Part shown: piece by piece, positions 1-58,839 of the stretch
Layout: each line of letters starts with the position of its first letter
How positions within the stretch are numbered: the stretch's first letter is position 1
DNA from: an uncultured Eubacteriales bacterium
GTDB taxonomy: Bacteria > Bacillota > Clostridia > Oscillospirales > Oscillospiraceae
Reading direction: 5' to 3'
DNA: 58,839 bases
Assembly: GCA_900319275.1 (NCBI GenBank)
Contig: ONNS01000002.1
Coordinates: forward strand, 1-58,839
The notes under the pieces: generated by a model
The model's input: the letters and a program-made list of their open reading frames with translations, nothing else
The model's database searches: none
What the model was told of the DNA's origin: nothing
Translations under genes and position numbers: made by a program

Positions 1-50
1 TTTCCGTCAGGCATGACGAAAACTGCGCTCTGCTTCCTCCTTCTTCCTTA

Positions 51-155
51 TCAAAATCAAAGCCGATGCTTTGATTTTGAGAGGAAAACGGAAGGAACGG
101 ATATGCAGCTTTCGCCAATAAGGCGGAAGCGGAATGGAGTGAGTTTCGTTTGACG
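51..155 (-). repeat. Structured dispersed repeat, copy A
   Basis: Read on the minus strand, this segment matches 4721-4833 on the plus strand. Both share CGTCAAACGAAACTC, then CTCCATT, then CATATCCG and TCCTTCCGTTTTCCTC. Between these blocks sit two hairpins, 111-130 and 51-80, whose stems differ in sequence from those of the other copy but pair internally (for example TCAAAATCAAAGC with GCTTTGATTTTGA). The left part may continue outside the window. The rest of 1-333 has further short palindromes (around 190-222 a GTTTTTGA..TCAAAAAC stem) and no convincing gene. Confidence 0.7.
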
Positions 156-333
156 ACGGCGCGAGGCCTCGCTAAGCTCGGCTTAGAGTGTTTTTGAAGC
201 GGCAAAGCTGCCTCAAAAACGAATTTTGATTTCCTCCGGGGCAATTAACTAAGCCTGCCTGCATCTTTCGCAATTAACTATCACTTCTTACATATGAAAT
301 GGATAAGATCGGTGGGGCAAGGGAACGGCAGGC

Positions 334-2580
334 TTATACCGCGGCCTTCTCCGCCTCGAAGAGCAGCTCGCCCATGACTTGAAACAGCTGCTCGGATTCC
401 ACGGGCTTGCACAGGTGGGCGTTCATACCCGCCTGCAGGGAGTGCTTGATATCCTCGTCAAAGGCGTTGGCTGTCAGCGCGATGATGGGGATCGTCCGGG
501 CGTCCTCCCGATCAAGGGCACGGATAGCTGCGGTTGCCTCGAGTCCGTTCATCTCCGGCATACGTACGTCCATCAAAATGGCGGAATAATAGCCGGGGGC
601 GCTCTTCTGGAACATCTCCACCGCGATGGCGCCGTTTTCTGCGTGATCCGCCTCAACACCCTCCAGCGAGAGAATGTCCATCAGGATCTCCGCGTTAATC
701 TCCATGTCCTCCGCCAGCAGGATCCGCCGACCGGCCAGCTGCGCCTTGCCCTTCTCTCTGATCTTGATCATGCGGTTCCGGCGGGCGATATGCTCAAACT
801 CCTCGGTGACGTTGGCGGGGAAGAGGGGCTTGACCAGAAAGCTGTCCACACCCACACGCTTGGCGTCCTCAGCTATGTAATCCCAGTTGTAAGCGGTCAG
901 GATGACTACGGTGATGCTGCTGCCATACTTGGCCTTGATTCTCTCCGTGGCCTCCAGGCCGTCCATGTCCGGCATGTTGCAGTCCATCAGCACCAGATGA
1001 TAGGGCTGATGCTTTCCATACTGAACATCGATCATACGCAGGGCGTCCGGTCCGCTGGTGCACATATCCGCCCGGATGCCGACCTTGTCCAGCACCGATT
1101 TCGTGTACTTGGCGGAGTTGAGGTTATCGTCCACCACCAGGACGTACAGGTCGTGGAGATCGATCAGTTCCTCATCCTCCGCAGCCTTTTGCGCACAGTT
1201 TTTCAGCGTCAGCGTTACGGTGAACTCCGAACCCGCGCCCTTTTCCGACTCGACGCTGATGCTGCCGTCCATCATTTCCACCAGGTTTTTGCTGATCGCC
1301 AGACCAAGGCCGCCGTCGGATCTGGATCTGGCGCCGTCAGAAGCATCGGAAAACGCGTCAAAGATGGACTTGAGCAGTTCTTCGTCTATGCCGTCGCCGG
1401 TATCCTTGATGCGGAAGAGCAGGGTCGACTGATCGTTAAACACCGTCGAGCGCGCCACCGACAGCGTGACGCTCCCCGGCGCGTCGGTACAGGCGACAGC
1501 GTTATCCAGAAGGTGGGTGAGTATTTCTTTGAGTTTTTTCTCGTCGCCGCAATAATAATCGTCTACAGGGCTGAGGAAACGGCACTCATAGCCGATCCCC
1601 TTGTCGCGACATTTGGCCGTATAGGCGCTGTTGAGCTGCTCGAGCATGCCCTTGAAATGGAATTCCTCCCGGTGCAGGGTCATCTGCCCGGACTTGATCC
1701 GGCTCATATCCAGAATCTCGTTGATCAGGCCGAGAAGGTGCTGGGCGTTGTCGCCGATCTTCATCAGATAATCTCTGGATTTCTCACTGAGCGTGTCGTC
1801 GTTCAGCGCCAGCGTGCCAAGCCCTATAATGGCGTTCATGGGCGTGCGGATATCATGGCTCATGCGGGAGAGGAACGCAAGATCGGTCTTGCCGGCCTTC
1901 TCCGCCTCGGTCAGCGCGGCGTTCAGGGTATTCTGGCGGGCGAGTTCGTCCCGGGTTTCCGGATCCACATCGCGAAACGCCATTCCGACCTCATGCTCCC
2001 CGGCCGCGAAGCAAAGCTGTTCATAGCGCTCCTCGCCGTTCCTGTGCGTCAGGTAGCGGTGGGCAAGGCAATGCTCCTTTGCAAGACCGTCGCGGATGCT
2101 CTCAGGGTCGGTAAAGTGCAGAAAAGCCGCACGGTCTGCCTCGGCCACGGAATTCTCCGCATACGCCGTGATCCATTTCCGGTAGGGCTGAAGCTCGCCC
2201 GCGTGAATCCCGGCCGCTTCATCCGACCGGTAACAGCGCAGCGCGTCCTGCTCCAGATCCGCGCCGAATACGCTGCGGTACTCGGAAGACAGTGCGGTGA
2301 TGACGCTGTCCGCCTGCCGCTGCTGTTTTTCCGAGACGAGGAGCTGTTCCTGCTCTGCGAGCTGCTGGGCAAACTGCTGCTGTTTTTTCTTCCAGCGAAA
2401 GCTCATCACAAGGGCTGTGACGGCCGCCGCAAGAACCGCGGCAGCGAGCAGCGGCAGGGCGGTGCTTCCCGTTGCCCCGGCCTGCTCCGGCCCCTGGGCA
2501 TTGGCAAGCCCCGGCGGTATGATCATCAGCGCGGCCATGAGCAAAAAGCACAGTGAGATTCGTTTTTCAGCTCTTTTCAT
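334..2580 (-). CDS. Hybrid sensor histidine kinase with two receiver domains
   Basis: This 748-aa membrane signal transducer autophosphorylates a histidine and relays phosphate to its own receiver domains. A signal-peptide-like segment (1-28) and a second hydrophobic segment (about 42-61) are followed by a PAS-like region (about 90-210). The HisKA domain has the H-box SHDIRTP with His242. The ATPase domain has an N box near 359-360 and the G boxes DTGDGI (393-398) and GGLGLAIS (423-430). REC1 (about 478-598) has Asp533 in LMDCNMPD; REC2 (about 618-740) has Asp671 in LMDVRMPE and Lys725. There is no output or HPt domain, so a separate partner probably carries the response. A GGAGG lies just upstream of the ATG. 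It is divergent from the sugar transferase, with the repeat array between them. The ligand is unknown. Confidence 0.93.
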   Translation of the reverse strand: MKRAEKRISLCFLLMAALMIIPPGLANAQGPEQAGATGSTALPLLAAAVLAAAVTALVMSFRWKKKQQQFAQQLAEQEQLLVSEKQQRQADSVITALSSEYRSVFGADLEQDALRCYRSDEAAGIHAGELQPYRKWITAYAENSVAEADRAAFLHFTDPESIRDGLAKEHCLAHRYLTHRNGEERYEQLCFAAGEHEVGMAFRDVDPETRDELARQNTLNAALTEAEKAGKTDLAFLSRMSHDIRTPMNAIIGLGTLALNDDTLSEKSRDYLMKIGDNAQHLLGLINEILDMSRIKSGQMTLHREEFHFKGMLEQLNSAYTAKCRDKGIGYECRFLSPVDDYYCGDEKKLKEILTHLLDNAVACTDAPGSVTLSVARSTVFNDQSTLLFRIKDTGDGIDEELLKSIFDAFSDASDGARSRSDGGLGLAISKNLVEMMDGSISVESEKGAGSEFTVTLTLKNCAQKAAEDEELIDLHDLYVLVVDDNLNSAKYTKSVLDKVGIRADMCTSGPDALRMIDVQYGKHQPYHLVLMDCNMPDMDGLEATERIKAKYGSSITVVILTAYNWDYIAEDAKRVGVDSFLVKPLFPANVTEEFEHIARRNRMIKIREKGKAQLAGRRILLAEDMEINAEILMDILSLEGVEADHAENGAIAVEMFQKSAPGYYSAILMDVRMPEMNGLEATAAIRALDREDARTIPIIALTANAFDEDIKHSLQAGMNAHLCKPVESEQLFQVMGELLFEAEKAAV

Positions 2581-2752
2581 CGCGTTTCCTCCATGCGTAT
2601 GGATTGCCTATTTGCATTCCGTCAGCAGCTGCAACCGGGAAATTGTATTCCTCACCCAAGTTTAAACTGTATCAATTTACTAAATCATAATGCATCCCGG
2701 GCAGCAAGAAAAATTTTTTCCGCGCGCTTGCGTCTTGCCAATTTAATGATCT

Positions 2753-3126
2753 GTGATATAATAAGCGCAGGTGCGCTTATTATATTAAATTTTTACGTCG
2801 TTTTTCTCGCCGCTCGCGCGGCAACCGAAAAACATGACGAATACTATCATAAGACCTACGGCCTTATGATATAATAAGCGCAAACGCGCTTATTATATTT
2901 GATTTTATGTCGTTTTTCTCGCCGCTCGCGTGGCAACCGAAAAACATGACGAATTATATCATAAGCCCTCTGGCCTTATGATATAATAAGCGCAAACGCG
3001 CTTATTATATTTGATTTTTATGTCGTTTTTCTCGCCGCTCGCGCGGCAACCGAAAAACATGACAAATTATATCATAAGCCCTCCGGGCTTATGATATAAT
3101 AAACGCAGAAGTGTTTATTATATAAA
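2753..3126. repeat. Direct-repeat array (about 3.3 units of 112-113 bp) made of hairpins
   Basis: The block CGTTTTTCTCGCCGCTCGCG starts at 2799, 2911 and 3024, giving periods of 112 and 113 bp. Each unit has three palindromes: TATAATAAGCGC..GCGCTTATTATA, GTTTTTC..GAAAAAC around a GC-rich centre, and ATCATAAG..CTTATGAT. Stem variants are compensated: AAGCGC/GCGCTT becomes AAACGC/GTGTTT in the last partial unit, and AGCC..GGCCT becomes AGCCC..GGGCT. Every unit carries a TATAAT string. The array fills the gap between the kinase and the divergent sugar transferase gene. Confidence 0.9.
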
Positions 3127-3223
3127 CAGAATCGAGAAAAGACAGGGGGAATGGCGAAAGCATCGAAGCGGAGATGAAAATGCGTTCAAGTATTTTGACT
3201 TTACGATCATCGACATCCTTGCC

Positions 3224-4066
3224 ATGCAATTGAGTTGTATGCTCATGTACTGGGCGACAGGGCATAAAGGGATGATTTATCAGGACCCGCAATACCGGAT
3301 TCTGGTATTCTGCTTTCTCACGGCCCAGCTTTCCCTCGGCCTGTTTTCGGATAACCTTTTCGGCGTGATGCGCCGGAACGCCAAGGAGGGATTTCTGAAA
3401 CTGCTCCTCTACATTCTGGAGTTCTGGCTGTGCTGTGCGCCGTTTGTTGTTTTCACGCAGCTCTCCGTGCGCTTCCTGGATCTGTTCCTGGTGACTGTGT
3501 ACTTCCTTGTACTCGCGTTCTGCGGGCGGTTCGTCTACAAGCGCCTGCGTCGGCGTCTTGTGCACAAAAGCCGGAAGGTGGTGCTGATTACCTCCAGCGA
3601 TCTGGTGCGCCGCGCCATGCTCAAAATTCAAAACAGCAAGACGGATACCGAACATGAGATCATCGCTGTCTGTCTCACGGACGATGGGGATATCTCCCGT
3701 TTCAGCGATTTGAATCTTCCGATTTACCACACAACGGATCCCGATCTGCTGGACAAGCTGGTCACCCAGTGGATCGACGACGCCTTCTTCCTGGCCGGCA
3801 TGAAAACCGGCAATCTCAGCACACTGATTGAAGACTTTGTTACCATGGGCATCACGGTGCACTACAGCATGGCGGCATTGAATGACATGGCCGCGATCAA
3901 TGTCGGGGTGCAGAGTATCGGCGACTACAAAGCCATTACGGGCTCGGCCAAATTGGTCTCCTTCCGCGCCGCGTTCATCAAGCGGAGCATGGATATCCTC
4001 GGCGCTCTGTTCGGGCTGTTGGTGACGGCGATACTGTTTTGTTCATCGCCCCTGCGATCTACATAA
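3224..4066 (+). CDS. Polyprenyl-phosphate sugar-1-phosphate transferase, N-terminal part (frameshifted)
   Basis: This is the membrane and CoA_binding_3-type half of a WcaJ/PssY-like enzyme that starts polysaccharide synthesis by moving a sugar-1-phosphate onto undecaprenyl phosphate. About four hydrophobic segments are followed by a Rossmann-like segment (KVVLITSSD onward) and the last membrane helix (SMDILGALFGLLVTAILF). The frame is open upstream to 3095 but has no ATG. The best start is ATG 3180, six bases after GGAG, which would need one extra base after codon 2 to read FKYFDFTIIDIL in frame. The 3' end is also off frame: at CTGTTTTG (4034-4041) one more T would run directly into the next frame. 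So the gene has one certain and one probable indel. Confidence 0.75.
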   Translation: MQLSCMLMYWATGHKGMIYQDPQYRILVFCFLTAQLSLGLFSDNLFGVMRRNAKEGFLKLLLYILEFWLCCAPFVVFTQLSVRFLDLFLVTVYFLVLAFCGRFVYKRLRRRLVHKSRKVVLITSSDLVRRAMLKIQNSKTDTEHEIIAVCLTDDGDISRFSDLNLPIYHTTDPDLLDKLVTQWIDDAFFLAGMKTGNLSTLIEDFVTMGITVHYSMAALNDMAAINVGVQSIGDYKAITGSAKLVSFRAAFIKRSMDILGALFGLLVTAILFCSSPLRST

Positions 4067-4605
4067 AATCACCGGGTCCGATCTTCTTCAAGCAAAAGCG
4101 CGTGGGACAGAACGGAAAGCTCTTCTATATGTATAAATTCCGCAGCATGTATATGGACGCGGAAAAGCGCAAGGCAGAGCTGATGGCAAAGAACAAGGTG
4201 CAGGACGGCATGATGTTCAAAATGGATGACGATCCGCGCATCATCGGCAGCGAAAAGAAGGGCAAGGACGGCAAACCGAAGGGCATCGGCAACTTTATCC
4301 GCAACACCAGCCTGGATGAATTCCCGCAGTTTTTAAATGTACTCAAGGGTGAGATGAGCCTGGTGGGCACCCGCCCGCCCACACTGGACGAGTGGGCCAA
4401 ATATGCGCCCCACCACCGTGCGCGCATGGCGGTCAGACCCGGCATCACCGGCATGTGGCAGATCAGCGGCCGCAGCGAGATCACCGATTTCGAAGAGGTC
4501 GTCATGCTCGACCGGAAGTATCTGCAAAACTGGTCGCCTATGCTCGACATCGAGATCCTGTTTCGCACGGTCATGGTCGTGCTCAAACGCGACGGCGCGT
4601 CCTGA
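4039..4605 (+). CDS. Polyprenyl-phosphate sugar-1-phosphate transferase, catalytic part (frameshifted)
   Basis: This continues the 3224-4066 frame after a one-base slip in the T run at 4037-4040. The TTG at 4039 is probably not a real start. It carries the whole bacterial sugar transferase catalytic domain: SPGP, KQKRVGQNGK, YKFRSMY, NTSLDEFPQFLNVLKGEMSL, GTRPP and RPGITGMWQISGRS, all conserved. The intact protein would be about 475 aa. An intact but short (monotopic) relative exists at 50488-51216. The TGA stop falls in CCTGATTG, the left edge of the inverted-repeat element. Pseudogene, phase-off state or sequence error are all possible. Confidence 0.85.
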   Translation: MFIAPAIYIKSPGPIFFKQKRVGQNGKLFYMYKFRSMYMDAEKRKAELMAKNKVQDGMMFKMDDDPRIIGSEKKGKDGKPKGIGNFIRNTSLDEFPQFLNVLKGEMSLVGTRPPTLDEWAKYAPHHRARMAVRPGITGMWQISGRSEITDFEEVVMLDRKYLQNWSPMLDIEILFRTVMVVLKRDGAS

Positions 4606-5128
4606 TTGCACAACAGAAAATGGCTTCGCCCTCCCGTATGGGAGGGCGATTCAATCTGTCGACAAAGCCTTGACGGCTTTGCCGACAGAAGGGATTTCAG
4701 CCTGCTGCGCGCACTCGCTACGTCAAACGAAACTCGCTCCATTTCGCTCTCCCGGTTCCGAAGAGCCGGAAGAGCTACATATCCGCTCCTTCCGTTTTCC
4801 TCACAAATGCAAAGCGCCTAACGCTTTGCATTTGAAAGGACGAGCAGCGCAGTGAACGAGCTTTTGCGTCTTTAACGCAGAAGCGAGCGATACGGAGCTT
4901 GTGAGGACGCTGCTCGCACACTTGCAGGCTGCAAAGTGTATTTTTCGAGGCACATGTCCCCGAAAAATACGTTATATAAATTATTTTTCGCCTTGCGAGG
5001 CGAAAAACTCTGCGAGGCTGTCTGAGCTATGGTTTCTCGCTTACTTCCTTGATTTAATACTTTGTCTACAGTCTCCTTCGCCCTCCCGTATGGGAGGGCG
5101 ATTTTGTTTGTCATGGGTATCAGTATCA
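4603..5128. mobile_element. MITE-like element: inverted-repeat ends and multiple hairpins, no gene
   Basis: Two near-identical palindromes, CGCCCTCCC GTAT GGGAGGGCG, lie at about 4628-4649 and 5080-5101. Their inner flanks are inverted copies of each other (CTGTCGACAAAG beside the left, CTTTGTCTACAG beside the right), so ends of about 45 bp form terminal inverted repeats. Inside are at least six hairpins, including 4655-4687, 4810-4833, 4919-4938, 4939-4971 and 4985-5009, plus repeat copy B. The right edge GGGTATCAGTATCAG is identical to the right edge of the element at 14515-14725. No open frame looks coding. The element separates two convergent genes, and both their TGA stops lie at its edges. 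Confidence 0.65.
4721..4833 (+). repeat. Structured dispersed repeat, copy B
   Basis: This is the plus-strand counterpart of copy A (51-155). The linear blocks are the same, but stem 1 is GCTCTCCCGGTTC/GAGCCGGAAGAGC around CGAA, and stem 2 is CAAATGCAAAGCG/CGCTTTGCATTTG around CCTAA. Stem sequences differ from copy A while pairing is kept. That pattern points to selection on structure rather than on sequence. Confidence 0.72.
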
Positions 5129-6364
5129 GTCTCTGCGGAACAGATCGCGGGTGTAGACCTTGTCCTCCACGTCAGAGAGACTGTTTTCAAACCGGTTGGC
5201 GAGGATCACATCGCTGCCCTTCTTAAATCTCTCTATATCATTGACCACGAGACTGCCGAAGAAGGTAGCGCCGTCCGGCAGGGTCGGTTCATAAATGATG
5301 ACGGTTGCGCCTTTGGCTTTCACGCGCTTCATGACGCCCTGGATGCTGCTCTGGCGGAAGTTGTCGCTGTTTGCTTTCATCGTGAGACGAAAGATACCGA
5401 CGGTGATCGGTCTTTCTTTCTCGGCGTTCCAGACGGAGTTGGCGGAATAATAGCCCGCTTTCTCCAATACGCGGTCGGCGATGAAGTCTTTTCTTGTCCT
5501 GTTGCTCTCAACGATCGCGCGGATAAGCTCCTGCGGCACATCATTGTAGTTCGCCAGAAGCTGCTTGGTGTCCTTGGGCAGACAGTAGCCGCCGTAGCCA
5601 AAGGAGGGGTTGTTGTAGTGAGTGCCGATACGGGGATCCAGACACACGCCCTCAATGACGTCCCGGGTGTTCAGGCCTTTTATCTCCGCGTAAGTATCCA
5701 GTTCGTTAAAGTATGATACGCGAAGGGCGAGATAGGTATTTGCAAAAAGCTTGACCGCTTCGGCCTCGGTAAAGCCCATGAAGCGCACATCGACGTTTTC
5801 CTTCTCCGCAGCTTCCGTAAGCAGAGAGGCAAAGCATTCCGCCGCCTCTCTTGTCCCCTCGTCGCAGCCGACGATGATACGGCTGGGAAACAGGTTATCG
5901 TAGAGGGCTTTGCTTTCTCTCAAAAACTCCGGGCTGAAGAACAGATTCTTTGCGCCGAACTTTTCTCTGGCACTTACCGTATACCCGACAGGGATCGTGC
6001 TCTTGATGACCATCGGAACATCCGGATTGACCTTCAGCACCCACTGGATGGCGTCTTCAACGGCACTGGTGTCAAAGTAGTTCTTCTGGCTGTCATAGTT
6101 GGTTGGCGTGGCAATAATGACGAGCTCGGCGCTTTTGTATGCGGCTTCTTTATCTGTGGTCGCATGGAGACGGAGCTCCCGTTTGCCATCCCGCGCCTCC
6201 TGGAAAAAGCGCTCGATTTCAGCGTCCTGGATAGGGCTGACAAAGCTGTTTATCTGGGTTACCTTCCCCTCGGTCGTCGTGATCGCAGTCACCTCATGAT
6301 GCTGCGAGAGAAGCACGGCCAGGGAAAGGCCGACATAACCGACGCCTGCTACTGTTATTTTCAT
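5126..6364 (-). CDS. ugd: UDP-glucose 6-dehydrogenase
   Basis: This 412-aa cytosolic enzyme oxidises UDP-glucose to UDP-glucuronate in two NAD-dependent steps. Seen: an N-terminal Rossmann motif GVGYVG (7-12), [20 protein letters not shown] (143-162), and the catalytic cysteine at about 261 in [10 protein letters not shown]. Length fits the short bacterial Ugd type. It is the last gene of the capE-capF-capG-epimerase-ugd operon and feeds the UDP-glucuronate 4-epimerase encoded just before it. GGAGG precedes the ATG. Oddity: the segment after beta-2, normally ALDIVPEKV-like with an Asp that binds the adenosine ribose, reads AITTTEGKV, so Thr29 replaces the Asp. The stop codon overlaps the edge of the 4603-5128 element. 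Confidence 0.95.
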
Positions 6365-6431
6365 TTTATGTCCTCCTCCCGGCCGTTCGCCGCGTATCGC
6401 GGCGAATGATATTGAAAATCATTTGCGATAT

Positions 6432-7496
6432 TTATTTTAGGTAATAGTTTCTGTACCACTCGGCAAAGGCGCGAAGGCCGGTCCGGATGTTGATCTCAGG
6501 CCGGAAGCCGTAGTCCCGCTCCAGCGCTGCGGAATCCGCATAGGTCACAGGCACGTCGCCGGCCTGCATGCCGACCAGCTCCCTGTGACCCTCAAAATCG
6601 TAATCCGGAGGCAGGACGCCCGCGCGCACTAGTTCCTCCTGAAGCGTAGCGACAAAGTCAAGCAGGTTCTCCGGCTGGCCGCCGCCGATGTTGTACACCG
6701 CGTAGGGCGGTATGGGCAGGCCGTCATCTCCGTTGTGCTTTTCCGGCGCGCCCTGCATGACACGCAGGATCCCCTCTACAATGTCGTCGATATAGGTGAA
6801 GTCCCGGCGCATGTTGCCGAAGTTGAAGATGCGGATCTTCTCTCCGGCGGCGAGACGCTTTGTGGCGGAGAAGTAGAACATATCTGGACGGCCGGCCGGA
6901 CCGTAGACCGTAAAGAAACGCAGCCCGGTCGAGGGAATATTGTAGAGCTTGCTGTAGGCATGCGCCAGAAGCTCGTCGGATTTCTTCGTGGCCGCGTAGA
7001 GGCTCACCGGATGGTCCACCTTGTCGTCTGTGCTGAACGGCACCTTCTTGTTGCCGCCGTAGACAGACGAGCTCGATGCGTAGACCAGATGCTCGACAGG
7101 ATAATGCCTGCACGCCTCCAGCAGATTATAGAAACCGATGATGTTGGAATTGATGTACACGTCCGGATGGTCAATGGAATAGCGCACGCCCGCCTGGGCC
7201 GCAAGGTTGACAACGACATCAAAATGATAGCTGTCAAAGAGATTGTTAACGAGCGCCTGATCGGCGATAGACCCGCGGACGAAGATGTGCCTGACCGGGG
7301 AAGACGCGGCGGCCTTCTCGATCTGTGCAAGCCGCCACTCTTTCAGGCTGACCTCATAGTAGTCGTTCATGTTGTCGAGCGAGACCACCGTGCCGCCGTC
7401 CATTTCTTTCAGCAGACGAAGCACGAGGTTGGCTCCGATAAAGCCGGGCGAGCCCGTAACAAGGATTGTCTTGTTATGAAGATCTATCTTTTGCAT
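6432..7496 (-). CDS. UDP-glucuronate 4-epimerase (SDR family)
   Basis: This 354-aa extended short-chain dehydrogenase interconverts UDP-glucuronate and UDP-galacturonate. It has the NAD-binding GSPGFIG (15-21; Pro where Ala is usual), SLDNMNDYYEVSLK typical of this epimerase group, SSSVYGGNKK, and the catalytic YAATK. It starts one base after the capG stop, with GGAGAAAG as ribosome site, and lies 67 bases before ugd, the gene making its substrate. A relaxed-specificity UDP-sugar epimerase is the main alternative. Confidence 0.9.
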   Translation of the reverse strand: MQKIDLHNKTILVTGSPGFIGANLVLRLLKEMDGGTVVSLDNMNDYYEVSLKEWRLAQIEKAAASSPVRHIFVRGSIADQALVNNLFDSYHFDVVVNLAAQAGVRYSIDHPDVYINSNIIGFYNLLEACRHYPVEHLVYASSSSVYGGNKKVPFSTDDKVDHPVSLYAATKKSDELLAHAYSKLYNIPSTGLRFFTVYGPAGRPDMFYFSATKRLAAGEKIRIFNFGNMRRDFTYIDDIVEGILRVMQGAPEKHNGDDGLPIPPYAVYNIGGGQPENLLDFVATLQEELVRAGVLPPDYDFEGHRELVGMQAGDVPVTYADSAALERDYGFRPEINIRTGLRAFAEWYRNYYLK

Positions 7497-7497
7497 G

Positions 7498-8664
7498 TTA
7501 AAACTTTCTCCACACCATTTTGTTTACCACGCCGACATAAGACTGGATGATCCGAACCACCTTGTCAGAGACATTGACGTCCACATAGTCGGGGACCGGG
7601 ATGCCCAGATCGCCGCTGCGTACCATTTCAACAGCGAGATCGACAGATTGAAGCAGGCCAGTCGTGTCAATGCCCGAGAGGACAAAGCAGCCCTTGTCGA
7701 GCGCTTCGGGGCGCTCGGTCGAGGTCCGGATGCAGACCGCCGGGATCGGGTGACCGATGCTCGTAAAGAAGGAGCTTTCCTCGGGCAGCGTTCCGCTGTC
7801 ACTCACAACACAGAATGCGTTCATCTGCAGACAGTTGTAATCGTGGAAGCCGAGCGGCTCGTGGGCGATCACGCGCGGATCCAGTTCAAATCCACTGCTC
7901 TCCAGGCGCTTCCGGCTCCGTGGATGGCAGGAATATAGGATCGGCATATCATACTTCTTCGCCATTTCGTTGATGGCGGTGAAAAGGCTGGTAAAGTTCT
8001 TCGCGGTGTCGATGTTCTCTTCGCGATGCGCGGATAGAAGGATGTATTTGCCCTTCTCAAGGCCCAGGCGGCTGTGAATGTCGCTGCTCTGGATGGCTTT
8101 GAGATTGTTTGTCAGCACCTCAGCCATCGGCGAGCCGGTCACATAGGTCCGCTCCCGGGGCAGACCGCATTCGGCGAGATAGCGGCGGGCGTGCTCAGAG
8201 TAGGCGAGATTCACGTCGCTGATAATATCCACGATCCGGCGGTTCGTCTCCTCCGGCAGGCATTCGTCCTTGCAGCGGTTGCCGGCTTCCATGTGGAAGA
8301 TCGGAATGTGAAGCCGCTTCGCGCCGATCACAGACAGACAGGAGTTGGTATCTCCCAGCACCAGGACCGCATCGGGCTTCGTCGCCGCCATCGCTTTATA
8401 GCTCCGGTCGATGATATTCCCCATGGTGGCGCCCAGATCGTCTCCCACCGCGTTCAGATAAAGATCGGGATCGGCAAGGCCCAGGTCACGGAAGAATATG
8501 CCGTTGAGCGTATAGTCATAGTTTTGCCCCGTATGCCAGAGCTGTGTATCAAAGTACTTGCGTGCTTTCGTGATCACCGCCGCGAGACGAATGATCTCCG
8601 GTCTCGTGCCGACGATGATGGCCAGCTTGATTTTGCCGTTTTCTTTCCACTTCGGATATTCCAT
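7498..8664 (-). CDS. capG: UDP-GlcNAc 2-epimerase type, CapG/FnlC (UDP-FucNAc pathway)
   Basis: This 388-aa non-hydrolysing 2-epimerase of the WecB fold catalyses the last C2 epimerisation to UDP-L-FucNAc. Seen: VGTRPEIIRLA near the N terminus, GDTNS, AGNRCKDECLPEETNRRIVD (the signature of the CapG branch rather than plain WecB), SAHREENID, and SDSGTLPEESSF. The start is set at 8664 because AAGGAG lies eight bases before that ATG and only four bases separate it from the capF stop. An upstream in-frame ATG at 8691 would overlap capF. Neighbours capE and capF complete the pathway. Confidence 0.9.
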   Translation of the reverse strand: MEYPKWKENGKIKLAIIVGTRPEIIRLAAVITKARKYFDTQLWHTGQNYDYTLNGIFFRDLGLADPDLYLNAVGDDLGATMGNIIDRSYKAMAATKPDAVLVLGDTNSCLSVIGAKRLHIPIFHMEAGNRCKDECLPEETNRRIVDIISDVNLAYSEHARRYLAECGLPRERTYVTGSPMAEVLTNNLKAIQSSDIHSRLGLEKGKYILLSAHREENIDTAKNFTSLFTAINEMAKKYDMPILYSCHPRSRKRLESSGFELDPRVIAHEPLGFHDYNCLQMNAFCVVSDSGTLPEESSFFTSIGHPIPAVCIRTSTERPEALDKGCFVLSGIDTTGLLQSVDLAVEMVRSGDLGIPVPDYVDVNVSDKVVRIIQSYVGVVNKMVWRKF

Positions 8665-8668
8665 GTGC

Positions 8669-9877
8669 TTACTCCTTTTCGACCGGTTCAAAATAGGTAT
8701 CCGGTCTGCCTTTTTCCAGCAGCTCAGAGGCGAACATCACCGTCACCAGATCTTCCGTATCGGAGAGGTTGATAATGTTGTGTGTCCAGCCGGGCTTCAT
8801 GAAAACGCCCTGTATATGATCGCCGGAAACCTCGTACTCCTCGATCTCGTCATTCTTCAGATTGCGCATCTGAATCATGCCGTGACCGTGGACGACGATG
8901 AAGATCTCCCATTTGCTCAGGTGCCAGTGTTCACCTTTTTTGATGCCCGGCTTCGAGACGTTGACAGATACCTGGCCGCGATCGAGCGTACGGATCAGCT
9001 CGGTGAAGCTGCCCCGCTGATCGCAGTTCATCCTGTAATCAAAGACGGTAGCCTCTTTGGGGAGGTATGACAGGTACATCGCAAAGAGCTTCTTTTCAAA
9101 GGAACCGGGCGTTAACGAATGAATGATGAAATCCTGCGGGAAATCGTGGAATTGCTGCAGCAGTTCCACGATCTGGCCCAGTGTGGCTTTATGCTTGATG
9201 GGGCAGTGGCAGTAACGGCCGGCGTCATCCGGTACGGCTTCCACGCCCTCGTAATGGCAGCGATGGGGATGCCCTTCCATCGCATCATAGATCTCCTCGC
9301 AGATGTCGTCGAAGAAGACCATCTCCATCATGACGCTCGGATCGTTGATGGTGATAGCTTCTCCGCGGCTGATGCAGTGACAGAAGGTTGCGACCGCGCT
9401 GTTGTATTTCGGTCGGATCCATTTGCCGAGCATGTTTTCAAAGCGGTAGACATAGACAGGCGCACCGGTTTCCTCACCGTAGCGAAACACCAGCTCTTCC
9501 CCGGCGAGCTTGCTGCGTCCGTATTCCGAGTTGCCGAAACGGCCGGAGAGGGTGGCCTGGACAGAGGAGGTGATGAGAATGGGGGCTTTGTTGCCGTGGC
9601 GCTTGAGTGTGTCGAGGAGGACAGAGGTAAAGCAGAAGTTCCCCTCCATGAACTCAAACTGTTCCTTTGGCCGGTTCACGCCTGCGGCATGGACGATGAA
9701 ATCAGCCTCCGCGCAGAAGCGGTCGAGCTCCTCCCTCGTATTCGAGCGACCGTATTCAAAGATCTGATCGATCGAGAGCATCGGCCTTGTCCTGTTCTTT
9801 CCGTCGCGGATCGCTTTCAGATTCTCTACCAGATTACGGCCTAAGGCCCCGGCCGCACCTGTTACCAGAACATTCAT
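8669..9877 (-). CDS. capF: UDP-2-acetamido-2,6-dideoxy-hexulose reductase CapF (SDR plus cupin)
   Basis: This 402-aa bifunctional protein of the UDP-L-FucNAc pathway has a C-terminal cupin domain for C3 epimerisation and an N-terminal SDR domain that reduces the 4-keto group. Seen: GAAGALG at 7-13, HAAGVNRP, SSVQAT, and the catalytic YGRSK. The C-terminal cupin runs from about 270 to 400 with RGSFTELIRT, KPGIKKGEHWH (metal-binding His) and KPGWTHNIINL. This two-domain layout is diagnostic of CapF/FnlB. The ribosome site is AGGAAAGG. It lies between capE and capG in the same operon. Confidence 0.94.
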   Translation of the reverse strand: MNVLVTGAAGALGRNLVENLKAIRDGKNRTRPMLSIDQIFEYGRSNTREELDRFCAEADFIVHAAGVNRPKEQFEFMEGNFCFTSVLLDTLKRHGNKAPILITSSVQATLSGRFGNSEYGRSKLAGEELVFRYGEETGAPVYVYRFENMLGKWIRPKYNSAVATFCHCISRGEAITINDPSVMMEMVFFDDICEEIYDAMEGHPHRCHYEGVEAVPDDAGRYCHCPIKHKATLGQIVELLQQFHDFPQDFIIHSLTPGSFEKKLFAMYLSYLPKEATVFDYRMNCDQRGSFTELIRTLDRGQVSVNVSKPGIKKGEHWHLSKWEIFIVVHGHGMIQMRNLKNDEIEEYEVSGDHIQGVFMKPGWTHNIINLSDTEDLVTVMFASELLEKGRPDTYFEPVEKE

Positions 9878-9986
9878 ACAATTATCCTTTCCTGCGCTCG
9901 GCGGCCTGACAGGAAGCGCATGCAGCAGCTCCGCTGCTGCGCTGTGTGCCGCTCAAGCCTGCATTCAGAAATAGGGGCGGTACGGA

Positions 9987-11055
9987 TCACGCATCCACAG
10001 CATGCGGCCGGCCTTCCAACTCTTCCTTCACATAATCTGTGGTGAGGATCTTTTTCACGACCCCGTCAACATCCAGCAGCTTGGTATTCGAACTCGTATA
10101 AGCCTCGTCAGCTTCGGTGATCACGGTGCCTTCAATGAAGTATTTATCATAGTTCAGACCGCGGCTATCCATCGGCACGCGGAAATAATCGCCCATGTCA
10201 ACAGACTGGATACGCTCCTCGCGTGTCAGCAGGGTCTCGCTCATTTTTTCACCGTGGCGGTTGCCGATGATTCGGATGCCCGTATCCCCGAACAGCTGCT
10301 GGACGCCCTTGGCCAGGTCTCCGATCGTAGAGGCGTCGGCCTTCTGGACGAACAGATCGCCCGGCTCGGCGTTGACAAAGGCAAACTTGACCAGCTCGAC
10401 AGCTTCGTCCAGGTTCATCAGGAATCTCGTCATATCCGGGTTCGTGATCGTGATCGGGTTGCCGGACTTTATCTGGTCGATGAAGAGCGGGATCACGCTG
10501 CCGCGGCTGCACATCACGTTGCCATAGCGCGTGCAGCAGATGACGGGGCCGCCGCGCTCGGCGCTGACGCGCGCGTTCGCTTTGATGATATGCTCCATCA
10601 TGGCTTTGCTGGTACCCATCGCGTTGATCGGGTAGGCTGCCTTGTCGGTAGACAGGCAGACGACTCTCTCAACGCCGGCATCCATGGCGGCATGGAGGAC
10701 GTTATCCGTGCCGATGACATTCGTTCTGACCGCTTCCATCGGGAAGAACTCACAGCTCGGCACCTGCTTGAGGGCCGCGGCGTGCCAGATATAGCTGACG
10801 TTATACATCGCATCACGGACGGAGTCTTTGTTCCGCACGTCGCCGATGATGAACTTGACTTTATGGGAATAGTCCGGGTATTTCGACTGCAGCGCGTGTC
10901 TCAGACTGTCCTGTTTTTTTCTCATCCCGGCTGAATACCCGGATTTCGGCCACAGAGCTTGTAATAAAGTGGCGCAGGACGGTGCTGCCGAACGACCCCG
11001 TTCCTCCGGTGATAAGCAGAACCTTGCCTTTGATCTGTTCGTTAATATCCAACAT
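9987..11055 (-). pseudogene. capE: UDP-GlcNAc 4,6-dehydratase/5-epimerase CapE, disrupted by +1 base in an A7 run
   Basis: This would be the first step of UDP-L-FucNAc synthesis. The N terminus starts at ATG 11055 (MLDINEQ, after AGAGGA) and reads GKVLLITGGTGSFGSTVLRH and RVFSRDEKK. It then goes off frame at seven consecutive A (plus strand T7, 10914-10920). The neighbouring frame resumes with QDSLRHALQSKYPDYS and continues intact through HAAALKQVPSCE, STDKAA and TRYGNV to the stop. Six A would restore one frame of about 355 aa. The run is not arranged as a standard -1 slippery heptamer; a +1 shift or transcriptional slippage would be required. It is the first gene of the operon, so the defect would block the pathway at entry. 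Confidence 0.85.
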
Positions 11056-11240
11056 GCTGTGTATTCCTCTCTTTCCAAACCTATTTGTCCGGCTTCGCAG
11101 CCGGATTGCGAATACAAGTTTTCCTGCATAAACAGCGGTTATCGAAACCGCGGAAAACGCCGGCGCCGCTGTCGATTTAGTCGATTTAAGATAAGCGAAA
11201 TCGGTTTCCCTGCGCACGCCTGATAAAGATTGTAGTGTAT

Positions 11241-11269
11241 ATATTAGCATGCCCTGCCGATAAAAGCAA
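11241..11269 (-). promoter_or_regulatory. Promoter of the capE-ugd operon
   Basis: On the minus strand TTGCTT is followed by a 17-base spacer and TAATAT. It lies about 190 bases before the capE ATG. The leader between them carries no clear small gene. Confidence 0.6.
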
Positions 11270-11325
11270 GTGCGGGTGTTCCAAGGTTTTTTACTGAAAT
11301 ATCAACGGGAATTGCGTTGCTGTTG

Positions 11326-11354
11326 TTGCAGGAAACGGCGTAATGTGATAGACT
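11326..11354 (+). promoter_or_regulatory. Promoter of the methyltransferase gene
   Basis: TTGCAG, 17 bases, TAGACT; 36 bases before the ATG at 11391. Confidence 0.6.
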
Positions 11355-11390
11355 GTTCTCAATACTTCGAAATGCAGACGGGAGAAAACA

Positions 11391-12173
11391 ATGAGTTATC
11401 TTGAAGAACACTACAGCAACTACGATGAAGAAGGACGGCTGCTGTCCCAACATGGACAGGTTGAATACCTTACCACGATGAAATACATCCGGGACTGCCT
11501 CTCCAAGGTTTCCGAACCGAGCATTCTGGAGGTTGGAGCGGGAACGGGACGGTACAGTGTGACGCTGGCGAAACAGGGGTATCGTGTTTCCGCCGTGGAA
11601 CTGGTTGCGCACAACCTCGCATTGCTGAAAGCAAAACTTGACGGTTCGGAGCCTATTACGGCCATGCAGGGAAACGCGCTGGATTTATCGGTATTTCCGG
11701 ATGCTTCCTTTGATCTGACCATGCTCCTGGGACCGATGTACCACCTCTACACGCGCGAGGATAAAATACAGGCGCTCTCCGAGGCGGTCCGCGTGACGAA
11801 ACCGGGCGGATATATACTGGTTGCGTACTGCATGAATGAACCGACGGTTATCCAGTATGTGTTTTTCTCCAATCATCTGCGCGAAGTGCTGGAACAGAAT
11901 TTGCTCACAAGCGACTGGCATTGCGTCAGCGAACCGAAGGAGATTTTTGAACAGGTACGGACAGAGGATATTGCCTCTCTGGATGCGGAGCTTCCGGTGG
12001 AACGGATCAAGCTGGTTGCAACTGACGGAGCAACGAATTATATTCGAGGATGTATCGATGCCATGGATGAGGAAACCTTCGGCAAGTGGATGGAGTATCA
12101 TTTTGCGATCTGCGAGCGGCAGGATCTGATCGGCGCCTCTCATCATACGCTGGATATACTAAAGAAAAAGTAA
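11391..12173 (+). CDS. Class I SAM-dependent methyltransferase
   Basis: This 260-aa cytosolic protein has the SAM-binding motif I VGAGTGRYS (around residues 46-54), then VSAVEL (motif II, acidic end) and PGGYILVAY (motif VI-like). The fold is the Methyltransf_11/25 type. The C-terminal 100 residues are mostly helical and probably select the substrate, which cannot be named. GGGAGAAA precedes the ATG. It is divergent from the capE operon and stands alone with its own promoter. Confidence 0.85.
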   Translation: MSYLEEHYSNYDEEGRLLSQHGQVEYLTTMKYIRDCLSKVSEPSILEVGAGTGRYSVTLAKQGYRVSAVELVAHNLALLKAKLDGSEPITAMQGNALDLSVFPDASFDLTMLLGPMYHLYTREDKIQALSEAVRVTKPGGYILVAYCMNEPTVIQYVFFSNHLREVLEQNLLTSDWHCVSEPKEIFEQVRTEDIASLDAELPVERIKLVATDGATNYIRGCIDAMDEETFGKWMEYHFAICERQDLIGASHHTLDILKKK

Positions 12174-12428
12174 AGAGGAGTTCTCGTTTTTATGCTAGTG
12201 ATAGAAAATGAAGCTGCTGTTCCTTAACAGATGCACAAGCAGCTGAACAAAAAAGAGCGACAAAATGACCGAACATGAAGAGTACGAGAAAAAAGGCGGT
12301 GTCGATGGCGTTTTTGACGGCAGAGAGGATGCATTCACGAATAAATGCGTGACACGCCTGGAAGCGTTTGCCGGAAGCCTCTCGTCGAAGCAACAAAAAG
12401 GAAAGACCTCCTATCGTTAACAGTTCGT

Positions 12429-12513
12429 ACATATTTCCAGCGAGAATTTTTCAAATATGTCTGATAACATATATACACTATCAAACAAAAGGCGGGTTCG
12501 ACCCGCCTTTTGT
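12429..12513 (+). promoter_or_regulatory. htpG upstream region with inverted repeat and leader hairpin
   Basis: Between 12174 and 12535 there is no convincing gene. An inverted repeat ACATATTT..AAATATGT (12429-12460) overlaps a weak promoter TTTTTC-17-TATATA (12447-12475). An 11-bp GC-rich hairpin with T-rich 3' side (about 12487-12512, AAAAGGCGGGT/ACCCGCCTTTT) follows, 24 bases before the htpG ATG. The hairpin could terminate upstream transcripts or attenuate htpG. No CIRCE element is visible. Confidence 0.4.
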
Positions 12514-12535
12514 ATGCAAGTTGGAGGCAGCCAAA

Positions 12536-14452
12536 ATGGCAAAGAAACAGTTTAAGGCCGAGAGCAAACGTCTGCTCGACCTGATGATCAACTCAATCTA
12601 CACCCACAAGGAGATTTTTCTGCGTGAGCTTCTGTCCAACGCGAGCGACGCCGAGGACAAGCTGGCCTATAAGGCGCTGACTGACAGCAGTCTGAACGTC
12701 AGCCGCGACGATCTGAAAATCATACTGACCGTCGACAAGGAAGCACGCACCCTGACCGTGAGCGACAACGGCATCGGCATGGATAAGGCGTCTCTGGATG
12801 AAAACCTCGGCACGATCTGCCGCAGCGGCTCGCTGCAGTTTAAAAACGAGATGGCGGACGGCGAGAGCGCCGCGGACATCGACGTGATCGGCCAGTTCGG
12901 CGTCGGCTTTTACTCGGCCTTCATGGTGGCCGACGAGATCACCGTGCTCAGCCGCCCGGCCGGGAGTGAACAGGCCTGGCGCTGGAATTCCACCGGCGAG
13001 GACGGCTATACGATCACCGAGGCGGAGAAGGAGACTGTCGGCACCGAGGTCACCGTGCACCTCAAGCCCGACACCGAGGAGGAGAAATACGGCGAGTTCC
13101 TCGAAGAGTACCGCCTGCGCGAGCTCGTGAAGAAGTACAGCGACTATATCCACTATCCGATCCGCATGCTTGTCACAAAGTCCCGCCAGAAGCCGAAGCC
13201 CGAGGATGCGCCCGAGGATTATAAACCCGAGTGGGAGGACTACACCGAGTGGGAGACCCTCAACTCGATGGTGCCGATCTGGCACCGCAAGCAGGACGAG
13301 GTCAGCGACGAGGAATACGCCAATTTCTATCAGGACAAATTCGGCGATTACACGGCGCCGCTACACACGCTGCGCATCGCGGGCGAGGGCACGGTTTCGT
13401 ACGAGGCGCTGCTGTTCATCCCAGCGCACGTCCCCTTTGACTTCTATACCCGCGAGTACGAGAGCGGCCTGCAGCTCTACTCGAACGGCGTTCTAATCAT
13501 GGACAAGTGCTCCGAGCTGCTGCCCGAGTATCTGCGCTTCGTCAAGGGTGTGGTCGATACGCCGGATGTCAGCCTGAACATCAGCCGCGAGATGCTGCAG
13601 CAGACCCGCGAGCTCAAGGTCATCGCCCGCAACCTCGATAAGAAGCTGCGCGCGGAGCTGGAAAAGCTGCAGAAGGAGAACCGCGAGAAGTACGAGAGCT
13701 TCTGGAAGGCTTTCGGCACGGCTGTCAAATACGGCGTGCTGGCCAACTACGGCATGGACAAGGACAAGCTGCAGGATCTGCTGCTGTTCGCGTCTTCAAA
13801 CAACGAAAAGGGCACAACACTCAAGGAATATAAGGAGCGTATGCCGGAGAGCCAGAGCTTTATCTACTACGCCAGCGGCGAGTCGGTCGCGCGGCTGCAG
13901 AAGCTGCCGCAGGCCCAGCGCATTCTCGACGCCGGGTACGAGATCCTCTATCTGACCGAGGATGTGGACGAGTTCTGCATCCAGGCGCTGCGCGAGTACG
14001 ACGGCAAGACGCTCAAGAGTGTGGCCGCCGAGGACGCCCTGCCGCAGACCGACGAGAGCAAGGCCAGGGCCGAGCAGAGCGCCGAGGCGAACAAGGCCGT
14101 GCTTGACTTCGTCAAGGAGACCCTGGGCGAGCGCGTCAAGGCTGTCCGCGTCTCGCAGATCCTCCGCGACAGCGCCGCCTGCATGACCGCCGACGGTACG
14201 CTCTCGCTGGAGATGGAGAAGACCCTGCGCCGCCAGAACCCGGAGATGAAGGACATCAAGGCCGAGCGCGTACTCGAGCTCAACGCCGAGAATCCGGCCT
14301 TCACGGCCCTGCGCACTGCCTTTGAGGCGGAGGATAAGGACAAGGCCGCCGACTATGCCGAGCTGCTCTACGGCCAGGCGCTGCTGATGGCCGACCTCCC
14401 GCTCGAGGATCCGAGCCGTTTCACCGCGCTGATCAGCAAGCTGATGGTCTGA
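12536..14452 (+). CDS. htpG: Molecular chaperone HtpG (Hsp90)
   Basis: This 638-aa ATP-dependent cytosolic chaperone, probably dimeric, has the GHKL ATPase motifs NASDAEDKL (about 31-39; Leu is more usual in place of the Glu), DNGIGMD and GQFGVGFYSAFMVAD. The middle domain holds the client-binding region and catalytic Arg segment (SREMLQQTRELK), followed by the C-terminal dimerisation domain. The start is ATG 12536, nine bases after TTGGAGG; the frame stays open upstream but lacks a ribosome site there. It is monocistronic and closed by a strong terminator. Confidence 0.96.
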   Translation: MAKKQFKAESKRLLDLMINSIYTHKEIFLRELLSNASDAEDKLAYKALTDSSLNVSRDDLKIILTVDKEARTLTVSDNGIGMDKASLDENLGTICRSGSLQFKNEMADGESAADIDVIGQFGVGFYSAFMVADEITVLSRPAGSEQAWRWNSTGEDGYTITEAEKETVGTEVTVHLKPDTEEEKYGEFLEEYRLRELVKKYSDYIHYPIRMLVTKSRQKPKPEDAPEDYKPEWEDYTEWETLNSMVPIWHRKQDEVSDEEYANFYQDKFGDYTAPLHTLRIAGEGTVSYEALLFIPAHVPFDFYTREYESGLQLYSNGVLIMDKCSELLPEYLRFVKGVVDTPDVSLNISREMLQQTRELKVIARNLDKKLRAELEKLQKENREKYESFWKAFGTAVKYGVLANYGMDKDKLQDLLLFASSNNEKGTTLKEYKERMPESQSFIYYASGESVARLQKLPQAQRILDAGYEILYLTEDVDEFCIQALREYDGKTLKSVAAEDALPQTDESKARAEQSAEANKAVLDFVKETLGERVKAVRVSQILRDSAACMTADGTLSLEMEKTLRRQNPEMKDIKAERVLELNAENPAFTALRTAFEAEDKDKAADYAELLYGQALLMADLPLEDPSRFTALISKLMV

Positions 14453-14467
14453 TACTGAATATAAAAT

Positions 14468-14505
14468 AATTCCACGTCCGAACAATTCGGACGTGGAATT
14501 TTTTT
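14468..14505 (+). terminator. Rho-independent terminator of htpG
   Basis: AATTCCACGTCCGAA, loop CAA, and a perfect 15-bp complement are followed by T to 14505. It lies 16 bases after the htpG stop. Confidence 0.93.
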
Positions 14506-14514
14506 ATCGAACTC

Positions 14515-14725
14515 ATACTGATACCCGATAGAAAGTAGACAAAGATTTGCGAGACAGAACGGCCCAGGCCGCCCTCTCTTGCCGCTACGCGGCAATTCAC
14601 CTTGTTGGGCCAGACGAGGCGGAGCCCGCAGCGAATAATGGAGAACTATTTGCAAGGGCTTCAACGATGTATGGCTCAATTCTGGCCGCAAAGATTGTCT
14701 TGTTTTTATTGGGTATCAGTATCAG
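14515..14725. mobile_element. MITE-like element with 35-40 bp terminal inverted repeats
   Basis: The left end CATACTGATACCC..GACAAAG..TTGCG (14514-14551) is an imperfect inverted copy of the right end (14686-14725, ending GGGTATCAGTATCAG). About 135 bp lie inside, with a TTGCCGC/GCGGCAA hairpin near 14579-14595 and no coding frame. The right 15 bases are identical to the right end at 5114-5128. GTAGACAAAG next to the left end also occurs in the 4603-5128 ends, so both belong to one family. Confidence 0.7.
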
Positions 14726-15312
14726 GACCGGCCTGTGCCCGAAGCCATGGTAAAGGGCTGGCTGATGATATCCTCGGTGGTGACATTGTTGCCATTGGCA
14801 GCCGTCACGGTGACAACATAGGTGTAAGAGCCCGGGTTAAGACCGCCAAAGAACAGATAATTGTTGATCGTGGTGCTCAGATCGCATTCCGCACTCTCCG
14901 GATTAAAGATGCGGGAGGACTGGACAGCCTTGCCGTTCTCGTCGAGGATCTTGCCGACGACACTGTTGATCGTACCGATGCTTGTGGAGACGATGCCCTG
15001 GATCATAAAGGGATTGCCCTGCTTGAGCTCACTGGGATAGGTGGCGTCGCGGATCGTAATGATCGGGAGCTGGGGATCGGGCGTCGGTGCGGGTTCCGGC
15101 GTCGGCTCGGGCGTCGGTTCGGGGGTGGGAACCGGTGTCGGGGCGGGTGTGGGCGCGGCTGTCGGCTCGCTCGTCTCGATGATGATCGTCTCAGGCGTGG
15201 GCTCCACCGTTACGGCGGGAGGAACCGTAGCCACGGGCTTCTGAACTCCGGTGCAGGCTGTACAGCTGATAACGAGCATGAGCGTGAGAATCAGTAAAAC
15301 AGATTTTTTCAT
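14722..15312 (-). CDS. Surface lipoprotein with Pro/Thr-rich linker
   Basis: This exported protein is predicted to be lipid-anchored: MKKSVLLILTLMLVISCTAC is a lipoprotein signal with a lipobox cysteine at residue 17 or 20. A PT/EP repeat linker (TPAPTPVPTPEPTPEP and similar) spans roughly residues 35-80. A C-terminal domain of about 110 residues, probably Ig-like beta, follows (LKQGNPFMIQG, GSYTYVVTVTAANG). The start is ATG 15312 because AGGAG lies six bases upstream; an ATG five codons earlier lacks a site. Ligand unknown. The stop codon lies inside the right end of the adjacent MITE-like element. Confidence 0.82.
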   Translation of the reverse strand: MKKSVLLILTLMLVISCTACTGVQKPVATVPPAVTVEPTPETIIIETSEPTAAPTPAPTPVPTPEPTPEPTPEPAPTPDPQLPIITIRDATYPSELKQGNPFMIQGIVSTSIGTINSVVGKILDENGKAVQSSRIFNPESAECDLSTTINNYLFFGGLNPGSYTYVVTVTAANGNNVTTEDIISQPFTMASGTGRS

Positions 15313-15370
15313 AAGCGCTCCTTTCATGCATATAGACTATGCGGATGTCCCAATGTCATATACACAATAT

Positions 15371-15399
15371 ATTGTAGCATTTTTTGTCGAATCCGTCAA
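15371..15399 (-). promoter_or_regulatory. Promoter of the lipoprotein gene
   Basis: On the minus strand TTGACG, 17 bases, TACAAT; about 60 bases before the ATG at 15312. Confidence 0.7.
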
Positions 15400-15443
15400 T
15401 TCCTAAACCGCTGCGGTACGCAGTATCCGGTGTGAAATAATGC

Positions 15444-15478
15444 AAAAAGGGGCTGTCTATTGAGACAACCCCTTTTTG
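15444..15478 (-). terminator. Terminator of the DUF6465-type gene
   Basis: AAAAAGGGG and TGTCT pair with AGACA and CCCCTTTTT around a short loop. T-runs on both sides make it usable in either direction. It lies 15 bases after the stop at 15493. Confidence 0.85.
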
Positions 15479-15492
15479 CTGCGCTTGCAGAA

Positions 15493-15801
15493 TTACAGCT
15501 CGACCTTGAAAGCGTCGGAGCCCTCACCGTTGACGGTGTAGTAAGCGGCGCCCTCTTCGGGCTTGACATAGATCGCGATCTCGGCGCCGGCGGGGGCGTT
15601 GGCGGCCTTGGTGACCTTCTCGCTCAGCGCGGAAATGTCAAACTCATTGCCGTTGAACTGCAGCAGGGTCTTCACTGCGGCAGCCTTCGGTGCGGTCTTT
15701 CTGGGAGCGCGGGGCTTCTTCACGGTTTCGACAGCAGGAGCCGCAGTCTCGGCAACAGGGGCCTTGGCGGCCTTCGCGGTCGTTTTCTTAGCAGCAGGCA
15801 T
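15493..15801 (-). CDS. DUF6465-type small basic protein with histone-H1-like tail
   Basis: This 102-aa protein has a Lys/Ala/Pro-rich N-terminal tail (1-44, AAKKTTAKAAKAP, KKPRAPRKTAPK). A compact domain of about 58 residues follows (LLQFNGNEFDISALSEKV, AIYVKPEEGAAYYTVNGEG) and matches my recollection of the DUF6465 family of Clostridia. Function is not known; the tail suggests nucleic acid or polyanion binding. GGAGG lies nine bases before the ATG. It is monocistronic with its own promoter and terminator. GlgA in this window carries a very similar tail. Confidence 0.8.
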   Translation of the reverse strand: MPAAKKTTAKAAKAPVAETAAPAVETVKKPRAPRKTAPKAAAVKTLLQFNGNEFDISALSEKVTKAANAPAGAEIAIYVKPEEGAAYYTVNGEGSDAFKVEL

Positions 15802-15865
15802 TGTATATTACCTCCATTTATTTTCTGTATGGTACAGGCGTGATTTGCTTCCTATACAGCAGAAG

Positions 15866-15894
15866 ATTGTACTCTGTTCCAAGACAAGAATCAA
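15866..15894 (-). promoter_or_regulatory. Promoter of the DUF6465-type gene
   Basis: On the minus strand TTGATT, 17 bases, TACAAT; about 65 bases before the ATG. Confidence 0.7.
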
Positions 15895-16016
15895 TCAGCG
15901 TTTTGTACAAAAAATCGAAATTTTTACCTATACTATCGAAAGAATGCGGTTAATATTTCATGATCAGGCTGAAAAGCGTCTCAATACCTCGGCTTCGATA
16001 TTTTATTAACAAATGC

Positions 16017-16045
16017 TTGAATCGCATTGACAATTGACGTATAAT
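16017..16045 (+). promoter_or_regulatory. Promoter of the 16167 membrane protein / pgsA unit
   Basis: TTGAAT, 17 bases, TATAAT, a near-consensus sigma-A promoter. The leader to the ATG at 16167 is about 115 bases. Confidence 0.75.
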
Positions 16046-16166
16046 ACATTAATAACTGTCGAAGGATGAAAGATTTTTTTGCCGCCCCTATGCCCGGCAC
16101 GGCAATACAGCACGGTTTCTTGCCGCGTACACGGTGCAGCGGACGATTCAGAGAGGAAGAGAGAGC

Positions 16167-17048
16167 ATGGATACCGGATTGAAAACAAGAGAGAAAACCA
16201 CAGCTTATGTGATAAAGATTGCGATTGCGGCCATTCTGGCGCTTGTCAGCATTTTTGTGATCGCGCCGCGCGTTTCGTCGGCGGCGTTCTTTTCCGGGAC
16301 GATTGCATCGCTGGAAAAGGTGAGGAGCGTTGTTCTCGGCCTGACCGGAGCCTCCACCGCGGCCTCAGCCGCGATCACGCTGCTGCCGGATGATATCTGC
16401 AGCCCGATCGCCAGTCAGCTGATGGATCTGACCGACGACTTCATGATCATATTGTGCGCGGTCTATTTTGAAAAATACATGCTGACAGTGATCGGCTACC
16501 TGTCGTTCACATTTATTATCCCGGCATCGATGGGACTGTATGCTGTCAATGTATTCCTCAGAAAGGAGCGGCTGCGGGCACTTGCGATCAAGCTGTGCGT
16601 GTTTGGCATATGCGCGTTTCTCGTGATACCGGTCAGCGTCAAGGTGTCAGAGCTGATCAATGAGACACACCGCGACTCGATACAAGCTACCATCAGCGCC
16701 GCGGAGGAGAGCGTGGCCGAGATCGAATCGGCGTCCAGATCCGTAGAGGCAGAGGAGCTGCAAAACGAGAAAAAGAACGTCTTTCAAAAGCTGTTCGAGG
16801 CTGTGGAGGGCGGTTTGGAGACGATTTCTCAAAATGTAACGATGGTCACGGAAAAGCTCAAGCGGATCGTAGATAATTTCATTGACGCGCTGGCCGTCCT
16901 GATCGTGACCTCGTGCGTCATACCGCTGGCGATCGCCGCGATTTTCGTATGGCTCATCAAGGTACTCTTTCGCCTAGAGATCACCGTGCCGGAACTGCGC
17001 CGGAGGCACGGTCACGCCCACAGGTATGAAGAGAACAACTATTACTGA
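16167..17048 (+). CDS. Multi-pass membrane protein of unknown function
   Basis: I do not recognise this 293-aa protein. It shows hydrophobic segments at about 11-32, 90-130 (probably two) and 138-160. A charged, coiled-coil-like stretch with many Glu and Ser follows (about 170-245, QATISAAEESVAEIESASRS), then a last membrane helix near 255-275 and a short basic His-rich tail. The start is ATG 16167 after GAGAGGAAGAG; an ATG 11 codons earlier has no site. It is 62 bases upstream of the phosphatidyltransferase gene and likely co-transcribed, which may hint at an envelope role. Confidence 0.72.
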   Translation: MDTGLKTREKTTAYVIKIAIAAILALVSIFVIAPRVSSAAFFSGTIASLEKVRSVVLGLTGASTAASAAITLLPDDICSPIASQLMDLTDDFMIILCAVYFEKYMLTVIGYLSFTFIIPASMGLYAVNVFLRKERLRALAIKLCVFGICAFLVIPVSVKVSELINETHRDSIQATISAAEESVAEIESASRSVEAEELQNEKKNVFQKLFEAVEGGLETISQNVTMVTEKLKRIVDNFIDALAVLIVTSCVIPLAIAAIFVWLIKVLFRLEITVPELRRRHGHAHRYEENNYY

Positions 17049-17110
17049 TCGAAATTGCCCCGCTGGACATCTGGGCCGGCGCTGAACGAACGAGGGAGTT
17101 ATAATCAACG

Positions 17111-17698
17111 ATGAGTGTGCGAACGATCGACAAAAGCAAGCGCGTGTTCACAATTCCCAATCTGCTCTCCTGTCTGCGTCTGCTGATGATCCCGCTGTTT
17201 ATGTGGCTGTATCTGGCGAAACAGAAATACGTCGAGACGGCCGCGGTACTTTTACTCTCGGGGCTGACCGACGTTGTGGACGGCTTTATCGCCCGAAAAA
17301 TCGATATGGTCTCCGATCTCGGCAAGGCGCTCGACCCCGTGGCCGATAAGCTGACAGAGTTCTGCATGCTTTTGTGTCTGCTCTCCCGTTTTCCGGTGCT
17401 TCGGCCGATCGCCCTGCTGATGGTCGTCAAGGAGCTCGTCTGCGGTGCGACAAGTCTTGCCGCGATCAGAAAGACCGGTAAGGTCCTCTCCGCAGAATGG
17501 CACGGCAAGGTATGCACCGGCCTGCTGTATCTGACAATGGTGCTGCACGTTCTGTGGATCGCAATCCCCGGAGAGATCTCCGCTTTGCTCGCGGGTGTGA
17601 CTTTTGTCATGCTGCTGCTGTCGATGGCGCTGTATCTCCGGCGAAATATTCTGCAGATACTCGAGAAGCCGGACATATCGACCGCTTCGCAGATATAA
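17111..17698 (+). CDS. pgsA: CDP-alcohol phosphatidyltransferase (PgsA-like)
   Basis: This 195-aa integral membrane enzyme transfers a phosphatidyl group from CDP-diacylglycerol to an alcohol. PgsA (glycerol-3-phosphate acceptor) is most likely. The family signature D-x2-DG-x2-AR-x8-G-x3-D-x3-D is complete in the run from DVVDGFIARK to GKALDPVADK (about 56-82). The N terminus (TIPNLLSCLRLLMIPLF) is typical of PgsA. Cardiolipin or phosphatidylinositol-phosphate synthases share the motif, so the exact acceptor is inferred. Confidence 0.85.
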   Translation: MSVRTIDKSKRVFTIPNLLSCLRLLMIPLFMWLYLAKQKYVETAAVLLLSGLTDVVDGFIARKIDMVSDLGKALDPVADKLTEFCMLLCLLSRFPVLRPIALLMVVKELVCGATSLAAIRKTGKVLSAEWHGKVCTGLLYLTMVLHVLWIAIPGEISALLAGVTFVMLLLSMALYLRRNILQILEKPDISTASQI

Positions 17699-17784
17699 CT
17701 CCTTGCTGCGGCGCGGAAACAGAAGAAAACAGCAGAAGATGGATGAAAATGAAAATAATGCTTATGGAATATCAAAAAGTCCTA

Positions 17785-17813
17785 TTCACAATTGAGAGCG
17801 CCTGTGGTATAAT
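17785..17813 (+). promoter_or_regulatory. Promoter of the type IV pilus operon
   Basis: TTCACA, 17 bases, perfect TATAAT; about 90 bases before pilB. The leader has only a weak GGAAC..GTTCC hairpin. I see no cyclic-di-GMP riboswitch signature. Confidence 0.75.
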
Positions 17814-17905
17814 AGCATATCAATGGTATGGAACTAAGCTGTTGGCACTGTAAGCAAATGGATGGGTTCCAATAAGACTATGTTTTGCGCGAGGATAGCA
17901 CGATT

Positions 17906-19588
17906 ATGAAAGGCAAACGCTTAGGCGATATTCTGGTATCGCAAAAGATCATAACGAATGACCAGCTGATGGAAGCACTGAGCCTGCAGAAGCAGCAGGG
18001 CAAGCGTCTCGGCCAGACGCTGATCGACAACGGTTTTATTACCGAGAATCAGTTGATCGACACGCTGCGTTATCAGTTGGGGATCGACTATATCGATCTC
18101 AGCAAGATCGATATCCCGGTCGAAATGTCCGAGTGGATCCCGAAGTCGGTGGCGGTCAGCAATGGCATCGTGCCCGTCAGCGTATCGAAGGACACGCTGT
18201 TCATCGCGATGGAGGACCCGCTGAACTTCTACGCGATCGAGGAGGCCAAGCAGGTCTCCAAGAAGAAGATCGTCCCCATGATCGCCAGCCGCACGGCCAT
18301 CGAGCACGCCATCAACTCCCTCTACGGCAACGAAAAAGCGGCCAAGGCCATCGCACAGATGCGTTCCGAGGCCGGCATTTCCGAAGAGAGCATCCGCTCC
18401 ACGCCCGAGCCGCAGGAGAGCGAGCAGGACGGCCCGACGATCCGACTGATCAACTCGATCATTGAGCGCGCCTACGAGGAGAACGCTTCGGATATTCACT
18501 TCGAGCCCACCAAGGGCGACATGATCGTGCGCATCCGTGTCGACGGCATCCTGCACAAGATCCTGACGATCCCCTCGGATCTCAAAGACTCGGCCACCTC
18601 GCGTCTGAAGGTCATGAGCCATATCAACATCACCGAAAAGCGCATCCCCCAGGACGGCCGTGCGGTGATGATGCTCGACGGCAAAGAGGTGGATATGCGT
18701 TTCAGCACGCTGCCCACGATCTACGGTGAAAAAACCGTTGTCCGTCTGCTCTCCGGCGATGCCTCTATGCTCAACCGCGCCGGTATCGGTATGCCCGCGG
18801 CCGAGAGTTCCAAACTCGACAAACTGATGGCCACGACCAGCGGCGTTATCCTGATCGTCGGCCCCACAGGCTCCGGTAAATCCTCGACCATGTATACACT
18901 GGCCCAGGAACTCATCAGCGAGTCTACCAACCTGATCACGCTCGAAGACCCTGTCGAAATCAAGTTTGACGGTGCCACCCAGGTGCAGATCAACGAAAAG
19001 GTCGGCATGACTTTTGCCAGCGCCCTGCGCTCGGTACTTCGTCAGGACCCGGATATCATCTGCGTCGGCGAGATCCGTGACGGTGAAACCGCCGAGATCG
19101 CAATGCGCGCCGCCATGACAGGCCACCTTGTTATTTCCACGCTGCATACCGAGGACGCTGTCTCCGCCATTACGCGACTGGTCGACATGGGCGTGGCGCC
19201 CTATCTGGTCGCCGCCGGTGTGCGCGGCGTCATTTCCCAGCGCCTGCTGCGCCGTATCTGCAACCGCTGCCGGACAGAGGATTTCCCGGACGAGGCGACA
19301 CTGAAGCTCTCTGATCTGCCGGTACGCGCAGGGCGCAAGTTCTACCGCGGCAAGGGCTGCGACTACTGTTTCAATTCCGGCTACCGCGGCCGTATCGGTG
19401 TTTTCGAAGTGCTGATGATGGACGACGAGCTGCGCCAGTGCATCCTGCACGGCATCAACCATCAGGAGTTCATGCGCATCGCCCGCAAGGGTGAATTCAC
19501 CACCATGCTGGACAATGCCGACAATCTGGTCGAGCAGGGCATCACCTCGGTGTCCGAGGTCGTCCGTACCTTGCTGACCGATAACTGA
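17906..19588 (+). CDS. pilB: Type IV pilus assembly ATPase PilB (GspE family)
   Basis: This 560-aa cytoplasmic hexameric ATPase powers pilus extension. The N-terminal GspE_N domain (RLGDILVSQKIITNDQL onward) is followed by the ATPase core with Walker A GPTGSGKSS at about residue 320, the Asp box (EDPVEIK), Walker B (ICVGEIRDGETAEIA) and the His box (TGHLVISTLHTEDA). A tetracysteine zinc motif (CNRC near 451, CDYC near 486) is typical of PilB/GspE and absent from PilT. The start is ATG 17906 after GAGG. It is the first gene of the operon, 43 bases before pilT. Confidence 0.95.
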   Translation: MKGKRLGDILVSQKIITNDQLMEALSLQKQQGKRLGQTLIDNGFITENQLIDTLRYQLGIDYIDLSKIDIPVEMSEWIPKSVAVSNGIVPVSVSKDTLFIAMEDPLNFYAIEEAKQVSKKKIVPMIASRTAIEHAINSLYGNEKAAKAIAQMRSEAGISEESIRSTPEPQESEQDGPTIRLINSIIERAYEENASDIHFEPTKGDMIVRIRVDGILHKILTIPSDLKDSATSRLKVMSHINITEKRIPQDGRAVMMLDGKEVDMRFSTLPTIYGEKTVVRLLSGDASMLNRAGIGMPAAESSKLDKLMATTSGVILIVGPTGSGKSSTMYTLAQELISESTNLITLEDPVEIKFDGATQVQINEKVGMTFASALRSVLRQDPDIICVGEIRDGETAEIAMRAAMTGHLVISTLHTEDAVSAITRLVDMGVAPYLVAAGVRGVISQRLLRRICNRCRTEDFPDEATLKLSDLPVRAGRKFYRGKGCDYCFNSGYRGRIGVFEVLMMDDELRQCILHGINHQEFMRIARKGEFTTMLDNADNLVEQGITSVSEVVRTLLTDN

Positions 19589-19631
19589 CGTCTGGCCGCA
19601 GGCTTTATCAATCGTAGAGAGGAATATAAGT

Positions 19632-20687
19632 ATGCTGACAGTTGAACAGATCGTCATTGCCGCATCCGAGATGGGTGCGTCCGATATTCACCTTGTCTGC
19701 GGCCTGCCGCCGAAGTGCCGTCTGGACGGCGAACTGAAGGATATCCTTCCTGTTACGCTGACCGATGAGGACTGCGAGGCGCTGGCGCGAGAGGCCTGCG
19801 GGGATGATTACGATACATATCTGCAGGTTGGCGAACTCGACCTTGGCAGTACGATCGCCGGTCGCCGCTGCCGTCTGAATATTTTCCGTCAGCAGGGCCA
19901 TTCGTCCATTGCACTGCGTATTTTGTCAGAGAAGATCCTTGAACTGAGCAAGCTGGGCGTGCCGAAGGCCGTCACGACCTTCTCCAAGTTCAATAAAGGC
20001 ATCGTTCTGGTCTGCGGCGAGACAGGCAGCGGCAAATCGACCACGCTGGCCGCTATCCTCGACGAGATCAACCATACCCAGTCCAAGCACATCATCACGA
20101 TGGAGGACCCGATCGAATACATCTACACGCCGGACAAATGCATCTTCAACCAGCGCGAGATCGGCCGCGATACCCACAGCTTTGCCGACGCGCTGCGCGC
20201 CGTGCTGCGTGAGGACCCGGACGTCATTCTGGTCGGCGAGCTTCGTGACCCGATCACGATCGAGACGGCGCTCACCGCCGCCGAGACCGGACACCTGGTG
20301 TTCGCCACGCTGCACACCAACTCCGCGGTCGATTCGGTGGAACGTATAGTCGGCTCGTTCTCGGCGGATCGCCAGGCGCAGATCCGCACGGTGCTCTCGA
20401 GTACGCTGCAGGCTGTATTGGCCCAGCAGCTGCTGCGCCACGCCAGCGGCCACGGCCGCGTGCTGGCCGCCGAGTGCATGGTCGTCACACCGGCTATCCG
20501 CAACCTGATCCGCGAGGGGAAGACCCCGATGATGATGTCCGCCATGCTCTCGAGCGCCAAGGAGGGCAGCCTGACGATGGATAACTGTCTGCTCAACCTG
20601 GTGGGCGAGCGGAAGATCACACCGCAGACGGCGTTCGACGCCTGCTTTGACAAGGAGTACATGAAGAAAAAGCTGATGTTGTCTTGA
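19632..20687 (+). CDS. pilT: Twitching motility / pilus retraction ATPase PilT
   Basis: This 351-aa hexameric ATPase drives pilus retraction, so the pili are probably dynamic (twitching, DNA uptake). It has MGASDIHLVCG near the N terminus, Walker A GETGSGKSTT at about 133-142, EDPIEYIY, VGELRDPITIE, TGHLVFATLHTNSA, and the PilT-specific AIRNLIREGK near the C terminus. It lacks the GspE_N and zinc motifs of PilB. Confidence 0.95.
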   Translation: MLTVEQIVIAASEMGASDIHLVCGLPPKCRLDGELKDILPVTLTDEDCEALAREACGDDYDTYLQVGELDLGSTIAGRRCRLNIFRQQGHSSIALRILSEKILELSKLGVPKAVTTFSKFNKGIVLVCGETGSGKSTTLAAILDEINHTQSKHIITMEDPIEYIYTPDKCIFNQREIGRDTHSFADALRAVLREDPDVILVGELRDPITIETALTAAETGHLVFATLHTNSAVDSVERIVGSFSADRQAQIRTVLSSTLQAVLAQQLLRHASGHGRVLAAECMVVTPAIRNLIREGKTPMMMSAMLSSAKEGSLTMDNCLLNLVGERKITPQTAFDACFDKEYMKKKLMLS

Positions 20688-20728
20688 GATTAGCCCCAAA
20701 TTCACTTGAGGCGACGAGAGGTGATTGA

Positions 20729-21952
20729 ATGAATACCTACAGATATAAAGCCAGGAACGCGGCGGGGAAGACCGTCAACGGCGTTATCAACGCGCCGGAC
20801 GAATTCTCTGCGGTACAGAAGGTACGCGAAACGGCGCCCGTGATTCTGGAAATCGTGCCTGTCAAGTCCGATTCCGAGAAAAACGGCATGCTGAGCATGG
20901 AGATCGGCGGCAAGCCGAAGGTCAAAGCCGACTCGCTGGCCATGATGTGCTCGCAGTTTTCGATCTTGCTGCAGTCCGGCATCCACATTGCGCGCTGCAT
21001 TGAACTCGTCGCCAACCAGACCGAGAACAAGCGCCTGAAAAAGATCCTGAAGGACATCGCCGACGATGTGGCCGAAGGCGGCGGCGTGGCCTCGAGTTTC
21101 GAGCGCAGCGGCGAGGGGATTTTCCCGCCGACCTTTATCGAGACGGTGCGCGCCGGCGAACTGGCCGGTACGTTGGAGAAATCCTTTGACCAGCTGGAAA
21201 CCTACTTCAGTAAGTCCTACGCCAACTCTGAAAAGATCAAAGCGGCCATGAGATACCCGATCTTTGTCGTGGTGATCGCGATCATCGTCGTCATCATCGT
21301 CATGGTCAGGGTCGTGCCTGTGCTGACGAACGTATTTGCTTCGATGGGCGGCGAACTTCCGTGGATCACGCAGTCGCTGATCGCCACCTCCAATTTCTTC
21401 GCCAAGTGGTGGCTCGTCATGGTGATCGCGATCCTGGCAATCGTGGTTGCCTGCAAAGTGTATTTCGGCACGGAAAAGGGACGCCTTGTCAAGGGCAAGC
21501 TGCAGCTGCAGCTTCCGATCATTGGCAAGATCAACATTCTCAGCGGCTCGGCGCATTTTGCAAGCACGATGTCCGTCATGCTGCTCTCGGGCCTGACGGT
21601 CAACCGTGCGACCGAGGTTACCTCGCGCGTGATGACCAACGCCATTATGCAGGACGACGTGGCGGCCATGACCGGACGGCTGGAGGAAGGCCATCCGCTC
21701 GGCGAATGCATCCTGAAATGTGATTATTTTCCCGAGAACCTGCGTCAGATGACAGCCATCGGCGAAGAGTCCGGCGAATTGGCCGAGACCTTGAATGTTG
21801 TCGGCGATTACTACACGAACGAGGCGGACCATGCGACGGCGGCCGCTCTGGCCAAACTCGAGCCGGGCATGATGGTCGTTCTGGCGCTGTTTGCCGGCTG
21901 GATCGTCATCGCGATCTATATGCCGATGTTCACCGTGTATAACATGTTCTAA
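20729..21952 (+). CDS. pilC: Type IV pilus inner-membrane platform protein PilC
   Basis: This 407-aa platform protein receives the work of PilB and PilT. It has two T2SSF domains, the first from about 70 (MMCSQFSILLQSGIHI), the second from about 270 (FASTMSVMLLSGLTV). Each precedes membrane segments (about 170-195, 225-245 and 375-400). The N terminus YRYKARNAAGKTVNGVI is typical of PilC/GspF. Confidence 0.94.
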   Translation: MNTYRYKARNAAGKTVNGVINAPDEFSAVQKVRETAPVILEIVPVKSDSEKNGMLSMEIGGKPKVKADSLAMMCSQFSILLQSGIHIARCIELVANQTENKRLKKILKDIADDVAEGGGVASSFERSGEGIFPPTFIETVRAGELAGTLEKSFDQLETYFSKSYANSEKIKAAMRYPIFVVVIAIIVVIIVMVRVVPVLTNVFASMGGELPWITQSLIATSNFFAKWWLVMVIAILAIVVACKVYFGTEKGRLVKGKLQLQLPIIGKINILSGSAHFASTMSVMLLSGLTVNRATEVTSRVMTNAIMQDDVAAMTGRLEEGHPLGECILKCDYFPENLRQMTAIGEESGELAETLNVVGDYYTNEADHATAAALAKLEPGMMVVLALFAGWIVIAIYMPMFTVYNMF

Positions 21953-21955
21953 GCC

Positions 21956-22495
21956 ATGGAGATCAAAACAAAACTGCGCGGCCGCAGCGGAATGTCGCGT
22001 CTGGTGTTCCTTCTGCTGTGCGGCATTGCTGTCATGCTGCTGCTGTTTATCGCCGAAGGCTATATCCGGCATCTGGACGATGCGAAAATGACCTTTGACA
22101 AAGATCAGGTGCGCGAGGCGGTGGAACTGGCGAAGATCCAGTATCTCAGTGAAGGCTGCCCCGCCGGCACCACCTATTATTTCGATGCGGAGCGCGCCAG
22201 AATGGTGCCCTTCGACGAGATCGTCAATATCGTCGGCTACGGCCGCAGCAGCGCGGCTCACAACCGACACGGCGAGACAGGCGCTCTCGGTATTCCCAAT
22301 CTCGGCGGTCGGGGCGGTGCACAGTTCCTCGCAATCGCCATCGAGGATGACGATACCGTCAATGTCCGCTGGCAGGGCAAACATCTGACGGTCTATGACG
22401 AGAGCCTGATGTCCGCGCAGGAACTTGCGCGTCTCACCGAGGCTCAGCGCCTGCAGATCGAGTTAGATCGCCAGAGAGGGGGCGACGCCGGATGA
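21956..22495 (+). CDS. Pilus-operon protein with N-terminal membrane helix (pilin-like architecture)
   Basis: This 179-aa protein is not recognised as a named family. A short basic N terminus (MEIKTKLRGRSG) is followed by one membrane helix (about 14-34) and a soluble domain containing YYFDAERARMVPFDEIV, then a charged tail. The layout resembles a pilin, but after the Gly the sequence is MSRLV, without the FTLxE prepilin motif. It may be a divergent minor pilin or a pilus-assembly accessory protein. It starts three bases after pilC and overlaps pilD by four bases (ATGA), so it is firmly in the operon. Confidence 0.75.
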   Translation: MEIKTKLRGRSGMSRLVFLLLCGIAVMLLLFIAEGYIRHLDDAKMTFDKDQVREAVELAKIQYLSEGCPAGTTYYFDAERARMVPFDEIVNIVGYGRSSAAHNRHGETGALGIPNLGGRGGAQFLAIAIEDDDTVNVRWQGKHLTVYDESLMSAQELARLTEAQRLQIELDRQRGGDAG

Positions 22496-23244
22496 CGCTG
22501 TATTTTGCGGTGGTGTCGTTCATCCTCGGCAGTGTGTTCGGCAGCTTCATCAACTGTTTCGCCTGGCGCATCACGCACCACGAGTCGATCCTCAAGGGGC
22601 GCAGCCATTGCGCGGTCTGCGGACACACGCTTGACGCGCTGGATCTCGTGCCGATTTTCAGTTGGCTCTTTTTGAAAGGGAAGTGCCGCTATTGCGGGGA
22701 AAAGATTTCTCCGCGCTACGTGCTGACAGAACTGCTGTTGGGCGTTGCGTTCCTTTTGAGTTTCATCTGCTTCGGCTTCCGCTGGGATACGCTGCGTCTG
22801 ATGGCGCTGAGCGTGGCCCTGCTGGGGCTGAGTCTGGTAGACCTGGAAATCCAGGAGATTCCCGACGGCTTCATCATCTACGGGATTATCCTGTGGGCGG
22901 TCACGCTGCCGCTGATGGACGATAGCGTGAAGGCACTGTGGCAGGGTCTGCTGTCCGGCGTTTTGATCGGCGGCGGTATTCTGCTGATCTCGTTGGTGAT
23001 GGATAAGGTGCTGAAAAAGGAGAGTCTCGGCGGCGGTGACGTCAAGCTGCTCTTCATGATCAGCCTGTATATGAGCCCACTGGCGGCACTGTTCAACGTG
23101 GTGCTGGCCTGTATACTGGGATTACTGTTTGTGGCGGCGCTGAAAAGTGAGAAGATCCCCTTCGGACCTTCCATCAGTCTGGCAAGTTTTGTCACGCTGC
23201 TTGTCGGCGAAAAACTCGCTGCGTGGTATTTAGGGCTCTTTTAG
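22492..23244 (+). CDS. pilD: Prepilin peptidase / N-methyltransferase PilD
   Basis: This 250-aa integral membrane aspartyl protease cleaves and methylates prepilins. The N-terminal GSVFGSFINCFAWRI is followed by a cytoplasmic zinc-type tetracysteine region (CAVC at about 41-44, CRYC at about 64-67) and multiple membrane helices. The two catalytic aspartates sit in LVDLEIQEIPDG and GGGDVKLLF. Its likely substrate is the pilin encoded at 26009. Confidence 0.94.
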   Translation: MTLYFAVVSFILGSVFGSFINCFAWRITHHESILKGRSHCAVCGHTLDALDLVPIFSWLFLKGKCRYCGEKISPRYVLTELLLGVAFLLSFICFGFRWDTLRLMALSVALLGLSLVDLEIQEIPDGFIIYGIILWAVTLPLMDDSVKALWQGLLSGVLIGGGILLISLVMDKVLKKESLGGGDVKLLFMISLYMSPLAALFNVVLACILGLLFVAALKSEKIPFGPSISLASFVTLLVGEKLAAWYLGLF

Positions 23245-23276
23245 GAATATAGAATTAATCCTCAGGGAGGAGAATT

Positions 23277-24278
23277 ATGGCTGCAAATGTGATTGGAATC
23301 GATGTATCGGTTACCGCATTGCGAATCACAGTCTGTGACAAGCAGGGGCCGGTGCGCTTTTTCGAGGCGCGACTGCCGGAGAATATGGTGCGGGACAATC
23401 AGATCGTGTCTTGGGATGCCATGGGCGATTTCCTGAAGGAAACGCTGAAAAACGAGAATATTCGTGCCAGGGACGTATGCTTTACGGTGCCAGAGTCCGC
23501 GGTGTATATTCAGCACGTCGTGCTGCCGCCGATGAGCGAGAGCCAGTTGAAGGTAAACCTACCTTACGAGTTCCATGACTATATCAACCGCGACATGGAT
23601 CGGTATATCTACGATTACGCGGTCAACCACATCGATCCGGAGAAGATGGACTTGCTGGCTGTGGCTGTCTCGCGTGAACTGGTGGATCGCTACACCGCCA
23701 TGTGCCGCCGCGCCGGGCTTCGGCTGCACATCCTGGCGCCGGACGTAATTGCGTTTCGCAATCTGCTGCGCGCCTACGGCGAGCAGCGGGCGAACACAGA
23801 AGTTCATAAGGACTATGTGATCCTGGATTTGGGTGACGAGTCGGCACACCTGCACTTCTTCACCAATGGCGAATTCGAGGTTACGCGAAGCCTGGACACC
23901 GGCTGCCTTGCTCTGGTCGATCCTATCGCCTCGGCTACCGGCATCGATCCGCATCTGATTCTGATGGGACAGAGCGGTTCGCTTACCGAGCAGGCCGAGC
24001 AGAGCAACGAGACCTTCCTCGACCAGTGCAACAACCTGGCCCTGTCGGTCATGCGTGTGTTGAACTTCTATAGTTACAATAACCCCAACAACAGCATCAA
24101 TGCGCTGTATGTCTGCGGCGTCGGTATCCGACTCAAGCCGCTGATGAACGAAATTGCCGCCAACATCGAACTGCCGCTGCTGCATGCCACCGAGTTGATC
24201 CCGAATAGGGTCGGCCTGCCGGATGGACTTGCGGTAGCCCCGCAGTCCTTTGGCATCTGCGTCGGGAAGGAGGGCTGA
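23277..24278 (+). CDS. pilM: Type IV pilus assembly protein PilM
   Basis: This 333-aa cytoplasmic actin-like ATP-binding protein couples to PilN at the membrane. It has an actin-fold phosphate-1 loop (GIDVSVTALRITV, 6-18), a second acidic phosphate loop (YVILDLGDESAHLHFF), and an adenosine-region VCGVGIRLK. GGAGG-type site AGGGAGGAG precedes the ATG. pilN follows after two bases. Confidence 0.9.
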   Translation: MAANVIGIDVSVTALRITVCDKQGPVRFFEARLPENMVRDNQIVSWDAMGDFLKETLKNENIRARDVCFTVPESAVYIQHVVLPPMSESQLKVNLPYEFHDYINRDMDRYIYDYAVNHIDPEKMDLLAVAVSRELVDRYTAMCRRAGLRLHILAPDVIAFRNLLRAYGEQRANTEVHKDYVILDLGDESAHLHFFTNGEFEVTRSLDTGCLALVDPIASATGIDPHLILMGQSGSLTEQAEQSNETFLDQCNNLALSVMRVLNFYSYNNPNNSINALYVCGVGIRLKPLMNEIAANIELPLLHATELIPNRVGLPDGLAVAPQSFGICVGKEG

Positions 24279-24280
24279 GC

Positions 24281-25063
24281 ATGGACGTCAAAACCCAGGA
24301 AACGCTGCAGCAGAACGAACAGAATAACGGTTTTCCGCTGTTTGCCGATCAGTCACAGGGCAGCCCGGCCCCGCAGGGCACGCCCACGCCGCAAAAACCG
24401 CAGCTGCAAAAGATCAAGGGCCATTATCCTACAAAGACCTCGATCAACCTTGTTTATAAAGAGAAGAAAGCCGGCAAAAACTTCACGGCGTTGGCGCTGT
24501 TTGGTGTGTTTCTGGTGCTGCTGGCGATCTTCACCAAGTTCATGGTGCTCGACCAGATCGCCGCTGTCAATGACGCCGAGTATTTATATCATACCCGGCA
24601 GGATCAGTTAGCCACACTGCAGCGGTCCAACTCCGTCTATGACCAGGTCGAGGCGGAATACAGCCACTTCGGCATCGGCTATCTCAGTCAGGCAGAACTC
24701 GACCGGCACGACCGCGTGAATATGCTGGATGTCATCGACGATAAGGTCGGCATCAGCAAGGGCATCCGCACGATTCAGATCTCCGAGAATACCGCGGTGC
24801 TCAGCTTCCTCACGCTGGAACTGAAGGATATGGCGACCATTATCTCTCGCCTGGAGGAGAGCGAGTATGTCAGCTATGTCACGGCGTCCAGGGCCGCCAC
24901 AGAAAACTATACCGTTACCTATGTCGACCAGTTCGGCACACGGATCGCCGATGTCGACGACGAGACGAGGGAGGCTGTCACCAACTATATCTCCGTTGTG
25001 TTTAAGACGCCTGCCGCTGTAAAGGCCGCCCAGGCTGCCGCGGAGGGAGGGGAGAGGCAATGA
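24281..25063 (+). CDS. pilN: PilN-like pilus assembly protein
   Basis: This 260-aa bitopic membrane protein has a Gln/Pro-rich cytoplasmic N terminus (1-50) that would hold the PilM-binding segment (SINLVYKEKKAGK near 50-62). One membrane helix (about 66-88) and an extracytoplasmic coiled and ferredoxin-like domain follow. The family is assigned by position between pilM and pilO and by this topology; sequence similarity to proteobacterial PilN is weak. It overlaps pilO by four bases. Confidence 0.78.
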   Translation: MDVKTQETLQQNEQNNGFPLFADQSQGSPAPQGTPTPQKPQLQKIKGHYPTKTSINLVYKEKKAGKNFTALALFGVFLVLLAIFTKFMVLDQIAAVNDAEYLYHTRQDQLATLQRSNSVYDQVEAEYSHFGIGYLSQAELDRHDRVNMLDVIDDKVGISKGIRTIQISENTAVLSFLTLELKDMATIISRLEESEYVSYVTASRAATENYTVTYVDQFGTRIADVDDETREAVTNYISVVFKTPAAVKAAQAAAEGGERQ

Positions 25064-25686
25064 GCATACTCAACCGTGCGTTTACGAACCGTGAAATTGC
25101 GATTATCCTGTTGCTGACATTGATTTTGCTGGTGCTGGTGTATGTTCGCTTTGCCTACATCCCGATGCAGGACCAGCTGGACTATTACGAAAGTGAGACG
25201 GCCAAGCTGGATAGCCAGATCCTAGTGGAACAGGGCCGCGCACGGAAAATCCAGGAGATGCAGGCCCAGATCGAGACCGGTTTGAAGGAATACCCCGGCG
25301 AGGTCAAGACCTATGACAACGTCAAGGCCGAGATCGACGCGCTCAACGACATCCTGAATTCCGCCAAGTCTTTCGAGGTCAACTTCCGGCAGCCCACGGC
25401 GAACGGCAACAATGTGCGCCGCCGTGTCGATATCAACTTTGTGGCCCGCAACTATGCCAGTGCCCGCGCGCTCATCCGCCAGCTGCACGACTGCGAGTAT
25501 CGCTGCATGATCACCACCCTGTCCATGAGCCCGGCCAGCCGCCGCTTCGTCCATGAGAACGGTATCTACTACTATACCAGCTATACCGATCTGCAAAACG
25601 GCGATGTGTCCGTCAGCCTGTCTCTGACCTTCTACGAGACGCGCTACGGCACCGATCTGACCGACGGTCTGCTGATCGAAAGCTAA
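25060..25686 (+). CDS. pilO: PilO-like pilus assembly protein
   Basis: This 208-aa protein has one N-terminal membrane helix (about 10-29), a coiled coil (about 35-80, DSQILVEQGRARKIQEMQAQ) and a C-terminal ferredoxin-like domain (about 95-195), the layout of PilO. It would pair with PilN to connect PilM and PilC to the growing pilus. It is the last gene of the tight operon; a 320-bp gap follows before the pilin. Confidence 0.78.
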   Translation: MSILNRAFTNREIAIILLLTLILLVLVYVRFAYIPMQDQLDYYESETAKLDSQILVEQGRARKIQEMQAQIETGLKEYPGEVKTYDNVKAEIDALNDILNSAKSFEVNFRQPTANGNNVRRRVDINFVARNYASARALIRQLHDCEYRCMITTLSMSPASRRFVHENGIYYYTSYTDLQNGDVSVSLSLTFYETRYGTDLTDGLLIES

Positions 25687-25929
25687 TTCTTCCATACAAA
25701 ACAGATTTCTCCGGCTTGCTGCATGATGTATGAACAGGCCGGATTGTAATGATCGTAGGGGGCGTTTTACGAAGCGCCCGTCTGTAGTCGCTTTGTTGCT
25801 TGTACTTCTTTTATGCTGCGCGCGGGACTGGACTTGGACGGCTTCGCAGGGTGAATTCCGGGCGTAGAAATTATTAAGCAATCTTAAGATCGTCTGTCGC
25901 AAATTCTGGACAAATCTGGCGAAAACTCA

Positions 25930-25958
25930 TTGACATCTCAGGAGAATTGTGGTAAAAG
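25930..25958 (+). promoter_or_regulatory. Separate promoter of the major pilin gene
   Basis: Perfect TTGACA, 17 bases, TAAAAG; about 50 bases before the pilin ATG. It lets the pilin be made in excess of the assembly proteins. The preceding 25690-25929 holds nothing else I can identify. Confidence 0.6.
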
Positions 25959-26008
25959 TAAGTAAGGAATTCAAGTTCCAAATTTATGTTATGAAAGGAA
26001 GTTCATCT

Positions 26009-26395
26009 ATGAAGAAAGTGAACAACCGCAAGGGCTTTACCCTTGCCGAGCTGCTGATCGTTGTTGCGATCATCGCTGTCCTCGTCGCTATCGCTATTCC
26101 CATCTTCACCACCCAGCTCGAGAGAGCCCGCGAAGCCACCGACCTGGCCAATATCCGCTCCGCTTATGCCGAAGTCGTCTCTGCTTACCTCGGCGATGGT
26201 GCAGCCCACTCTGCGAAGATTTCTGTCAACCAGAAGATTAACAACTGGCAGACCAATGGCTCTAAACCCAGTGCTCAGATTGGCACTAAGATTTCGGGCC
26301 TTGGCGGTAGCTATGGCTTCTACAAAGTTCCGACCCATACCAGTGGTTACTACACTGTTAAGATTAATGATGCCGGTAAGGTTACTATTGGCTAA
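26009..26395 (+). CDS. pilA: Major type IV pilin (prepilin)
   Basis: This 128-aa prepilin has a short basic leader MKKVNNRKG, a cleavage site between Gly9 and Phe10, then the class III motif FTLAELLIVVAIIAVLVAIA with the conserved Glu5 of the mature chain. A small globular domain (about 40-128) has no cysteine pair. The start is ATG 26009, ten bases after AAGGA; in-frame codons upstream have no site and would spoil the leader. It has its own promoter and terminator. Confidence 0.93.
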   Translation: MKKVNNRKGFTLAELLIVVAIIAVLVAIAIPIFTTQLERAREATDLANIRSAYAEVVSAYLGDGAAHSAKISVNQKINNWQTNGSKPSAQIGTKISGLGGSYGFYKVPTHTSGYYTVKINDAGKVTIG

Positions 26396-26463
26396 TAATT
26401 TTTAATATGACTTGATATAAAAGGCGATTGAAGTTGCGGTAAAATCAAGTCCAATACAATTAA

Positions 26464-26497
26464 GGGCTCTCCTCATGATTTGGGGAGAGTCTTTTTA
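26464..26497 (+). terminator. Terminator of the pilin gene
   Basis: GGCTCTCC and GGAGAGTC form the stem around a loop of about ten bases, followed by TTTTT. It lies about 70 bases after the pilin stop. Confidence 0.8.
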
Positions 26498-26589
26498 TTA
26501 AGTATACTGTTTTCAATAATATGTACATTGAAGATCGATCGCGTATAATTACCGACTCCGTCAGTCAGATCATGAAAGGAACCTTGCTC

Positions 26590-28917
26590 ATGAAATCCTT
26601 TATTCGAAAGCTCAAATATCTTCCCATCGTTCTGCCGCTTGTGTTTACGGTTCTTTTTTTCGGTTATCTGACGCCGCGCTTTGACGCGATCATCTATACC
26701 GACAATATCGTCGGGGAAGGTACCTGCACCACCTATTTAAGCTCATTGGATGAAAGCTTCGCCTATCTCTATAAGGGGGACGCGTATTTCGGGTCCGAGT
26801 TGAAGACCCTCCGCCTGTCGGATCTGCGCTACAACATTAACGAGATAAATCTGTATGTATACGGCGTGGAAGCGGCGGATATTCTCTCGTTCGATATCTC
26901 GGTTTACGGGCATATCGTCACGCATCTGAGCGCCGACGGTCTGTCGCATCCGTTCTACAGGGACAGGGTATATGAAGCAGTTACCTCAACGGAAACGCCG
27001 CTTGTCCACATGAGTTTCGAGGATCCCGAACTCGGCGGATCGCTGAACCTGAGCGGCTTTGATTTCATCCCTGTTTGGGTCTGGGCCGCCTGCTTTGCGC
27101 TGATCCTTGCCGTATCCGTGTTTCTCTCCCTCGGCTTTGCTTTTCTGGCCGATCGCCTCCCGGCGATCCGGCTGCCCTTTCTGAACGCCGCGGCCGTGAT
27201 GGCGTCGCTGCTTCTGGGCGCCTGGTTTTGCGGCAGCTTTCCCTATGTCAACTATACGGACTTCCTGTTGAACTGGCTGATCCTCTTTGCGGTCAGTCTC
27301 GCGCTCGGTGCGCTGACCCTGCCGTGGATCGGCGGCGTGGCTGTGCCGGCGTTTACGGTGTTTTGGTATATTGCCAACTTCTTTGTGATCTCCTTCCGCA
27401 GCAAGCCTGTCATGCCGTCTGACCTTCGGGCCATCCGCACGGCCATGGAGGTTGCCGACGGCTATGATCTCAGACCCAACTGGCAGATCGTCGTGAGCAT
27501 TGTCGTCGTTGTATTGTACATTGCCGCGATCCTTCTGCTTTATCATAAAACGAAAAAAGACCGAAAGACCGCGCCGCTGAAAAAGAAGCTGCTCGGCCGG
27601 GGGGCCGCCCTGGCCGCGGCTGTCGTGATGCTGGTGATCAGTGTGAATAACTCGGCCTTTGACCGGCTGAATTCTTTTCAGTGGGATGCACAGGTGCTCG
27701 AGGGCTTTCACCGCGAGGGCATTGTCCTCACCTTTGTCAACAGCGCCATCAGCGCCCATGTGGCCAGACCCGAGACCTATTCCCGGGAACTCGTGAACAG
27801 CTATCTCGCGGAGTATGAGCCGCAGTCGGTTACAGGTACCCAGCCGGAGCGCATCATCATGGTCATGAACGAGGCGTTTTCCGACCTGCGCACCGTGGGA
27901 CTCGATCCCAAGATCGACGTGATGCCGTTTATCGACAGTCTGGACGAGAACACGATCGAAGGCAGGCTGTACGCCTCGGTATTTGGCGGCGGCACCTGCA
28001 ATACCGAGTTTGAGGCTCTGACCGGGAATACGCTGGCCTTTCTCGGCACCGGCGCCTATCCGTATACCGAAAATGTGACGGCGCCGCTGTTCTCTCTTGC
28101 CTCCTACTTCCGCGACAGCGGCTATGACACCGAGGCCTTCCACGCCAATAACGCGCAGAACTGGAACAGGAATATCGTGTATCCGTATCTGGGCTTCGAT
28201 GCATTCCATAGTATTCATGATTATACGACAATCACGGTGGACACGTTACTCCATAATCTTCCGGCGGACATCGCGGATTATCTGTATATCGAGGAAGTGG
28301 ATAAGACGCTGGACGCTCCGCGCTTCCTGTTCAACGTCACCATGCAGAACCATTCCGACTATGACCATTTTGTTGATGTGGAAGAGGACGAGAGCGTGCA
28401 GCAGTACGGTGCTGACCTGGCCGAGAGCGGTCGCGTGTATCTGTCCCTGATCAAGGCCTCGGACAGCGCGGTGCGGCAATTGGTTGAGACCTATCGGGAT
28501 TCCGACGTGCCGACGATGATCATTTTCTTCGGCGACCATCAGCCGGGGCTGTACGGAGACGCGCAGGCGGACATTTATACTACGGTTGCTTATTACCTGG
28601 ATTACTTCAAAACCAAGTTCTTCATCTGGACCAATTATCAGACCGAGACGGTGCATGATGCGGGCATCAGCGCCAACTTCCTGCCTTGGCTGATCCTGGA
28701 GCGGGGGAATTTCCCCCTGCCGCCTTATGTGCAGCTGCTGCGGGAAGTGCACGCGAAATACCCGATCATTTCCTCGCAGGGTGTGGTAGATGCCGAGGGA
28801 AGTGTTTACGGGAGCGTAGCCGAACTCATGGACGACCCTCTGATCCGGAAGTATCAGAACATCCAGTACGCCAACCTGTTCGATGAGATGGACCCAGCAT
28901 GGTTCGAAGTTGAATAA
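26590..28917 (+). CDS. LtaS/MdoB-type phosphoglycerol transferase (sulfatase-fold membrane enzyme)
   Basis: This 775-aa polytopic membrane enzyme has an extracellular sulfatase-fold domain. The N-terminal 355 residues hold an extracytoplasmic insert and several membrane helices. The catalytic domain starts near 425 (RIIMVMNEAFSDL) with the nucleophile Thr at about 469 in GGGTCNTEFEALTG and the metal-binding IIFFGDHQPG. The family moves phosphoglycerol (or phosphoethanolamine) onto lipoteichoic acid or glycans; the exact substrate is inferred. The start is ATG 26590 after AAAGGA; an ATG 23 codons upstream is less likely. It lies 46 bases before an O-antigen-ligase-like gene, so the pair may decorate a surface glycan. 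Confidence 0.88.
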   Translation: MKSFIRKLKYLPIVLPLVFTVLFFGYLTPRFDAIIYTDNIVGEGTCTTYLSSLDESFAYLYKGDAYFGSELKTLRLSDLRYNINEINLYVYGVEAADILSFDISVYGHIVTHLSADGLSHPFYRDRVYEAVTSTETPLVHMSFEDPELGGSLNLSGFDFIPVWVWAACFALILAVSVFLSLGFAFLADRLPAIRLPFLNAAAVMASLLLGAWFCGSFPYVNYTDFLLNWLILFAVSLALGALTLPWIGGVAVPAFTVFWYIANFFVISFRSKPVMPSDLRAIRTAMEVADGYDLRPNWQIVVSIVVVVLYIAAILLLYHKTKKDRKTAPLKKKLLGRGAALAAAVVMLVISVNNSAFDRLNSFQWDAQVLEGFHREGIVLTFVNSAISAHVARPETYSRELVNSYLAEYEPQSVTGTQPERIIMVMNEAFSDLRTVGLDPKIDVMPFIDSLDENTIEGRLYASVFGGGTCNTEFEALTGNTLAFLGTGAYPYTENVTAPLFSLASYFRDSGYDTEAFHANNAQNWNRNIVYPYLGFDAFHSIHDYTTITVDTLLHNLPADIADYLYIEEVDKTLDAPRFLFNVTMQNHSDYDHFVDVEEDESVQQYGADLAESGRVYLSLIKASDSAVRQLVETYRDSDVPTMIIFFGDHQPGLYGDAQADIYTTVAYYLDYFKTKFFIWTNYQTETVHDAGISANFLPWLILERGNFPLPPYVQLLREVHAKYPIISSQGVVDAEGSVYGSVAELMDDPLIRKYQNIQYANLFDEMDPAWFEVE

Positions 28918-28963
28918 TCTGTTTTGATAAAACGCAAGCGAAAGAAAAAGGAGCCGCAATACG

Positions 28964-30388
28964 ATGCGCATCTATGAAAAGACGCCGCAGAAAAAACTGT
29001 CGATTCGCCCGGGCCGGGAGTTGATTGAAAGAATTCCAGATGCCACGGTCAGTGTGCTGATCTTCTCGGCTTTCGCGCTCACGGCGCTGGCGCCGCTGCT
29101 TGTCTCTGTGAAGGCACTGTCCTATATGCAGCCCCGTTTTTTTGCCGGGGACGAAATAAATCGATACGTTATTGATTTATTATATACATATGATTTTGAT
29201 GTGTTTATGCACAAAACAATCTTTCCCATTGTCTGCTTCCTTGCCGTGGTGGCCTATGTTCTGGCCTTCTGCAAGAACAGAAAAAAGGGTATAGCCATTG
29301 ACAGAAGTACGTTTCTGGCGCCTGCGCCGATCCTGTTCGTTCTGCTCAGCATCTGGGTCGTATGCAATGTCTTTCTTATCAACGGCATTACCTATTATAC
29401 GACAGAAGGCGCGCTGCCAAACCACGAAAACCTTTCCTTGTATTTGGAATACTATCTCTGTTTTTTTATGATGGGACTTTTTGTCAAGGAGCCAAAATGG
29501 AAACACAGGGTTTTCCTGTTGTTCATTTCTGTCAGTCTTGTTCTGGTCCCGTTGGCGGTCTTTCTGCATCAAAAGGTGTATACGAAGGACGCCATCCTCT
29601 GTGTCTATTCAAATTCCAATTACTACGGGATCGTCCTGAATGTTGTGATCGGCCTGTGTGCCGCCATGCTTGCAGGGGCAACACGGAGAAAATGGAAGGG
29701 CTTCTTTGCGGCGGCGCTGCTTGTCAATACAGCGGTTCTCTATTTCAACAATACCCTTGGCGCCTGGGTCGGTGCGTTCTTCGCCTGCCTGTTTTCTGTT
29801 GTTGCCTTGCGTATTCGCGACGGAAAGTTCAACCTCCGGTCGCTGCTGGCAATCGGACTGTTCCTCGGCGGCCTGATTGTGTGCGGCTTTGTTGACGCCG
29901 CGTTCATCAGCGGAAAAAACAACTTTGCGAAGAATTGTATCTCTCTGTTCCGGGATATCCTGAACATCTGGACCGATCCCGATTCAAGCAGTGCCAATCA
30001 TGCCGGCAGCGGACGCTGGGCCATCTGGAAATACTACCTCTCCCTGGTGAAAGAACATCCCTGGTCTGGCGTAGGTCTTGACGGCATACGGGCCCTTGAT
30101 ATAGGGCAGGAGATCGGCCAAAAACGCCCGCATAATGAATATCTGCAATATGCGGCATTTCTCGGTATTCCCGGTGTGCTCCTGTATTTCTCAGCCTGCC
30201 TGAGTGTGTACATCCGTGCGATCCGGTATCGCCGCCATTTGGACAACCTCACGCTTGCCGCTCTGACTGCCGCCTTCGGCTATCTGGTCCGCGCGTTCTT
30301 TGGCAACACCGTATATAACACAACCCCTTATCTGCACATACTGCTCGGACTTGGATATGTAAACAAAGCCATTCCACGGCCCGAATGA
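28964..30388 (+). CDS. O-antigen ligase / polymerase-like membrane protein (Wzy_C family)
   Basis: This 474-aa polytopic membrane protein has about ten to twelve helices. The diagnostic Wzy_C loop is seen at about 345-410: GSGRWAIWKYYLSLVKEHPW, GVGLDGIR, RPHNEYLQYAAFLGIPG. Such proteins join or transfer preassembled glycans outside the membrane. GGAG precedes the ATG. It follows the LtaS-type gene and shares its terminator region. Confidence 0.87.
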   Translation: MRIYEKTPQKKLSIRPGRELIERIPDATVSVLIFSAFALTALAPLLVSVKALSYMQPRFFAGDEINRYVIDLLYTYDFDVFMHKTIFPIVCFLAVVAYVLAFCKNRKKGIAIDRSTFLAPAPILFVLLSIWVVCNVFLINGITYYTTEGALPNHENLSLYLEYYLCFFMMGLFVKEPKWKHRVFLLFISVSLVLVPLAVFLHQKVYTKDAILCVYSNSNYYGIVLNVVIGLCAAMLAGATRRKWKGFFAAALLVNTAVLYFNNTLGAWVGAFFACLFSVVALRIRDGKFNLRSLLAIGLFLGGLIVCGFVDAAFISGKNNFAKNCISLFRDILNIWTDPDSSSANHAGSGRWAIWKYYLSLVKEHPWSGVGLDGIRALDIGQEIGQKRPHNEYLQYAAFLGIPGVLLYFSACLSVYIRAIRYRRHLDNLTLAALTAAFGYLVRAFFGNTVYNTTPYLHILLGLGYVNKAIPRPE

Positions 30389-30390
30389 GC

Positions 30391-30421
30391 AAAGCCCCCG
30401 AAAGCGTTTTCGGGGGCTTTA
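30391..30421. terminator. Bidirectional terminator between convergent genes
   Basis: AAAGCCCCCGAAA pairs with TTTTCGGGGGCTTT around GCG. T-runs on both strands serve the + gene ending at 30388 and the - gene ending at 30426. Confidence 0.92.
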
Positions 30422-30425
30422 TTGT

Positions 30426-31670
30426 TCAGATACACCCAAACGGCGCAAGTCCGTTGGTATAGATCGCCCTGTCGTCGGTGGCCTGGCCGGAAGAATTAAC
30501 AAGACAGTAGTAACTGCTGTACTTGGTCATGGGCGAGCGCTCCCACCAGAACGCTTCCTTTCCGCTGTAGCCGCCGATCTTCATCCGCATGCCGGGCACC
30601 TTATAATAGTCGATCTGTGCGCCCTCGCCGGGAAAAGAACTGGTAGTCCTGCCAAACAGCTCGACCTCCGAGCGCAGCGCCAGCCGGTTGCCGGGGACCG
30701 ATTCAATGGAACTGGACCCATTTCCCGCGGACGTGAGTACGTCAAAGGTCAGCAGACGCGCTTTCAGCCAGGCCGGGAGCGCCTCGGCCAGCGCCGGGAG
30801 CGTGACGGTGGCCATCTCGCTGGCGCCGTAGCCGCCCGCCGTCGATTCCGTCGGGTGCATGCGCTGCTTGGCGGCGAGCGCTTCCACAAAATCAAACTGC
30901 AGGATGCAGCCGCAGTTGTTATAATCGCTGAAGGACGAGATCACAATGTCGATATCCTGTGCAGCGTGGGCCACGTTGCCGCCGCCGGTAAAGGCTTCGA
31001 TGTGGATCTTTCGCATATGACCGACGCGCCATCCGGCGTCGCGCTGCAGATCGATTGTTCCAGCGCGCGCCGCGTCGATCATTGCGGCGATCTGCTCGTC
31101 GCTGCCCCATTCAAAGCTGACGATGTCCACGCCGCCGATCACCTTGTTCGGCATCGGATTCGTTTTCAGCTTATAGACCAGCACCGCGGCGTCACCGGCG
31201 GCGATCTCCAGCGGAGAGGCGAGCACCGTCCTGTCCAGCAGACAGACCGCGTCCACCGAGTTGGCCCTGCCCGGGGTTGTGGCGCATTTGATCGACTGTT
31301 TATAGCCGACCTCGCGGATCGTCAGCGCTTCGCTGCCGGTGTTGGTGACGGTGAAGGTATACTGCAGCCAGGGGTTTCCCGGCGCATCGCAGCCCGCAAC
31401 CCGGCGTGTCAGCGTGACGGTAATGCCGCCGGTGATCGTGTGCTCCAGGTTGCGGTCATACTCCGTGGGCTCTGTCGAGCCTGTTCCGAACGATACACCG
31501 GCTGCGGCTGCGTCCAATGTGAAGGTCTCCGCTCGTGTTGCTGGAAATGAGAAAGTTCCATGTACGTAATACGGACGCCCTTCAATATTGGTGACCTGCA
31601 GCGAGCCGAAAAGCGTTGTCGTCGACTGCAGCAGCATCGCTGTCAGATTTTTCATGTTTTTTGTAATCAA
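30426..31670 (-). CDS. Phage tail-type structural protein with C-terminal DUF6273-like domain
   Basis: This 414-aa protein has an N-terminal beta-rich region with a conserved-looking TFTVTNTGSEALTIREVGY segment (seen in phage tail or baseplate proteins of Clostridia). A middle region and a C-terminal domain with GKEAFWWERSPMTKYSSYYC and GLAPFGCI follow, resembling DUF6273/fibrobacter-type surface domains. No signal peptide. It is the third and last gene of a three-gene unit. The exact role is not assigned. Confidence 0.7.
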   Translation of the reverse strand: MITKNMKNLTAMLLQSTTTLFGSLQVTNIEGRPYYVHGTFSFPATRAETFTLDAAAAGVSFGTGSTEPTEYDRNLEHTITGGITVTLTRRVAGCDAPGNPWLQYTFTVTNTGSEALTIREVGYKQSIKCATTPGRANSVDAVCLLDRTVLASPLEIAAGDAAVLVYKLKTNPMPNKVIGGVDIVSFEWGSDEQIAAMIDAARAGTIDLQRDAGWRVGHMRKIHIEAFTGGGNVAHAAQDIDIVISSFSDYNNCGCILQFDFVEALAAKQRMHPTESTAGGYGASEMATVTLPALAEALPAWLKARLLTFDVLTSAGNGSSSIESVPGNRLALRSEVELFGRTTSSFPGEGAQIDYYKVPGMRMKIGGYSGKEAFWWERSPMTKYSSYYCLVNSSGQATDDRAIYTNGLAPFGCI

Positions 31671-31688
31671 TGGTTTATCCTCCCGCCG

Positions 31689-31922
31689 TCAGGCTTGATT
31701 GTTGATCGTGATGCTCGCCGTGCAGTCCCAGGACAGCGCCCCGGCTGCGTTGCCGTATACGCTCTCCGGCTCCGAGCGGGGACAGCGTTTGGCATAGATT
31801 ACGATCGCGTCGATCGCCGCGGCCATCTCCGCGGGCCTGTACGTGCTTTGCGCGCCGTTCTTTGCGCGGATCGACCGGGCGATAGCCGCGTAGTTGGCGC
31901 TGTCTGTCAGGACAATCGCCAT
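31689..31922 (-). CDS. Small phage tail-fibre-associated protein
   Basis: This 77-aa protein has the N-terminal pattern NYAAIARSIRAKNGAQSTYR followed by PAEMAAAIDAI. It is very common at the starts of tail-fibre or tail-associated proteins of Firmicutes phages (Ala-Ile-Arg-x-Lys, then P-x-E-M-A-x-A-I). The C-terminal half is probably a small beta domain. The gene starts with a four-base ATGA overlap with the previous gene and lies 18 bases before the next. Confidence 0.72.
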   Translation of the reverse strand: MAIVLTDSANYAAIARSIRAKNGAQSTYRPAEMAAAIDAIVIYAKRCPRSEPESVYGNAAGALSWDCTASITINNQA

Positions 31923-32131
31923 CAGTAACTCACCTCGTCTCCGTTTTCATAGCTCGGGATTTGCCGCTTAAGCTCGTCCAGCGCTGCCTTGACGCCGCCG
32001 GAGGTCACAGGGTTTGTGCTGTCCGACGTCGGTGCGGTGTCGAAGCACAGCGTGTCCTGTTTGCCTCGCAGCGCGGCCTTTGTCTTGTGGATCAGTTCCG
32101 CGATTGCGGCGCTGCCTGCCAGTTTTTCCAT
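31922..32131 (-). CDS. Small phage tail-fibre-type protein
   Basis: This 69-aa protein contains FDTAPTSDSTNPVTSGGVKA followed by ALDELK, a motif seen again and again in tail-fibre proteins of Firmicutes phages. The start at 32131 is chosen because GGAGG lies a few bases upstream; in-frame codons further up lack a site. It is first in the three-gene phage-like unit 32131-30426. Confidence 0.72.
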   Translation of the reverse strand: MEKLAGSAAIAELIHKTKAALRGKQDTLCFDTAPTSDSTNPVTSGGVKAALDELKRQIPSYENGDEVSY

Positions 32132-32329
32132 AGAAAGCCTCCTGTCATATGGTTCTGCATGAAAGTGTATAAAACTGGCGATGAAAAGGAAATCCCCCGC
32201 ACTGTGCCGACAATGCGACAGCAAGCGCGAACCATTTACCGGATCGAGACAGGGCCCGACGGCATCCACGTAACCCTGTTTTCTTTAGAAAAACTGCAAA
32301 CAGGAACGCAAAACAGCACGGACAAATCA

Positions 32330-32357
32330 TTGACAACTTGCGCGGATGCCGTATAAT
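32330..32357 (+). promoter_or_regulatory. Promoter of the FGGY kinase-araD unit
   Basis: Perfect TTGACA, 16 bases, perfect TATAAT; 46 bases before the kinase ATG. Confidence 0.85.
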
Positions 32358-32403
32358 AGAAATATCTGAAACAATAATCGTACATTCGAAGGAGGCGTTT
32401 CTT

Positions 32404-33939
32404 ATGGGACAGCTTTGTCTCGGCATCGAATTCGGCTCGACCCGCATCAAGGCTGTGGCGATCGACGGTCAATTCCGCCCGGTCTCGTCCGGGGACTATA
32501 CCTGGAAAAGTAAATTTGAAAACGGCGTGTGGACCTATGACCTCGACGAGGTCTGGCAGGGGCTGAAAACCGCGCTGCGCGGCGTGGATAATCGCGAGCA
32601 GGTCGCGGCCATGGGCGTTTCGGCCATGATGCACGGCTATCTGGCCTTTGACGAAAACTGGCAGCTGCTGGTGCCTTTCCGCACCTGGCAGAACACCTGC
32701 ACCGGCCCCGCCGCCGAGGAGTTGACGGCGCGCTTTGGCTTCAACATTCCCCAGCGCTGGAGCATTGCCCATCTCTATCAGGCCATTTTAAACGGCGAAG
32801 AGCATGTAAGCCACATTGCGCATATCACGACGCTCGCGGGTTATGTGCACACGATGCTGACCGGTGTGAACGCGCTCGGCGTCGGCGACGCCTCGGGCAT
32901 GTTCCCGATCGACAGCGAGACGCTGGACTATGATGCCGAGATGATGAAGGCCTTCGATGCGCTGATCGAGGAGCGGCATTATCCCTGGACGCTGCGGGAC
33001 ATTCTGCCCCGTGTCCTCCCGGCCGGAGCCGCGGCCGGACAGCTGACCGAGCATGGCGCTGCGCTGCTCGAAGGGCTGCTGCCCGCCGGCATTCCCTTTG
33101 CCCCGGCTGAGGGCGACGCCGGCACCGGCATGACGGCCACGAACGCTGTCGCGCCGCGCACCGGCAACGTGTCGGCCGGCACGTCGATCTTCTCGATGGT
33201 TGTGCTGGAAAAGCCGTTGGAGCATGTATACCCGGAGATCGACCTTGTCACGACACCGACCGGCAAGGCCGTCGCCATGGTGCACTGCAACAACTGCACC
33301 AACGATTCCAATGCCTGGTTTGCGCTGCTGCGCGAGACCGTCGAACTCTTCGGCGGCAGCGTCGACACCGGCGCACTGTACACCGCGCTCTATCAGAAGT
33401 CACTCGAGGGCGAGACGGACTGCGGCGGCGTGCTGACCTATAACTATCTGGCAGGGGAGGGCGTGACACACCTGGACGGCGGCCGCCCGATGGTCGTGCG
33501 GCGGCCCGACAGCCGCTTCACGCTTTCTAACTTCCTGCGCTCCCAACTCTATGCCACGATGGCCACGCTGAAGATCGGCATGGATATCCTCGCGGCCGAG
33601 GGTGTGAAGATCGATTCGCTGATGGGCCACGGCGGCCTGTTCAAAACGCCGCTGGTCGGGCAGAAATACATGGCCGCGGCCTGCAATGCGCCTGTCACCT
33701 GCATGGAGACGGCGGGCGAGGGCGGCCCCTACGGCATGGCGCTGCTGGCGGCCTTCCTGCTGCACGGGCAGGGGACGCTCGAGGAGTTCTTGCATCGGCA
33801 TGTCTTCGCCGATGCGGTCTCCACAACGGTGCAGCCCGACGCGGCTGACGCGCAGGGTTTTGCCGATTATCTGAAAACCTATCGGGCGGGCCTTGCCGTC
33901 GAGCGCCAAGCCGTTCAAACACTCTGGTGCGAACAGTAA
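32404..33939 (+). CDS. FGGY-family carbohydrate kinase (probably L-ribulokinase-like)
   Basis: This 511-aa cytosolic ATP-dependent sugar kinase begins [15 protein letters not shown] (phosphate-1 loop), has [12 protein letters not shown] in the sugar-binding region, GTSIFSMVV in the second phosphate loop, and a C-terminal adenosine-binding [13 protein letters not shown]. The start is ATG 32404 after GGAGG. The neighbour araD, 14 bases downstream, suggests the substrate is L-ribulose or a related ketopentose. A xylulokinase or fuculokinase activity cannot be excluded from sequence. Confidence 0.85.
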
Positions 33940-33953
33940 AGGGGGAGACAGCA

Positions 33954-34649
33954 ATGCTGGAAGAACTGAAAGAACAGGTATGCAGGGCCAATCTGCTGCT
34001 GCCCAAGCACGGCCTTGTCACCTTCACCTGGGGCAACGTCTCGGGCATCGACCGCGCGCGCGGTCTTGTCGTCATCAAGCCCTCGGGCGTGGAATACGAC
34101 GGTATGGGCCCGGACGATATGGTCGTCGTCGATCTCGACGGGAATGTGGTCGAGGGGCACTATAAGCCCTCGTCCGATACCCCTACGCACATCGAACTCT
34201 ACAAGGCGTTTCCGAACATCGGCGGCGTTGTGCACACGCACTCGCGCTGGGCGACCTCGTTTGCCCAGGCGGGCATGGGCATTCCGGCCTACGGCACCAC
34301 GCAGGGCGACTATTTCTACGGCGAGATCCCCTGCACGCGCAAAATGACCCCGGCCGAGATCGCCGGCGCCTACGAAAAAGAGACCGGTACCGTTATTATC
34401 GAGACGTTCAAGACGCGCGGCATCGACCCGGACAGCGTGCCCGCCGTACTCGTGAACTCCCACGGCCCCTTTACCTGGGGCGCCGACGCGATGAACGCCG
34501 TGCACAACGCCGTTGTGCTTGAAGAGGTCGCCTTTATGGCACTGCAGGCGCGGACGCTGAATCCCTCGCTGCAGCCGATGCAGCAGGAGCTGCTGGACAA
34601 GCACTACCTGCGCAAGCACGGGAAAAACGCCTATTACGGCCAGGGCTGA
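33954..34649 (+). CDS. araD: L-ribulose-5-phosphate 4-epimerase
   Basis: This 231-aa class II aldolase-fold enzyme converts L-ribulose-5-phosphate to D-xylulose-5-phosphate. It has [20 protein letters not shown], the zinc ligands in [25 protein letters not shown], and a later His in SHGPFTWG. The start is ATG 33954 after GGGGGAG. With the kinase upstream this makes a two-step L-arabinose-type branch; no isomerase or transporter is in the window. Confidence 0.92.
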
Positions 34650-34665
34650 CAATTGATTCGTGTAT

Positions 34666-34802
34666 CGGCTTGCGTCAGCGAATTGCCTTCCCCTGGACCC
34701 CAGTGCGCACACTGGGGCGGATGAGGTGGCGCTGTGCAATAAAGCAGAGTGAATAACAGATGCTGACACCTCATCCGTCACGGCGCAAGTCTGAGCTTGC
34801 TG
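34666..34802. repeat. Imperfect long inverted repeat upstream of glgA
   Basis: GGATGAGGTG (about 34717-34726) pairs with CACCTCATCC (about 34767-34776), and outer CTTGCG and CGCAAG extend it. No coding frame is visible. It looks like another dispersed palindromic unit and ends at the glgA promoter. Confidence 0.5.
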
Positions 34803-34825
34803 AGTTATTCTGATATCCATATAAT
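34797..34825 (+). promoter_or_regulatory. Promoter of glgA
   Basis: TTGCTG, 17 bases, perfect TATAAT; 33 bases before the ATG. Confidence 0.75.
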
Positions 34826-34857
34826 TCATATAAAACATGTAAAGGAAGGAAGTTTGT

Positions 34858-36702
34858 ATGGCTACCAAAAAAGCAAAGAGCGAAGCGCCCGAGGAGCTGA
34901 AAGAGGTGGCGGAAGCTGCCGTCACCGAGAGCGCCCCGAAAAAGCGCAGCCGTAAACCCGCCGCCAAGAAGGCGGAGGAGACTGTCGCCGCTGCGGAAAC
35001 AAAGCCCGCCGCCGAGAAGAAACCCGCCGCCAAGCGGACCCGCAAAGCCCCGGCGAAGAAAGCCGCTGTTGAAGCCGCGCCTGTCGTCGAAGAACAGCCT
35101 GCCGTTGAGGCTGCCCCCGCTGAGGAAGTGGCTCCTGTCGTTGAAGCGGCTCCTGTTGAGGAAGCGGCTCCCGCCGTCGAAGCCCCCGCGGCTGAACCCG
35201 CAGTGGAAGCGGCCCCCGCCGAAGCCCCCGCTGTCGAGCTCGGCCCCCGGCGCAGCATCGCCTTTATCGGCTCGGAGTGCCATCCCTTTGTCAAGACCGG
35301 CGGTCTCGGCGACGTCATGTACGCCCTGCCGCGCGAGCTCGTCAAGATGAACTGTGACGTGCGCGTGATCCTGCCCCGCTATGAGTGCATCCCTTGGAAA
35401 TACCAGGAGAAAATGGAATACAAGGGCGAGTTCTACATGGATCTTGGCAACACCGGGCGCAACGTCTATGTTGGCATCATGGAATACGTCGCCGATGGCG
35501 TGGTCTATGATTTTATCGATAACCAGGAGTTCTTCTCCGGCCCCAAGCCCTATATCAACCTGGTCGATGATATCCCCAAGTTCTGCCTGTTTGCCAAGGC
35601 CTCGCTGGCCGCGCTGAACTATCTCAACTGGATCCCCGATATCGTCCACTGCCACGACTGGCAGGCGGCGCTGGTGCCCGTCTATCTGCGCACGCTGTTT
35701 GCCGGAACGCCCGTCGGCCGCGCCCGCTCGATCCTCACGATCCATAACCTGCGCTTCCAGGGCATCTACAATATCCCGACGATCCGTTACTGGTCCGGCC
35801 TGCCCGATTTCGTCTTTGACGATCCCGGCCTGCTCAAGCAGCAGTGGGTCGACGCCAACATGCTCAAGGGCGGTCTGGCCTTCGCCGACAAAATCACCAC
35901 GGTCAGCGGCACCTACGCCTGGGAGATCCAGACCAGTGAGTACGGAGAGACGCTCGAAAACCATCTGCGCTTCCACAGCGGCAAGCTCAGCGGCATCGTC
36001 AACGGCATCGACTATGAGATGTGGGACCCGAAGACCGACGCCGCCCTGCCCGAGCACTACGACCGCGAGACCGCGCTTTCCGGCAAGAAAGCCAATAAGC
36101 TCGCCCTGCAGAAGGAACTCGGCCTGGAAGAGAACGCGGACAAGTATGTCATCGGCCTGATCTCGCGTCTGACCGACCAGAAGGGACTCGACCTTGTCAA
36201 CGCCATCATCCCGCAGGTCATGGACGAGTTCACGCAGGTCGTCATTCTCGGCACCGGCGACCAGGTCTATGAGGACTCCTTCCGCTACTACGAGAACGCC
36301 TACAAGGGCAATTTCAGCGCCTGCATCCAGTACGACGAGGCCCGCGCCCACCGTATCTACGCCGGTGCCGACGCGCTGCTCGTGCCCTCGCGCTTTGAGC
36401 CCTGCGGCCTGACCCAGCTCAACGCCATGCGCTACGGCACCGTGCCCATTGTGCGCGAGACCGGCGGCCTGAAGGACACCGTGGATCCCTACAACGAGTA
36501 CGAGAACACCGGCAACGGCTTCACCTTTGATCGCTACGACGCAGGCTTGCTGCTCGACGCGATCAACCGCTCGAAGACGCTGTACTTCACCGATCACGCG
36601 CGCTGGGACGAGATGATCGCGCGCGACATGGACAAAGATGTCTCCTGGCAGAACTCCGCGCGGCAGTATAAGGATCTCTATCTCGAACTCACGCAGTGGT
36701 GA
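34858..36702 (+). CDS. glgA: Glycogen synthase GlgA with long Ala/Lys/Pro/Glu N-terminal tail
   Basis: This 614-aa GT5 enzyme extends alpha-1,4-glucan from ADP-glucose. The catalytic part begins near 131, with ADP-glucose-binding KTGGLGD at 146-152, HCHDWQAALVP, TIHNLRFQG, NGIDYEMWDP, ISRLTDQKGLD, and PSRFEPCGLTQLNAMRYG. The usual length is about 480, so residues 1-130 are an extra low-complexity tail. It has a basic half (KKRSRKPAAKK, KRTRKAPAKK) followed by an acidic Ala/Pro/Glu/Val half. GGAAGG precedes the ATG, and the tail reads in frame from it, so it is real. No other glg gene is adjacent. Confidence 0.93.
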   Translation: MATKKAKSEAPEELKEVAEAAVTESAPKKRSRKPAAKKAEETVAAAETKPAAEKKPAAKRTRKAPAKKAAVEAAPVVEEQPAVEAAPAEEVAPVVEAAPVEEAAPAVEAPAAEPAVEAAPAEAPAVELGPRRSIAFIGSECHPFVKTGGLGDVMYALPRELVKMNCDVRVILPRYECIPWKYQEKMEYKGEFYMDLGNTGRNVYVGIMEYVADGVVYDFIDNQEFFSGPKPYINLVDDIPKFCLFAKASLAALNYLNWIPDIVHCHDWQAALVPVYLRTLFAGTPVGRARSILTIHNLRFQGIYNIPTIRYWSGLPDFVFDDPGLLKQQWVDANMLKGGLAFADKITTVSGTYAWEIQTSEYGETLENHLRFHSGKLSGIVNGIDYEMWDPKTDAALPEHYDRETALSGKKANKLALQKELGLEENADKYVIGLISRLTDQKGLDLVNAIIPQVMDEFTQVVILGTGDQVYEDSFRYYENAYKGNFSACIQYDEARAHRIYAGADALLVPSRFEPCGLTQLNAMRYGTVPIVRETGGLKDTVDPYNEYENTGNGFTFDRYDAGLLLDAINRSKTLYFTDHARWDEMIARDMDKDVSWQNSARQYKDLYLELTQW

Positions 36703-36753
36703 TGATCCGGCAGGGGAGTCTGACCGATTATACCGCGCAATAGCGAAAGGCGG

Positions 36754-36790
36754 CGCTCCGCCCGGTTCTTCGGGATCGGCGGAGCGCTGC
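36754..36790 (+). other. GC-rich hairpin after glgA
   Basis: GGCGCTCCGCC and GGCGGAGCGCT pair around a 15-base loop about 55 bases after the glgA stop. There is no T-run, so it may stabilise the 3' end rather than terminate by itself. Confidence 0.5.
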
Positions 36791-36902
36791 TTCCGCACGG
36801 CTTTTCCTGTCCGGCACCGCGGCGCTGTGTGCCGGTATGCCGATCGTCGCCCGCGGACGAAAATGCACAGCTTAGTTTCTGGTAAAAAATAAAAAATAAG
36901 TC

Positions 36903-36931
36903 TTGCATTTTCAAGACCACTGTGCTATTAT
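36903..36931 (+). promoter_or_regulatory. Promoter of tRNA-Pro
   Basis: TTGCAT, 17 bases, TATTAT; 28 bases before the tRNA. Confidence 0.75.
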
Positions 36932-36958
36932 ATCTAAGCAATCGCGAGAAACACATTT

Positions 36959-37034
36959 CCGGGTGTAGCGCAGTTGGTAGCGCGCTTGAATGGGGTTCAA
37001 GAGGCCGCTAGTTCGAATCTAGTCACTCGGACCA
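36959..37034 (+). tRNA. tRNA-Pro (anticodon GGG)
   Basis: The 76-nt cloverleaf has acceptor CCGGGTG/CACTCGG with discriminator A and an encoded CCA. The D arm contains GTTGGTAG. The anticodon stem CTTGA/TCAAG surrounds loop ATGGGGT, giving anticodon GGG. The T arm contains GTTCGAATC. It has its own promoter and terminator. No duplicated 3' tRNA fragment was found further along, so I see no proof that it served as an integration site. Confidence 0.92.
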
Positions 37035-37041
37035 AGAAAAC

Positions 37042-37072
37042 AGCCTGATTTCGGTAGAAATCAGGCTTTTTT
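37042..37072 (+). terminator. Terminator of tRNA-Pro
   Basis: AGCCTGATTTC, loop GGTA, GAAATCAGGCT, then TTTTT. Confidence 0.93.
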
Positions 37073-37339
37073 CGTAACTTTTTTGCTATAATTACAGGGC
37101 TGCTTATCCCGGGATGCGGAATAAAAGCGGAACTGGATTACAGAAAAATTTACTATTCTGCAAATAGTAGTACGGACAAAAAACGAAATAGTAAATATTT
37201 TTGGGTGAGGACAGGCAACCCCGATGCTGACCTCACTGTTGCCCCCCGATGGGAGAGGGGGAGCCCCATACATCATCGGTCGCTTTGGCTTCTCCGTTGA
37301 TATTCGACGAAGAAGAGTAAATGACGAAATTGATTACTA

Positions 37340-37401
37340 CGCCGGATTTTCTCGACTGTCGGGAAAATCCGGCTTGTATTTTGTCTGAACTGTGGTATAC
37401 T
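37340..37401 (+). promoter_or_regulatory. Hairpin and promoter before the AAA ATPase gene
   Basis: A GCCGGATTTTC/GGAAAATCCGGC hairpin (37341-37373) is followed directly by TTGTAT-16-TATACT (37374-37401), 55 bases before the ATG at 37456. In 37073-37339 there is otherwise only a short hairpin (TACTATT..AATAGTA, near 37149) and no gene. Confidence 0.65.
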
Positions 37402-37455
37402 ATGGATGATGAAAACGAATTCGCGAGAATGTCGAGAAAATTCGGAGGAAAGAAC

Positions 37456-38772
37456 ATGCCGGAAATCAAACGCCAGCTGTATGTCGATCGCCTGCTGTCC
37501 AAGCGCTGGAACGGCAAGGTCAAGATCATCACAGGCATTCGCCGCTGCGGGAAGAGCTATCTGCTCAGCCATCTGTTCAAGGATCGGCTGCTTATAGAGG
37601 GCGTGCCCGCCGATCACATTCTGGAGATCGCGCTGGACCGTAAGGAGCACGCCGACCTGCGCGACCCGAACCGCCTTTACGCCTGGGTGCTGGAGCATCT
37701 GACGGACGAAGCGCCCACTTATCTCTTCATTGATGAGATCCAGCTCTCCTATAAGGTGCGGCGCGAGGGCGTGGATGAGAGTCGGATCGCCCCGGAGGAT
37801 CGGGAGCTTGCCTATATCAGCTTCTACGACGTTCTCAATGACCTGCTGACGCGGCCCAATCTGGATATCTACGTGACCGGCTCCAATTCGCGGATGCTGT
37901 CCAAAGATATTGCCACCAATTTCCGGGACCGCGGCACGGAACTGCGTATGTTCCCGCTGAGCTTTGCGGAATACTACGCCATGTCCGGGCTGGAAAAAGC
38001 CGACGCCTGGGCGGAGTATGTGATCTGGGGCGGCATGCCGCTGGCGGTGCTGGAAAAGGACGAGGCCGAGCGGGCCCGGTATCTGTCCGGCCTGTTTGAA
38101 AAGGTTTATGTGGCCGACGTGGTGGAGCGCTACGGTGTGGAGGACGGTTATCTGGAAAGCCTAATCGATGTGGTGGCCTCGGCAGTTGGCTCGCTGACCA
38201 ACCCCTCAAAGCTTGCCAACACGCTCAACTCGGTCAACCACGCAGGAACCACGGACAAAACCGTGAAAAAGTATCTGGACGCACTGGAGGACGCTTTCAT
38301 CTTTGAAAAGGCGCGCCGCTACGACGTCAAGGGCAAGACCTATCTGGATTCTCCCGTCAAGTACTATGCCACAGACGTTGGCCTGCGCAACGCGCGGCTC
38401 GGCTTTCGGCAGATCGAGGAGACGCACCTGATGGAGAACATCCTATACAACGAGCTGATCCGCCGCGGCTATGCCGTGGATGTAGGCACGGTGCGTTATG
38501 CCGAGTCCAAAGACGGGAAGAAAACCGAAAAGCAGCATGAGATCGACTTCGTGGTGAACCTGGGTACAAAGAAGGTATATATCCAGTCCGCGTTCCGGAT
38601 CGACGACGAGGAAAAACGCCGCCAGGAGATCCTGCCGCTATTAAAGAGCGGGGATTTCTTCAAAAAAATTGTTGTCACCTCCGGCAGTGCCCGACCGCAC
38701 ATGGATGACAACGGGATCCAGTATGTGGGCATTATCCCGTTCCTGCTGGATGAAAACAGCATCGAGTGGTGA
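37456..38772 (+). CDS. AAA-type ATPase with C-terminal DUF4143 domain
   Basis: This 438-aa protein of the large prokaryotic ATPase_14/DUF4143 family has Walker A GIRRCGKS (27-34), Walker B TYLFIDEIQ, and sensor VTGSNSRMLSKD. A winged-helix-like segment (NPSKLANTLN, TVKKYLDALEDAFIFEKARR) precedes a C-terminal PD-(D/E)XK-like DUF4143 part with EIDFVVNLGTKKVYIQ. Cellular roles of the family are poorly known; a defence, toxin-like or mobile-element link is often inferred. The start is ATG 37456 after GGAGG; the frame stays open to 37321 but has no site. It stands alone, with a strong terminator after it. Confidence 0.88.
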   Translation: MPEIKRQLYVDRLLSKRWNGKVKIITGIRRCGKSYLLSHLFKDRLLIEGVPADHILEIALDRKEHADLRDPNRLYAWVLEHLTDEAPTYLFIDEIQLSYKVRREGVDESRIAPEDRELAYISFYDVLNDLLTRPNLDIYVTGSNSRMLSKDIATNFRDRGTELRMFPLSFAEYYAMSGLEKADAWAEYVIWGGMPLAVLEKDEAERARYLSGLFEKVYVADVVERYGVEDGYLESLIDVVASAVGSLTNPSKLANTLNSVNHAGTTDKTVKKYLDALEDAFIFEKARRYDVKGKTYLDSPVKYYATDVGLRNARLGFRQIEETHLMENILYNELIRRGYAVDVGTVRYAESKDGKKTEKQHEIDFVVNLGTKKVYIQSAFRIDDEEKRRQEILPLLKSGDFFKKIVVTSGSARPHMDDNGIQYVGIIPFLLDENSIEW

Positions 38773-38783
38773 TATACTGTCAC

Positions 38784-38810
38784 AAAACCGCCGTTTACTG
38801 CGGCGGTTTT
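38784..38810 (+). terminator. Terminator of the AAA ATPase gene
   Basis: A perfect 10-bp stem AAAACCGCCG/CGGCGGTTTT with loop TTTACTG, 12 bases after the stop. Confidence 0.88.
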
Positions 38811-38924
38811 ACTTGGCTTTGTGAGATATGCAGATGACTCTGAAGCTATCTATTTGAGTACATATAAAACTTGATTTTCGATTTGCATAAAGCTGGTGCT
38901 TTGGTGATGAACATAGGAGGACGT

Positions 38925-41840
38925 ATGGCGGAGCTTGATATAATGGAGAAGCTATCAAAGCTGGGATGGGGCAGCGAGGCCGCAGATGCCGTTCGTTTTT
39001 TTTATTCCATTGTCCGGGTGCGGTATATTCGGGGGATCAATGAAGCTAATTATCCCGACCGTCCTTGGTGGGCGTGGTATGGGGTTTTCCTTGAAAACGA
39101 CCAGACATCCCAGAAATATTACGGTGCCCTCCCGCTGCTGGAATCGGACTGGCAGAAGGACATGTTCGAAGCACTCGCAAATGAGCTGCCTGAGTCGCTG
39201 GCGGAGTATATGCAAATGGCACTGCCGGGGAGAGTGAAGAACGAAAAGTTTTATGATGTCCTCAGCCAGCAATACGATAGAGTTACCTACCAATGCTACT
39301 GTACTTATCTTCTCCTCAGCATTCCTCCGGAGATCCCCTTGGATGATGCCTATAAGCAGTATCTGGATCTGTTCGAAGGAAAAGGCGATCCTTTAGGAGA
39401 AGGCGTTTTTCAGAAGCTTTTCTGCCTGATGAATTGGCGCGAAATCCGGGATGACAGCAGCGTTAAAGCAGCTGCAAAAGAAGCCAACGAACTGCTGACG
39501 AGGATGCTTACCAGCAATCAGGAGAAATGCAGGATCATGGATGAGATTATCCGCCACACGGATACACTGAAACAAAAATCCGTGAATGCGCCGGCAGCCT
39601 ATCTATCCAAGCTCCTGTACGATGACAGTAAGGTGGCAAGGGGAGTAGCCGCAACAAGAGAGATCAATAAGCTGATCAAACTGGTACCTAAATCACTCAC
39701 ATTTATGGAATTCTTGACTGCGATGATGAGTGCAAACAGCAAAAGCGAGAATCTGGCAGAACTGGGCTTTCTGCTTCCGTGGCTCAAATCCCATTGGTGC
39801 GAGGACGAAGAGATCCCGGTTTGTCTGGTAAATGCCATGCCGACCTTTATGGAGGTCTGGGGAATGCGAGCCTGTGACAGCGCCACGGTTCCCTACGACA
39901 CGGCGAAGGCACCGGTCTCGAAGGCTCTGGATGCCACGATCTATGACATGACAGAGCTCGAATCGATTGTATATGCGGACAAGCAGAGAGTGTTGTACTT
40001 TCCGAGGGGCTACAATACAGAAGAGGTTCGGAAGCATCTCCTGGCCCTTTGCAGAGAGAACGCTGTCGTGGTGGCGGTGCTGCCGGATACCTACAAGGCG
40101 CAGACCATATCTATTCCCGGCTATGAGGTTGAGCGCATTGCTATTCTCCCGGAGAAGCTTTATAAAAATGGTCTGGTCAAAAACTTCGTCGTGAAATTGA
40201 TACCGGCGCAGACGGAGCAGCCGATCATGGCCTGTGATGTGAGCATCAAAACGATCGACCGCCGGCACTATCTGGAACCGGAGAGCTGCTGGACCGCGAC
40301 GCAGCTGAAAAAGATGGACTATGCATCCAATCAGACATTGCGGAGGCTATTTTATCAGACGGTCAACAAAAAAGAAGATGCCGTGCCGAGAAATCGGCCC
40401 AAGGCATATGTGTACTCTCCGGAACTGACGCTGTGGTACACAGCAAAGGCAAACAGTGAAGAGGAGAACAGCACATATACCGTCGGCCTATACTTGTGCG
40501 AGGTGCCCAGCGAGGCACAGAAGAAGAGAAACAAATTCCCGCGGGGAAAGAGGATCGACTCCACCAAGACCTGGACTACAAAGGTCACACAGGATCAGAT
40601 CGAGCCCTGGATCGAAAACCGTGGTGTCTTCAAAGAAAACCTGCGCCGGCAGGCGGAAGAGCAGATCGTGCTCTATAGCAATAAGGTAATCAGCTTGAAG
40701 AGTCTCTGGTACTTGCTCTATGACAAGCTGGACAACAGGGAGGAAGAGAAAGAAATGCTGGCGCGTTTTGCTCGGTCCGGGCATGGCGCGGGGCTGATGA
40801 TCGGCCAGGTCGCAGAAGAAGAGATCGAAAGGGCGATCGATGAGGAAAACGAGAATACGGATGAGCTTGTAGCGCTGCTCGACAAATTGTTTGATCTTGC
40901 CCTTCGGCGCAAATGGATTAAAGCCCATCCGTTTGCTCAGCTGCATGCAGCCAGGAGCTTGCAGAAAAAACGGGAGGAGAGCATTAGAAAGCTGGCTAAA
41001 CGCAACTATACGACCGATGAAGAGCTCAAAATCTGGTCGTATTACCAGGAAAACAGCGGGAATATAGGCGCTGTGGGAATGATACTCTGCTTTCTGACAG
41101 GCTTGACGCCCCCGTATGTGGCTGCCCTTACCTGGAGAGATTGGCGGAAAATCACGCATACCGAGCATACGCAGCTGATCATCAACAAGAAACTGAGCCC
41201 GGATGGTTCCATCGTGTGGCAGACGGAGGAAGAAAACTGTCGCCTGATTCCTGTGATGGATCGCCTTACGCATATTTTGAACAACCTGAAAAACCGACAG
41301 GGCACAAATCCGGACGACCGTATCATTAACCTCGAGGAGGGAGCGCTCTCCGCAATCCGCAGGCAGATCCGCGCGGCAGAGAGGTACGCCGGAATTGCAG
41401 CGGATATGATCAGCGTTCCGGACGCCGAAAAGGAGTTGGACCTGAACCGCTATGAGGGGAGCCGAATGAGGTCCAACTTCGAATGGCATTGCTATATGGA
41501 CTGCGGAATGACAGACGCGGAGGTGCATCACCTGCTGCTGCGCGTCATGCCGGATACGCTGTCGAAGAACTATGTGGATTATGGGCATGAGTGTATGCAG
41601 GAGCGAATGGCGGTCAAACTGAATCAGTGGGGGCAGCGGTTTTCGGACAGAACAGCAACGGCATGGAAATCTATGCCCTTGCTGAAAAAGAAGATCTGGC
41701 TCAAGTCTCACAGAGGAGAGACGGAGAGCTATCAGTTATCAGCGCAGATTCACGGACGGTTTGACGTGCTGGCCGACAGCGATCACGACTTTGAGTACCG
41801 ATTGCTGGTGCGGAGTATGGAGGCGGAAAATGGGAACTAA
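38925..41840 (+). CDS. Large protein with degenerate C-terminal tyrosine-recombinase domain
   Basis: I do not recognise a named family for this 971-aa protein. Residues 1-640 are mostly helical with no clear catalytic motif. A segment near 410-450 (AVVVAVLPD, ERIAILPEKLYKNGLVKNF) faintly resembles the C-terminal part of N6-adenine methylases but lacks NPPY. From about 640 (LDKLFDLALRRKWIKAHPFA) there is a core-binding-like helix pair. From about 693 (NYTTDEELKIW) it follows the integrase catalytic fold: FLTGLTPPYVAALTWRDW matches the Arg-I box with the Arg lost, SRMRSNFEWH the second Arg box, and NYVDYG the Tyr region. The start is ATG 38925 after AGGAGG, 54 bases inside the longest frame. 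It overlaps the next recombinase gene by 11 bases, so they form one unit. Confidence 0.7.
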   Translation: MAELDIMEKLSKLGWGSEAADAVRFFYSIVRVRYIRGINEANYPDRPWWAWYGVFLENDQTSQKYYGALPLLESDWQKDMFEALANELPESLAEYMQMALPGRVKNEKFYDVLSQQYDRVTYQCYCTYLLLSIPPEIPLDDAYKQYLDLFEGKGDPLGEGVFQKLFCLMNWREIRDDSSVKAAAKEANELLTRMLTSNQEKCRIMDEIIRHTDTLKQKSVNAPAAYLSKLLYDDSKVARGVAATREINKLIKLVPKSLTFMEFLTAMMSANSKSENLAELGFLLPWLKSHWCEDEEIPVCLVNAMPTFMEVWGMRACDSATVPYDTAKAPVSKALDATIYDMTELESIVYADKQRVLYFPRGYNTEEVRKHLLALCRENAVVVAVLPDTYKAQTISIPGYEVERIAILPEKLYKNGLVKNFVVKLIPAQTEQPIMACDVSIKTIDRRHYLEPESCWTATQLKKMDYASNQTLRRLFYQTVNKKEDAVPRNRPKAYVYSPELTLWYTAKANSEEENSTYTVGLYLCEVPSEAQKKRNKFPRGKRIDSTKTWTTKVTQDQIEPWIENRGVFKENLRRQAEEQIVLYSNKVISLKSLWYLLYDKLDNREEEKEMLARFARSGHGAGLMIGQVAEEEIERAIDEENENTDELVALLDKLFDLALRRKWIKAHPFAQLHAARSLQKKREESIRKLAKRNYTTDEELKIWSYYQENSGNIGAVGMILCFLTGLTPPYVAALTWRDWRKITHTEHTQLIINKKLSPDGSIVWQTEEENCRLIPVMDRLTHILNNLKNRQGTNPDDRIINLEEGALSAIRRQIRAAERYAGIAADMISVPDAEKELDLNRYEGSRMRSNFEWHCYMDCGMTDAEVHHLLLRVMPDTLSKNYVDYGHECMQERMAVKLNQWGQRFSDRTATAWKSMPLLKKKIWLKSHRGETESYQLSAQIHGRFDVLADSDHDFEYRLLVRSMEAENGN

Positions 41841-43281
41841 GCGAAGTGCCAGACAGGATATTTTGCATTTTGACTCCTATGCATCGGAAGTCGGAGGAAA
41901 ACTGACCTTCATCGGTGCGCTGCAGCAATGTCAGAAATTGATCAATAAGCGCTGGAACGCGGACACCAGAAAGACATATTACAAGCATTATGAAGAGCGC
42001 CTGTTTCCGCTGATCCCCGAAAAACCGCTGGAGGAGCTGACAGAAGCAGATTTTGAAGCCGTGATCGAGACAATGAACGAGCAGGCGTTGAAGAACGGCA
42101 ATCCCTATTCTGACAGTCAAATCCGCCACCACAGGCACCTTCTCAGAGTGGTCACGAAAGCCGCAGAACAGGAGGGCATCTGTCCGGATATTCTGTGGGG
42201 CGGCAATTTCCTGGAAGATGAGAGCGACGAGCATGAAGCAAAGATCAAGGTCAAGCCCCGGTCTCTGTCTACCGGAGAGGAGTATCGGATTTGCGAGCGG
42301 GTGCTGCAGAATCCTCAGGAGGAAGGCGAACTGGTCGGGATCGCCATCATGTTTTGTCTGGGAACAAGAAATCAGGAGGCATGTGGTCTGAACTGGGAGA
42401 GCTTTGCCCATCAGCCGGGAGATGACATGGGTTTTCTCAGGGTCATCGCCAGCACAGAACAGGGGAGCAATCGTGTCAAGGCTGGCGGCAAGACCCGAAA
42501 TGCACCGAGAATCCTTCCAGTCACAGGATTGCTGCTCGATCTGCTCGTGAAGAGAAGACAATGGCTGGAGGAAATGAGCGCGGACGGGCTTGTGCTGGAT
42601 CATATGTCCGCCGACAGGATTACCGACATTGCCCGGCTTCCGATCGTCTGCAGAGACACGCAGTATACTGTGCGCGCAGGTGCTGATGATTTGACGCGGA
42701 AAGCCAAGGCACTCTTGAAGGAGATCAATCTGGATGAGGATGTTTTAGAGGAAGCAAATGAGCTGTTGGAACAGCGTTTTGCTCTCTCGTTCGGCGAACG
42801 TGATGTCACGGCCTATTTGTTTCGGCGCAATTTTGCCACTCACATGTCGATACTGGGACTGGATGCGGAGACGATCCATTATCTGATGGGGCATGCGTTT
42901 GAGGATGAGGAGATCACGAAAGCCCGCTATACCAACAATGATATACTGCGTCAGATCGGAGAGCAGATGCGTCAGCGCCCGATCGTCAACCCGAAGATAG
43001 AGACAGAAGCAGAGATCACGCTTTTGCCTAACCAGAGCATCAGCGGAAAGGGACAAGGTCCCCTCGTGTTCCGCATAGAAGCAGGAGAGCGGGGATCGAC
43101 CGTCACAGGATATTTAAAACCGACAGGCGCATCGAAGCTCGGCGTATCTCTGGAATATGAACAGTTCCCGGAAAGTGGAGAGATTATCCTGTCTCCGGAG
43201 CAGTTCTGCACAGAACCGACGGTCAGCGAAAAAGTGACGTACAGAAAAATCTATGGCCGGCGGAGGGACAAGCGCGAATAG
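41830..43281 (+). CDS. Tyrosine recombinase (partner of the 971-aa protein)
   Basis: This 483-aa protein has an N-terminal SAM-like core-binding domain (about 20-130, INKRWNADTRKTYYKHYEER). The catalytic domain shows Arg-I at about 180 in FCLGTRNQEACGLNW, a beta-hairpin Lys in AGGKTRNAPRILPV, box II as AYLFRRNFATH (Tyr replaces the usual His of HxxR; Arg kept, near 333), MGHAF (His near 354) and a candidate nucleophile in ARYTN (Tyr near 366). A C-terminal extension of about 100 residues after the catalytic domain is unusual. The start is ATG 41830 after GGAGGCGG. It is probably the active strand-exchange partner of the upstream degenerate protein. Confidence 0.85.
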   Translation: MGTKRSARQDILHFDSYASEVGGKLTFIGALQQCQKLINKRWNADTRKTYYKHYEERLFPLIPEKPLEELTEADFEAVIETMNEQALKNGNPYSDSQIRHHRHLLRVVTKAAEQEGICPDILWGGNFLEDESDEHEAKIKVKPRSLSTGEEYRICERVLQNPQEEGELVGIAIMFCLGTRNQEACGLNWESFAHQPGDDMGFLRVIASTEQGSNRVKAGGKTRNAPRILPVTGLLLDLLVKRRQWLEEMSADGLVLDHMSADRITDIARLPIVCRDTQYTVRAGADDLTRKAKALLKEINLDEDVLEEANELLEQRFALSFGERDVTAYLFRRNFATHMSILGLDAETIHYLMGHAFEDEEITKARYTNNDILRQIGEQMRQRPIVNPKIETEAEITLLPNQSISGKGQGPLVFRIEAGERGSTVTGYLKPTGASKLGVSLEYEQFPESGEIILSPEQFCTEPTVSEKVTYRKIYGRRRDKRE

Positions 43282-43328
43282 AGGCGTCAGGTTACAGAGA
43301 AAGGCCCAGACAGCGTCCGGGCCTTCAA

Positions 43329-43553
43329 TTACTTGTAAATCAGAATTTGATCGATGGGCACCTCAAGGAGGATGCTCAGCGCCAGGAGATTGTCAATACT
43401 GGGCAGCGTCTCACCGCGCTGCCACTTGTAGACAGCGCGCACGTCGGACAGTCCGAGAAACTGGCTTAACTCTTTGACAGAGACGCCCTTTTCTATCCGG
43501 AGGCGACGAATAGTATCACCTGTCGCCTCCATATCAATAACCGGAAAAGTCAT
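43329..43553 (-). CDS. Xre-family HTH regulator
   Basis: This 74-aa single-domain DNA-binding protein begins MTFPVIDMEATGDTIRRLR, has the HTH VSVKELSQFLGLSDVRAVYKW and ends with SIDNLLALSILLEVPIDQIL. The type is common beside integrases in Clostridia. The start is 43553 because its ATG overlaps the TGA of the preceding gene (ATGA). It is the last gene of the minus-strand operon and convergent with the recombinase pair. Confidence 0.88.
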   Translation of the reverse strand: MTFPVIDMEATGDTIRRLRIEKGVSVKELSQFLGLSDVRAVYKWQRGETLPSIDNLLALSILLEVPIDQILIYK

Positions 43554-43870
43554 GCGCATCGTGGACTCAGGAGCCAGGCGCAATATAGTACATACTGCGC
43601 ATTCATGTCCGCGTCATCGTACACATATGCTTTCCCACAGACAACAACGATCCATTTCCGCTCACGCGAGAGATAGCCGCCATCCTGAGCATAGCGCTTG
43701 ATCACGACCTCATAAATTCCGTCCGCATCGATGCAGCAAACAATGCTTTCCCAGCGTGAATTATTGCGGCGGTAACTCTCAACAAAGGAGCGCGCGAGTA
43801 TATAGTCAGGATGGGCGCCGGTGATGCGGGCGATATACGATATCGCCCGTACACCCTTGCGCTGATACAC
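43550..43870 (-). CDS. Conserved-type 106-aa protein of the integrase operon
   Basis: No named family. The sequence RAISYIARITGAHPDYILAR and later ESIVCCIDADGIYEVVIKRY suggest a small alpha/beta protein. The only standard start is GTG 43870, without a good ribosome site. The same frame continues upstream as KITLEWGGNLLILNYR to an ATA at 43916-43914 that overlaps the TAA of the previous gene. An ATG there would give the usual ATAA-type coupling, so the true start may be this ATA, or a mutated start codon. It is translationally coupled to the Xre gene that follows. Confidence 0.7.
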   Translation of the reverse strand: MYQRKGVRAISYIARITGAHPDYILARSFVESYRRNNSRWESIVCCIDADGIYEVVIKRYAQDGGYLSRERKWIVVVCGKAYVYDDADMNAQYVLYCAWLLSPRCA

Positions 43871-43917
43871 GCGGTAGTTGAGGATCAGGAGGTTTCCACC
43901 CCACTCGAGGGTGATCT

Positions 43918-44382
43918 TTATGCGCTCGCCCCCTCACTTACAGCGTAACGGAGGAGAAACTCGTCCTCGGTCACGCCCTCGTACGCAGCAAGAAGCTGCA
44001 GATGCTGGGGCCGTACGCTCTTACTGTCGCATACGCGGCGCGCCCATTCACGTGAAGTGACGCCAAGTCGATCGGCGAGCTGCTGAAGGGACAGGTTTTC
44101 GTCGCGTCGATAGACGGCAATGGGATTGCGTGCGGGTTTAGACTTAGTCCGAGCGTTGGCGTGCCGGTCACCATCCTTAAGGAGTGCCGGATAGTAATCA
44201 TCCAGCAACTCGTCCAGCGTGATGCCGAGCGCATCGGAAAGACGAAGATAGATAGACAAAGCGGTATTGGGCTGGATCTTTTTTTCGAGCGATCGAATGA
44301 CAGGGGCAGAAACCTGGGCCAGCTGACTGAGCTCGCAAATGGCGAGTCTGTTCTTGTTGCGATAGAATCGAAGTCCGTTCAT
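43918..44382 (-). CDS. Protein with two Xre-type HTH domains
   Basis: This 154-aa protein has a first HTH at about 1-62 (LAICELSQLAQVSAPVIRSLEK, then DALGITLDELLDDYY). A basic linker (65-85, ANARTKSKPARNP) leads to a second HTH at about 85-145 (LSLQQLADRLGVTSREWARR, YEGVTEDEFLLRYA). Duplicated HTHs in one chain may bind two half sites or bridge sites. It starts two bases after the stop of the HTH-nuclease gene, with GGGAG as site. Confidence 0.85.
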   Translation of the reverse strand: MNGLRFYRNKNRLAICELSQLAQVSAPVIRSLEKKIQPNTALSIYLRLSDALGITLDELLDDYYPALLKDGDRHANARTKSKPARNPIAVYRRDENLSLQQLADRLGVTSREWARRVCDSKSVRPQHLQLLAAYEGVTEDEFLLRYAVSEGASA

Positions 44383-44384
44383 TA

Positions 44385-45074
44385 TTATTCTCCCTTCGTA
44401 ACGATGAAATCATATGTTTTATATTGAAATTTGCGAAGATCATCCAGCGAATAGATGATCTGCTTGGGCTGCCCGTTGATGTCGTATACGCGGTGCAGCT
44501 CGTAGTTCAGGCCGCTATCACGGCAGTAATCCATGAATGCCTTTTCATTGACAGTCATAAAGAACGGTGCATCTGCATCATCGGACGTCGTCTTGACTTC
44601 AATGTATAAAAGTTTGCCAGACTGTGTGAAGGAGAGCAGGTCGAAGCCATAGCTCGGCTCGAGCGCGTAGTGCGGATCGACTGCATTTTCGTAGATCGTT
44701 CCGGCGAGCTTCTTCCTCTCGGCGCGAAGTACAAACTCCTCACCGCGCAGGCCATTATCTACCCGCCTCATCTGCTTGCGTCGGATCGCACGCTTGGCAG
44801 AAGCTTTGACGACAGCGGGACCTCGCAGGCTGGCAATAGCCAGGTCATACCGGTCGTTGATGATCGCGTTCAAGGAGACGTGGAAATAAGATGCGATTTT
44901 CTGGATTTTGTAAAGCTTTATGGAAAACTGTTTCTTCTCCAGCCGGCAAACATCCATTACGGACAGTCCGCACTTTTTTGCGAGCTTTGCCTGCGTGAGC
45001 CCGTAGTGTAAACGCAGGAAAGTGAGTACGTTATACGGCGCTGTGGTAAGGCCGTTTTTCTTACGTCTCGACAT
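44385..45074 (-). CDS. HTH domain fused to a DUF3883-like PD-(D/E)XK nuclease domain
   Basis: The N-terminal Xre HTH of this 229-aa protein (about 15-75: LRLHYGLTQAKLAKKCGLSV, DVCRLEK) is followed by a basic linker (KRAIRRKQMRR). The C-terminal domain has GLRGEEFVLRAERKKLAG, then GFDLLSFTQSGKLLYIEVKT. The D-x(n)-E-V-K arrangement is the restriction-endonuclease-like active site of DUF3883-type domains. It could be a nuclease or a nicked-DNA-binding regulator; catalysis is not proved. The first 14 bases overlap the integrase gene, so the two are made together. Confidence 0.8.
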   Translation of the reverse strand: MSRRKKNGLTTAPYNVLTFLRLHYGLTQAKLAKKCGLSVMDVCRLEKKQFSIKLYKIQKIASYFHVSLNAIINDRYDLAIASLRGPAVVKASAKRAIRRKQMRRVDNGLRGEEFVLRAERKKLAGTIYENAVDPHYALEPSYGFDLLSFTQSGKLLYIEVKTTSDDADAPFFMTVNEKAFMDYCRDSGLNYELHRVYDINGQPKQIIYSLDDLRKFQYKTYDFIVTKGE

Positions 45075-46185
45075 TATACGATTCCTCCATCAAACCAAGA
45101 TCGTTTACTGCGCGAGAGAAAGTCTCCATGTCCGTGTGCAGATAGATGCCAGTGGTTTCGGCTCGTGCGTGTCCCATAAGACGTGCGATGATCTGCAGAG
45201 GAACACCTTTCTCATCAAGCTGAGTGGCGTATGTGTGGCGGCAGCAGTGCGGGGACAGACTACGGACACCGTTTACTTTTTTCAGCGCAGTGTAGTAACG
45301 CCGCCGGAAAGAGCCAACTCCGTAGTAGGGATTATTGCCGGGCTGGTAAATGCGATCCACGCCGCCATGCTTCCGAAGAAAGAGGAAAGAGTCGCGATAG
45401 GCAAGAGGAACGGGGATAATGCGGTTGCTCAAAACGCTTTTGGTGACATCAAGATGCGGTTTGCCGTCAACCATCTCGATTGCCTTGTTGACGTCTACCT
45501 GCGAGCCGTTCGCGGAGATATCGTCCTGGGTCAGGGCAATCAGCTCCTGAACGCGCATACCGGTGCCAAGCATCGCTCTGATGCCGTGACCGATCAGATC
45601 GTTCGGAAGATCACGGTTGAGGTTCTGAACTTCGGCATCGGTGAAGGCGTCCTTCCGAACTTCGTCCTTCTTGCCAAGCTCACGGCGTTTACGGATTTTC
45701 TTGGCATTTAGAGCGGGATTGCGGAGAATCAGACCATTGTGTTCGGCGTCTGTAAAGATCTGGATCAGCATCGCGCGGCACTTGCGGAGCTGAGAGGAGG
45801 AATAGCCCTGTGCAACGATCGAATCCAGAAAGCTGTTGATGTGGAGGGGAAGGATCGTGCAGATGGGGGTATTGCCATACTGCTTCTTAAGAAAAGCCAG
45901 CGTGTACTTATACCCGGAATAGGTAGAGGGCTGAACCTGACTGCGATAGCTGGCATACCACATGTCTGCAAACTCTCCGAAGGTCAAATTCTTGTCCAGA
46001 CGGATGTTCGACTCCTTCAGCCGTTGGGCTTCGCGAATCTTCTCCTGCACCTCTTTCTTGCTCTTGCCGGAAAAGCGAACAATGTCGCGCTTCCCCTCAT
46101 CGGTATAACCGATCATCAATTCTCCACGCCAGGTGCCGTTTGCGGTCTTGCGGATGCAGCCGTCGCCATTAGAACTCTTTTTCAT
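45061..46185 (-). CDS. int: Phage/transposon integrase (tyrosine recombinase, Tn916 Int-like)
   Basis: This 374-aa protein has an N-terminal AP2-like arm-binding domain (GDGCIRKTANGTWRGEL). A SAM-like core-binding domain (about 75-165) precedes a complete catalytic domain: Arg in GTGMRVQELIAL, HCCRHTYATQL, LMGHARAETT, and nucleophile Tyr in TTGIYLHTD. The start is ATG 46185 after AGGGGGTGACC; an ATG six codons earlier is possible. Unlike the recombinase pair at 38925-43281, all catalytic residues are present. No conjugation or phage genes lie next to it. Confidence 0.93.
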   Translation of the reverse strand: MKKSSNGDGCIRKTANGTWRGELMIGYTDEGKRDIVRFSGKSKKEVQEKIREAQRLKESNIRLDKNLTFGEFADMWYASYRSQVQPSTYSGYKYTLAFLKKQYGNTPICTILPLHINSFLDSIVAQGYSSSQLRKCRAMLIQIFTDAEHNGLILRNPALNAKKIRKRRELGKKDEVRKDAFTDAEVQNLNRDLPNDLIGHGIRAMLGTGMRVQELIALTQDDISANGSQVDVNKAIEMVDGKPHLDVTKSVLSNRIIPVPLAYRDSFLFLRKHGGVDRIYQPGNNPYYGVGSFRRRYYTALKKVNGVRSLSPHCCRHTYATQLDEKGVPLQIIARLMGHARAETTGIYLHTDMETFSRAVNDLGLMEESYNVET

Positions 46186-46199
46186 TTTGGTCACCCCCT

Positions 46200-46406
46200 T
46201 CAATATGTCAGCCGAGCGGGCACAACGGTCGGCCTTTGTACCCGCATCGGGAACAACTCGTGGGGAGTCCGGCTCACACCGCTGAAGTTGCTGACGGGAA
46301 AGCGCTTGCTATGGGGGAGCGCGTTCGGCAGGGACTTGCAGGTGTTAAGGCGTTTGCTTGCTCCTCTGACTGTGGGGGACTTGCGTGGGGTGGTTTTGTT
46401 TTTCAT
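46200..46406 (-). CDS. Small basic protein upstream of the integrase
   Basis: This 68-aa protein is rich in Arg, Lys, Pro and Ser (MKNKTTPRKSPTVRGASKRL) with no known domain. AGGAG lies nine bases before the ATG, and the TGA falls just before the ribosome site of the integrase, so it is coupled to int. It may be an excisionase-like or leader protein, but no similarity supports this. It could also be a spurious frame with a good site. Confidence 0.5.
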   Translation of the reverse strand: MKNKTTPRKSPTVRGASKRLNTCKSLPNALPHSKRFPVSNFSGVSRTPHELFPMRVQRPTVVPARLTY

Positions 46407-46432
46407 GCTGAAACACTCCTTTTGTATTCAGC

Positions 46433-46467
46433 AAAAAGCGCTATGCAGGTTGGACCCCGCATAGCGC
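46433..46467 (-). terminator. Intrinsic terminator in the leader of the integrase operon (possible attenuator)
   Basis: On the minus strand GCGCTATGC, a 12-base loop, and GCATAGCGC are followed by TTTTT. It lies between the operon promoter (46644-46672) and the first gene (46406). A second stable hairpin, 46593-46620, sits upstream in the same leader. Confidence 0.75.
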
Positions 46468-46643
46468 AAAACAAGACCGGAGAAAAGCGACCGATTGAAC
46501 CGTTAGGCTATTGCCAAGAGGAACAAAATCGGATATACTCTACTCGTAGTGCAGTTTGTCTGCTGTGCTTGGTGCCTTCTTCACCTGCGCAGGCACGCGG
46601 GAGTTGCCGCTCTCGCGTGCTGCTACTCTTTTGCTGTGATTAG

Positions 46644-46672
46644 AGTATATCATTATATGGGAACATAGTCAA
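46644..46672 (-). promoter_or_regulatory. Promoter of the integrase operon
   Basis: On the minus strand TTGACT, 17 bases, TATACT. The spacer lies inside the 15-bp palindrome. The leader to the first ATG is about 230 bases. Confidence 0.8.
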
Positions 46673-46693
46673 GCAAAATATGTTCCCATATAA
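46653..46693. promoter_or_regulatory. Perfect 15-bp inverted repeat operator between divergent genes
   Basis: TTATATGGGAACATA, 11-base spacer, and its exact complement. The left arm covers the core of the minus promoter; the right arm contains the TATAAT (46689-46694) of the plus-strand promoter. A dimeric repressor bound here would control both directions. The RHH protein encoded at 46728 or an Xre protein of the operon is the obvious candidate. Confidence 0.85.
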
Positions 46694-46727
46694 TCAAGTT
46701 TACGATTTGTTCATTTTCGGAGGAACT

Positions 46728-46946
46728 ATGTCACGAAAAACATCGGAGTCTCAATTACGAGCATCCAAAAAGTATTTGGCGCAGTTTAAAGAGATTCGCA
46801 TACGTACCCTTCCAGAGGAGCATGAAGCTATTGTTGCGCACGCAAAGACGATGGGCGACAAGAGTACTGTCGCTTTTATTTCCCGGGCAATACAAGAAAC
46901 CATGGAGAGAGATAACGAGAAAATGAACCAGCAGGTCAATGACTGA
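46728..46946 (+). CDS. Small ribbon-helix-helix-type DNA-binding protein
   Basis: This 72-aa protein has a basic N terminus (MSRKTSESQLRASKKYLAQF), a beta-strand-like EIRIRTLPEE, then two helices (EAIVAHAKTMG, VAFISRAIQETMERD) in the Arc/MetJ-like pattern. The start is ATG 46728 after GGAGG; the frame upstream is only the operator DNA. It is divergent from the integrase operon across the palindrome, so it probably represses both. Confidence 0.78.
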   Translation: MSRKTSESQLRASKKYLAQFKEIRIRTLPEEHEAIVAHAKTMGDKSTVAFISRAIQETMERDNEKMNQQVND

Positions 46947-46984
46947 CTCTGCGTTATCTGGTAAAATGAATACGTAACATGGAG

Positions 46985-47013
46985 AGAGCCGGACACTGTG
47001 TTCCGGCTCTTTT
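46985..47013 (+). terminator. Terminator of the RHH gene
   Basis: AGAGCCGGA/TCCGGCTCT stem with an 8-base loop, then TTT. Confidence 0.82.
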
Positions 47014-47040
47014 GAATAGAAGAGGAAAGGGGAATCAAAC

Positions 47041-48014
47041 ATGGGCGTATTCATTTATCTTTCGGTTTCGAAATCCGTTTCTCAGGCGGCTTGGGAGCCG
47101 GTGTACAGGGAAGCTTTGGCTCTTGCGCAGCAGCTTGGACTTGCGGAGTACCGGAGGCAGGAGATTTGCGGCGTACCAATCTGGTGCCTGAGTGTGACAG
47201 AGGAGCGGACAACCTATTTCGGGTTTGAAGAGACGCGAACATGGACTGGCTTTGATGTTGACGGGGATTATACAACGATGGAGACCGGCGAAAAAATGGG
47301 TTTCCCAAAGAGCTCAAAGGCGGTGCGGCTACCTGTTCTGAGCCAGTGGATGCTATGTTGGAGACCTATCGTGCTGCCAATGAGGACAAGGAGCCGCATG
47401 AGTATTATTCGTTGCTGGACGGAAAGACGCAGGGGTATGCACATCATATCCCGCTGCTTGCAGTTTGCTGCCTGATTGTCGATCGTCTGGCCGATCAAGC
47501 CTATGTCTATGGAGATATCACGGCAGGACAGTGCCGAAATGCCGTGAAGCTTGCTAACAAGTATCTGGACAGGCCTATTTCGCTGCCGGACTATTGTGAT
47601 CCTAAACGAATGGCCCTAAGGCTTAAGCAGTTATCGCTGTCAGTAGATCAGGCGTTCGATTTGCTGGACTGGGCTTATCTGGGTAAAAAGGATAGTGCTT
47701 TGGGGGCAGAAATGCGTCAATCCTATGGAGCAGAGGCCTGCTATTCCGAGTGGGAGAAACGCTTGCAACCGATACAAGTGGGCACAGCTGCTTTTGCACG
47801 AGTGCTGACAGACTATCTGAATATGGGTTTTGATCTTGAGCGCCTGTGTCGATGTTATGCTGTCTGGATGAGAGACGATAAGGACGAGAGAAGGGCATTC
47901 ATACAGGCGATCCTGGAGATAGGACTGTGCAACGAGAATCGGAATATAGCATTCGCGGGCGCAGCCATTGATCCGGATCGCGAAGAACCTTATGGTAACA
48001 TGATATTGGAGTGA
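47041..48014 (+). pseudogene. Unknown protein, disrupted by a one-base deletion in an A run
   Basis: The frame starting at ATG 47041 (MGVFIYLSVSKSVSQAAWEP, after GGAAAGGGG) reads well to METGEK. It then continues sensibly only in the next frame (NGFPKELKGG, then TCSEPVDAMLETYRAANEDK) to the stop at 48014. Seven instead of six A at 47291-47296 would give one protein of about 324 aa. No known domain is recognised; the second half is helical with several Cys. The C terminus (YGNMILE) ends abruptly and may also be truncated. Confidence 0.7.
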
Positions 48015-48195
48015 TGGCATATCAAAACAGGATGAAAAGGGGATGGGCAATGAGGTGCTGGATATACCGCGGTAGGACACGCGGCAGGGAGGAAATCTGA
48101 CGGGGATGCGGATTGCGGCTGTTTGCTGCATTGCGGCTTGGTTCCGACAGAAAGATTTTCCTCAAATGCGTTGGTCAAATTGATGAGATAATCAT

Positions 48196-48360
48196 ACACT
48201 TTAGACTGGCTTTGTGTATGTACACTTTAGAATAGATTTTTATTATTGAATGTTTCAGCTTTATATGCTATACTAAAATGAAAATATATTGTAGAAAACA
48301 CTTTAGATTTCGCAGTGAGCTCAGTTAAAAACAGATCTGGCAGTCAGGATCAAAGTGTAC
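48196..48360 (+). promoter_or_regulatory. Strong EPS-operon promoter with flanking TACACTTTAG motifs
   Basis: TTGAAT (48246-48251), 17 bases, TATACT (48269-48274). ACACTTTAG occurs at 48196, 48222 and 48298, and an inverted GTACACTTT at 48351-48359. The motifs surround the promoter as operator sites would. Confidence 0.65.
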
Positions 48361-48782
48361 CGTTTTCTTGATTGAATGCTGAAAGGCCGGATCTGAGTTC
48401 GTGATCAGATTCGGCATATTTCTCTATTTGGGAAGCATTCAGCGGGCTGTGTGTATGACCGTAGAAAGAGCTTGAAAGCGAGAATAGCCGATACTCACCA
48501 TCGTAGATTATATAGGGCATCATCTGGGATAATCATTGTCGTTTTCTATGGTAAAAAGATTTCTCTATGCCAACGCGTATTACAAGACCAACAGTGATCT
48601 GAAAGTCCCGTACGATTGTCTGACGGCCAACGGAAGCAACCTGAATCCTTGTCTCAATCGAAAAAACGAGAGCGGGACAGTCAGCGAGACAGATAGAACA
48701 GCACGCTTACAGAAAGTGTAATGCAATAGCTCTCAGCCGCACGTCAGGCGATGAGTTTCACAAAAGAAAAGAGGAGATATAG
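48275..48782 (+). other. Long leader of the exopolysaccharide operon
   Basis: About 500 bases between promoter and first gene. An 11-bp hairpin GCCGGATCTGA/TCAGATTCGGC lies at 48386-48415 with a T-rich 3' side. A 61-codon open frame (48536-48721) has no ribosome site and unusual composition, so I do not call it. The leader may hold an antitermination or attenuation site; no known riboswitch is recognised. Confidence 0.45.
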
Positions 48783-50093
48783 ATGCACGATTTTATCAAT
48801 GACCTACGTTTTGCCGGAATTAATAAGTTCAGTTCTAAAGTCTGGCTGTCTTCCCCTACAATGCACGGAGATGAGCAGCGGTGGGTTGATGAAGCCATCC
48901 AGACAAACTGGGTCTCTACTGTTGGCGCGAACATCGATGCAGTGGAAAAGGCAATGGCAGAGTACATCGGTGTGAAATACGCGGTTGGTCTGTCCTGTGG
49001 CACGGCGTCACTGCATCTTGCCACCAAGCTGGCGGGAGAAAAACTCTATGGTCAGGCTCGCCCTAACCAGGGTACGTTGCAGGGTCATCGCGTGTTTGCT
49101 TCAGATTGCACTTTTGATGCATCGATTAATCCAATCGCCTACGAAGATGGCGATGCGGTTTTCATTGATACTGAGTATGACACCTGGAACATGAGCCCGG
49201 AAGCTCTGGAAAAGGCGTTTGAGTTTTATCCTGACGTACGCCTTGTTGTGATTGCTCATCTCTATGGTACGCCTGGCAAGATGGAAGAGTTGAAGGCAAT
49301 CTGTGATAAACACGGTGCATTGATCGTGGAGGATGCGGCGGAGAGCCTTGGCGCGAGATATTTGCTTAACGGTGAATGGGTAGAAACAGGCACACTTGGC
49401 AATTATAACGCAATCAGTTTCAACGGCAATAAAATCATCACAGGAAGTGCCGGAGGACTTTTCCTGACCAATTCCAAAGAGGATGCGGACAAGGTCCGAA
49501 AGTGGAGTACACAGAGCCGCGAGGCTGCGCCCTGGTACCAGCATGAGGAGATTGGATATAACTATCGCATGAGCAATATCATTGCCGGTGTGATAAGGGG
49601 ACAGATTCCGTACCTGGACGAACACATCGCTCAAAAGAAAGCCATCTGGGAGAGGTACGAAAAGGGCTTGGCGGATCTGCCTGTGAAGATGAATCCCTGG
49701 GATCGGCAGAAGAGCGAACCTAACTTTTGGCTGAGCTGCTGCATCATCGACGAGGATGCTATGGCTCCGATGGTGCGTGGGGAACAGGATTACTTATGGA
49801 AGCACGAGAGCGGTAAGAGCAGCTCGCAGGAGATTCTTGAAGCGATTGCTGCTTTCAACGCCGAGGGCAGACCGATCTGGAAGCCCATGCATATGCAGCC
49901 GATCTATCGTGTCAGTCCTTTCGTGACGGTGGAAGGAAACGGAAGAGGTAGGAGCAATGCGTACATCGCTGGTTCTGGCGTTGATGTTGGTGCCGACATC
50001 TTCCGTCGTGGATTGTGCTTACCGTCTGATAATAAGATGACTCCTGAACAGCAGGACGTTGTGATTGACATCATTCATAGGTGTTTTTTGTAA
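48783..50093 (+). CDS. DegT/DnrJ/EryC1-family sugar aminotransferase
   Basis: This 436-aa PLP enzyme aminates a nucleotide-linked keto sugar. It has SSPTMHGDEQRWVDEAI, GLSCGTASLHLATKL, EDAAESLGARY, and the PLP-lysine in SFNGNKIITGSAGG (about 214-227). An insertion of about 15 residues after LAGEKLYG and a longer C-terminal part are typical of the PglE/LegC-like branch. GAGGAG precedes the ATG. The operon has no 4,6-dehydratase to make its keto-sugar substrate, so this could come from the capE-type pathway or from elsewhere. Confidence 0.9.
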   Translation: MHDFINDLRFAGINKFSSKVWLSSPTMHGDEQRWVDEAIQTNWVSTVGANIDAVEKAMAEYIGVKYAVGLSCGTASLHLATKLAGEKLYGQARPNQGTLQGHRVFASDCTFDASINPIAYEDGDAVFIDTEYDTWNMSPEALEKAFEFYPDVRLVVIAHLYGTPGKMEELKAICDKHGALIVEDAAESLGARYLLNGEWVETGTLGNYNAISFNGNKIITGSAGGLFLTNSKEDADKVRKWSTQSREAAPWYQHEEIGYNYRMSNIIAGVIRGQIPYLDEHIAQKKAIWERYEKGLADLPVKMNPWDRQKSEPNFWLSCCIIDEDAMAPMVRGEQDYLWKHESGKSSSQEILEAIAAFNAEGRPIWKPMHMQPIYRVSPFVTVEGNGRGRSNAYIAGSGVDVGADIFRRGLCLPSDNKMTPEQQDVVIDIIHRCFL

Positions 50094-50188
50094 ATCGGTT
50101 GGACATCAATCAGGGTTGTAGATAGGAAGATGCCGCATCTGCCGGACATCAATCAGATGCACACATATAAAGCGCGGGGGCGCATGAA

Positions 50189-50410
50189 ATGTCTTTTGAA
50201 GATTTATTAGATCAGGCGTGTAAATCGGCTCGTCTTCCAGAGATGGCGAGAATACTACTTCCCAGCACACTGAGCGAAGAGACAAAGAAGCTGGTGCTGA
50301 AGCTAGAGCCTGAGGCATTCGGCGCGATCCTGAAAGCTGCCATAGATCAGATTAACCAAGGTTCAGTTGAAACTGTGGACGCGCTCGTAAGAAAGGCTCT
50401 GCAAGAGTGA
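50189..50410 (+). CDS. Small helical protein of unknown function in the EPS operon
   Basis: This 73-aa, all-helical, cytosolic-looking protein (MSFEDLLDQACKSARLPEMA, LKLEPEAFGAILKAAIDQIN) has no known domain. It lies between the aminotransferase and the initiating sugar transferase, in the same direction, with a GGGGGCG-type weak site. It could be a partner or stabiliser of one of these; there is no direct evidence. Confidence 0.65.
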   Translation: MSFEDLLDQACKSARLPEMARILLPSTLSEETKKLVLKLEPEAFGAILKAAIDQINQGSVETVDALVRKALQE

Positions 50411-50487
50411 AGAAGCGGCTGGTATATGTCACTTCCTTGGTTCCGCTATTGGATTTGGATTATGGAAATTGATAAAGGGGAAGGCTA

Positions 50488-51216
50488 ATGCGTTTAGAGA
50501 GAAAGATGGGTTTCTATGAGAAGTACATAAAACGGCTTCTGGATGTTGTTTGCTCCCTCCTTTTCATAATCGTTTTTTGTTGGCTGTACGCGATCATAGC
50601 ACTGATTGTGAGAATCAAGATGGGAAGCCCAGTGCTGTTTAAACAGCCGAGACCTGGGATCATTAAAAACGGTAAAGAAACAATTATCAATATGTATAAA
50701 TTCCGCTCTATGACAGATAAGCGGGATGAAAATGGAAACCTGCTGCCGGATGATCAGAGACTGCCTAAGTTTGGCGCAATGCTGAGGAGCACATCGCTCG
50801 ATGAACTTCCCGAGGTTTTTTCTATTCTGAAAGGCGATATGAGTGTCATAGGACCACGGCCTCAGCTTGTACGGGATATGGTTTTCATGTCAGATGGGCA
50901 GCGAATGAGGCATACAGCAAAGCCAGGGTTGACAGGGCTCGCACAGGTTAAAGGCCGTAATGCTATTACATGGGAAGAAAAGCTGGAATGGGATCTGAAA
51001 TATATTGAGAAGGTCAGTTTCCTGGGCGATGTGAAGATACTGGTGGAAACAGTATTTGCCGTGTTTAAGAGAAGTGGGATAACAGACGGAGAGAACGCCA
51101 CTGCGCTGGACTATGGGGATGCGCTGTTAAAAACAGGAAAAGTGTCGAAGCCACAGTATGATGCTTTGCAGGCATACGCAAGGGATCTGATAAAAGAACA
51201 TGAAGGACGGAGATAA
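50488..51216 (+). CDS. Initiating sugar-1-phosphate transferase (short, PglC-like)
   Basis: This 242-aa protein has a single N-terminal re-entrant membrane helix (about 14-38) and the full bacterial sugar transferase domain: FKQPRPGI, MYKFRSM, STSLDELPEVFSILKGDMSV, GPRPQLV, and KPGLTGLAQVKGRN. It transfers a sugar-1-phosphate to undecaprenyl phosphate to start the repeat unit. With the aminotransferase, a 4-amino-type or N-acetylated sugar is a likely first residue. The start at 50488 has GGGGAAGG upstream. This intact gene may replace the broken long copy at 3180-4605. Confidence 0.93.
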   Translation: MRLERKMGFYEKYIKRLLDVVCSLLFIIVFCWLYAIIALIVRIKMGSPVLFKQPRPGIIKNGKETIINMYKFRSMTDKRDENGNLLPDDQRLPKFGAMLRSTSLDELPEVFSILKGDMSVIGPRPQLVRDMVFMSDGQRMRHTAKPGLTGLAQVKGRNAITWEEKLEWDLKYIEKVSFLGDVKILVETVFAVFKRSGITDGENATALDYGDALLKTGKVSKPQYDALQAYARDLIKEHEGRR

Positions 51217-52023
51217 GTGGAAAAGTATAGTGTATTGATGTCTCTCTATAAAAAAGAGCATCCAGAGTATCTTCGTCTTGCTCTGGATTCAATGATAAAT
51301 CAGTCAGTAAAGCCTGATGAGATTGTCCTTGTGGAGGATGGGCCTCTTACAGATGAGTTGTATGCAGTTGTGGAGGAGTATAAACCGCACCTCCACATTG
51401 TTATAAATGAGAAGAACCTAGGCCTCGGGTTAGCGCTTAATGAGGGCTTGAAAGCTTGTAAGAACGAGCTGGTGGCTCGTATGGACACGGATGATATCAG
51501 TAAGCCTGATCGCTGTGAAAAACAGCTTAAGCGGTTTGAAGAGAAGCCGGAACTGGCTATTGTTGGTTCTCATATCGATGAGTTCGTGGGTGACCCGAGT
51601 AGTGTGATAAGTCAGCGAAGAGTGCCCACAACATCGGAAGATATTTACAATTATGCAAAGAAGCGTTCTGCCTTTAATCACCCAGCTGTAATGTACCGGA
51701 AGTCTGCAGTTATGGCTGAAGGCGGGTATAGCGATCTCAAGAGAAACCAGGACGTTGACCTGTTCGGCAGAATGCTGTTCAAGGGGTATAAGGCTGAAAA
51801 CATAGATGAAGCTCTATTGTGGTTCAGATCCTCTGATGAATTGGCGGCGAGGAGGAAGTCCTGGGAGAACACTAAGAGCTACATAGCAACGATTAAAAAG
51901 TTCTGGAAGATGGGTTATAGCTCTTTCTCAGATTACGCTATGGTTGCTGTTGCACAGACTGGGATGTTTGTTCTTCCGGCAAAGATGCAGAACTGGGTAT
52001 ATAAAAAGTTTTTGAGGAAATGA
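51217..52023 (+). CDS. Family 2 glycosyltransferase
   Basis: This 268-aa GT-A fold enzyme has YSVLMSLYKKEHPEYL, LVEDGPLTDEL, NLGLGLALNEGL and the metal-binding ARMDTDDI (residues about 88-95). The start is GTG 51217, directly after the previous stop (TAAGTG) and with GGACGGAG as site, so it is coupled. Acceptor and donor unknown. Confidence 0.9.
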   Translation: MEKYSVLMSLYKKEHPEYLRLALDSMINQSVKPDEIVLVEDGPLTDELYAVVEEYKPHLHIVINEKNLGLGLALNEGLKACKNELVARMDTDDISKPDRCEKQLKRFEEKPELAIVGSHIDEFVGDPSSVISQRRVPTTSEDIYNYAKKRSAFNHPAVMYRKSAVMAEGGYSDLKRNQDVDLFGRMLFKGYKAENIDEALLWFRSSDELAARRKSWENTKSYIATIKKFWKMGYSSFSDYAMVAVAQTGMFVLPAKMQNWVYKKFLRK

Positions 52024-52038
52024 CGGAGGCCGAAGGTA

Positions 52039-53322
52039 ATGAGCCTTGAGCAGAAAATAAATTATCAATTAAATAAAATTCCGGGTGTGAAAAAAGTCAT
52101 CAAGCGCGTTTACCAACGTACGATGTATGCCATTTCTCCTAAGATCAAGAGCGAGGGCAACATTGTCCGTATCTCGCCGGATGATCCTTCTCATGAGTAT
52201 TTCTTCGGCTATTATGATAAGTCTCCTTGGGATATCACTGATCGCTATATGCTCTGCATGAGAGCAAATGATACTTGGTCTGATGTAAGTCCAAAGGAGA
52301 AGGCCGATATCCTGCTTATTGATACATCTCTGCCGGAGAGTGATCCAAACAGGGTAAAGAAGATTGCTGAAACAAGCTCGTGGAATGTTCAGCAGTCTTG
52401 TATGCTCCAGTGGCTTGGGCCGGATTTCTCTTCACGGATTCTCTTCAACGATTATCGCGATGGGAAGTACGTTGCGGTTATTAAAGAGATAGAGAGCGGA
52501 AAGGAAAGAGTAATTCCTGCTCCGGTGTACACGGTTTCTGCCGACGGTAGGAATGCCTTGACCTTGGACTTTTCTCGTCTCTACAACCTTCGCCCTGGCT
52601 ACGGCTATTATAACGTGCCAGAAAAGACAAAAGATATTGCTCTGCCGGATGCTACGGCGGTATGGAAGATTGATTTAGAAACCGGAGAGGTTACGGATCT
52701 TCTTACCTATAAGGATTTTGCCATTTTCCAGCCTCGTCCTGAGATGCAGGAAGCTGGGTCTGTCCATAAGGTAAACCATCTGATGCTTAGTCCGACTGGT
52801 AAACGTTGTATGGTTCTTTACCGCTGGTTTGTCGGACAGAGGAAGTATACAAGGCTTGTTACATTTAATAGCTCAGACGGCGGTGACATGTACGTCCTTT
52901 CCGATGACGATATGGTCAGCCATTGCTTCTGGAAAGATGATGAGCACATCTTGGCTTTCGAGAACAAAAAGGACGGTGGTCCCGGATACTACTTCATGAA
53001 GGATAAAACTCAGGAGTATATCCACTGCTGGTCTCAACTAAGTAATGATGGACATCCGAGTTATTCTCCTGATCGTAGCCTTATAGTAACTGATACTTAT
53101 CCAGACCGTGCACGTGTCGCCGAAATCAAACTTATGGATGGCACGAACGAGAAGAAGGCTGATATAAGAGTTATTGCCCGTGTATTTGCTCCATTTAAAT
53201 ATGACAACGATACCCGATGCGATCTGCATCCACGGTGGAATCATAAGGGCGATATGATTTGCTTCGATTCGGTGTTTGAGGGACACAGAGGATTGTACTC
53301 ATTAGCTGTAGGAAAGGATTGA
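52039..53322 (+). CDS. Predicted beta-propeller protein of polysaccharide operons
   Basis: This 427-aa protein has repeated blade-like segments: DPSHEYFFGYYDKSPW, QQSCMLQWLG, VYTVSADGRNAL, HLMLSPTGKRCMVLYRW, HPSYSPDRSLIVTDTYPD and HPRWNHKGDMICFDS. This resembles TolB/oligogalacturonate-lyase-type propellers. No signal peptide, so it is probably cytosolic. Such proteins occur in EPS operons and are often labelled glycosyltransferase without a GT motif; I see none. The function is unknown, with possible binding or modification of a sugar polymer. Confidence 0.72.
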   Translation: MSLEQKINYQLNKIPGVKKVIKRVYQRTMYAISPKIKSEGNIVRISPDDPSHEYFFGYYDKSPWDITDRYMLCMRANDTWSDVSPKEKADILLIDTSLPESDPNRVKKIAETSSWNVQQSCMLQWLGPDFSSRILFNDYRDGKYVAVIKEIESGKERVIPAPVYTVSADGRNALTLDFSRLYNLRPGYGYYNVPEKTKDIALPDATAVWKIDLETGEVTDLLTYKDFAIFQPRPEMQEAGSVHKVNHLMLSPTGKRCMVLYRWFVGQRKYTRLVTFNSSDGGDMYVLSDDDMVSHCFWKDDEHILAFENKKDGGPGYYFMKDKTQEYIHCWSQLSNDGHPSYSPDRSLIVTDTYPDRARVAEIKLMDGTNEKKADIRVIARVFAPFKYDNDTRCDLHPRWNHKGDMICFDSVFEGHRGLYSLAVGKD

Positions 53323-53329
53323 TATTAAG

Positions 53330-54379
53330 ATGATTAAAGCAAGTATTGTGGTGCCTGTATATAATGTTGAAAAATATCTTGAGAAGTGCGTAAACAGCTT
53401 AACTGAACAAACAATAAAAAATATTGAAATAATATTGGTAGATGATGGTAGCAAAGATACTAGCGGAGAGATTTGCGATAAACTAAAAGCTGCTGATAGC
53501 CGAATTAAAGTAATTCACAAGGAAAATCAAGGAGTAAGTGCGGCCAGAAATGATGGATTAAAGGTTGCTCAAGGCGAATGGATTACATTCTGTGATTCTG
53601 ATGATTGGATGGAAAAGGATTTTTGTGAATCACTGATTATGTATGGTGAAAAAAATGATTCAGATGTAGTAGTTGGCGATGTGAGAATTGTAGAGGAACA
53701 CGAGACAAGAGATGTAAAGCTTTTTAGCAAAGAATTTTGCGCATCAACTAAAGAAGAAAAAGACGAGCTAATAAAGACCGTTTTATGTAAATTCTACTCG
53801 CCATATCCTACAGAAATAGGTGTAAGAGAAGGTCTCTTTGGTGGTCCGTGGAACAAAATAGTTAAGAGAAAACTGCTTGTGGATAATAATATAAAATTTG
53901 ATTTAAGAGTACGCGGATTATATGATGACTTAATCTATACTTCATATATATATGCGGCAGCAAGTAAAATAGCTTATAAAAGCCATGTTGTATATAATTA
54001 TAGACAAGTATCTGGGTCAATAACACATAGATACAACAAGAACATTGTCGATACAAATAATAGGATTTTTTATTCGTGGCAAGAGTTCTTTGATAAGTAT
54101 GAGAACGACGGAGAATATCAAAATGCTTTTTATATGAATGTGCTTCGGAGGCTAAAAGGCGCTTTGAATTCATTCTATTTTCACATTGATAATGATAGTT
54201 CAAAAAAAGAAAAAATCGACGGAGTCAAAGCACTTTTAGGGACAGACCCTTATAAAAGAGCAATAGCAAAAGTGGATACTAAAAAAATGCCAAAGTCGTA
54301 TAAAATATTTGTTACTACGCTTAAAATGTTCGGTCCCTTTTCGGCAAGGATACTTTATTTAATGAGAGGCCAAATATAA
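53330..54379 (+). CDS. Family 2 glycosyltransferase
   Basis: This 349-aa GT-A enzyme has ASIVVPVYNVEKYLEKCVNS, LVDDGSKDTSGEICD, GVSAARNDGL, and the DxD-type CDSDDWM. The C-terminal helical part (SITHRYNKNIVDTNNR) is like EpsJ/WfgS-type enzymes. From here to 57795 the DNA is clearly more AT-rich. It overlaps the next gene by one base. Confidence 0.92.
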   Translation: MIKASIVVPVYNVEKYLEKCVNSLTEQTIKNIEIILVDDGSKDTSGEICDKLKAADSRIKVIHKENQGVSAARNDGLKVAQGEWITFCDSDDWMEKDFCESLIMYGEKNDSDVVVGDVRIVEEHETRDVKLFSKEFCASTKEEKDELIKTVLCKFYSPYPTEIGVREGLFGGPWNKIVKRKLLVDNNIKFDLRVRGLYDDLIYTSYIYAAASKIAYKSHVVYNYRQVSGSITHRYNKNIVDTNNRIFYSWQEFFDKYENDGEYQNAFYMNVLRRLKGALNSFYFHIDNDSSKKEKIDGVKALLGTDPYKRAIAKVDTKKMPKSYKIFVTTLKMFGPFSARILYLMRGQI

Positions 54380-55350
54380 TGTTTAATAACGAAGCGCAGC
54401 CATTAGTGTCTGCTGTTATTATTACGCATAATAGGAAAAAACTTGCAGAACGCGCAATTAACAGTGTTCTTGGTCAGACATATTCTAATATAGAATGTAT
54501 TGTGATCGACGATAAATCTGATGATGGCACTCAAGAATATCTGAAATCTAAGTTTACAAATAAAATTATGTATCATTATATACCACCAGATTCGAGTAAG
54601 GGCGGTAATCATGCGAGAAACATTGGCATATCTTTGGCTTCTGGCAATTACATTGCATTCCTGGATGATGATGATATATGGCTAAGACATAAAATAGAAA
54701 GACAAGTACAGGCTTTTTCTCGTAATAGAAAAATAGGCATGGTTTATTGCCTTCGCTTCTTTTGCTACAAGAATAAATATTGCTGGACAGAAGGAAGAGA
54801 TGAAGACACGGTTGGAGATGTTTCAAAGACAGTATTTAAAAAAATAATCACAAGTACGTCGACAATGATGTTTGATATAGATGCAATTAGAAATATTGGA
54901 GGATTTGACGAGAATCTCTCCTGTTGGCAAGAAACAGAACTGATGATGCGTTTTTGTCAGAATTATAAGATTGACTGTGTTGACGAACAATTAATCCTTT
55001 ATACTGTTGATATAACAGATCCGGAGCGACTTTCTAATAAATTTGATAACTTTGAAAAGTCAATTAACTACATTGAGAATAAATACTCAAAGCTCATTAA
55101 AGGTTTCTCGGATGATGAAAATAAAGACTGGATCTTTATGAAATATAAAGATGCTATATCAAGAGCAGGTTCTAAGGTCCTAATGCGTGAGTACTATGAA
55201 AGAGCTTATGCTATTAAACCAAGCAAAGGACTAAAAATTAAAAAGATATTAAATTACAAACCTACATCAAAAATCGCATTGAAAATTCGGATGTGCCTGT
55301 CTCTTGCTGGCTTAAATGGTCATTTCGTATTAGATAGTATGAATGAATAA
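54379..55350 (+). CDS. Family 2 glycosyltransferase
   Basis: This 323-aa GT-A enzyme has VSAVIITHNRKKLAERAINS, CIVIDDKSDDGTQEYL, NHARNIGISLASGNYIAFLD (about 78-97) and then DDDIW, and WQETELMMRF. It starts at the stop of the previous gene (TAATG). Donor unknown. Confidence 0.9.
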   Translation: MFNNEAQPLVSAVIITHNRKKLAERAINSVLGQTYSNIECIVIDDKSDDGTQEYLKSKFTNKIMYHYIPPDSSKGGNHARNIGISLASGNYIAFLDDDDIWLRHKIERQVQAFSRNRKIGMVYCLRFFCYKNKYCWTEGRDEDTVGDVSKTVFKKIITSTSTMMFDIDAIRNIGGFDENLSCWQETELMMRFCQNYKIDCVDEQLILYTVDITDPERLSNKFDNFEKSINYIENKYSKLIKGFSDDENKDWIFMKYKDAISRAGSKVLMREYYERAYAIKPSKGLKIKKILNYKPTSKIALKIRMCLSLAGLNGHFVLDSMNE

Positions 55351-55394
55351 CTCCTTAGTTTGGATTAATAGTTCTCATGGAGAAAGATGCTTTC

Positions 55395-56657
55395 ATGAAC
55401 GAGAATAATCAAGTTAGTCATAATGGATTAGTGGTAAAACTACCAAATCATAGAAGCTTATTTATGGCTTCCTTTGCGTGTTTTTTGTGTGCGGAACCTA
55501 TTCAGTATATACTAAATATTTTTGGAGTGAATGGAACAGCACAATTGGCCTTAACTTTAGCAATTGTATATCTTCCGTTAGTAGCTGGCCTTTTATGCCG
55601 AAGAACTATAAAATGGGGATTCTTAGCCTTAATTGTTTTAGTGGCCGCAATAGTCGCTTTTACTCTTTTAATATACCCTGAATATAAAGATGTGTTAGTC
55701 GGAGACAAATACTATTATTCATTTAAAAATCAAGTACTTGCTCCGTTTGGCAGTATTTTTGGGTTCCTGTTTGTAGAATATATTGACGATTTCAAAGATA
55801 TAAAAAAAGTATTTATAATATCAGCTATAATTTTGTTCGCTTTCTATTCTGTTCAAGCGGCTCAGAGCGGTGGAGTTTGGGTAGTAGGCAATACTGGCAG
55901 AATTGCCTACTATAGCATGTCTTTCAGCTATGGCATTTTATTTCCAATATTGATATTTTTTACATATGGTTTCGAGAATAAAAGAATTATTCCGATTATT
56001 GTAGGCATAGCGGGCGTGTTTGAAATAATAGTATACGGATCAAGAGGAGCTCTTGTAGTTCTGATGCTATATTTCATATTGTACATGTTGTGGGCTTGGG
56101 TACCTAAAAGGCGGCAAATTAAATGGGTCTTCGTTAGCCTTGCAAGTATTATGTTAGTATTCTTTTTTGTATCGGCAAATCTACAAGAAGAATTGATTAA
56201 TACTTTGATTAACAGGACTTCGAGCTTGGGCTATAATTCAAGGCTACTTTCAGTGCTATCATCTCGAAGCTTATTTTCGGAAGATCGAATTACAAGTATT
56301 TGGCCAGCTACTTTACAGTTAATTAAGAATAGTTTTTTGCTTGGAAATGGACTATATTCCAATCATTTTTATAATGGTGGGTTCGCTCATAATATTATTC
56401 TTGAGTTAATCGCTGACTTCGGCCTGTTATTTGGAGGAGGAATGCTACTATTTTGTGGGAAAACAATAAATGATGTGATAAAAAAAAGTAATTACAAAGA
56501 AGAGAGATTTATATTTGTAATTATTATCTCGTTCTGCATAGGGAGATTGATGTTTTCTTCCTCTTTTTGGTATGAAAAATTGTTTTGGATATATTTGGCA
56601 TGCTATTTCAAGATTAATAAGTATAATCCAAGACTTGAAATGCAAAACGATATTTGA
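55395..56657 (+). CDS. Polysaccharide polymerase Wzy-like membrane protein
   Basis: This 420-aa polytopic membrane protein has about ten to twelve hydrophobic segments, a periplasmic-type loop (about 270-320) with SRSLFSEDRITSIWPATLQL and GNGLYSNHFYNGGFAHNIIL, and GSRGALVVLML. This pattern fits O-antigen polymerases. It would polymerise repeat units outside the membrane. The start at 55395 has GGAGAAAG upstream; ATG 55377 is an alternative. No Wzx flippase appears before the window ends. Confidence 0.82.
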   Translation: MNENNQVSHNGLVVKLPNHRSLFMASFACFLCAEPIQYILNIFGVNGTAQLALTLAIVYLPLVAGLLCRRTIKWGFLALIVLVAAIVAFTLLIYPEYKDVLVGDKYYYSFKNQVLAPFGSIFGFLFVEYIDDFKDIKKVFIISAIILFAFYSVQAAQSGGVWVVGNTGRIAYYSMSFSYGILFPILIFFTYGFENKRIIPIIVGIAGVFEIIVYGSRGALVVLMLYFILYMLWAWVPKRRQIKWVFVSLASIMLVFFFVSANLQEELINTLINRTSSLGYNSRLLSVLSSRSLFSEDRITSIWPATLQLIKNSFLLGNGLYSNHFYNGGFAHNIILELIADFGLLFGGGMLLFCGKTINDVIKKSNYKEERFIFVIIISFCIGRLMFSSSFWYEKLFWIYLACYFKINKYNPRLEMQNDI

Positions 56658-56694
56658 CAAGTATCATTCGAAATATGAAAAGGATGTTTTGCGT

Positions 56695-57795
56695 ATGAAA
56701 AAAGTGCTAATTCTATATGGCAGCTTTTTTGATGGAAAAGGAGAAAGACTTACCGTTGGCGGCGTGCAGTCATACATTCAAGCATTGTGTCCAGCTATAT
56801 GTGAAGCTGGTATGCAGCCTATTATTTTGCAAACCTCTGACAATATGTTTGTTAAAGAATGGAATGGCGTTACAGTATACGGAATCCAAATCGAGAAAAA
56901 CAAAAAAGCACGGAAAGTATTGATTAATTGGTGCTATAAAATCGGTGATCCTAATCACGATATTATAATATATGGATCAGATATTTTTGCAATTAAATCA
57001 ACATTTAGAAATACTATTAGTATACAGCATGGAATTTCATGGGACGTTCCGTCAAACAATAATGGAATAGGATTTATTAAGGATACCCTTCACAGGCAAA
57101 GACTTAAACTTGCTGTGATATCAAAAATTAAGTATGTTCGGAGGGTTGTCTGTGTTGATTATAATTTTATAAACTGGTATAGAACGATTTCAATGAGACC
57201 AGTTGATAGCATGGACGTTATACCAAACTTTACACAAATCTATGAAGGACAGCATGAAAAAGAAAATGGGATAATAAAAATAATTTTCGCGCGCAGATTT
57301 TTTTGGTATAGAGGTACAAGAGTGTTTTGTGAGGCTTTAAAGAGACTTTTGGAAGAATACCCAAACATATATGCTACTATAGCAGGTGAAGGACCTGACG
57401 AAGATTATATAAATAAGCAGTTCTGCAATTACAATAATGTTATTATTACAAAATTTGAAAGCAATGATAGTTTATCGATTCACTCAAAACATGATATTGC
57501 GGTAATACCTACTTTAGGATCAGAGGGGACTTCCTTATCTTTATTAGAAGCTATGAGTGCTGGTTGCGCTTGTATAGCTACTAATATCGGGGGTATGACT
57601 AACATAATAATTAACGGATACAACGGTTTACTTGTTAATCCGGATGTAGACTCTATATACTTTGGCATGAAAAAATTAGTTGATGATTGTTTGTTACGAA
57701 ATAAATTAAGTCAGAATGCTATAGATACAGTAAAAAACGGGTTTTCGATAGGTATATGGACCCAAAGATGGAAGAATCTGTTGATTTCATTGTAA
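56695..57795 (+). CDS. Family 4 glycosyltransferase
   Basis: This 366-aa GT-B fold enzyme has an N-terminal Gly-rich loop in RLTVGGVQSYIQALC. The C-terminal donor site shows ARRFFWYRGTRVF, GEGPDEDYI and EGTSLSLLEAMSAGCACIAT (E-x7-E), then NGYNGLLVNP. The start at 56695 follows AAGGATG; longer frames overlap the wzy gene. Donor and acceptor unknown. Confidence 0.9.
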   Translation: MKKVLILYGSFFDGKGERLTVGGVQSYIQALCPAICEAGMQPIILQTSDNMFVKEWNGVTVYGIQIEKNKKARKVLINWCYKIGDPNHDIIIYGSDIFAIKSTFRNTISIQHGISWDVPSNNNGIGFIKDTLHRQRLKLAVISKIKYVRRVVCVDYNFINWYRTISMRPVDSMDVIPNFTQIYEGQHEKENGIIKIIFARRFFWYRGTRVFCEALKRLLEEYPNIYATIAGEGPDEDYINKQFCNYNNVIITKFESNDSLSIHSKHDIAVIPTLGSEGTSLSLLEAMSAGCACIATNIGGMTNIIINGYNGLLVNPDVDSIYFGMKKLVDDCLLRNKLSQNAIDTVKNGFSIGIWTQRWKNLLISL

Positions 57796-57823
57796 TATCA
57801 TGATATTTTTGAGGCGTAAAAAT

Positions 57824-58839
57824 ATGTTCAATTATATAGTAGTAGGATCCGGGCTCTACGGAGCTGTTATTGCACAAAAAGCTAAAGAAGCTGGTAAATC
57901 TGTTCTTGTCATAGAGCGTCGTTCCCACATCGCAGGAAACGTGTATACAGAAGATATCGAAGGCATCCATGTTCATAAATACGGGGCCCACATCTTCCAT
58001 ACAAATAATAAGGAAGTATGGGATTATGTTCAGCGGTTTGCAACCTTCAATCGTTTTACAAATTCTCCTGTGGCAAACTATAAGGGCGAACTGTATAGTC
58101 TCCCGTTCAACATGTACACCTTCAACAAAATGTGGGGTGTCGTGACACCGGAAGAGGCTGCCAGGAAGATAGATGAGCAGAGGAAAGAGATAACGGACGA
58201 GCCGAGAAACTTGGAAGAACAGGCAATATCACTCGTTGGCCGCGATATCTACGAGAAATTGATTAAAGGCTACACGGAAAAACAGTGGGGACGTGATTGT
58301 AAAGACCTACCAGCGTTTATAATCAAGCGCCTTCCGGTTCGACTAACCTTCGACAATAACTACTTCAACGCTCTATATCAAGGCATTCCCATTGGTGGTT
58401 ATACAAAGATGGTAGAGAAGATGCTTGAGGGTATTGAGGTTAAGTTGGACACAGATTATCTGGCGGAAAAAGAATACTGGGATAGCCAGGCCGAAAAGGT
58501 CATTTACACAGGACCAATTGACGCTTATTTCAACTACAGTCTCGGAAACCTTGAATACCGCTCAGTTCGCTTTGAGACAGAGTTGCTAAATATCCCGAAT
58601 TTCCAGGGGAATGCCGCAGTAAACTACACAGATCGAGAAACACCTTGGACTCGGATTATCGAGCATAAGTGGTTCGAGTTTGGCAAGGATGAGGGCGGAA
58701 AAAATCTTCCGAAGACAGTCATCAGCCGGGAATACAGCAGTGAATGGAAGCCAGGAGACGAACCTTACTATCCTGTGAATGATGAGAAGAATGGGCAGCT
58801 TTACGCTAAGTATAAGGCAATGGCTGACAAAGAAGAAAA
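57824..58839 (+). CDS. glf: UDP-galactopyranose mutase (partial, runs off the window)
   Basis: This flavoenzyme converts UDP-galactopyranose to UDP-galactofuranose. The first 338 codons are present. The FAD-binding GSGLYGAV is followed by VIERRSHIAGNVYTED, HKYGAHIFHTNNKEVW, PVANYKGELYSLPFNMYTFN, KGYTEKQWGRD, and FDNNYFNALYQGIPIGGYT. The ATG at 57824 has GAGGCG upstream. Base composition returns to the higher GC of the chromosome. Galactofuranose in the polymer is implied. Confidence 0.95.
   Translation, partial: MFNYIVVGSGLYGAVIAQKAKEAGKSVLVIERRSHIAGNVYTEDIEGIHVHKYGAHIFHTNNKEVWDYVQRFATFNRFTNSPVANYKGELYSLPFNMYTFNKMWGVVTPEEAARKIDEQRKEITDEPRNLEEQAISLVGRDIYEKLIKGYTEKQWGRDCKDLPAFIIKRLPVRLTFDNNYFNALYQGIPIGGYTKMVEKMLEGIEVKLDTDYLAEKEYWDSQAEKVIYTGPIDAYFNYSLGNLEYRSVRFETELLNIPNFQGNAAVNYTDRETPWTRIIEHKWFEFGKDEGGKNLPKTVISREYSSEWKPGDEPYYPVNDEKNGQLYAKYKAMADKEE

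Follow-up and report, generated by a model that had tools for sequence, protein, structure and literature searches.

Introduction

The active site of a tyrosine recombinase is made up of the catalytic pentad Arg-Lys-His-Arg-His/Trp and a tyrosine. To our knowledge, active sites shared between subunits are known only where the subunits are identical.

In Flp, the tyrosine is donated by a neighboring subunit to the Arg/Lys/His pocket, as described in passages of two articles (PMC4381057, PMC8371274), and titles cited in the second of these indicate that the active site of the SSV1 integrase likewise extends across subunits (PMC8371274). For pNOB8-type archaeal integrases, passages of the same article describe a tyrosine that replaces His-II (R..YxxR) in enzymes that keep their own tyrosine (PMC8371274). 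Elements with several recombinase genes have also been characterized. According to the portions consulted of PMC3414803, the Tn554-related tandems consist of adjacent recombinases, one of which has an N-terminal extension of over 400 aa, with a potential catalytic motif in both partners and often a TnpC-like third gene; the RIT trios of that same source comprise three recombinase families, each with a possible catalytic motif (PMC3414803). In passages on GInt (ginABCD), the GinC protein is described as lacking the first Arg (PMC5385486), and in those on strand-biased elements (intA-tfp-intB, srap) the Tfp protein is described as lacking RHRY (PMC10214605). Both kinds of element, as presented there, also encode two full-motif recombinases and a small protein and move their own element (PMC5385486, PMC10214605).

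Here we describe a pair of adjoining genes, designated L and S, in a 58,839-nucleotide stretch of DNA from an uncultured Eubacteriales bacterium; this entire stretch is referred to as the window. Judged from sequence comparison, L and S probably constitute one heteromeric tyrosine recombinase, with the active site divided between two polypeptides.

Results

Two overlapping genes encode recombinase-like proteins

The L-type gene occupies positions 38925..41840 on the forward strand of the window and encodes a protein of 971 aa (P0001), based on its open reading frame, family searches and a structural model. The S-type gene lies on the same strand at 41830..43281 and encodes a protein of 483 aa (P0002). 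Both open reading frames are intact, and their lengths and coordinates, together with the 11-base overlap between them at 41830..41840 (forward strand), are exactly those reported in a first-pass annotation of this DNA. That annotation had taken the overlap to imply a fixed stoichiometry; the overlap suggests translational coupling of the L and S genes, and a stoichiometry as such is more than an overlap proves. In the window, S is followed by a gene on the opposite strand.

P0002 contains an Arg-I/Glu/Lys/Arg-II/His-III pocket and a C-terminal extension, and is a recognizable yet divergent tyrosine recombinase. It matched Pfam Phage_integrase at E 2.6e-5, which is under the gathering score, and the PHROG 1 integrase family at E 8e-20; the only NCBIfam models matched were of the Xer and integron types. 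The AlphaFold model of P0002 has a mean pLDDT of 68.5, with ten-residue means of 50–93 over residues 151–390. Foldseek analysis matched this model to the structures of Tn1549 Int (the best match, E 3.7e-6), XerA, XerH and Cre, with low TM-scores of about 0.25–0.33 by query length. The relevant residues are Arg180, Lys221, Tyr329-x-x-Arg332, His355 and a tyrosine at position 367, in agreement with the earlier statement that the small protein keeps Arg-I (Arg180) and a candidate Tyr (Tyr367) and has Tyr for the box II His (Tyr329).

Searches of Pfam, NCBIfam and PADLOC (E 1) and of PHROGs (E 0.01) returned no family for P0001. Its AlphaFold model is weak, with a mean pLDDT of 54 and ten-residue means of 72–91 over residues 701–820, and the models of L and S are both modest. 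The best Foldseek match of the P0001 model was lambda Int (E 4e-4 over 433 columns, TM 0.12 by query length), and P0001 can be aligned with integrases in the vicinity of the motifs for Arg-I and Tyr. The integrase-like fold initially proposed for both proteins is thus borne out by structure matches for S and, more weakly, for L, for which the tyrosine recombinase catalytic fold is indicated by a weak model together with the alignment. The degenerate recombinase domain of L spans approximately residues 695–910. Residues ~490–690 may represent an integrase-like N-terminal/core-binding region, as suggested by a predicted beta/helical secondary structure and by how far the match to lambda Int extends. 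The N-terminal part of L, put at 640 residues in the first-pass annotation, is without a match, and it would shorten to approximately 485 residues (1–485) if 490–690 is integrase-like.

The pair belongs to a family of adjoining L and S genes

We assembled 26 S-type loci, selected by S-type matches and not by L, with S-type defined as a score of at least 180 bits to a broad S profile (the lowest being L126 at 180 and L128 at 184). L095 (70 bits), L096 (32 bits) and L098 were classed as ordinary integrases. The same set supplied the sequences for the broad profiles, 21 of S and 18 of L, and loci L100, L101, L103 and L105, which duplicate L088, L089, L050 and L051, were each counted once. A same-strand L gene adjoins S in 23 of the 26 loci. 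The loci without an L gene are L051, which is truncated and decayed, L125, in which another ORF lies beside S and is followed by the contig end, and L126, which begins at a contig end; in L055, L056 and L057 the L gene is frameshifted. This survey, along with the co-varying distances described below, sustains the initial reading of a two-protein system, and the two proteins do not mostly occur separately. The family of S/L pairs is named by none of the library models searched.

A search with P0002 identified a plasmid of Aristaeella lactis that carries a pair, with both genes annotated as hypothetical, and P0003, a distant L partner in the plasmid collection, was reached only by way of P0002. 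A second pair was found in a genome of the window's genus. At a cut of 70 bits, which was our own choice, profile searches gave matches in at least 6 of 394 genomes of the window's order and at least 11 of 300 of its family; for a second family the figure was at least 4 of 87 genomes, all at 166 bits or above. These frequencies are lower bounds, as three true S-type members, L018, L097 and L099, scored less, at approximately 35–65 bits, a range from which most other matches were left out. A scan of named genomes assigned some of these matches to Oscillibacter valericigenes, Pseudoflavonifractor phocaeensis and a Ruminococcaceae MAG, and contributed new ones from a Lachnospiraceae MAG and a Spirochaetales MAG. 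In a phylum sample of 348 genomes examined at E 1e-12, only the window's own match was clear of ordinary integrases, the other matches (48–56 bits) being taken as ordinary integrases from score alone. Close relatives of P0001 were not found in phages, plasmids or viral contigs, nor were relatives of P0002 found in phages, and viral scans with the S alignments yielded 13 and 62 pattern matches with zero relatives among them. Family members are mostly 16–31% identical to the window's proteins.

Two gene orders were observed, L then S in clade A, which includes the window, and S then L in clade B. In 17 of the 22 listed pairs the two genes either share up to 74 bases (start positions being uncertain) or are no more than 5 bases apart; the other spacings are found in L053 (167), L054 (39) and the frameshifted L055, L056 and L057. 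The partners also differ in which of them is extended. A long N-terminus is found on L in the window, Aristaeella, L050, L088, L102 and L104, and a long C-terminus on S in L052, L053 and L054, so that extra regions move between the L and S partners. The S C-terminus of L052 matched the C-terminal beta-propeller of DNA gyrase A (E 4e-10); that of L053 gave a weak match to the same propeller (E 4e-4, under the cut-off) and that of L054 gave none. Residues 1–485 of P0001 had no homology to other L N-termini (best blastp E 7.1); partial relatedness was seen among the L N-termini of L050, L088, L104, L102 and Aristaeella. When region 490–690 was compared between clade A and clade B L proteins by hhalign, the probability was 6%. 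A 124-aa relic of an L N-terminus is present in G004.

The distances among L proteins co-vary with those among S proteins (Mantel r 0.87 for 19 pairs, reached in 0 of 10,000 permutations), and the same is true within clade A (r 0.86 for 12 pairs, 0 of 10,000 permutations). The Mantel set was without L055, L056 and L057, and L128 was found later. In a joint tree, S formed one clade (support 0.91) and L formed one clade with weak support (0.46), with S and L both apart from the control integrases, a placement to which long branches may contribute. This ancestry fits a single duplication followed by a division of labor.

Active-site residues are conserved in a complementary manner

As a control for the alignment we used 15 ordinary integrases, 13 from S/L loci and two from L098, all of which keep Arg-I, Glu, Lys, HxxR, GH and Tyr (15/15). 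The counts for L are based on 22 proteins, the truncated, frameshifted L of L056 having been dropped. Arg-I, Lys and His-II are each found in 0 of 22 L proteins, His-III in one (L091), and Arg-II in eight, the window's L included; the structural Glu is retained in 10. In P0001 the Arg-I position is Thr728 (codon 41106..41108, forward strand), consistent with the loss of Arg-I first noted for the large protein. The column of the nucleophile Tyr is retained in all 22 L proteins and is the sole invariant column among 248 aligned. It corresponds to Tyr883 of P0001 (codon 41571..41573, forward strand), which aligns with the integrase catalytic Tyr and is located in a segment, residues 878–883, of pLDDT below 50. 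The description of L as a catalytically degenerate partner is accordingly right as to the pocket residues, which are lost, and wrong as to the nucleophile, which is kept in L and is absent in most S proteins.

In the S proteins, Arg180 and Glu183 are present in all 25 readable sequences, and Lys221, Arg227, Tyr329, Arg332, Gly354 and His355 are each present in 26 of 26. These pocket residues and Thr46 (22/22 readable) are the only invariant columns among 373. Tyr329 of the window's S (codon 42814..42816, forward strand) is at the His-II position. Position 367 (codon 42928..42930, forward strand), in the nucleophile region, is Phe in 12, Tyr in 8, Leu in 3, and Pro, Lys and Thr in one each of the 26 S proteins. 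Note that S has extra residues after His-III, which makes the control Tyr column unreliable for S, and that position 367 was therefore chosen by spacing; taken strictly, S has Tyr at the control column in 0 of 26. In L055, L057 and L091, the S Tyr at 367 has the canonical spacing from His-III. The L proteins absent from the broad profiles (L102, L104, L128, L055, L057) agree in 5 of 5 cases with the L pattern, and the S proteins absent from them (L102, L104, L125, L126, L128) agree in 5 of 5 with that of S, Arg-I being unreadable in L126. A full pentad plus Tyr on one chain is consequently not the pattern of this family, with Arg-I missing from 22 of 22 L proteins and Tyr367 from 18 of 26 S proteins; the window's S itself does have Tyr at 367. 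A structural tyrosine would tolerate Phe, and a dead pocket would lose its catalytic residues, which most economically suggests that the Tyr of L enters the pocket of S.

The pair occupies an exchangeable position in a host element

The element that carries the pair adjoins a tRNA-Pro (ggg) at 36959..37034 (forward strand), the tRNA being the only Rfam match. Its presumed attachment core is at 37114..37133 (forward strand), based on 20 of 20 bases being identical in two related elements, L127 and L128, which are from the same genus and lie at the same tRNA-Pro. On the reverse strand, at 43329..46203, family searches identified a regulatory block and an ordinary integrase (HTH, HTH, HTH-NOV_C, and the integrase at 45061-46203). 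This block with its integrase recurs in L127 and L128 with 66–72% identical DNA, and the L127 integrase is 75% identical to that of the window. The interval between core and block contains an AAA_14-DUF4143 gene and the clade-A pair in the window, no pair in L127, and a clade-B pair in L128. Because L127 is without a pair and L128 has a pair of a different clade at the same site, the L/S pair appears to be interchangeable cargo at the end that has the attachment site, dispensable for integration of the element. At the element's other end, no convincing copy of the tRNA end or of the attachment core was found. Pairs elsewhere are often near ordinary integrases, and in L102 and L091 the pair is flanked on one side by an ordinary integrase and on the other by a gene judged by eye to be guaA-like; the att-like core beside the guaA-like gene had no second copy within the stretch analyzed in these two loci.

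Discussion

The pairing of the genes, their co-diversification and the complementary pattern of conservation form the observed basis for regarding L and S as one enzyme. We consider the chances somewhat better than even that the pair is an obligate two-subunit recombinase that arose by duplication and partition of the active site, such that L would provide the nucleophile and S the phosphate-activating pocket. This would entail a physical complex in which Arg180, Lys221, Tyr329 (standing in for His-II), Arg332 and His355 of S bind the scissile phosphate and activate it. L would have the same fold as a result of an ancient duplication, would have lost the pocket, and would supply Tyr883 in trans in a Flp-like manner. 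If only the S pockets are live, a mixed tetramer would contain just two working sites, and enzymatic activity could be confined to the nicking or exchange of one strand pair, with the resulting junction left to replication or to resolvases of the host; a second strand exchange would need other help. A precedent for such a one-strand-pair outcome is integron recombination, described in the abstract of PMC4792948 as asymmetric and resolved by replication (PMC4792948). The analysis revealed no substrate site for the pair; its target may be the cargo slot, for cargo exchange, or invading DNA, for defense, and we prefer neither.

A defensive role is compatible with a split active site, and we regard it as possible though improbable. 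The pair would then act against phages or mobile elements, either by nicking or trapping the DNA that enters the cell or through poisoning of foreign integrase tetramers by L. Its exchangeable cargo position near the attachment site is consistent with such a role, as are the defense-type neighbors seen at four hand-picked loci: a Wadjet JetC2/JetD2 match approximately 1.2 kb from the pair in L088; in L097, a type I restriction enzyme 0.13 kb from the pair, together with Orf5 (DUF262-like by our own labeling); a type I methyltransferase at 5.5 kb in L102; and candidate PDC-M62A/B with similarity to PtuA/PtuB at 4.3 kb in L128. These come from ten neighbor proteins of six loci that were picked by eye, labels outside the family searches also being assigned by eye, and of the other hand-picked loci L054 gave no defense match and L104 only matches to RecD-like and IetA-like ATPases. 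Against the defensive role, PADLOC matched P0002 only to Cas6f at chance level (E 0.03) and matched none of eight further family proteins at E 0.01; for the poisoning variant, conserved catalytic residues would be needless.

A rather unlikely alternative as to catalysis is that S is the sole catalyst, by means of Tyr367 or a displaced Tyr329, with L inactive and serving only to bind DNA or to shape the complex, a role that has been proposed for Tfp. Recombinase-fold partners with incomplete catalytic residues are known from passages on Tfp (PMC10214605) and GinC (PMC5385486). The window's S, which like seven other S proteins has Tyr367, could be complete alone, and Tyr329, invariant in the S alignment, could be a displaced nucleophile. 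Also speaking against a split site, the L pocket is not wholly erased everywhere, as the retention of Arg-II in 8/22 and Glu in 10/22 demonstrates, and so do the weak clade support for L, the modest models, the three S loci without an L gene and the three frameshifted L genes. However, a purely structural L gives no obvious reason for a sole invariant Tyr among 22 divergent proteins, and among the 26 S proteins residue 367 is Phe in 12 and non-aromatic in 6. As for a displaced Tyr329, a Tyr at His-II is known, from passages on the pNOB8 type, in recombinases that have a normal Tyr (PMC8371274).

The first-pass annotation had also raised the possibility of a new transposition system. The recombinase fold, and the existence of multi-recombinase elements such as Tn554, RIT, GInt and the strand-biased elements, would allow the pair to be the integrase or transposase that moves its host element, but we judge this very unlikely. 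L127 is the same element with the same tRNA-Pro and 20-base core and no pair, and L128 has a pair of a different clade; the pair-less L127 contradicts and largely refutes the idea for the window's element, and argues, indirectly and from one genome, against a requirement for the pair in element movement. Least credible of all, and rejected, is that the pairs are functionless, decaying remnants of ordinary recombinases, for although L051, L055, L056 and L057 are broken and G004 has its relic, most pairs have full-length open frames and the S pocket residues and the L Tyr are strictly kept at mostly 16–31% identity to the window's proteins.

If L and S form a split recombinase, then evolution can divide an active site between separate genes, and strand-selective, subunit-gated recombination becomes testable. 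Such an enzyme would by design react with one strand pair, it could be switched on or off through the supply of one subunit, and it might serve as a controllable split recombinase. Proteins of this kind are easily missed, P0001 being without a family model and the Aristaeella pair being annotated as two hypothetical proteins.

The first-pass annotation did not recognize the pair as a known system, and the comparison with described families upholds this, in that no library model names the family and membership in Tn554, GInt and RIT was rejected. For the gamma-mobile-trio protein GmtZ, an NCBIfam model exists and was matched by neither P0001 (E 1) nor P0002. Among the titles and abstracts found by searching an open-licence library, none describes a recombinase with its Tyr and pocket on different genes. 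The pair resembles the Tn554-related tandems, as the passages portray them, in that two recombinases adjoin and the N-terminus of one is greatly extended; it differs in that L is without Arg-I and the window's next gene is on the other strand. A Tn554-type tandem was rejected on the incomplete catalytic motif of L, a comparison made with the published description of Tn554. With GInt and the strand-biased elements, again by their partial descriptions, the pair shares a recombinase-fold protein that is missing catalytic residues and is co-expressed with recombinases, and it differs in having no complete third member in the operon and in looking dispensable to the element; the window's module is of two genes, and membership was rejected. 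The RIT trios, from what is excerpted of them, have overlapping recombinase genes as the pair does, but are three genes with possible catalytic motifs rather than two, and membership was likewise rejected. As far as these passages go, a complementary split is absent from Tn554, GInt, the strand-biased elements and RIT. S has Tyr at His-II in common with the pNOB8-type enzymes, which the source describes as archaeal integrases with their own Tyr. The nearest parallel in mechanism is with Flp and SSV1, in which, according to the passages and titles cited, the subunits are identical and each has every residue, whereas in the L/S pair the pocket and the Tyr are on different genes.

Genes accompanying the pair in the host element

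The slot of the integrative element next to the att core holds, together with the gene pair for L (the 971-aa degenerate recombinase-fold protein) and S (the 483-aa tyrosine recombinase), an AAA_14-DUF4143 ATPase gene recognized by domain match (window 37321-38772, + strand), whose product strongly matches the PADLOC candidate PDC-S01 (E 8e-110). PADLOC candidate PDC-S36 was matched (E 1e-16) by the product of window 44385-45074 (- strand), in which domain matching identified an HTH fused to a NOV_C domain. The DNA block carrying this HTH-NOV_C gene is contained again in two related same-genus elements, one lacking the pair (L127) and one with a pair of a different clade (L128). A gene resembling it by eye was also seen in L018, an S-type locus. 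Apparent surface-polysaccharide genes, named by eye, flank the element region on both sides (window 5126-9877 and 48783-58837).

Related recombinase loci

In a same-genus genome (L016), a 124-aa relic of the L N-terminus was found at 3917-4291 (- strand), 47% identical over positions 5-114, the remainder of L being absent. Locus L098 carries two ordinary tyrosine recombinases in tandem (6335-8726), followed by a gene that by eye resembles an AAA ATPase. At L052 (8529-11234, E 4e-10) and L053 (5791-8364, E 4e-4), the S-type recombinase matches at its C-terminus the beta-propeller of DNA gyrase A, a DNA-wrapping domain.

Repeats close to TCCTGTGATTTAGGG occur at two further S-type loci, with five copies at mostly 34-base spacing in L091 (4827-5025), between a guaA-like gene and the L gene, and three in L057 (10273-10440); at both, TTTGACCGCATTTTGACCGCAAAA or a near copy adjoins them. 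In L091 these sequences resemble integrase sites of the arm and core types. A similar core was seen at about 7296 in L102, also an S-type locus.
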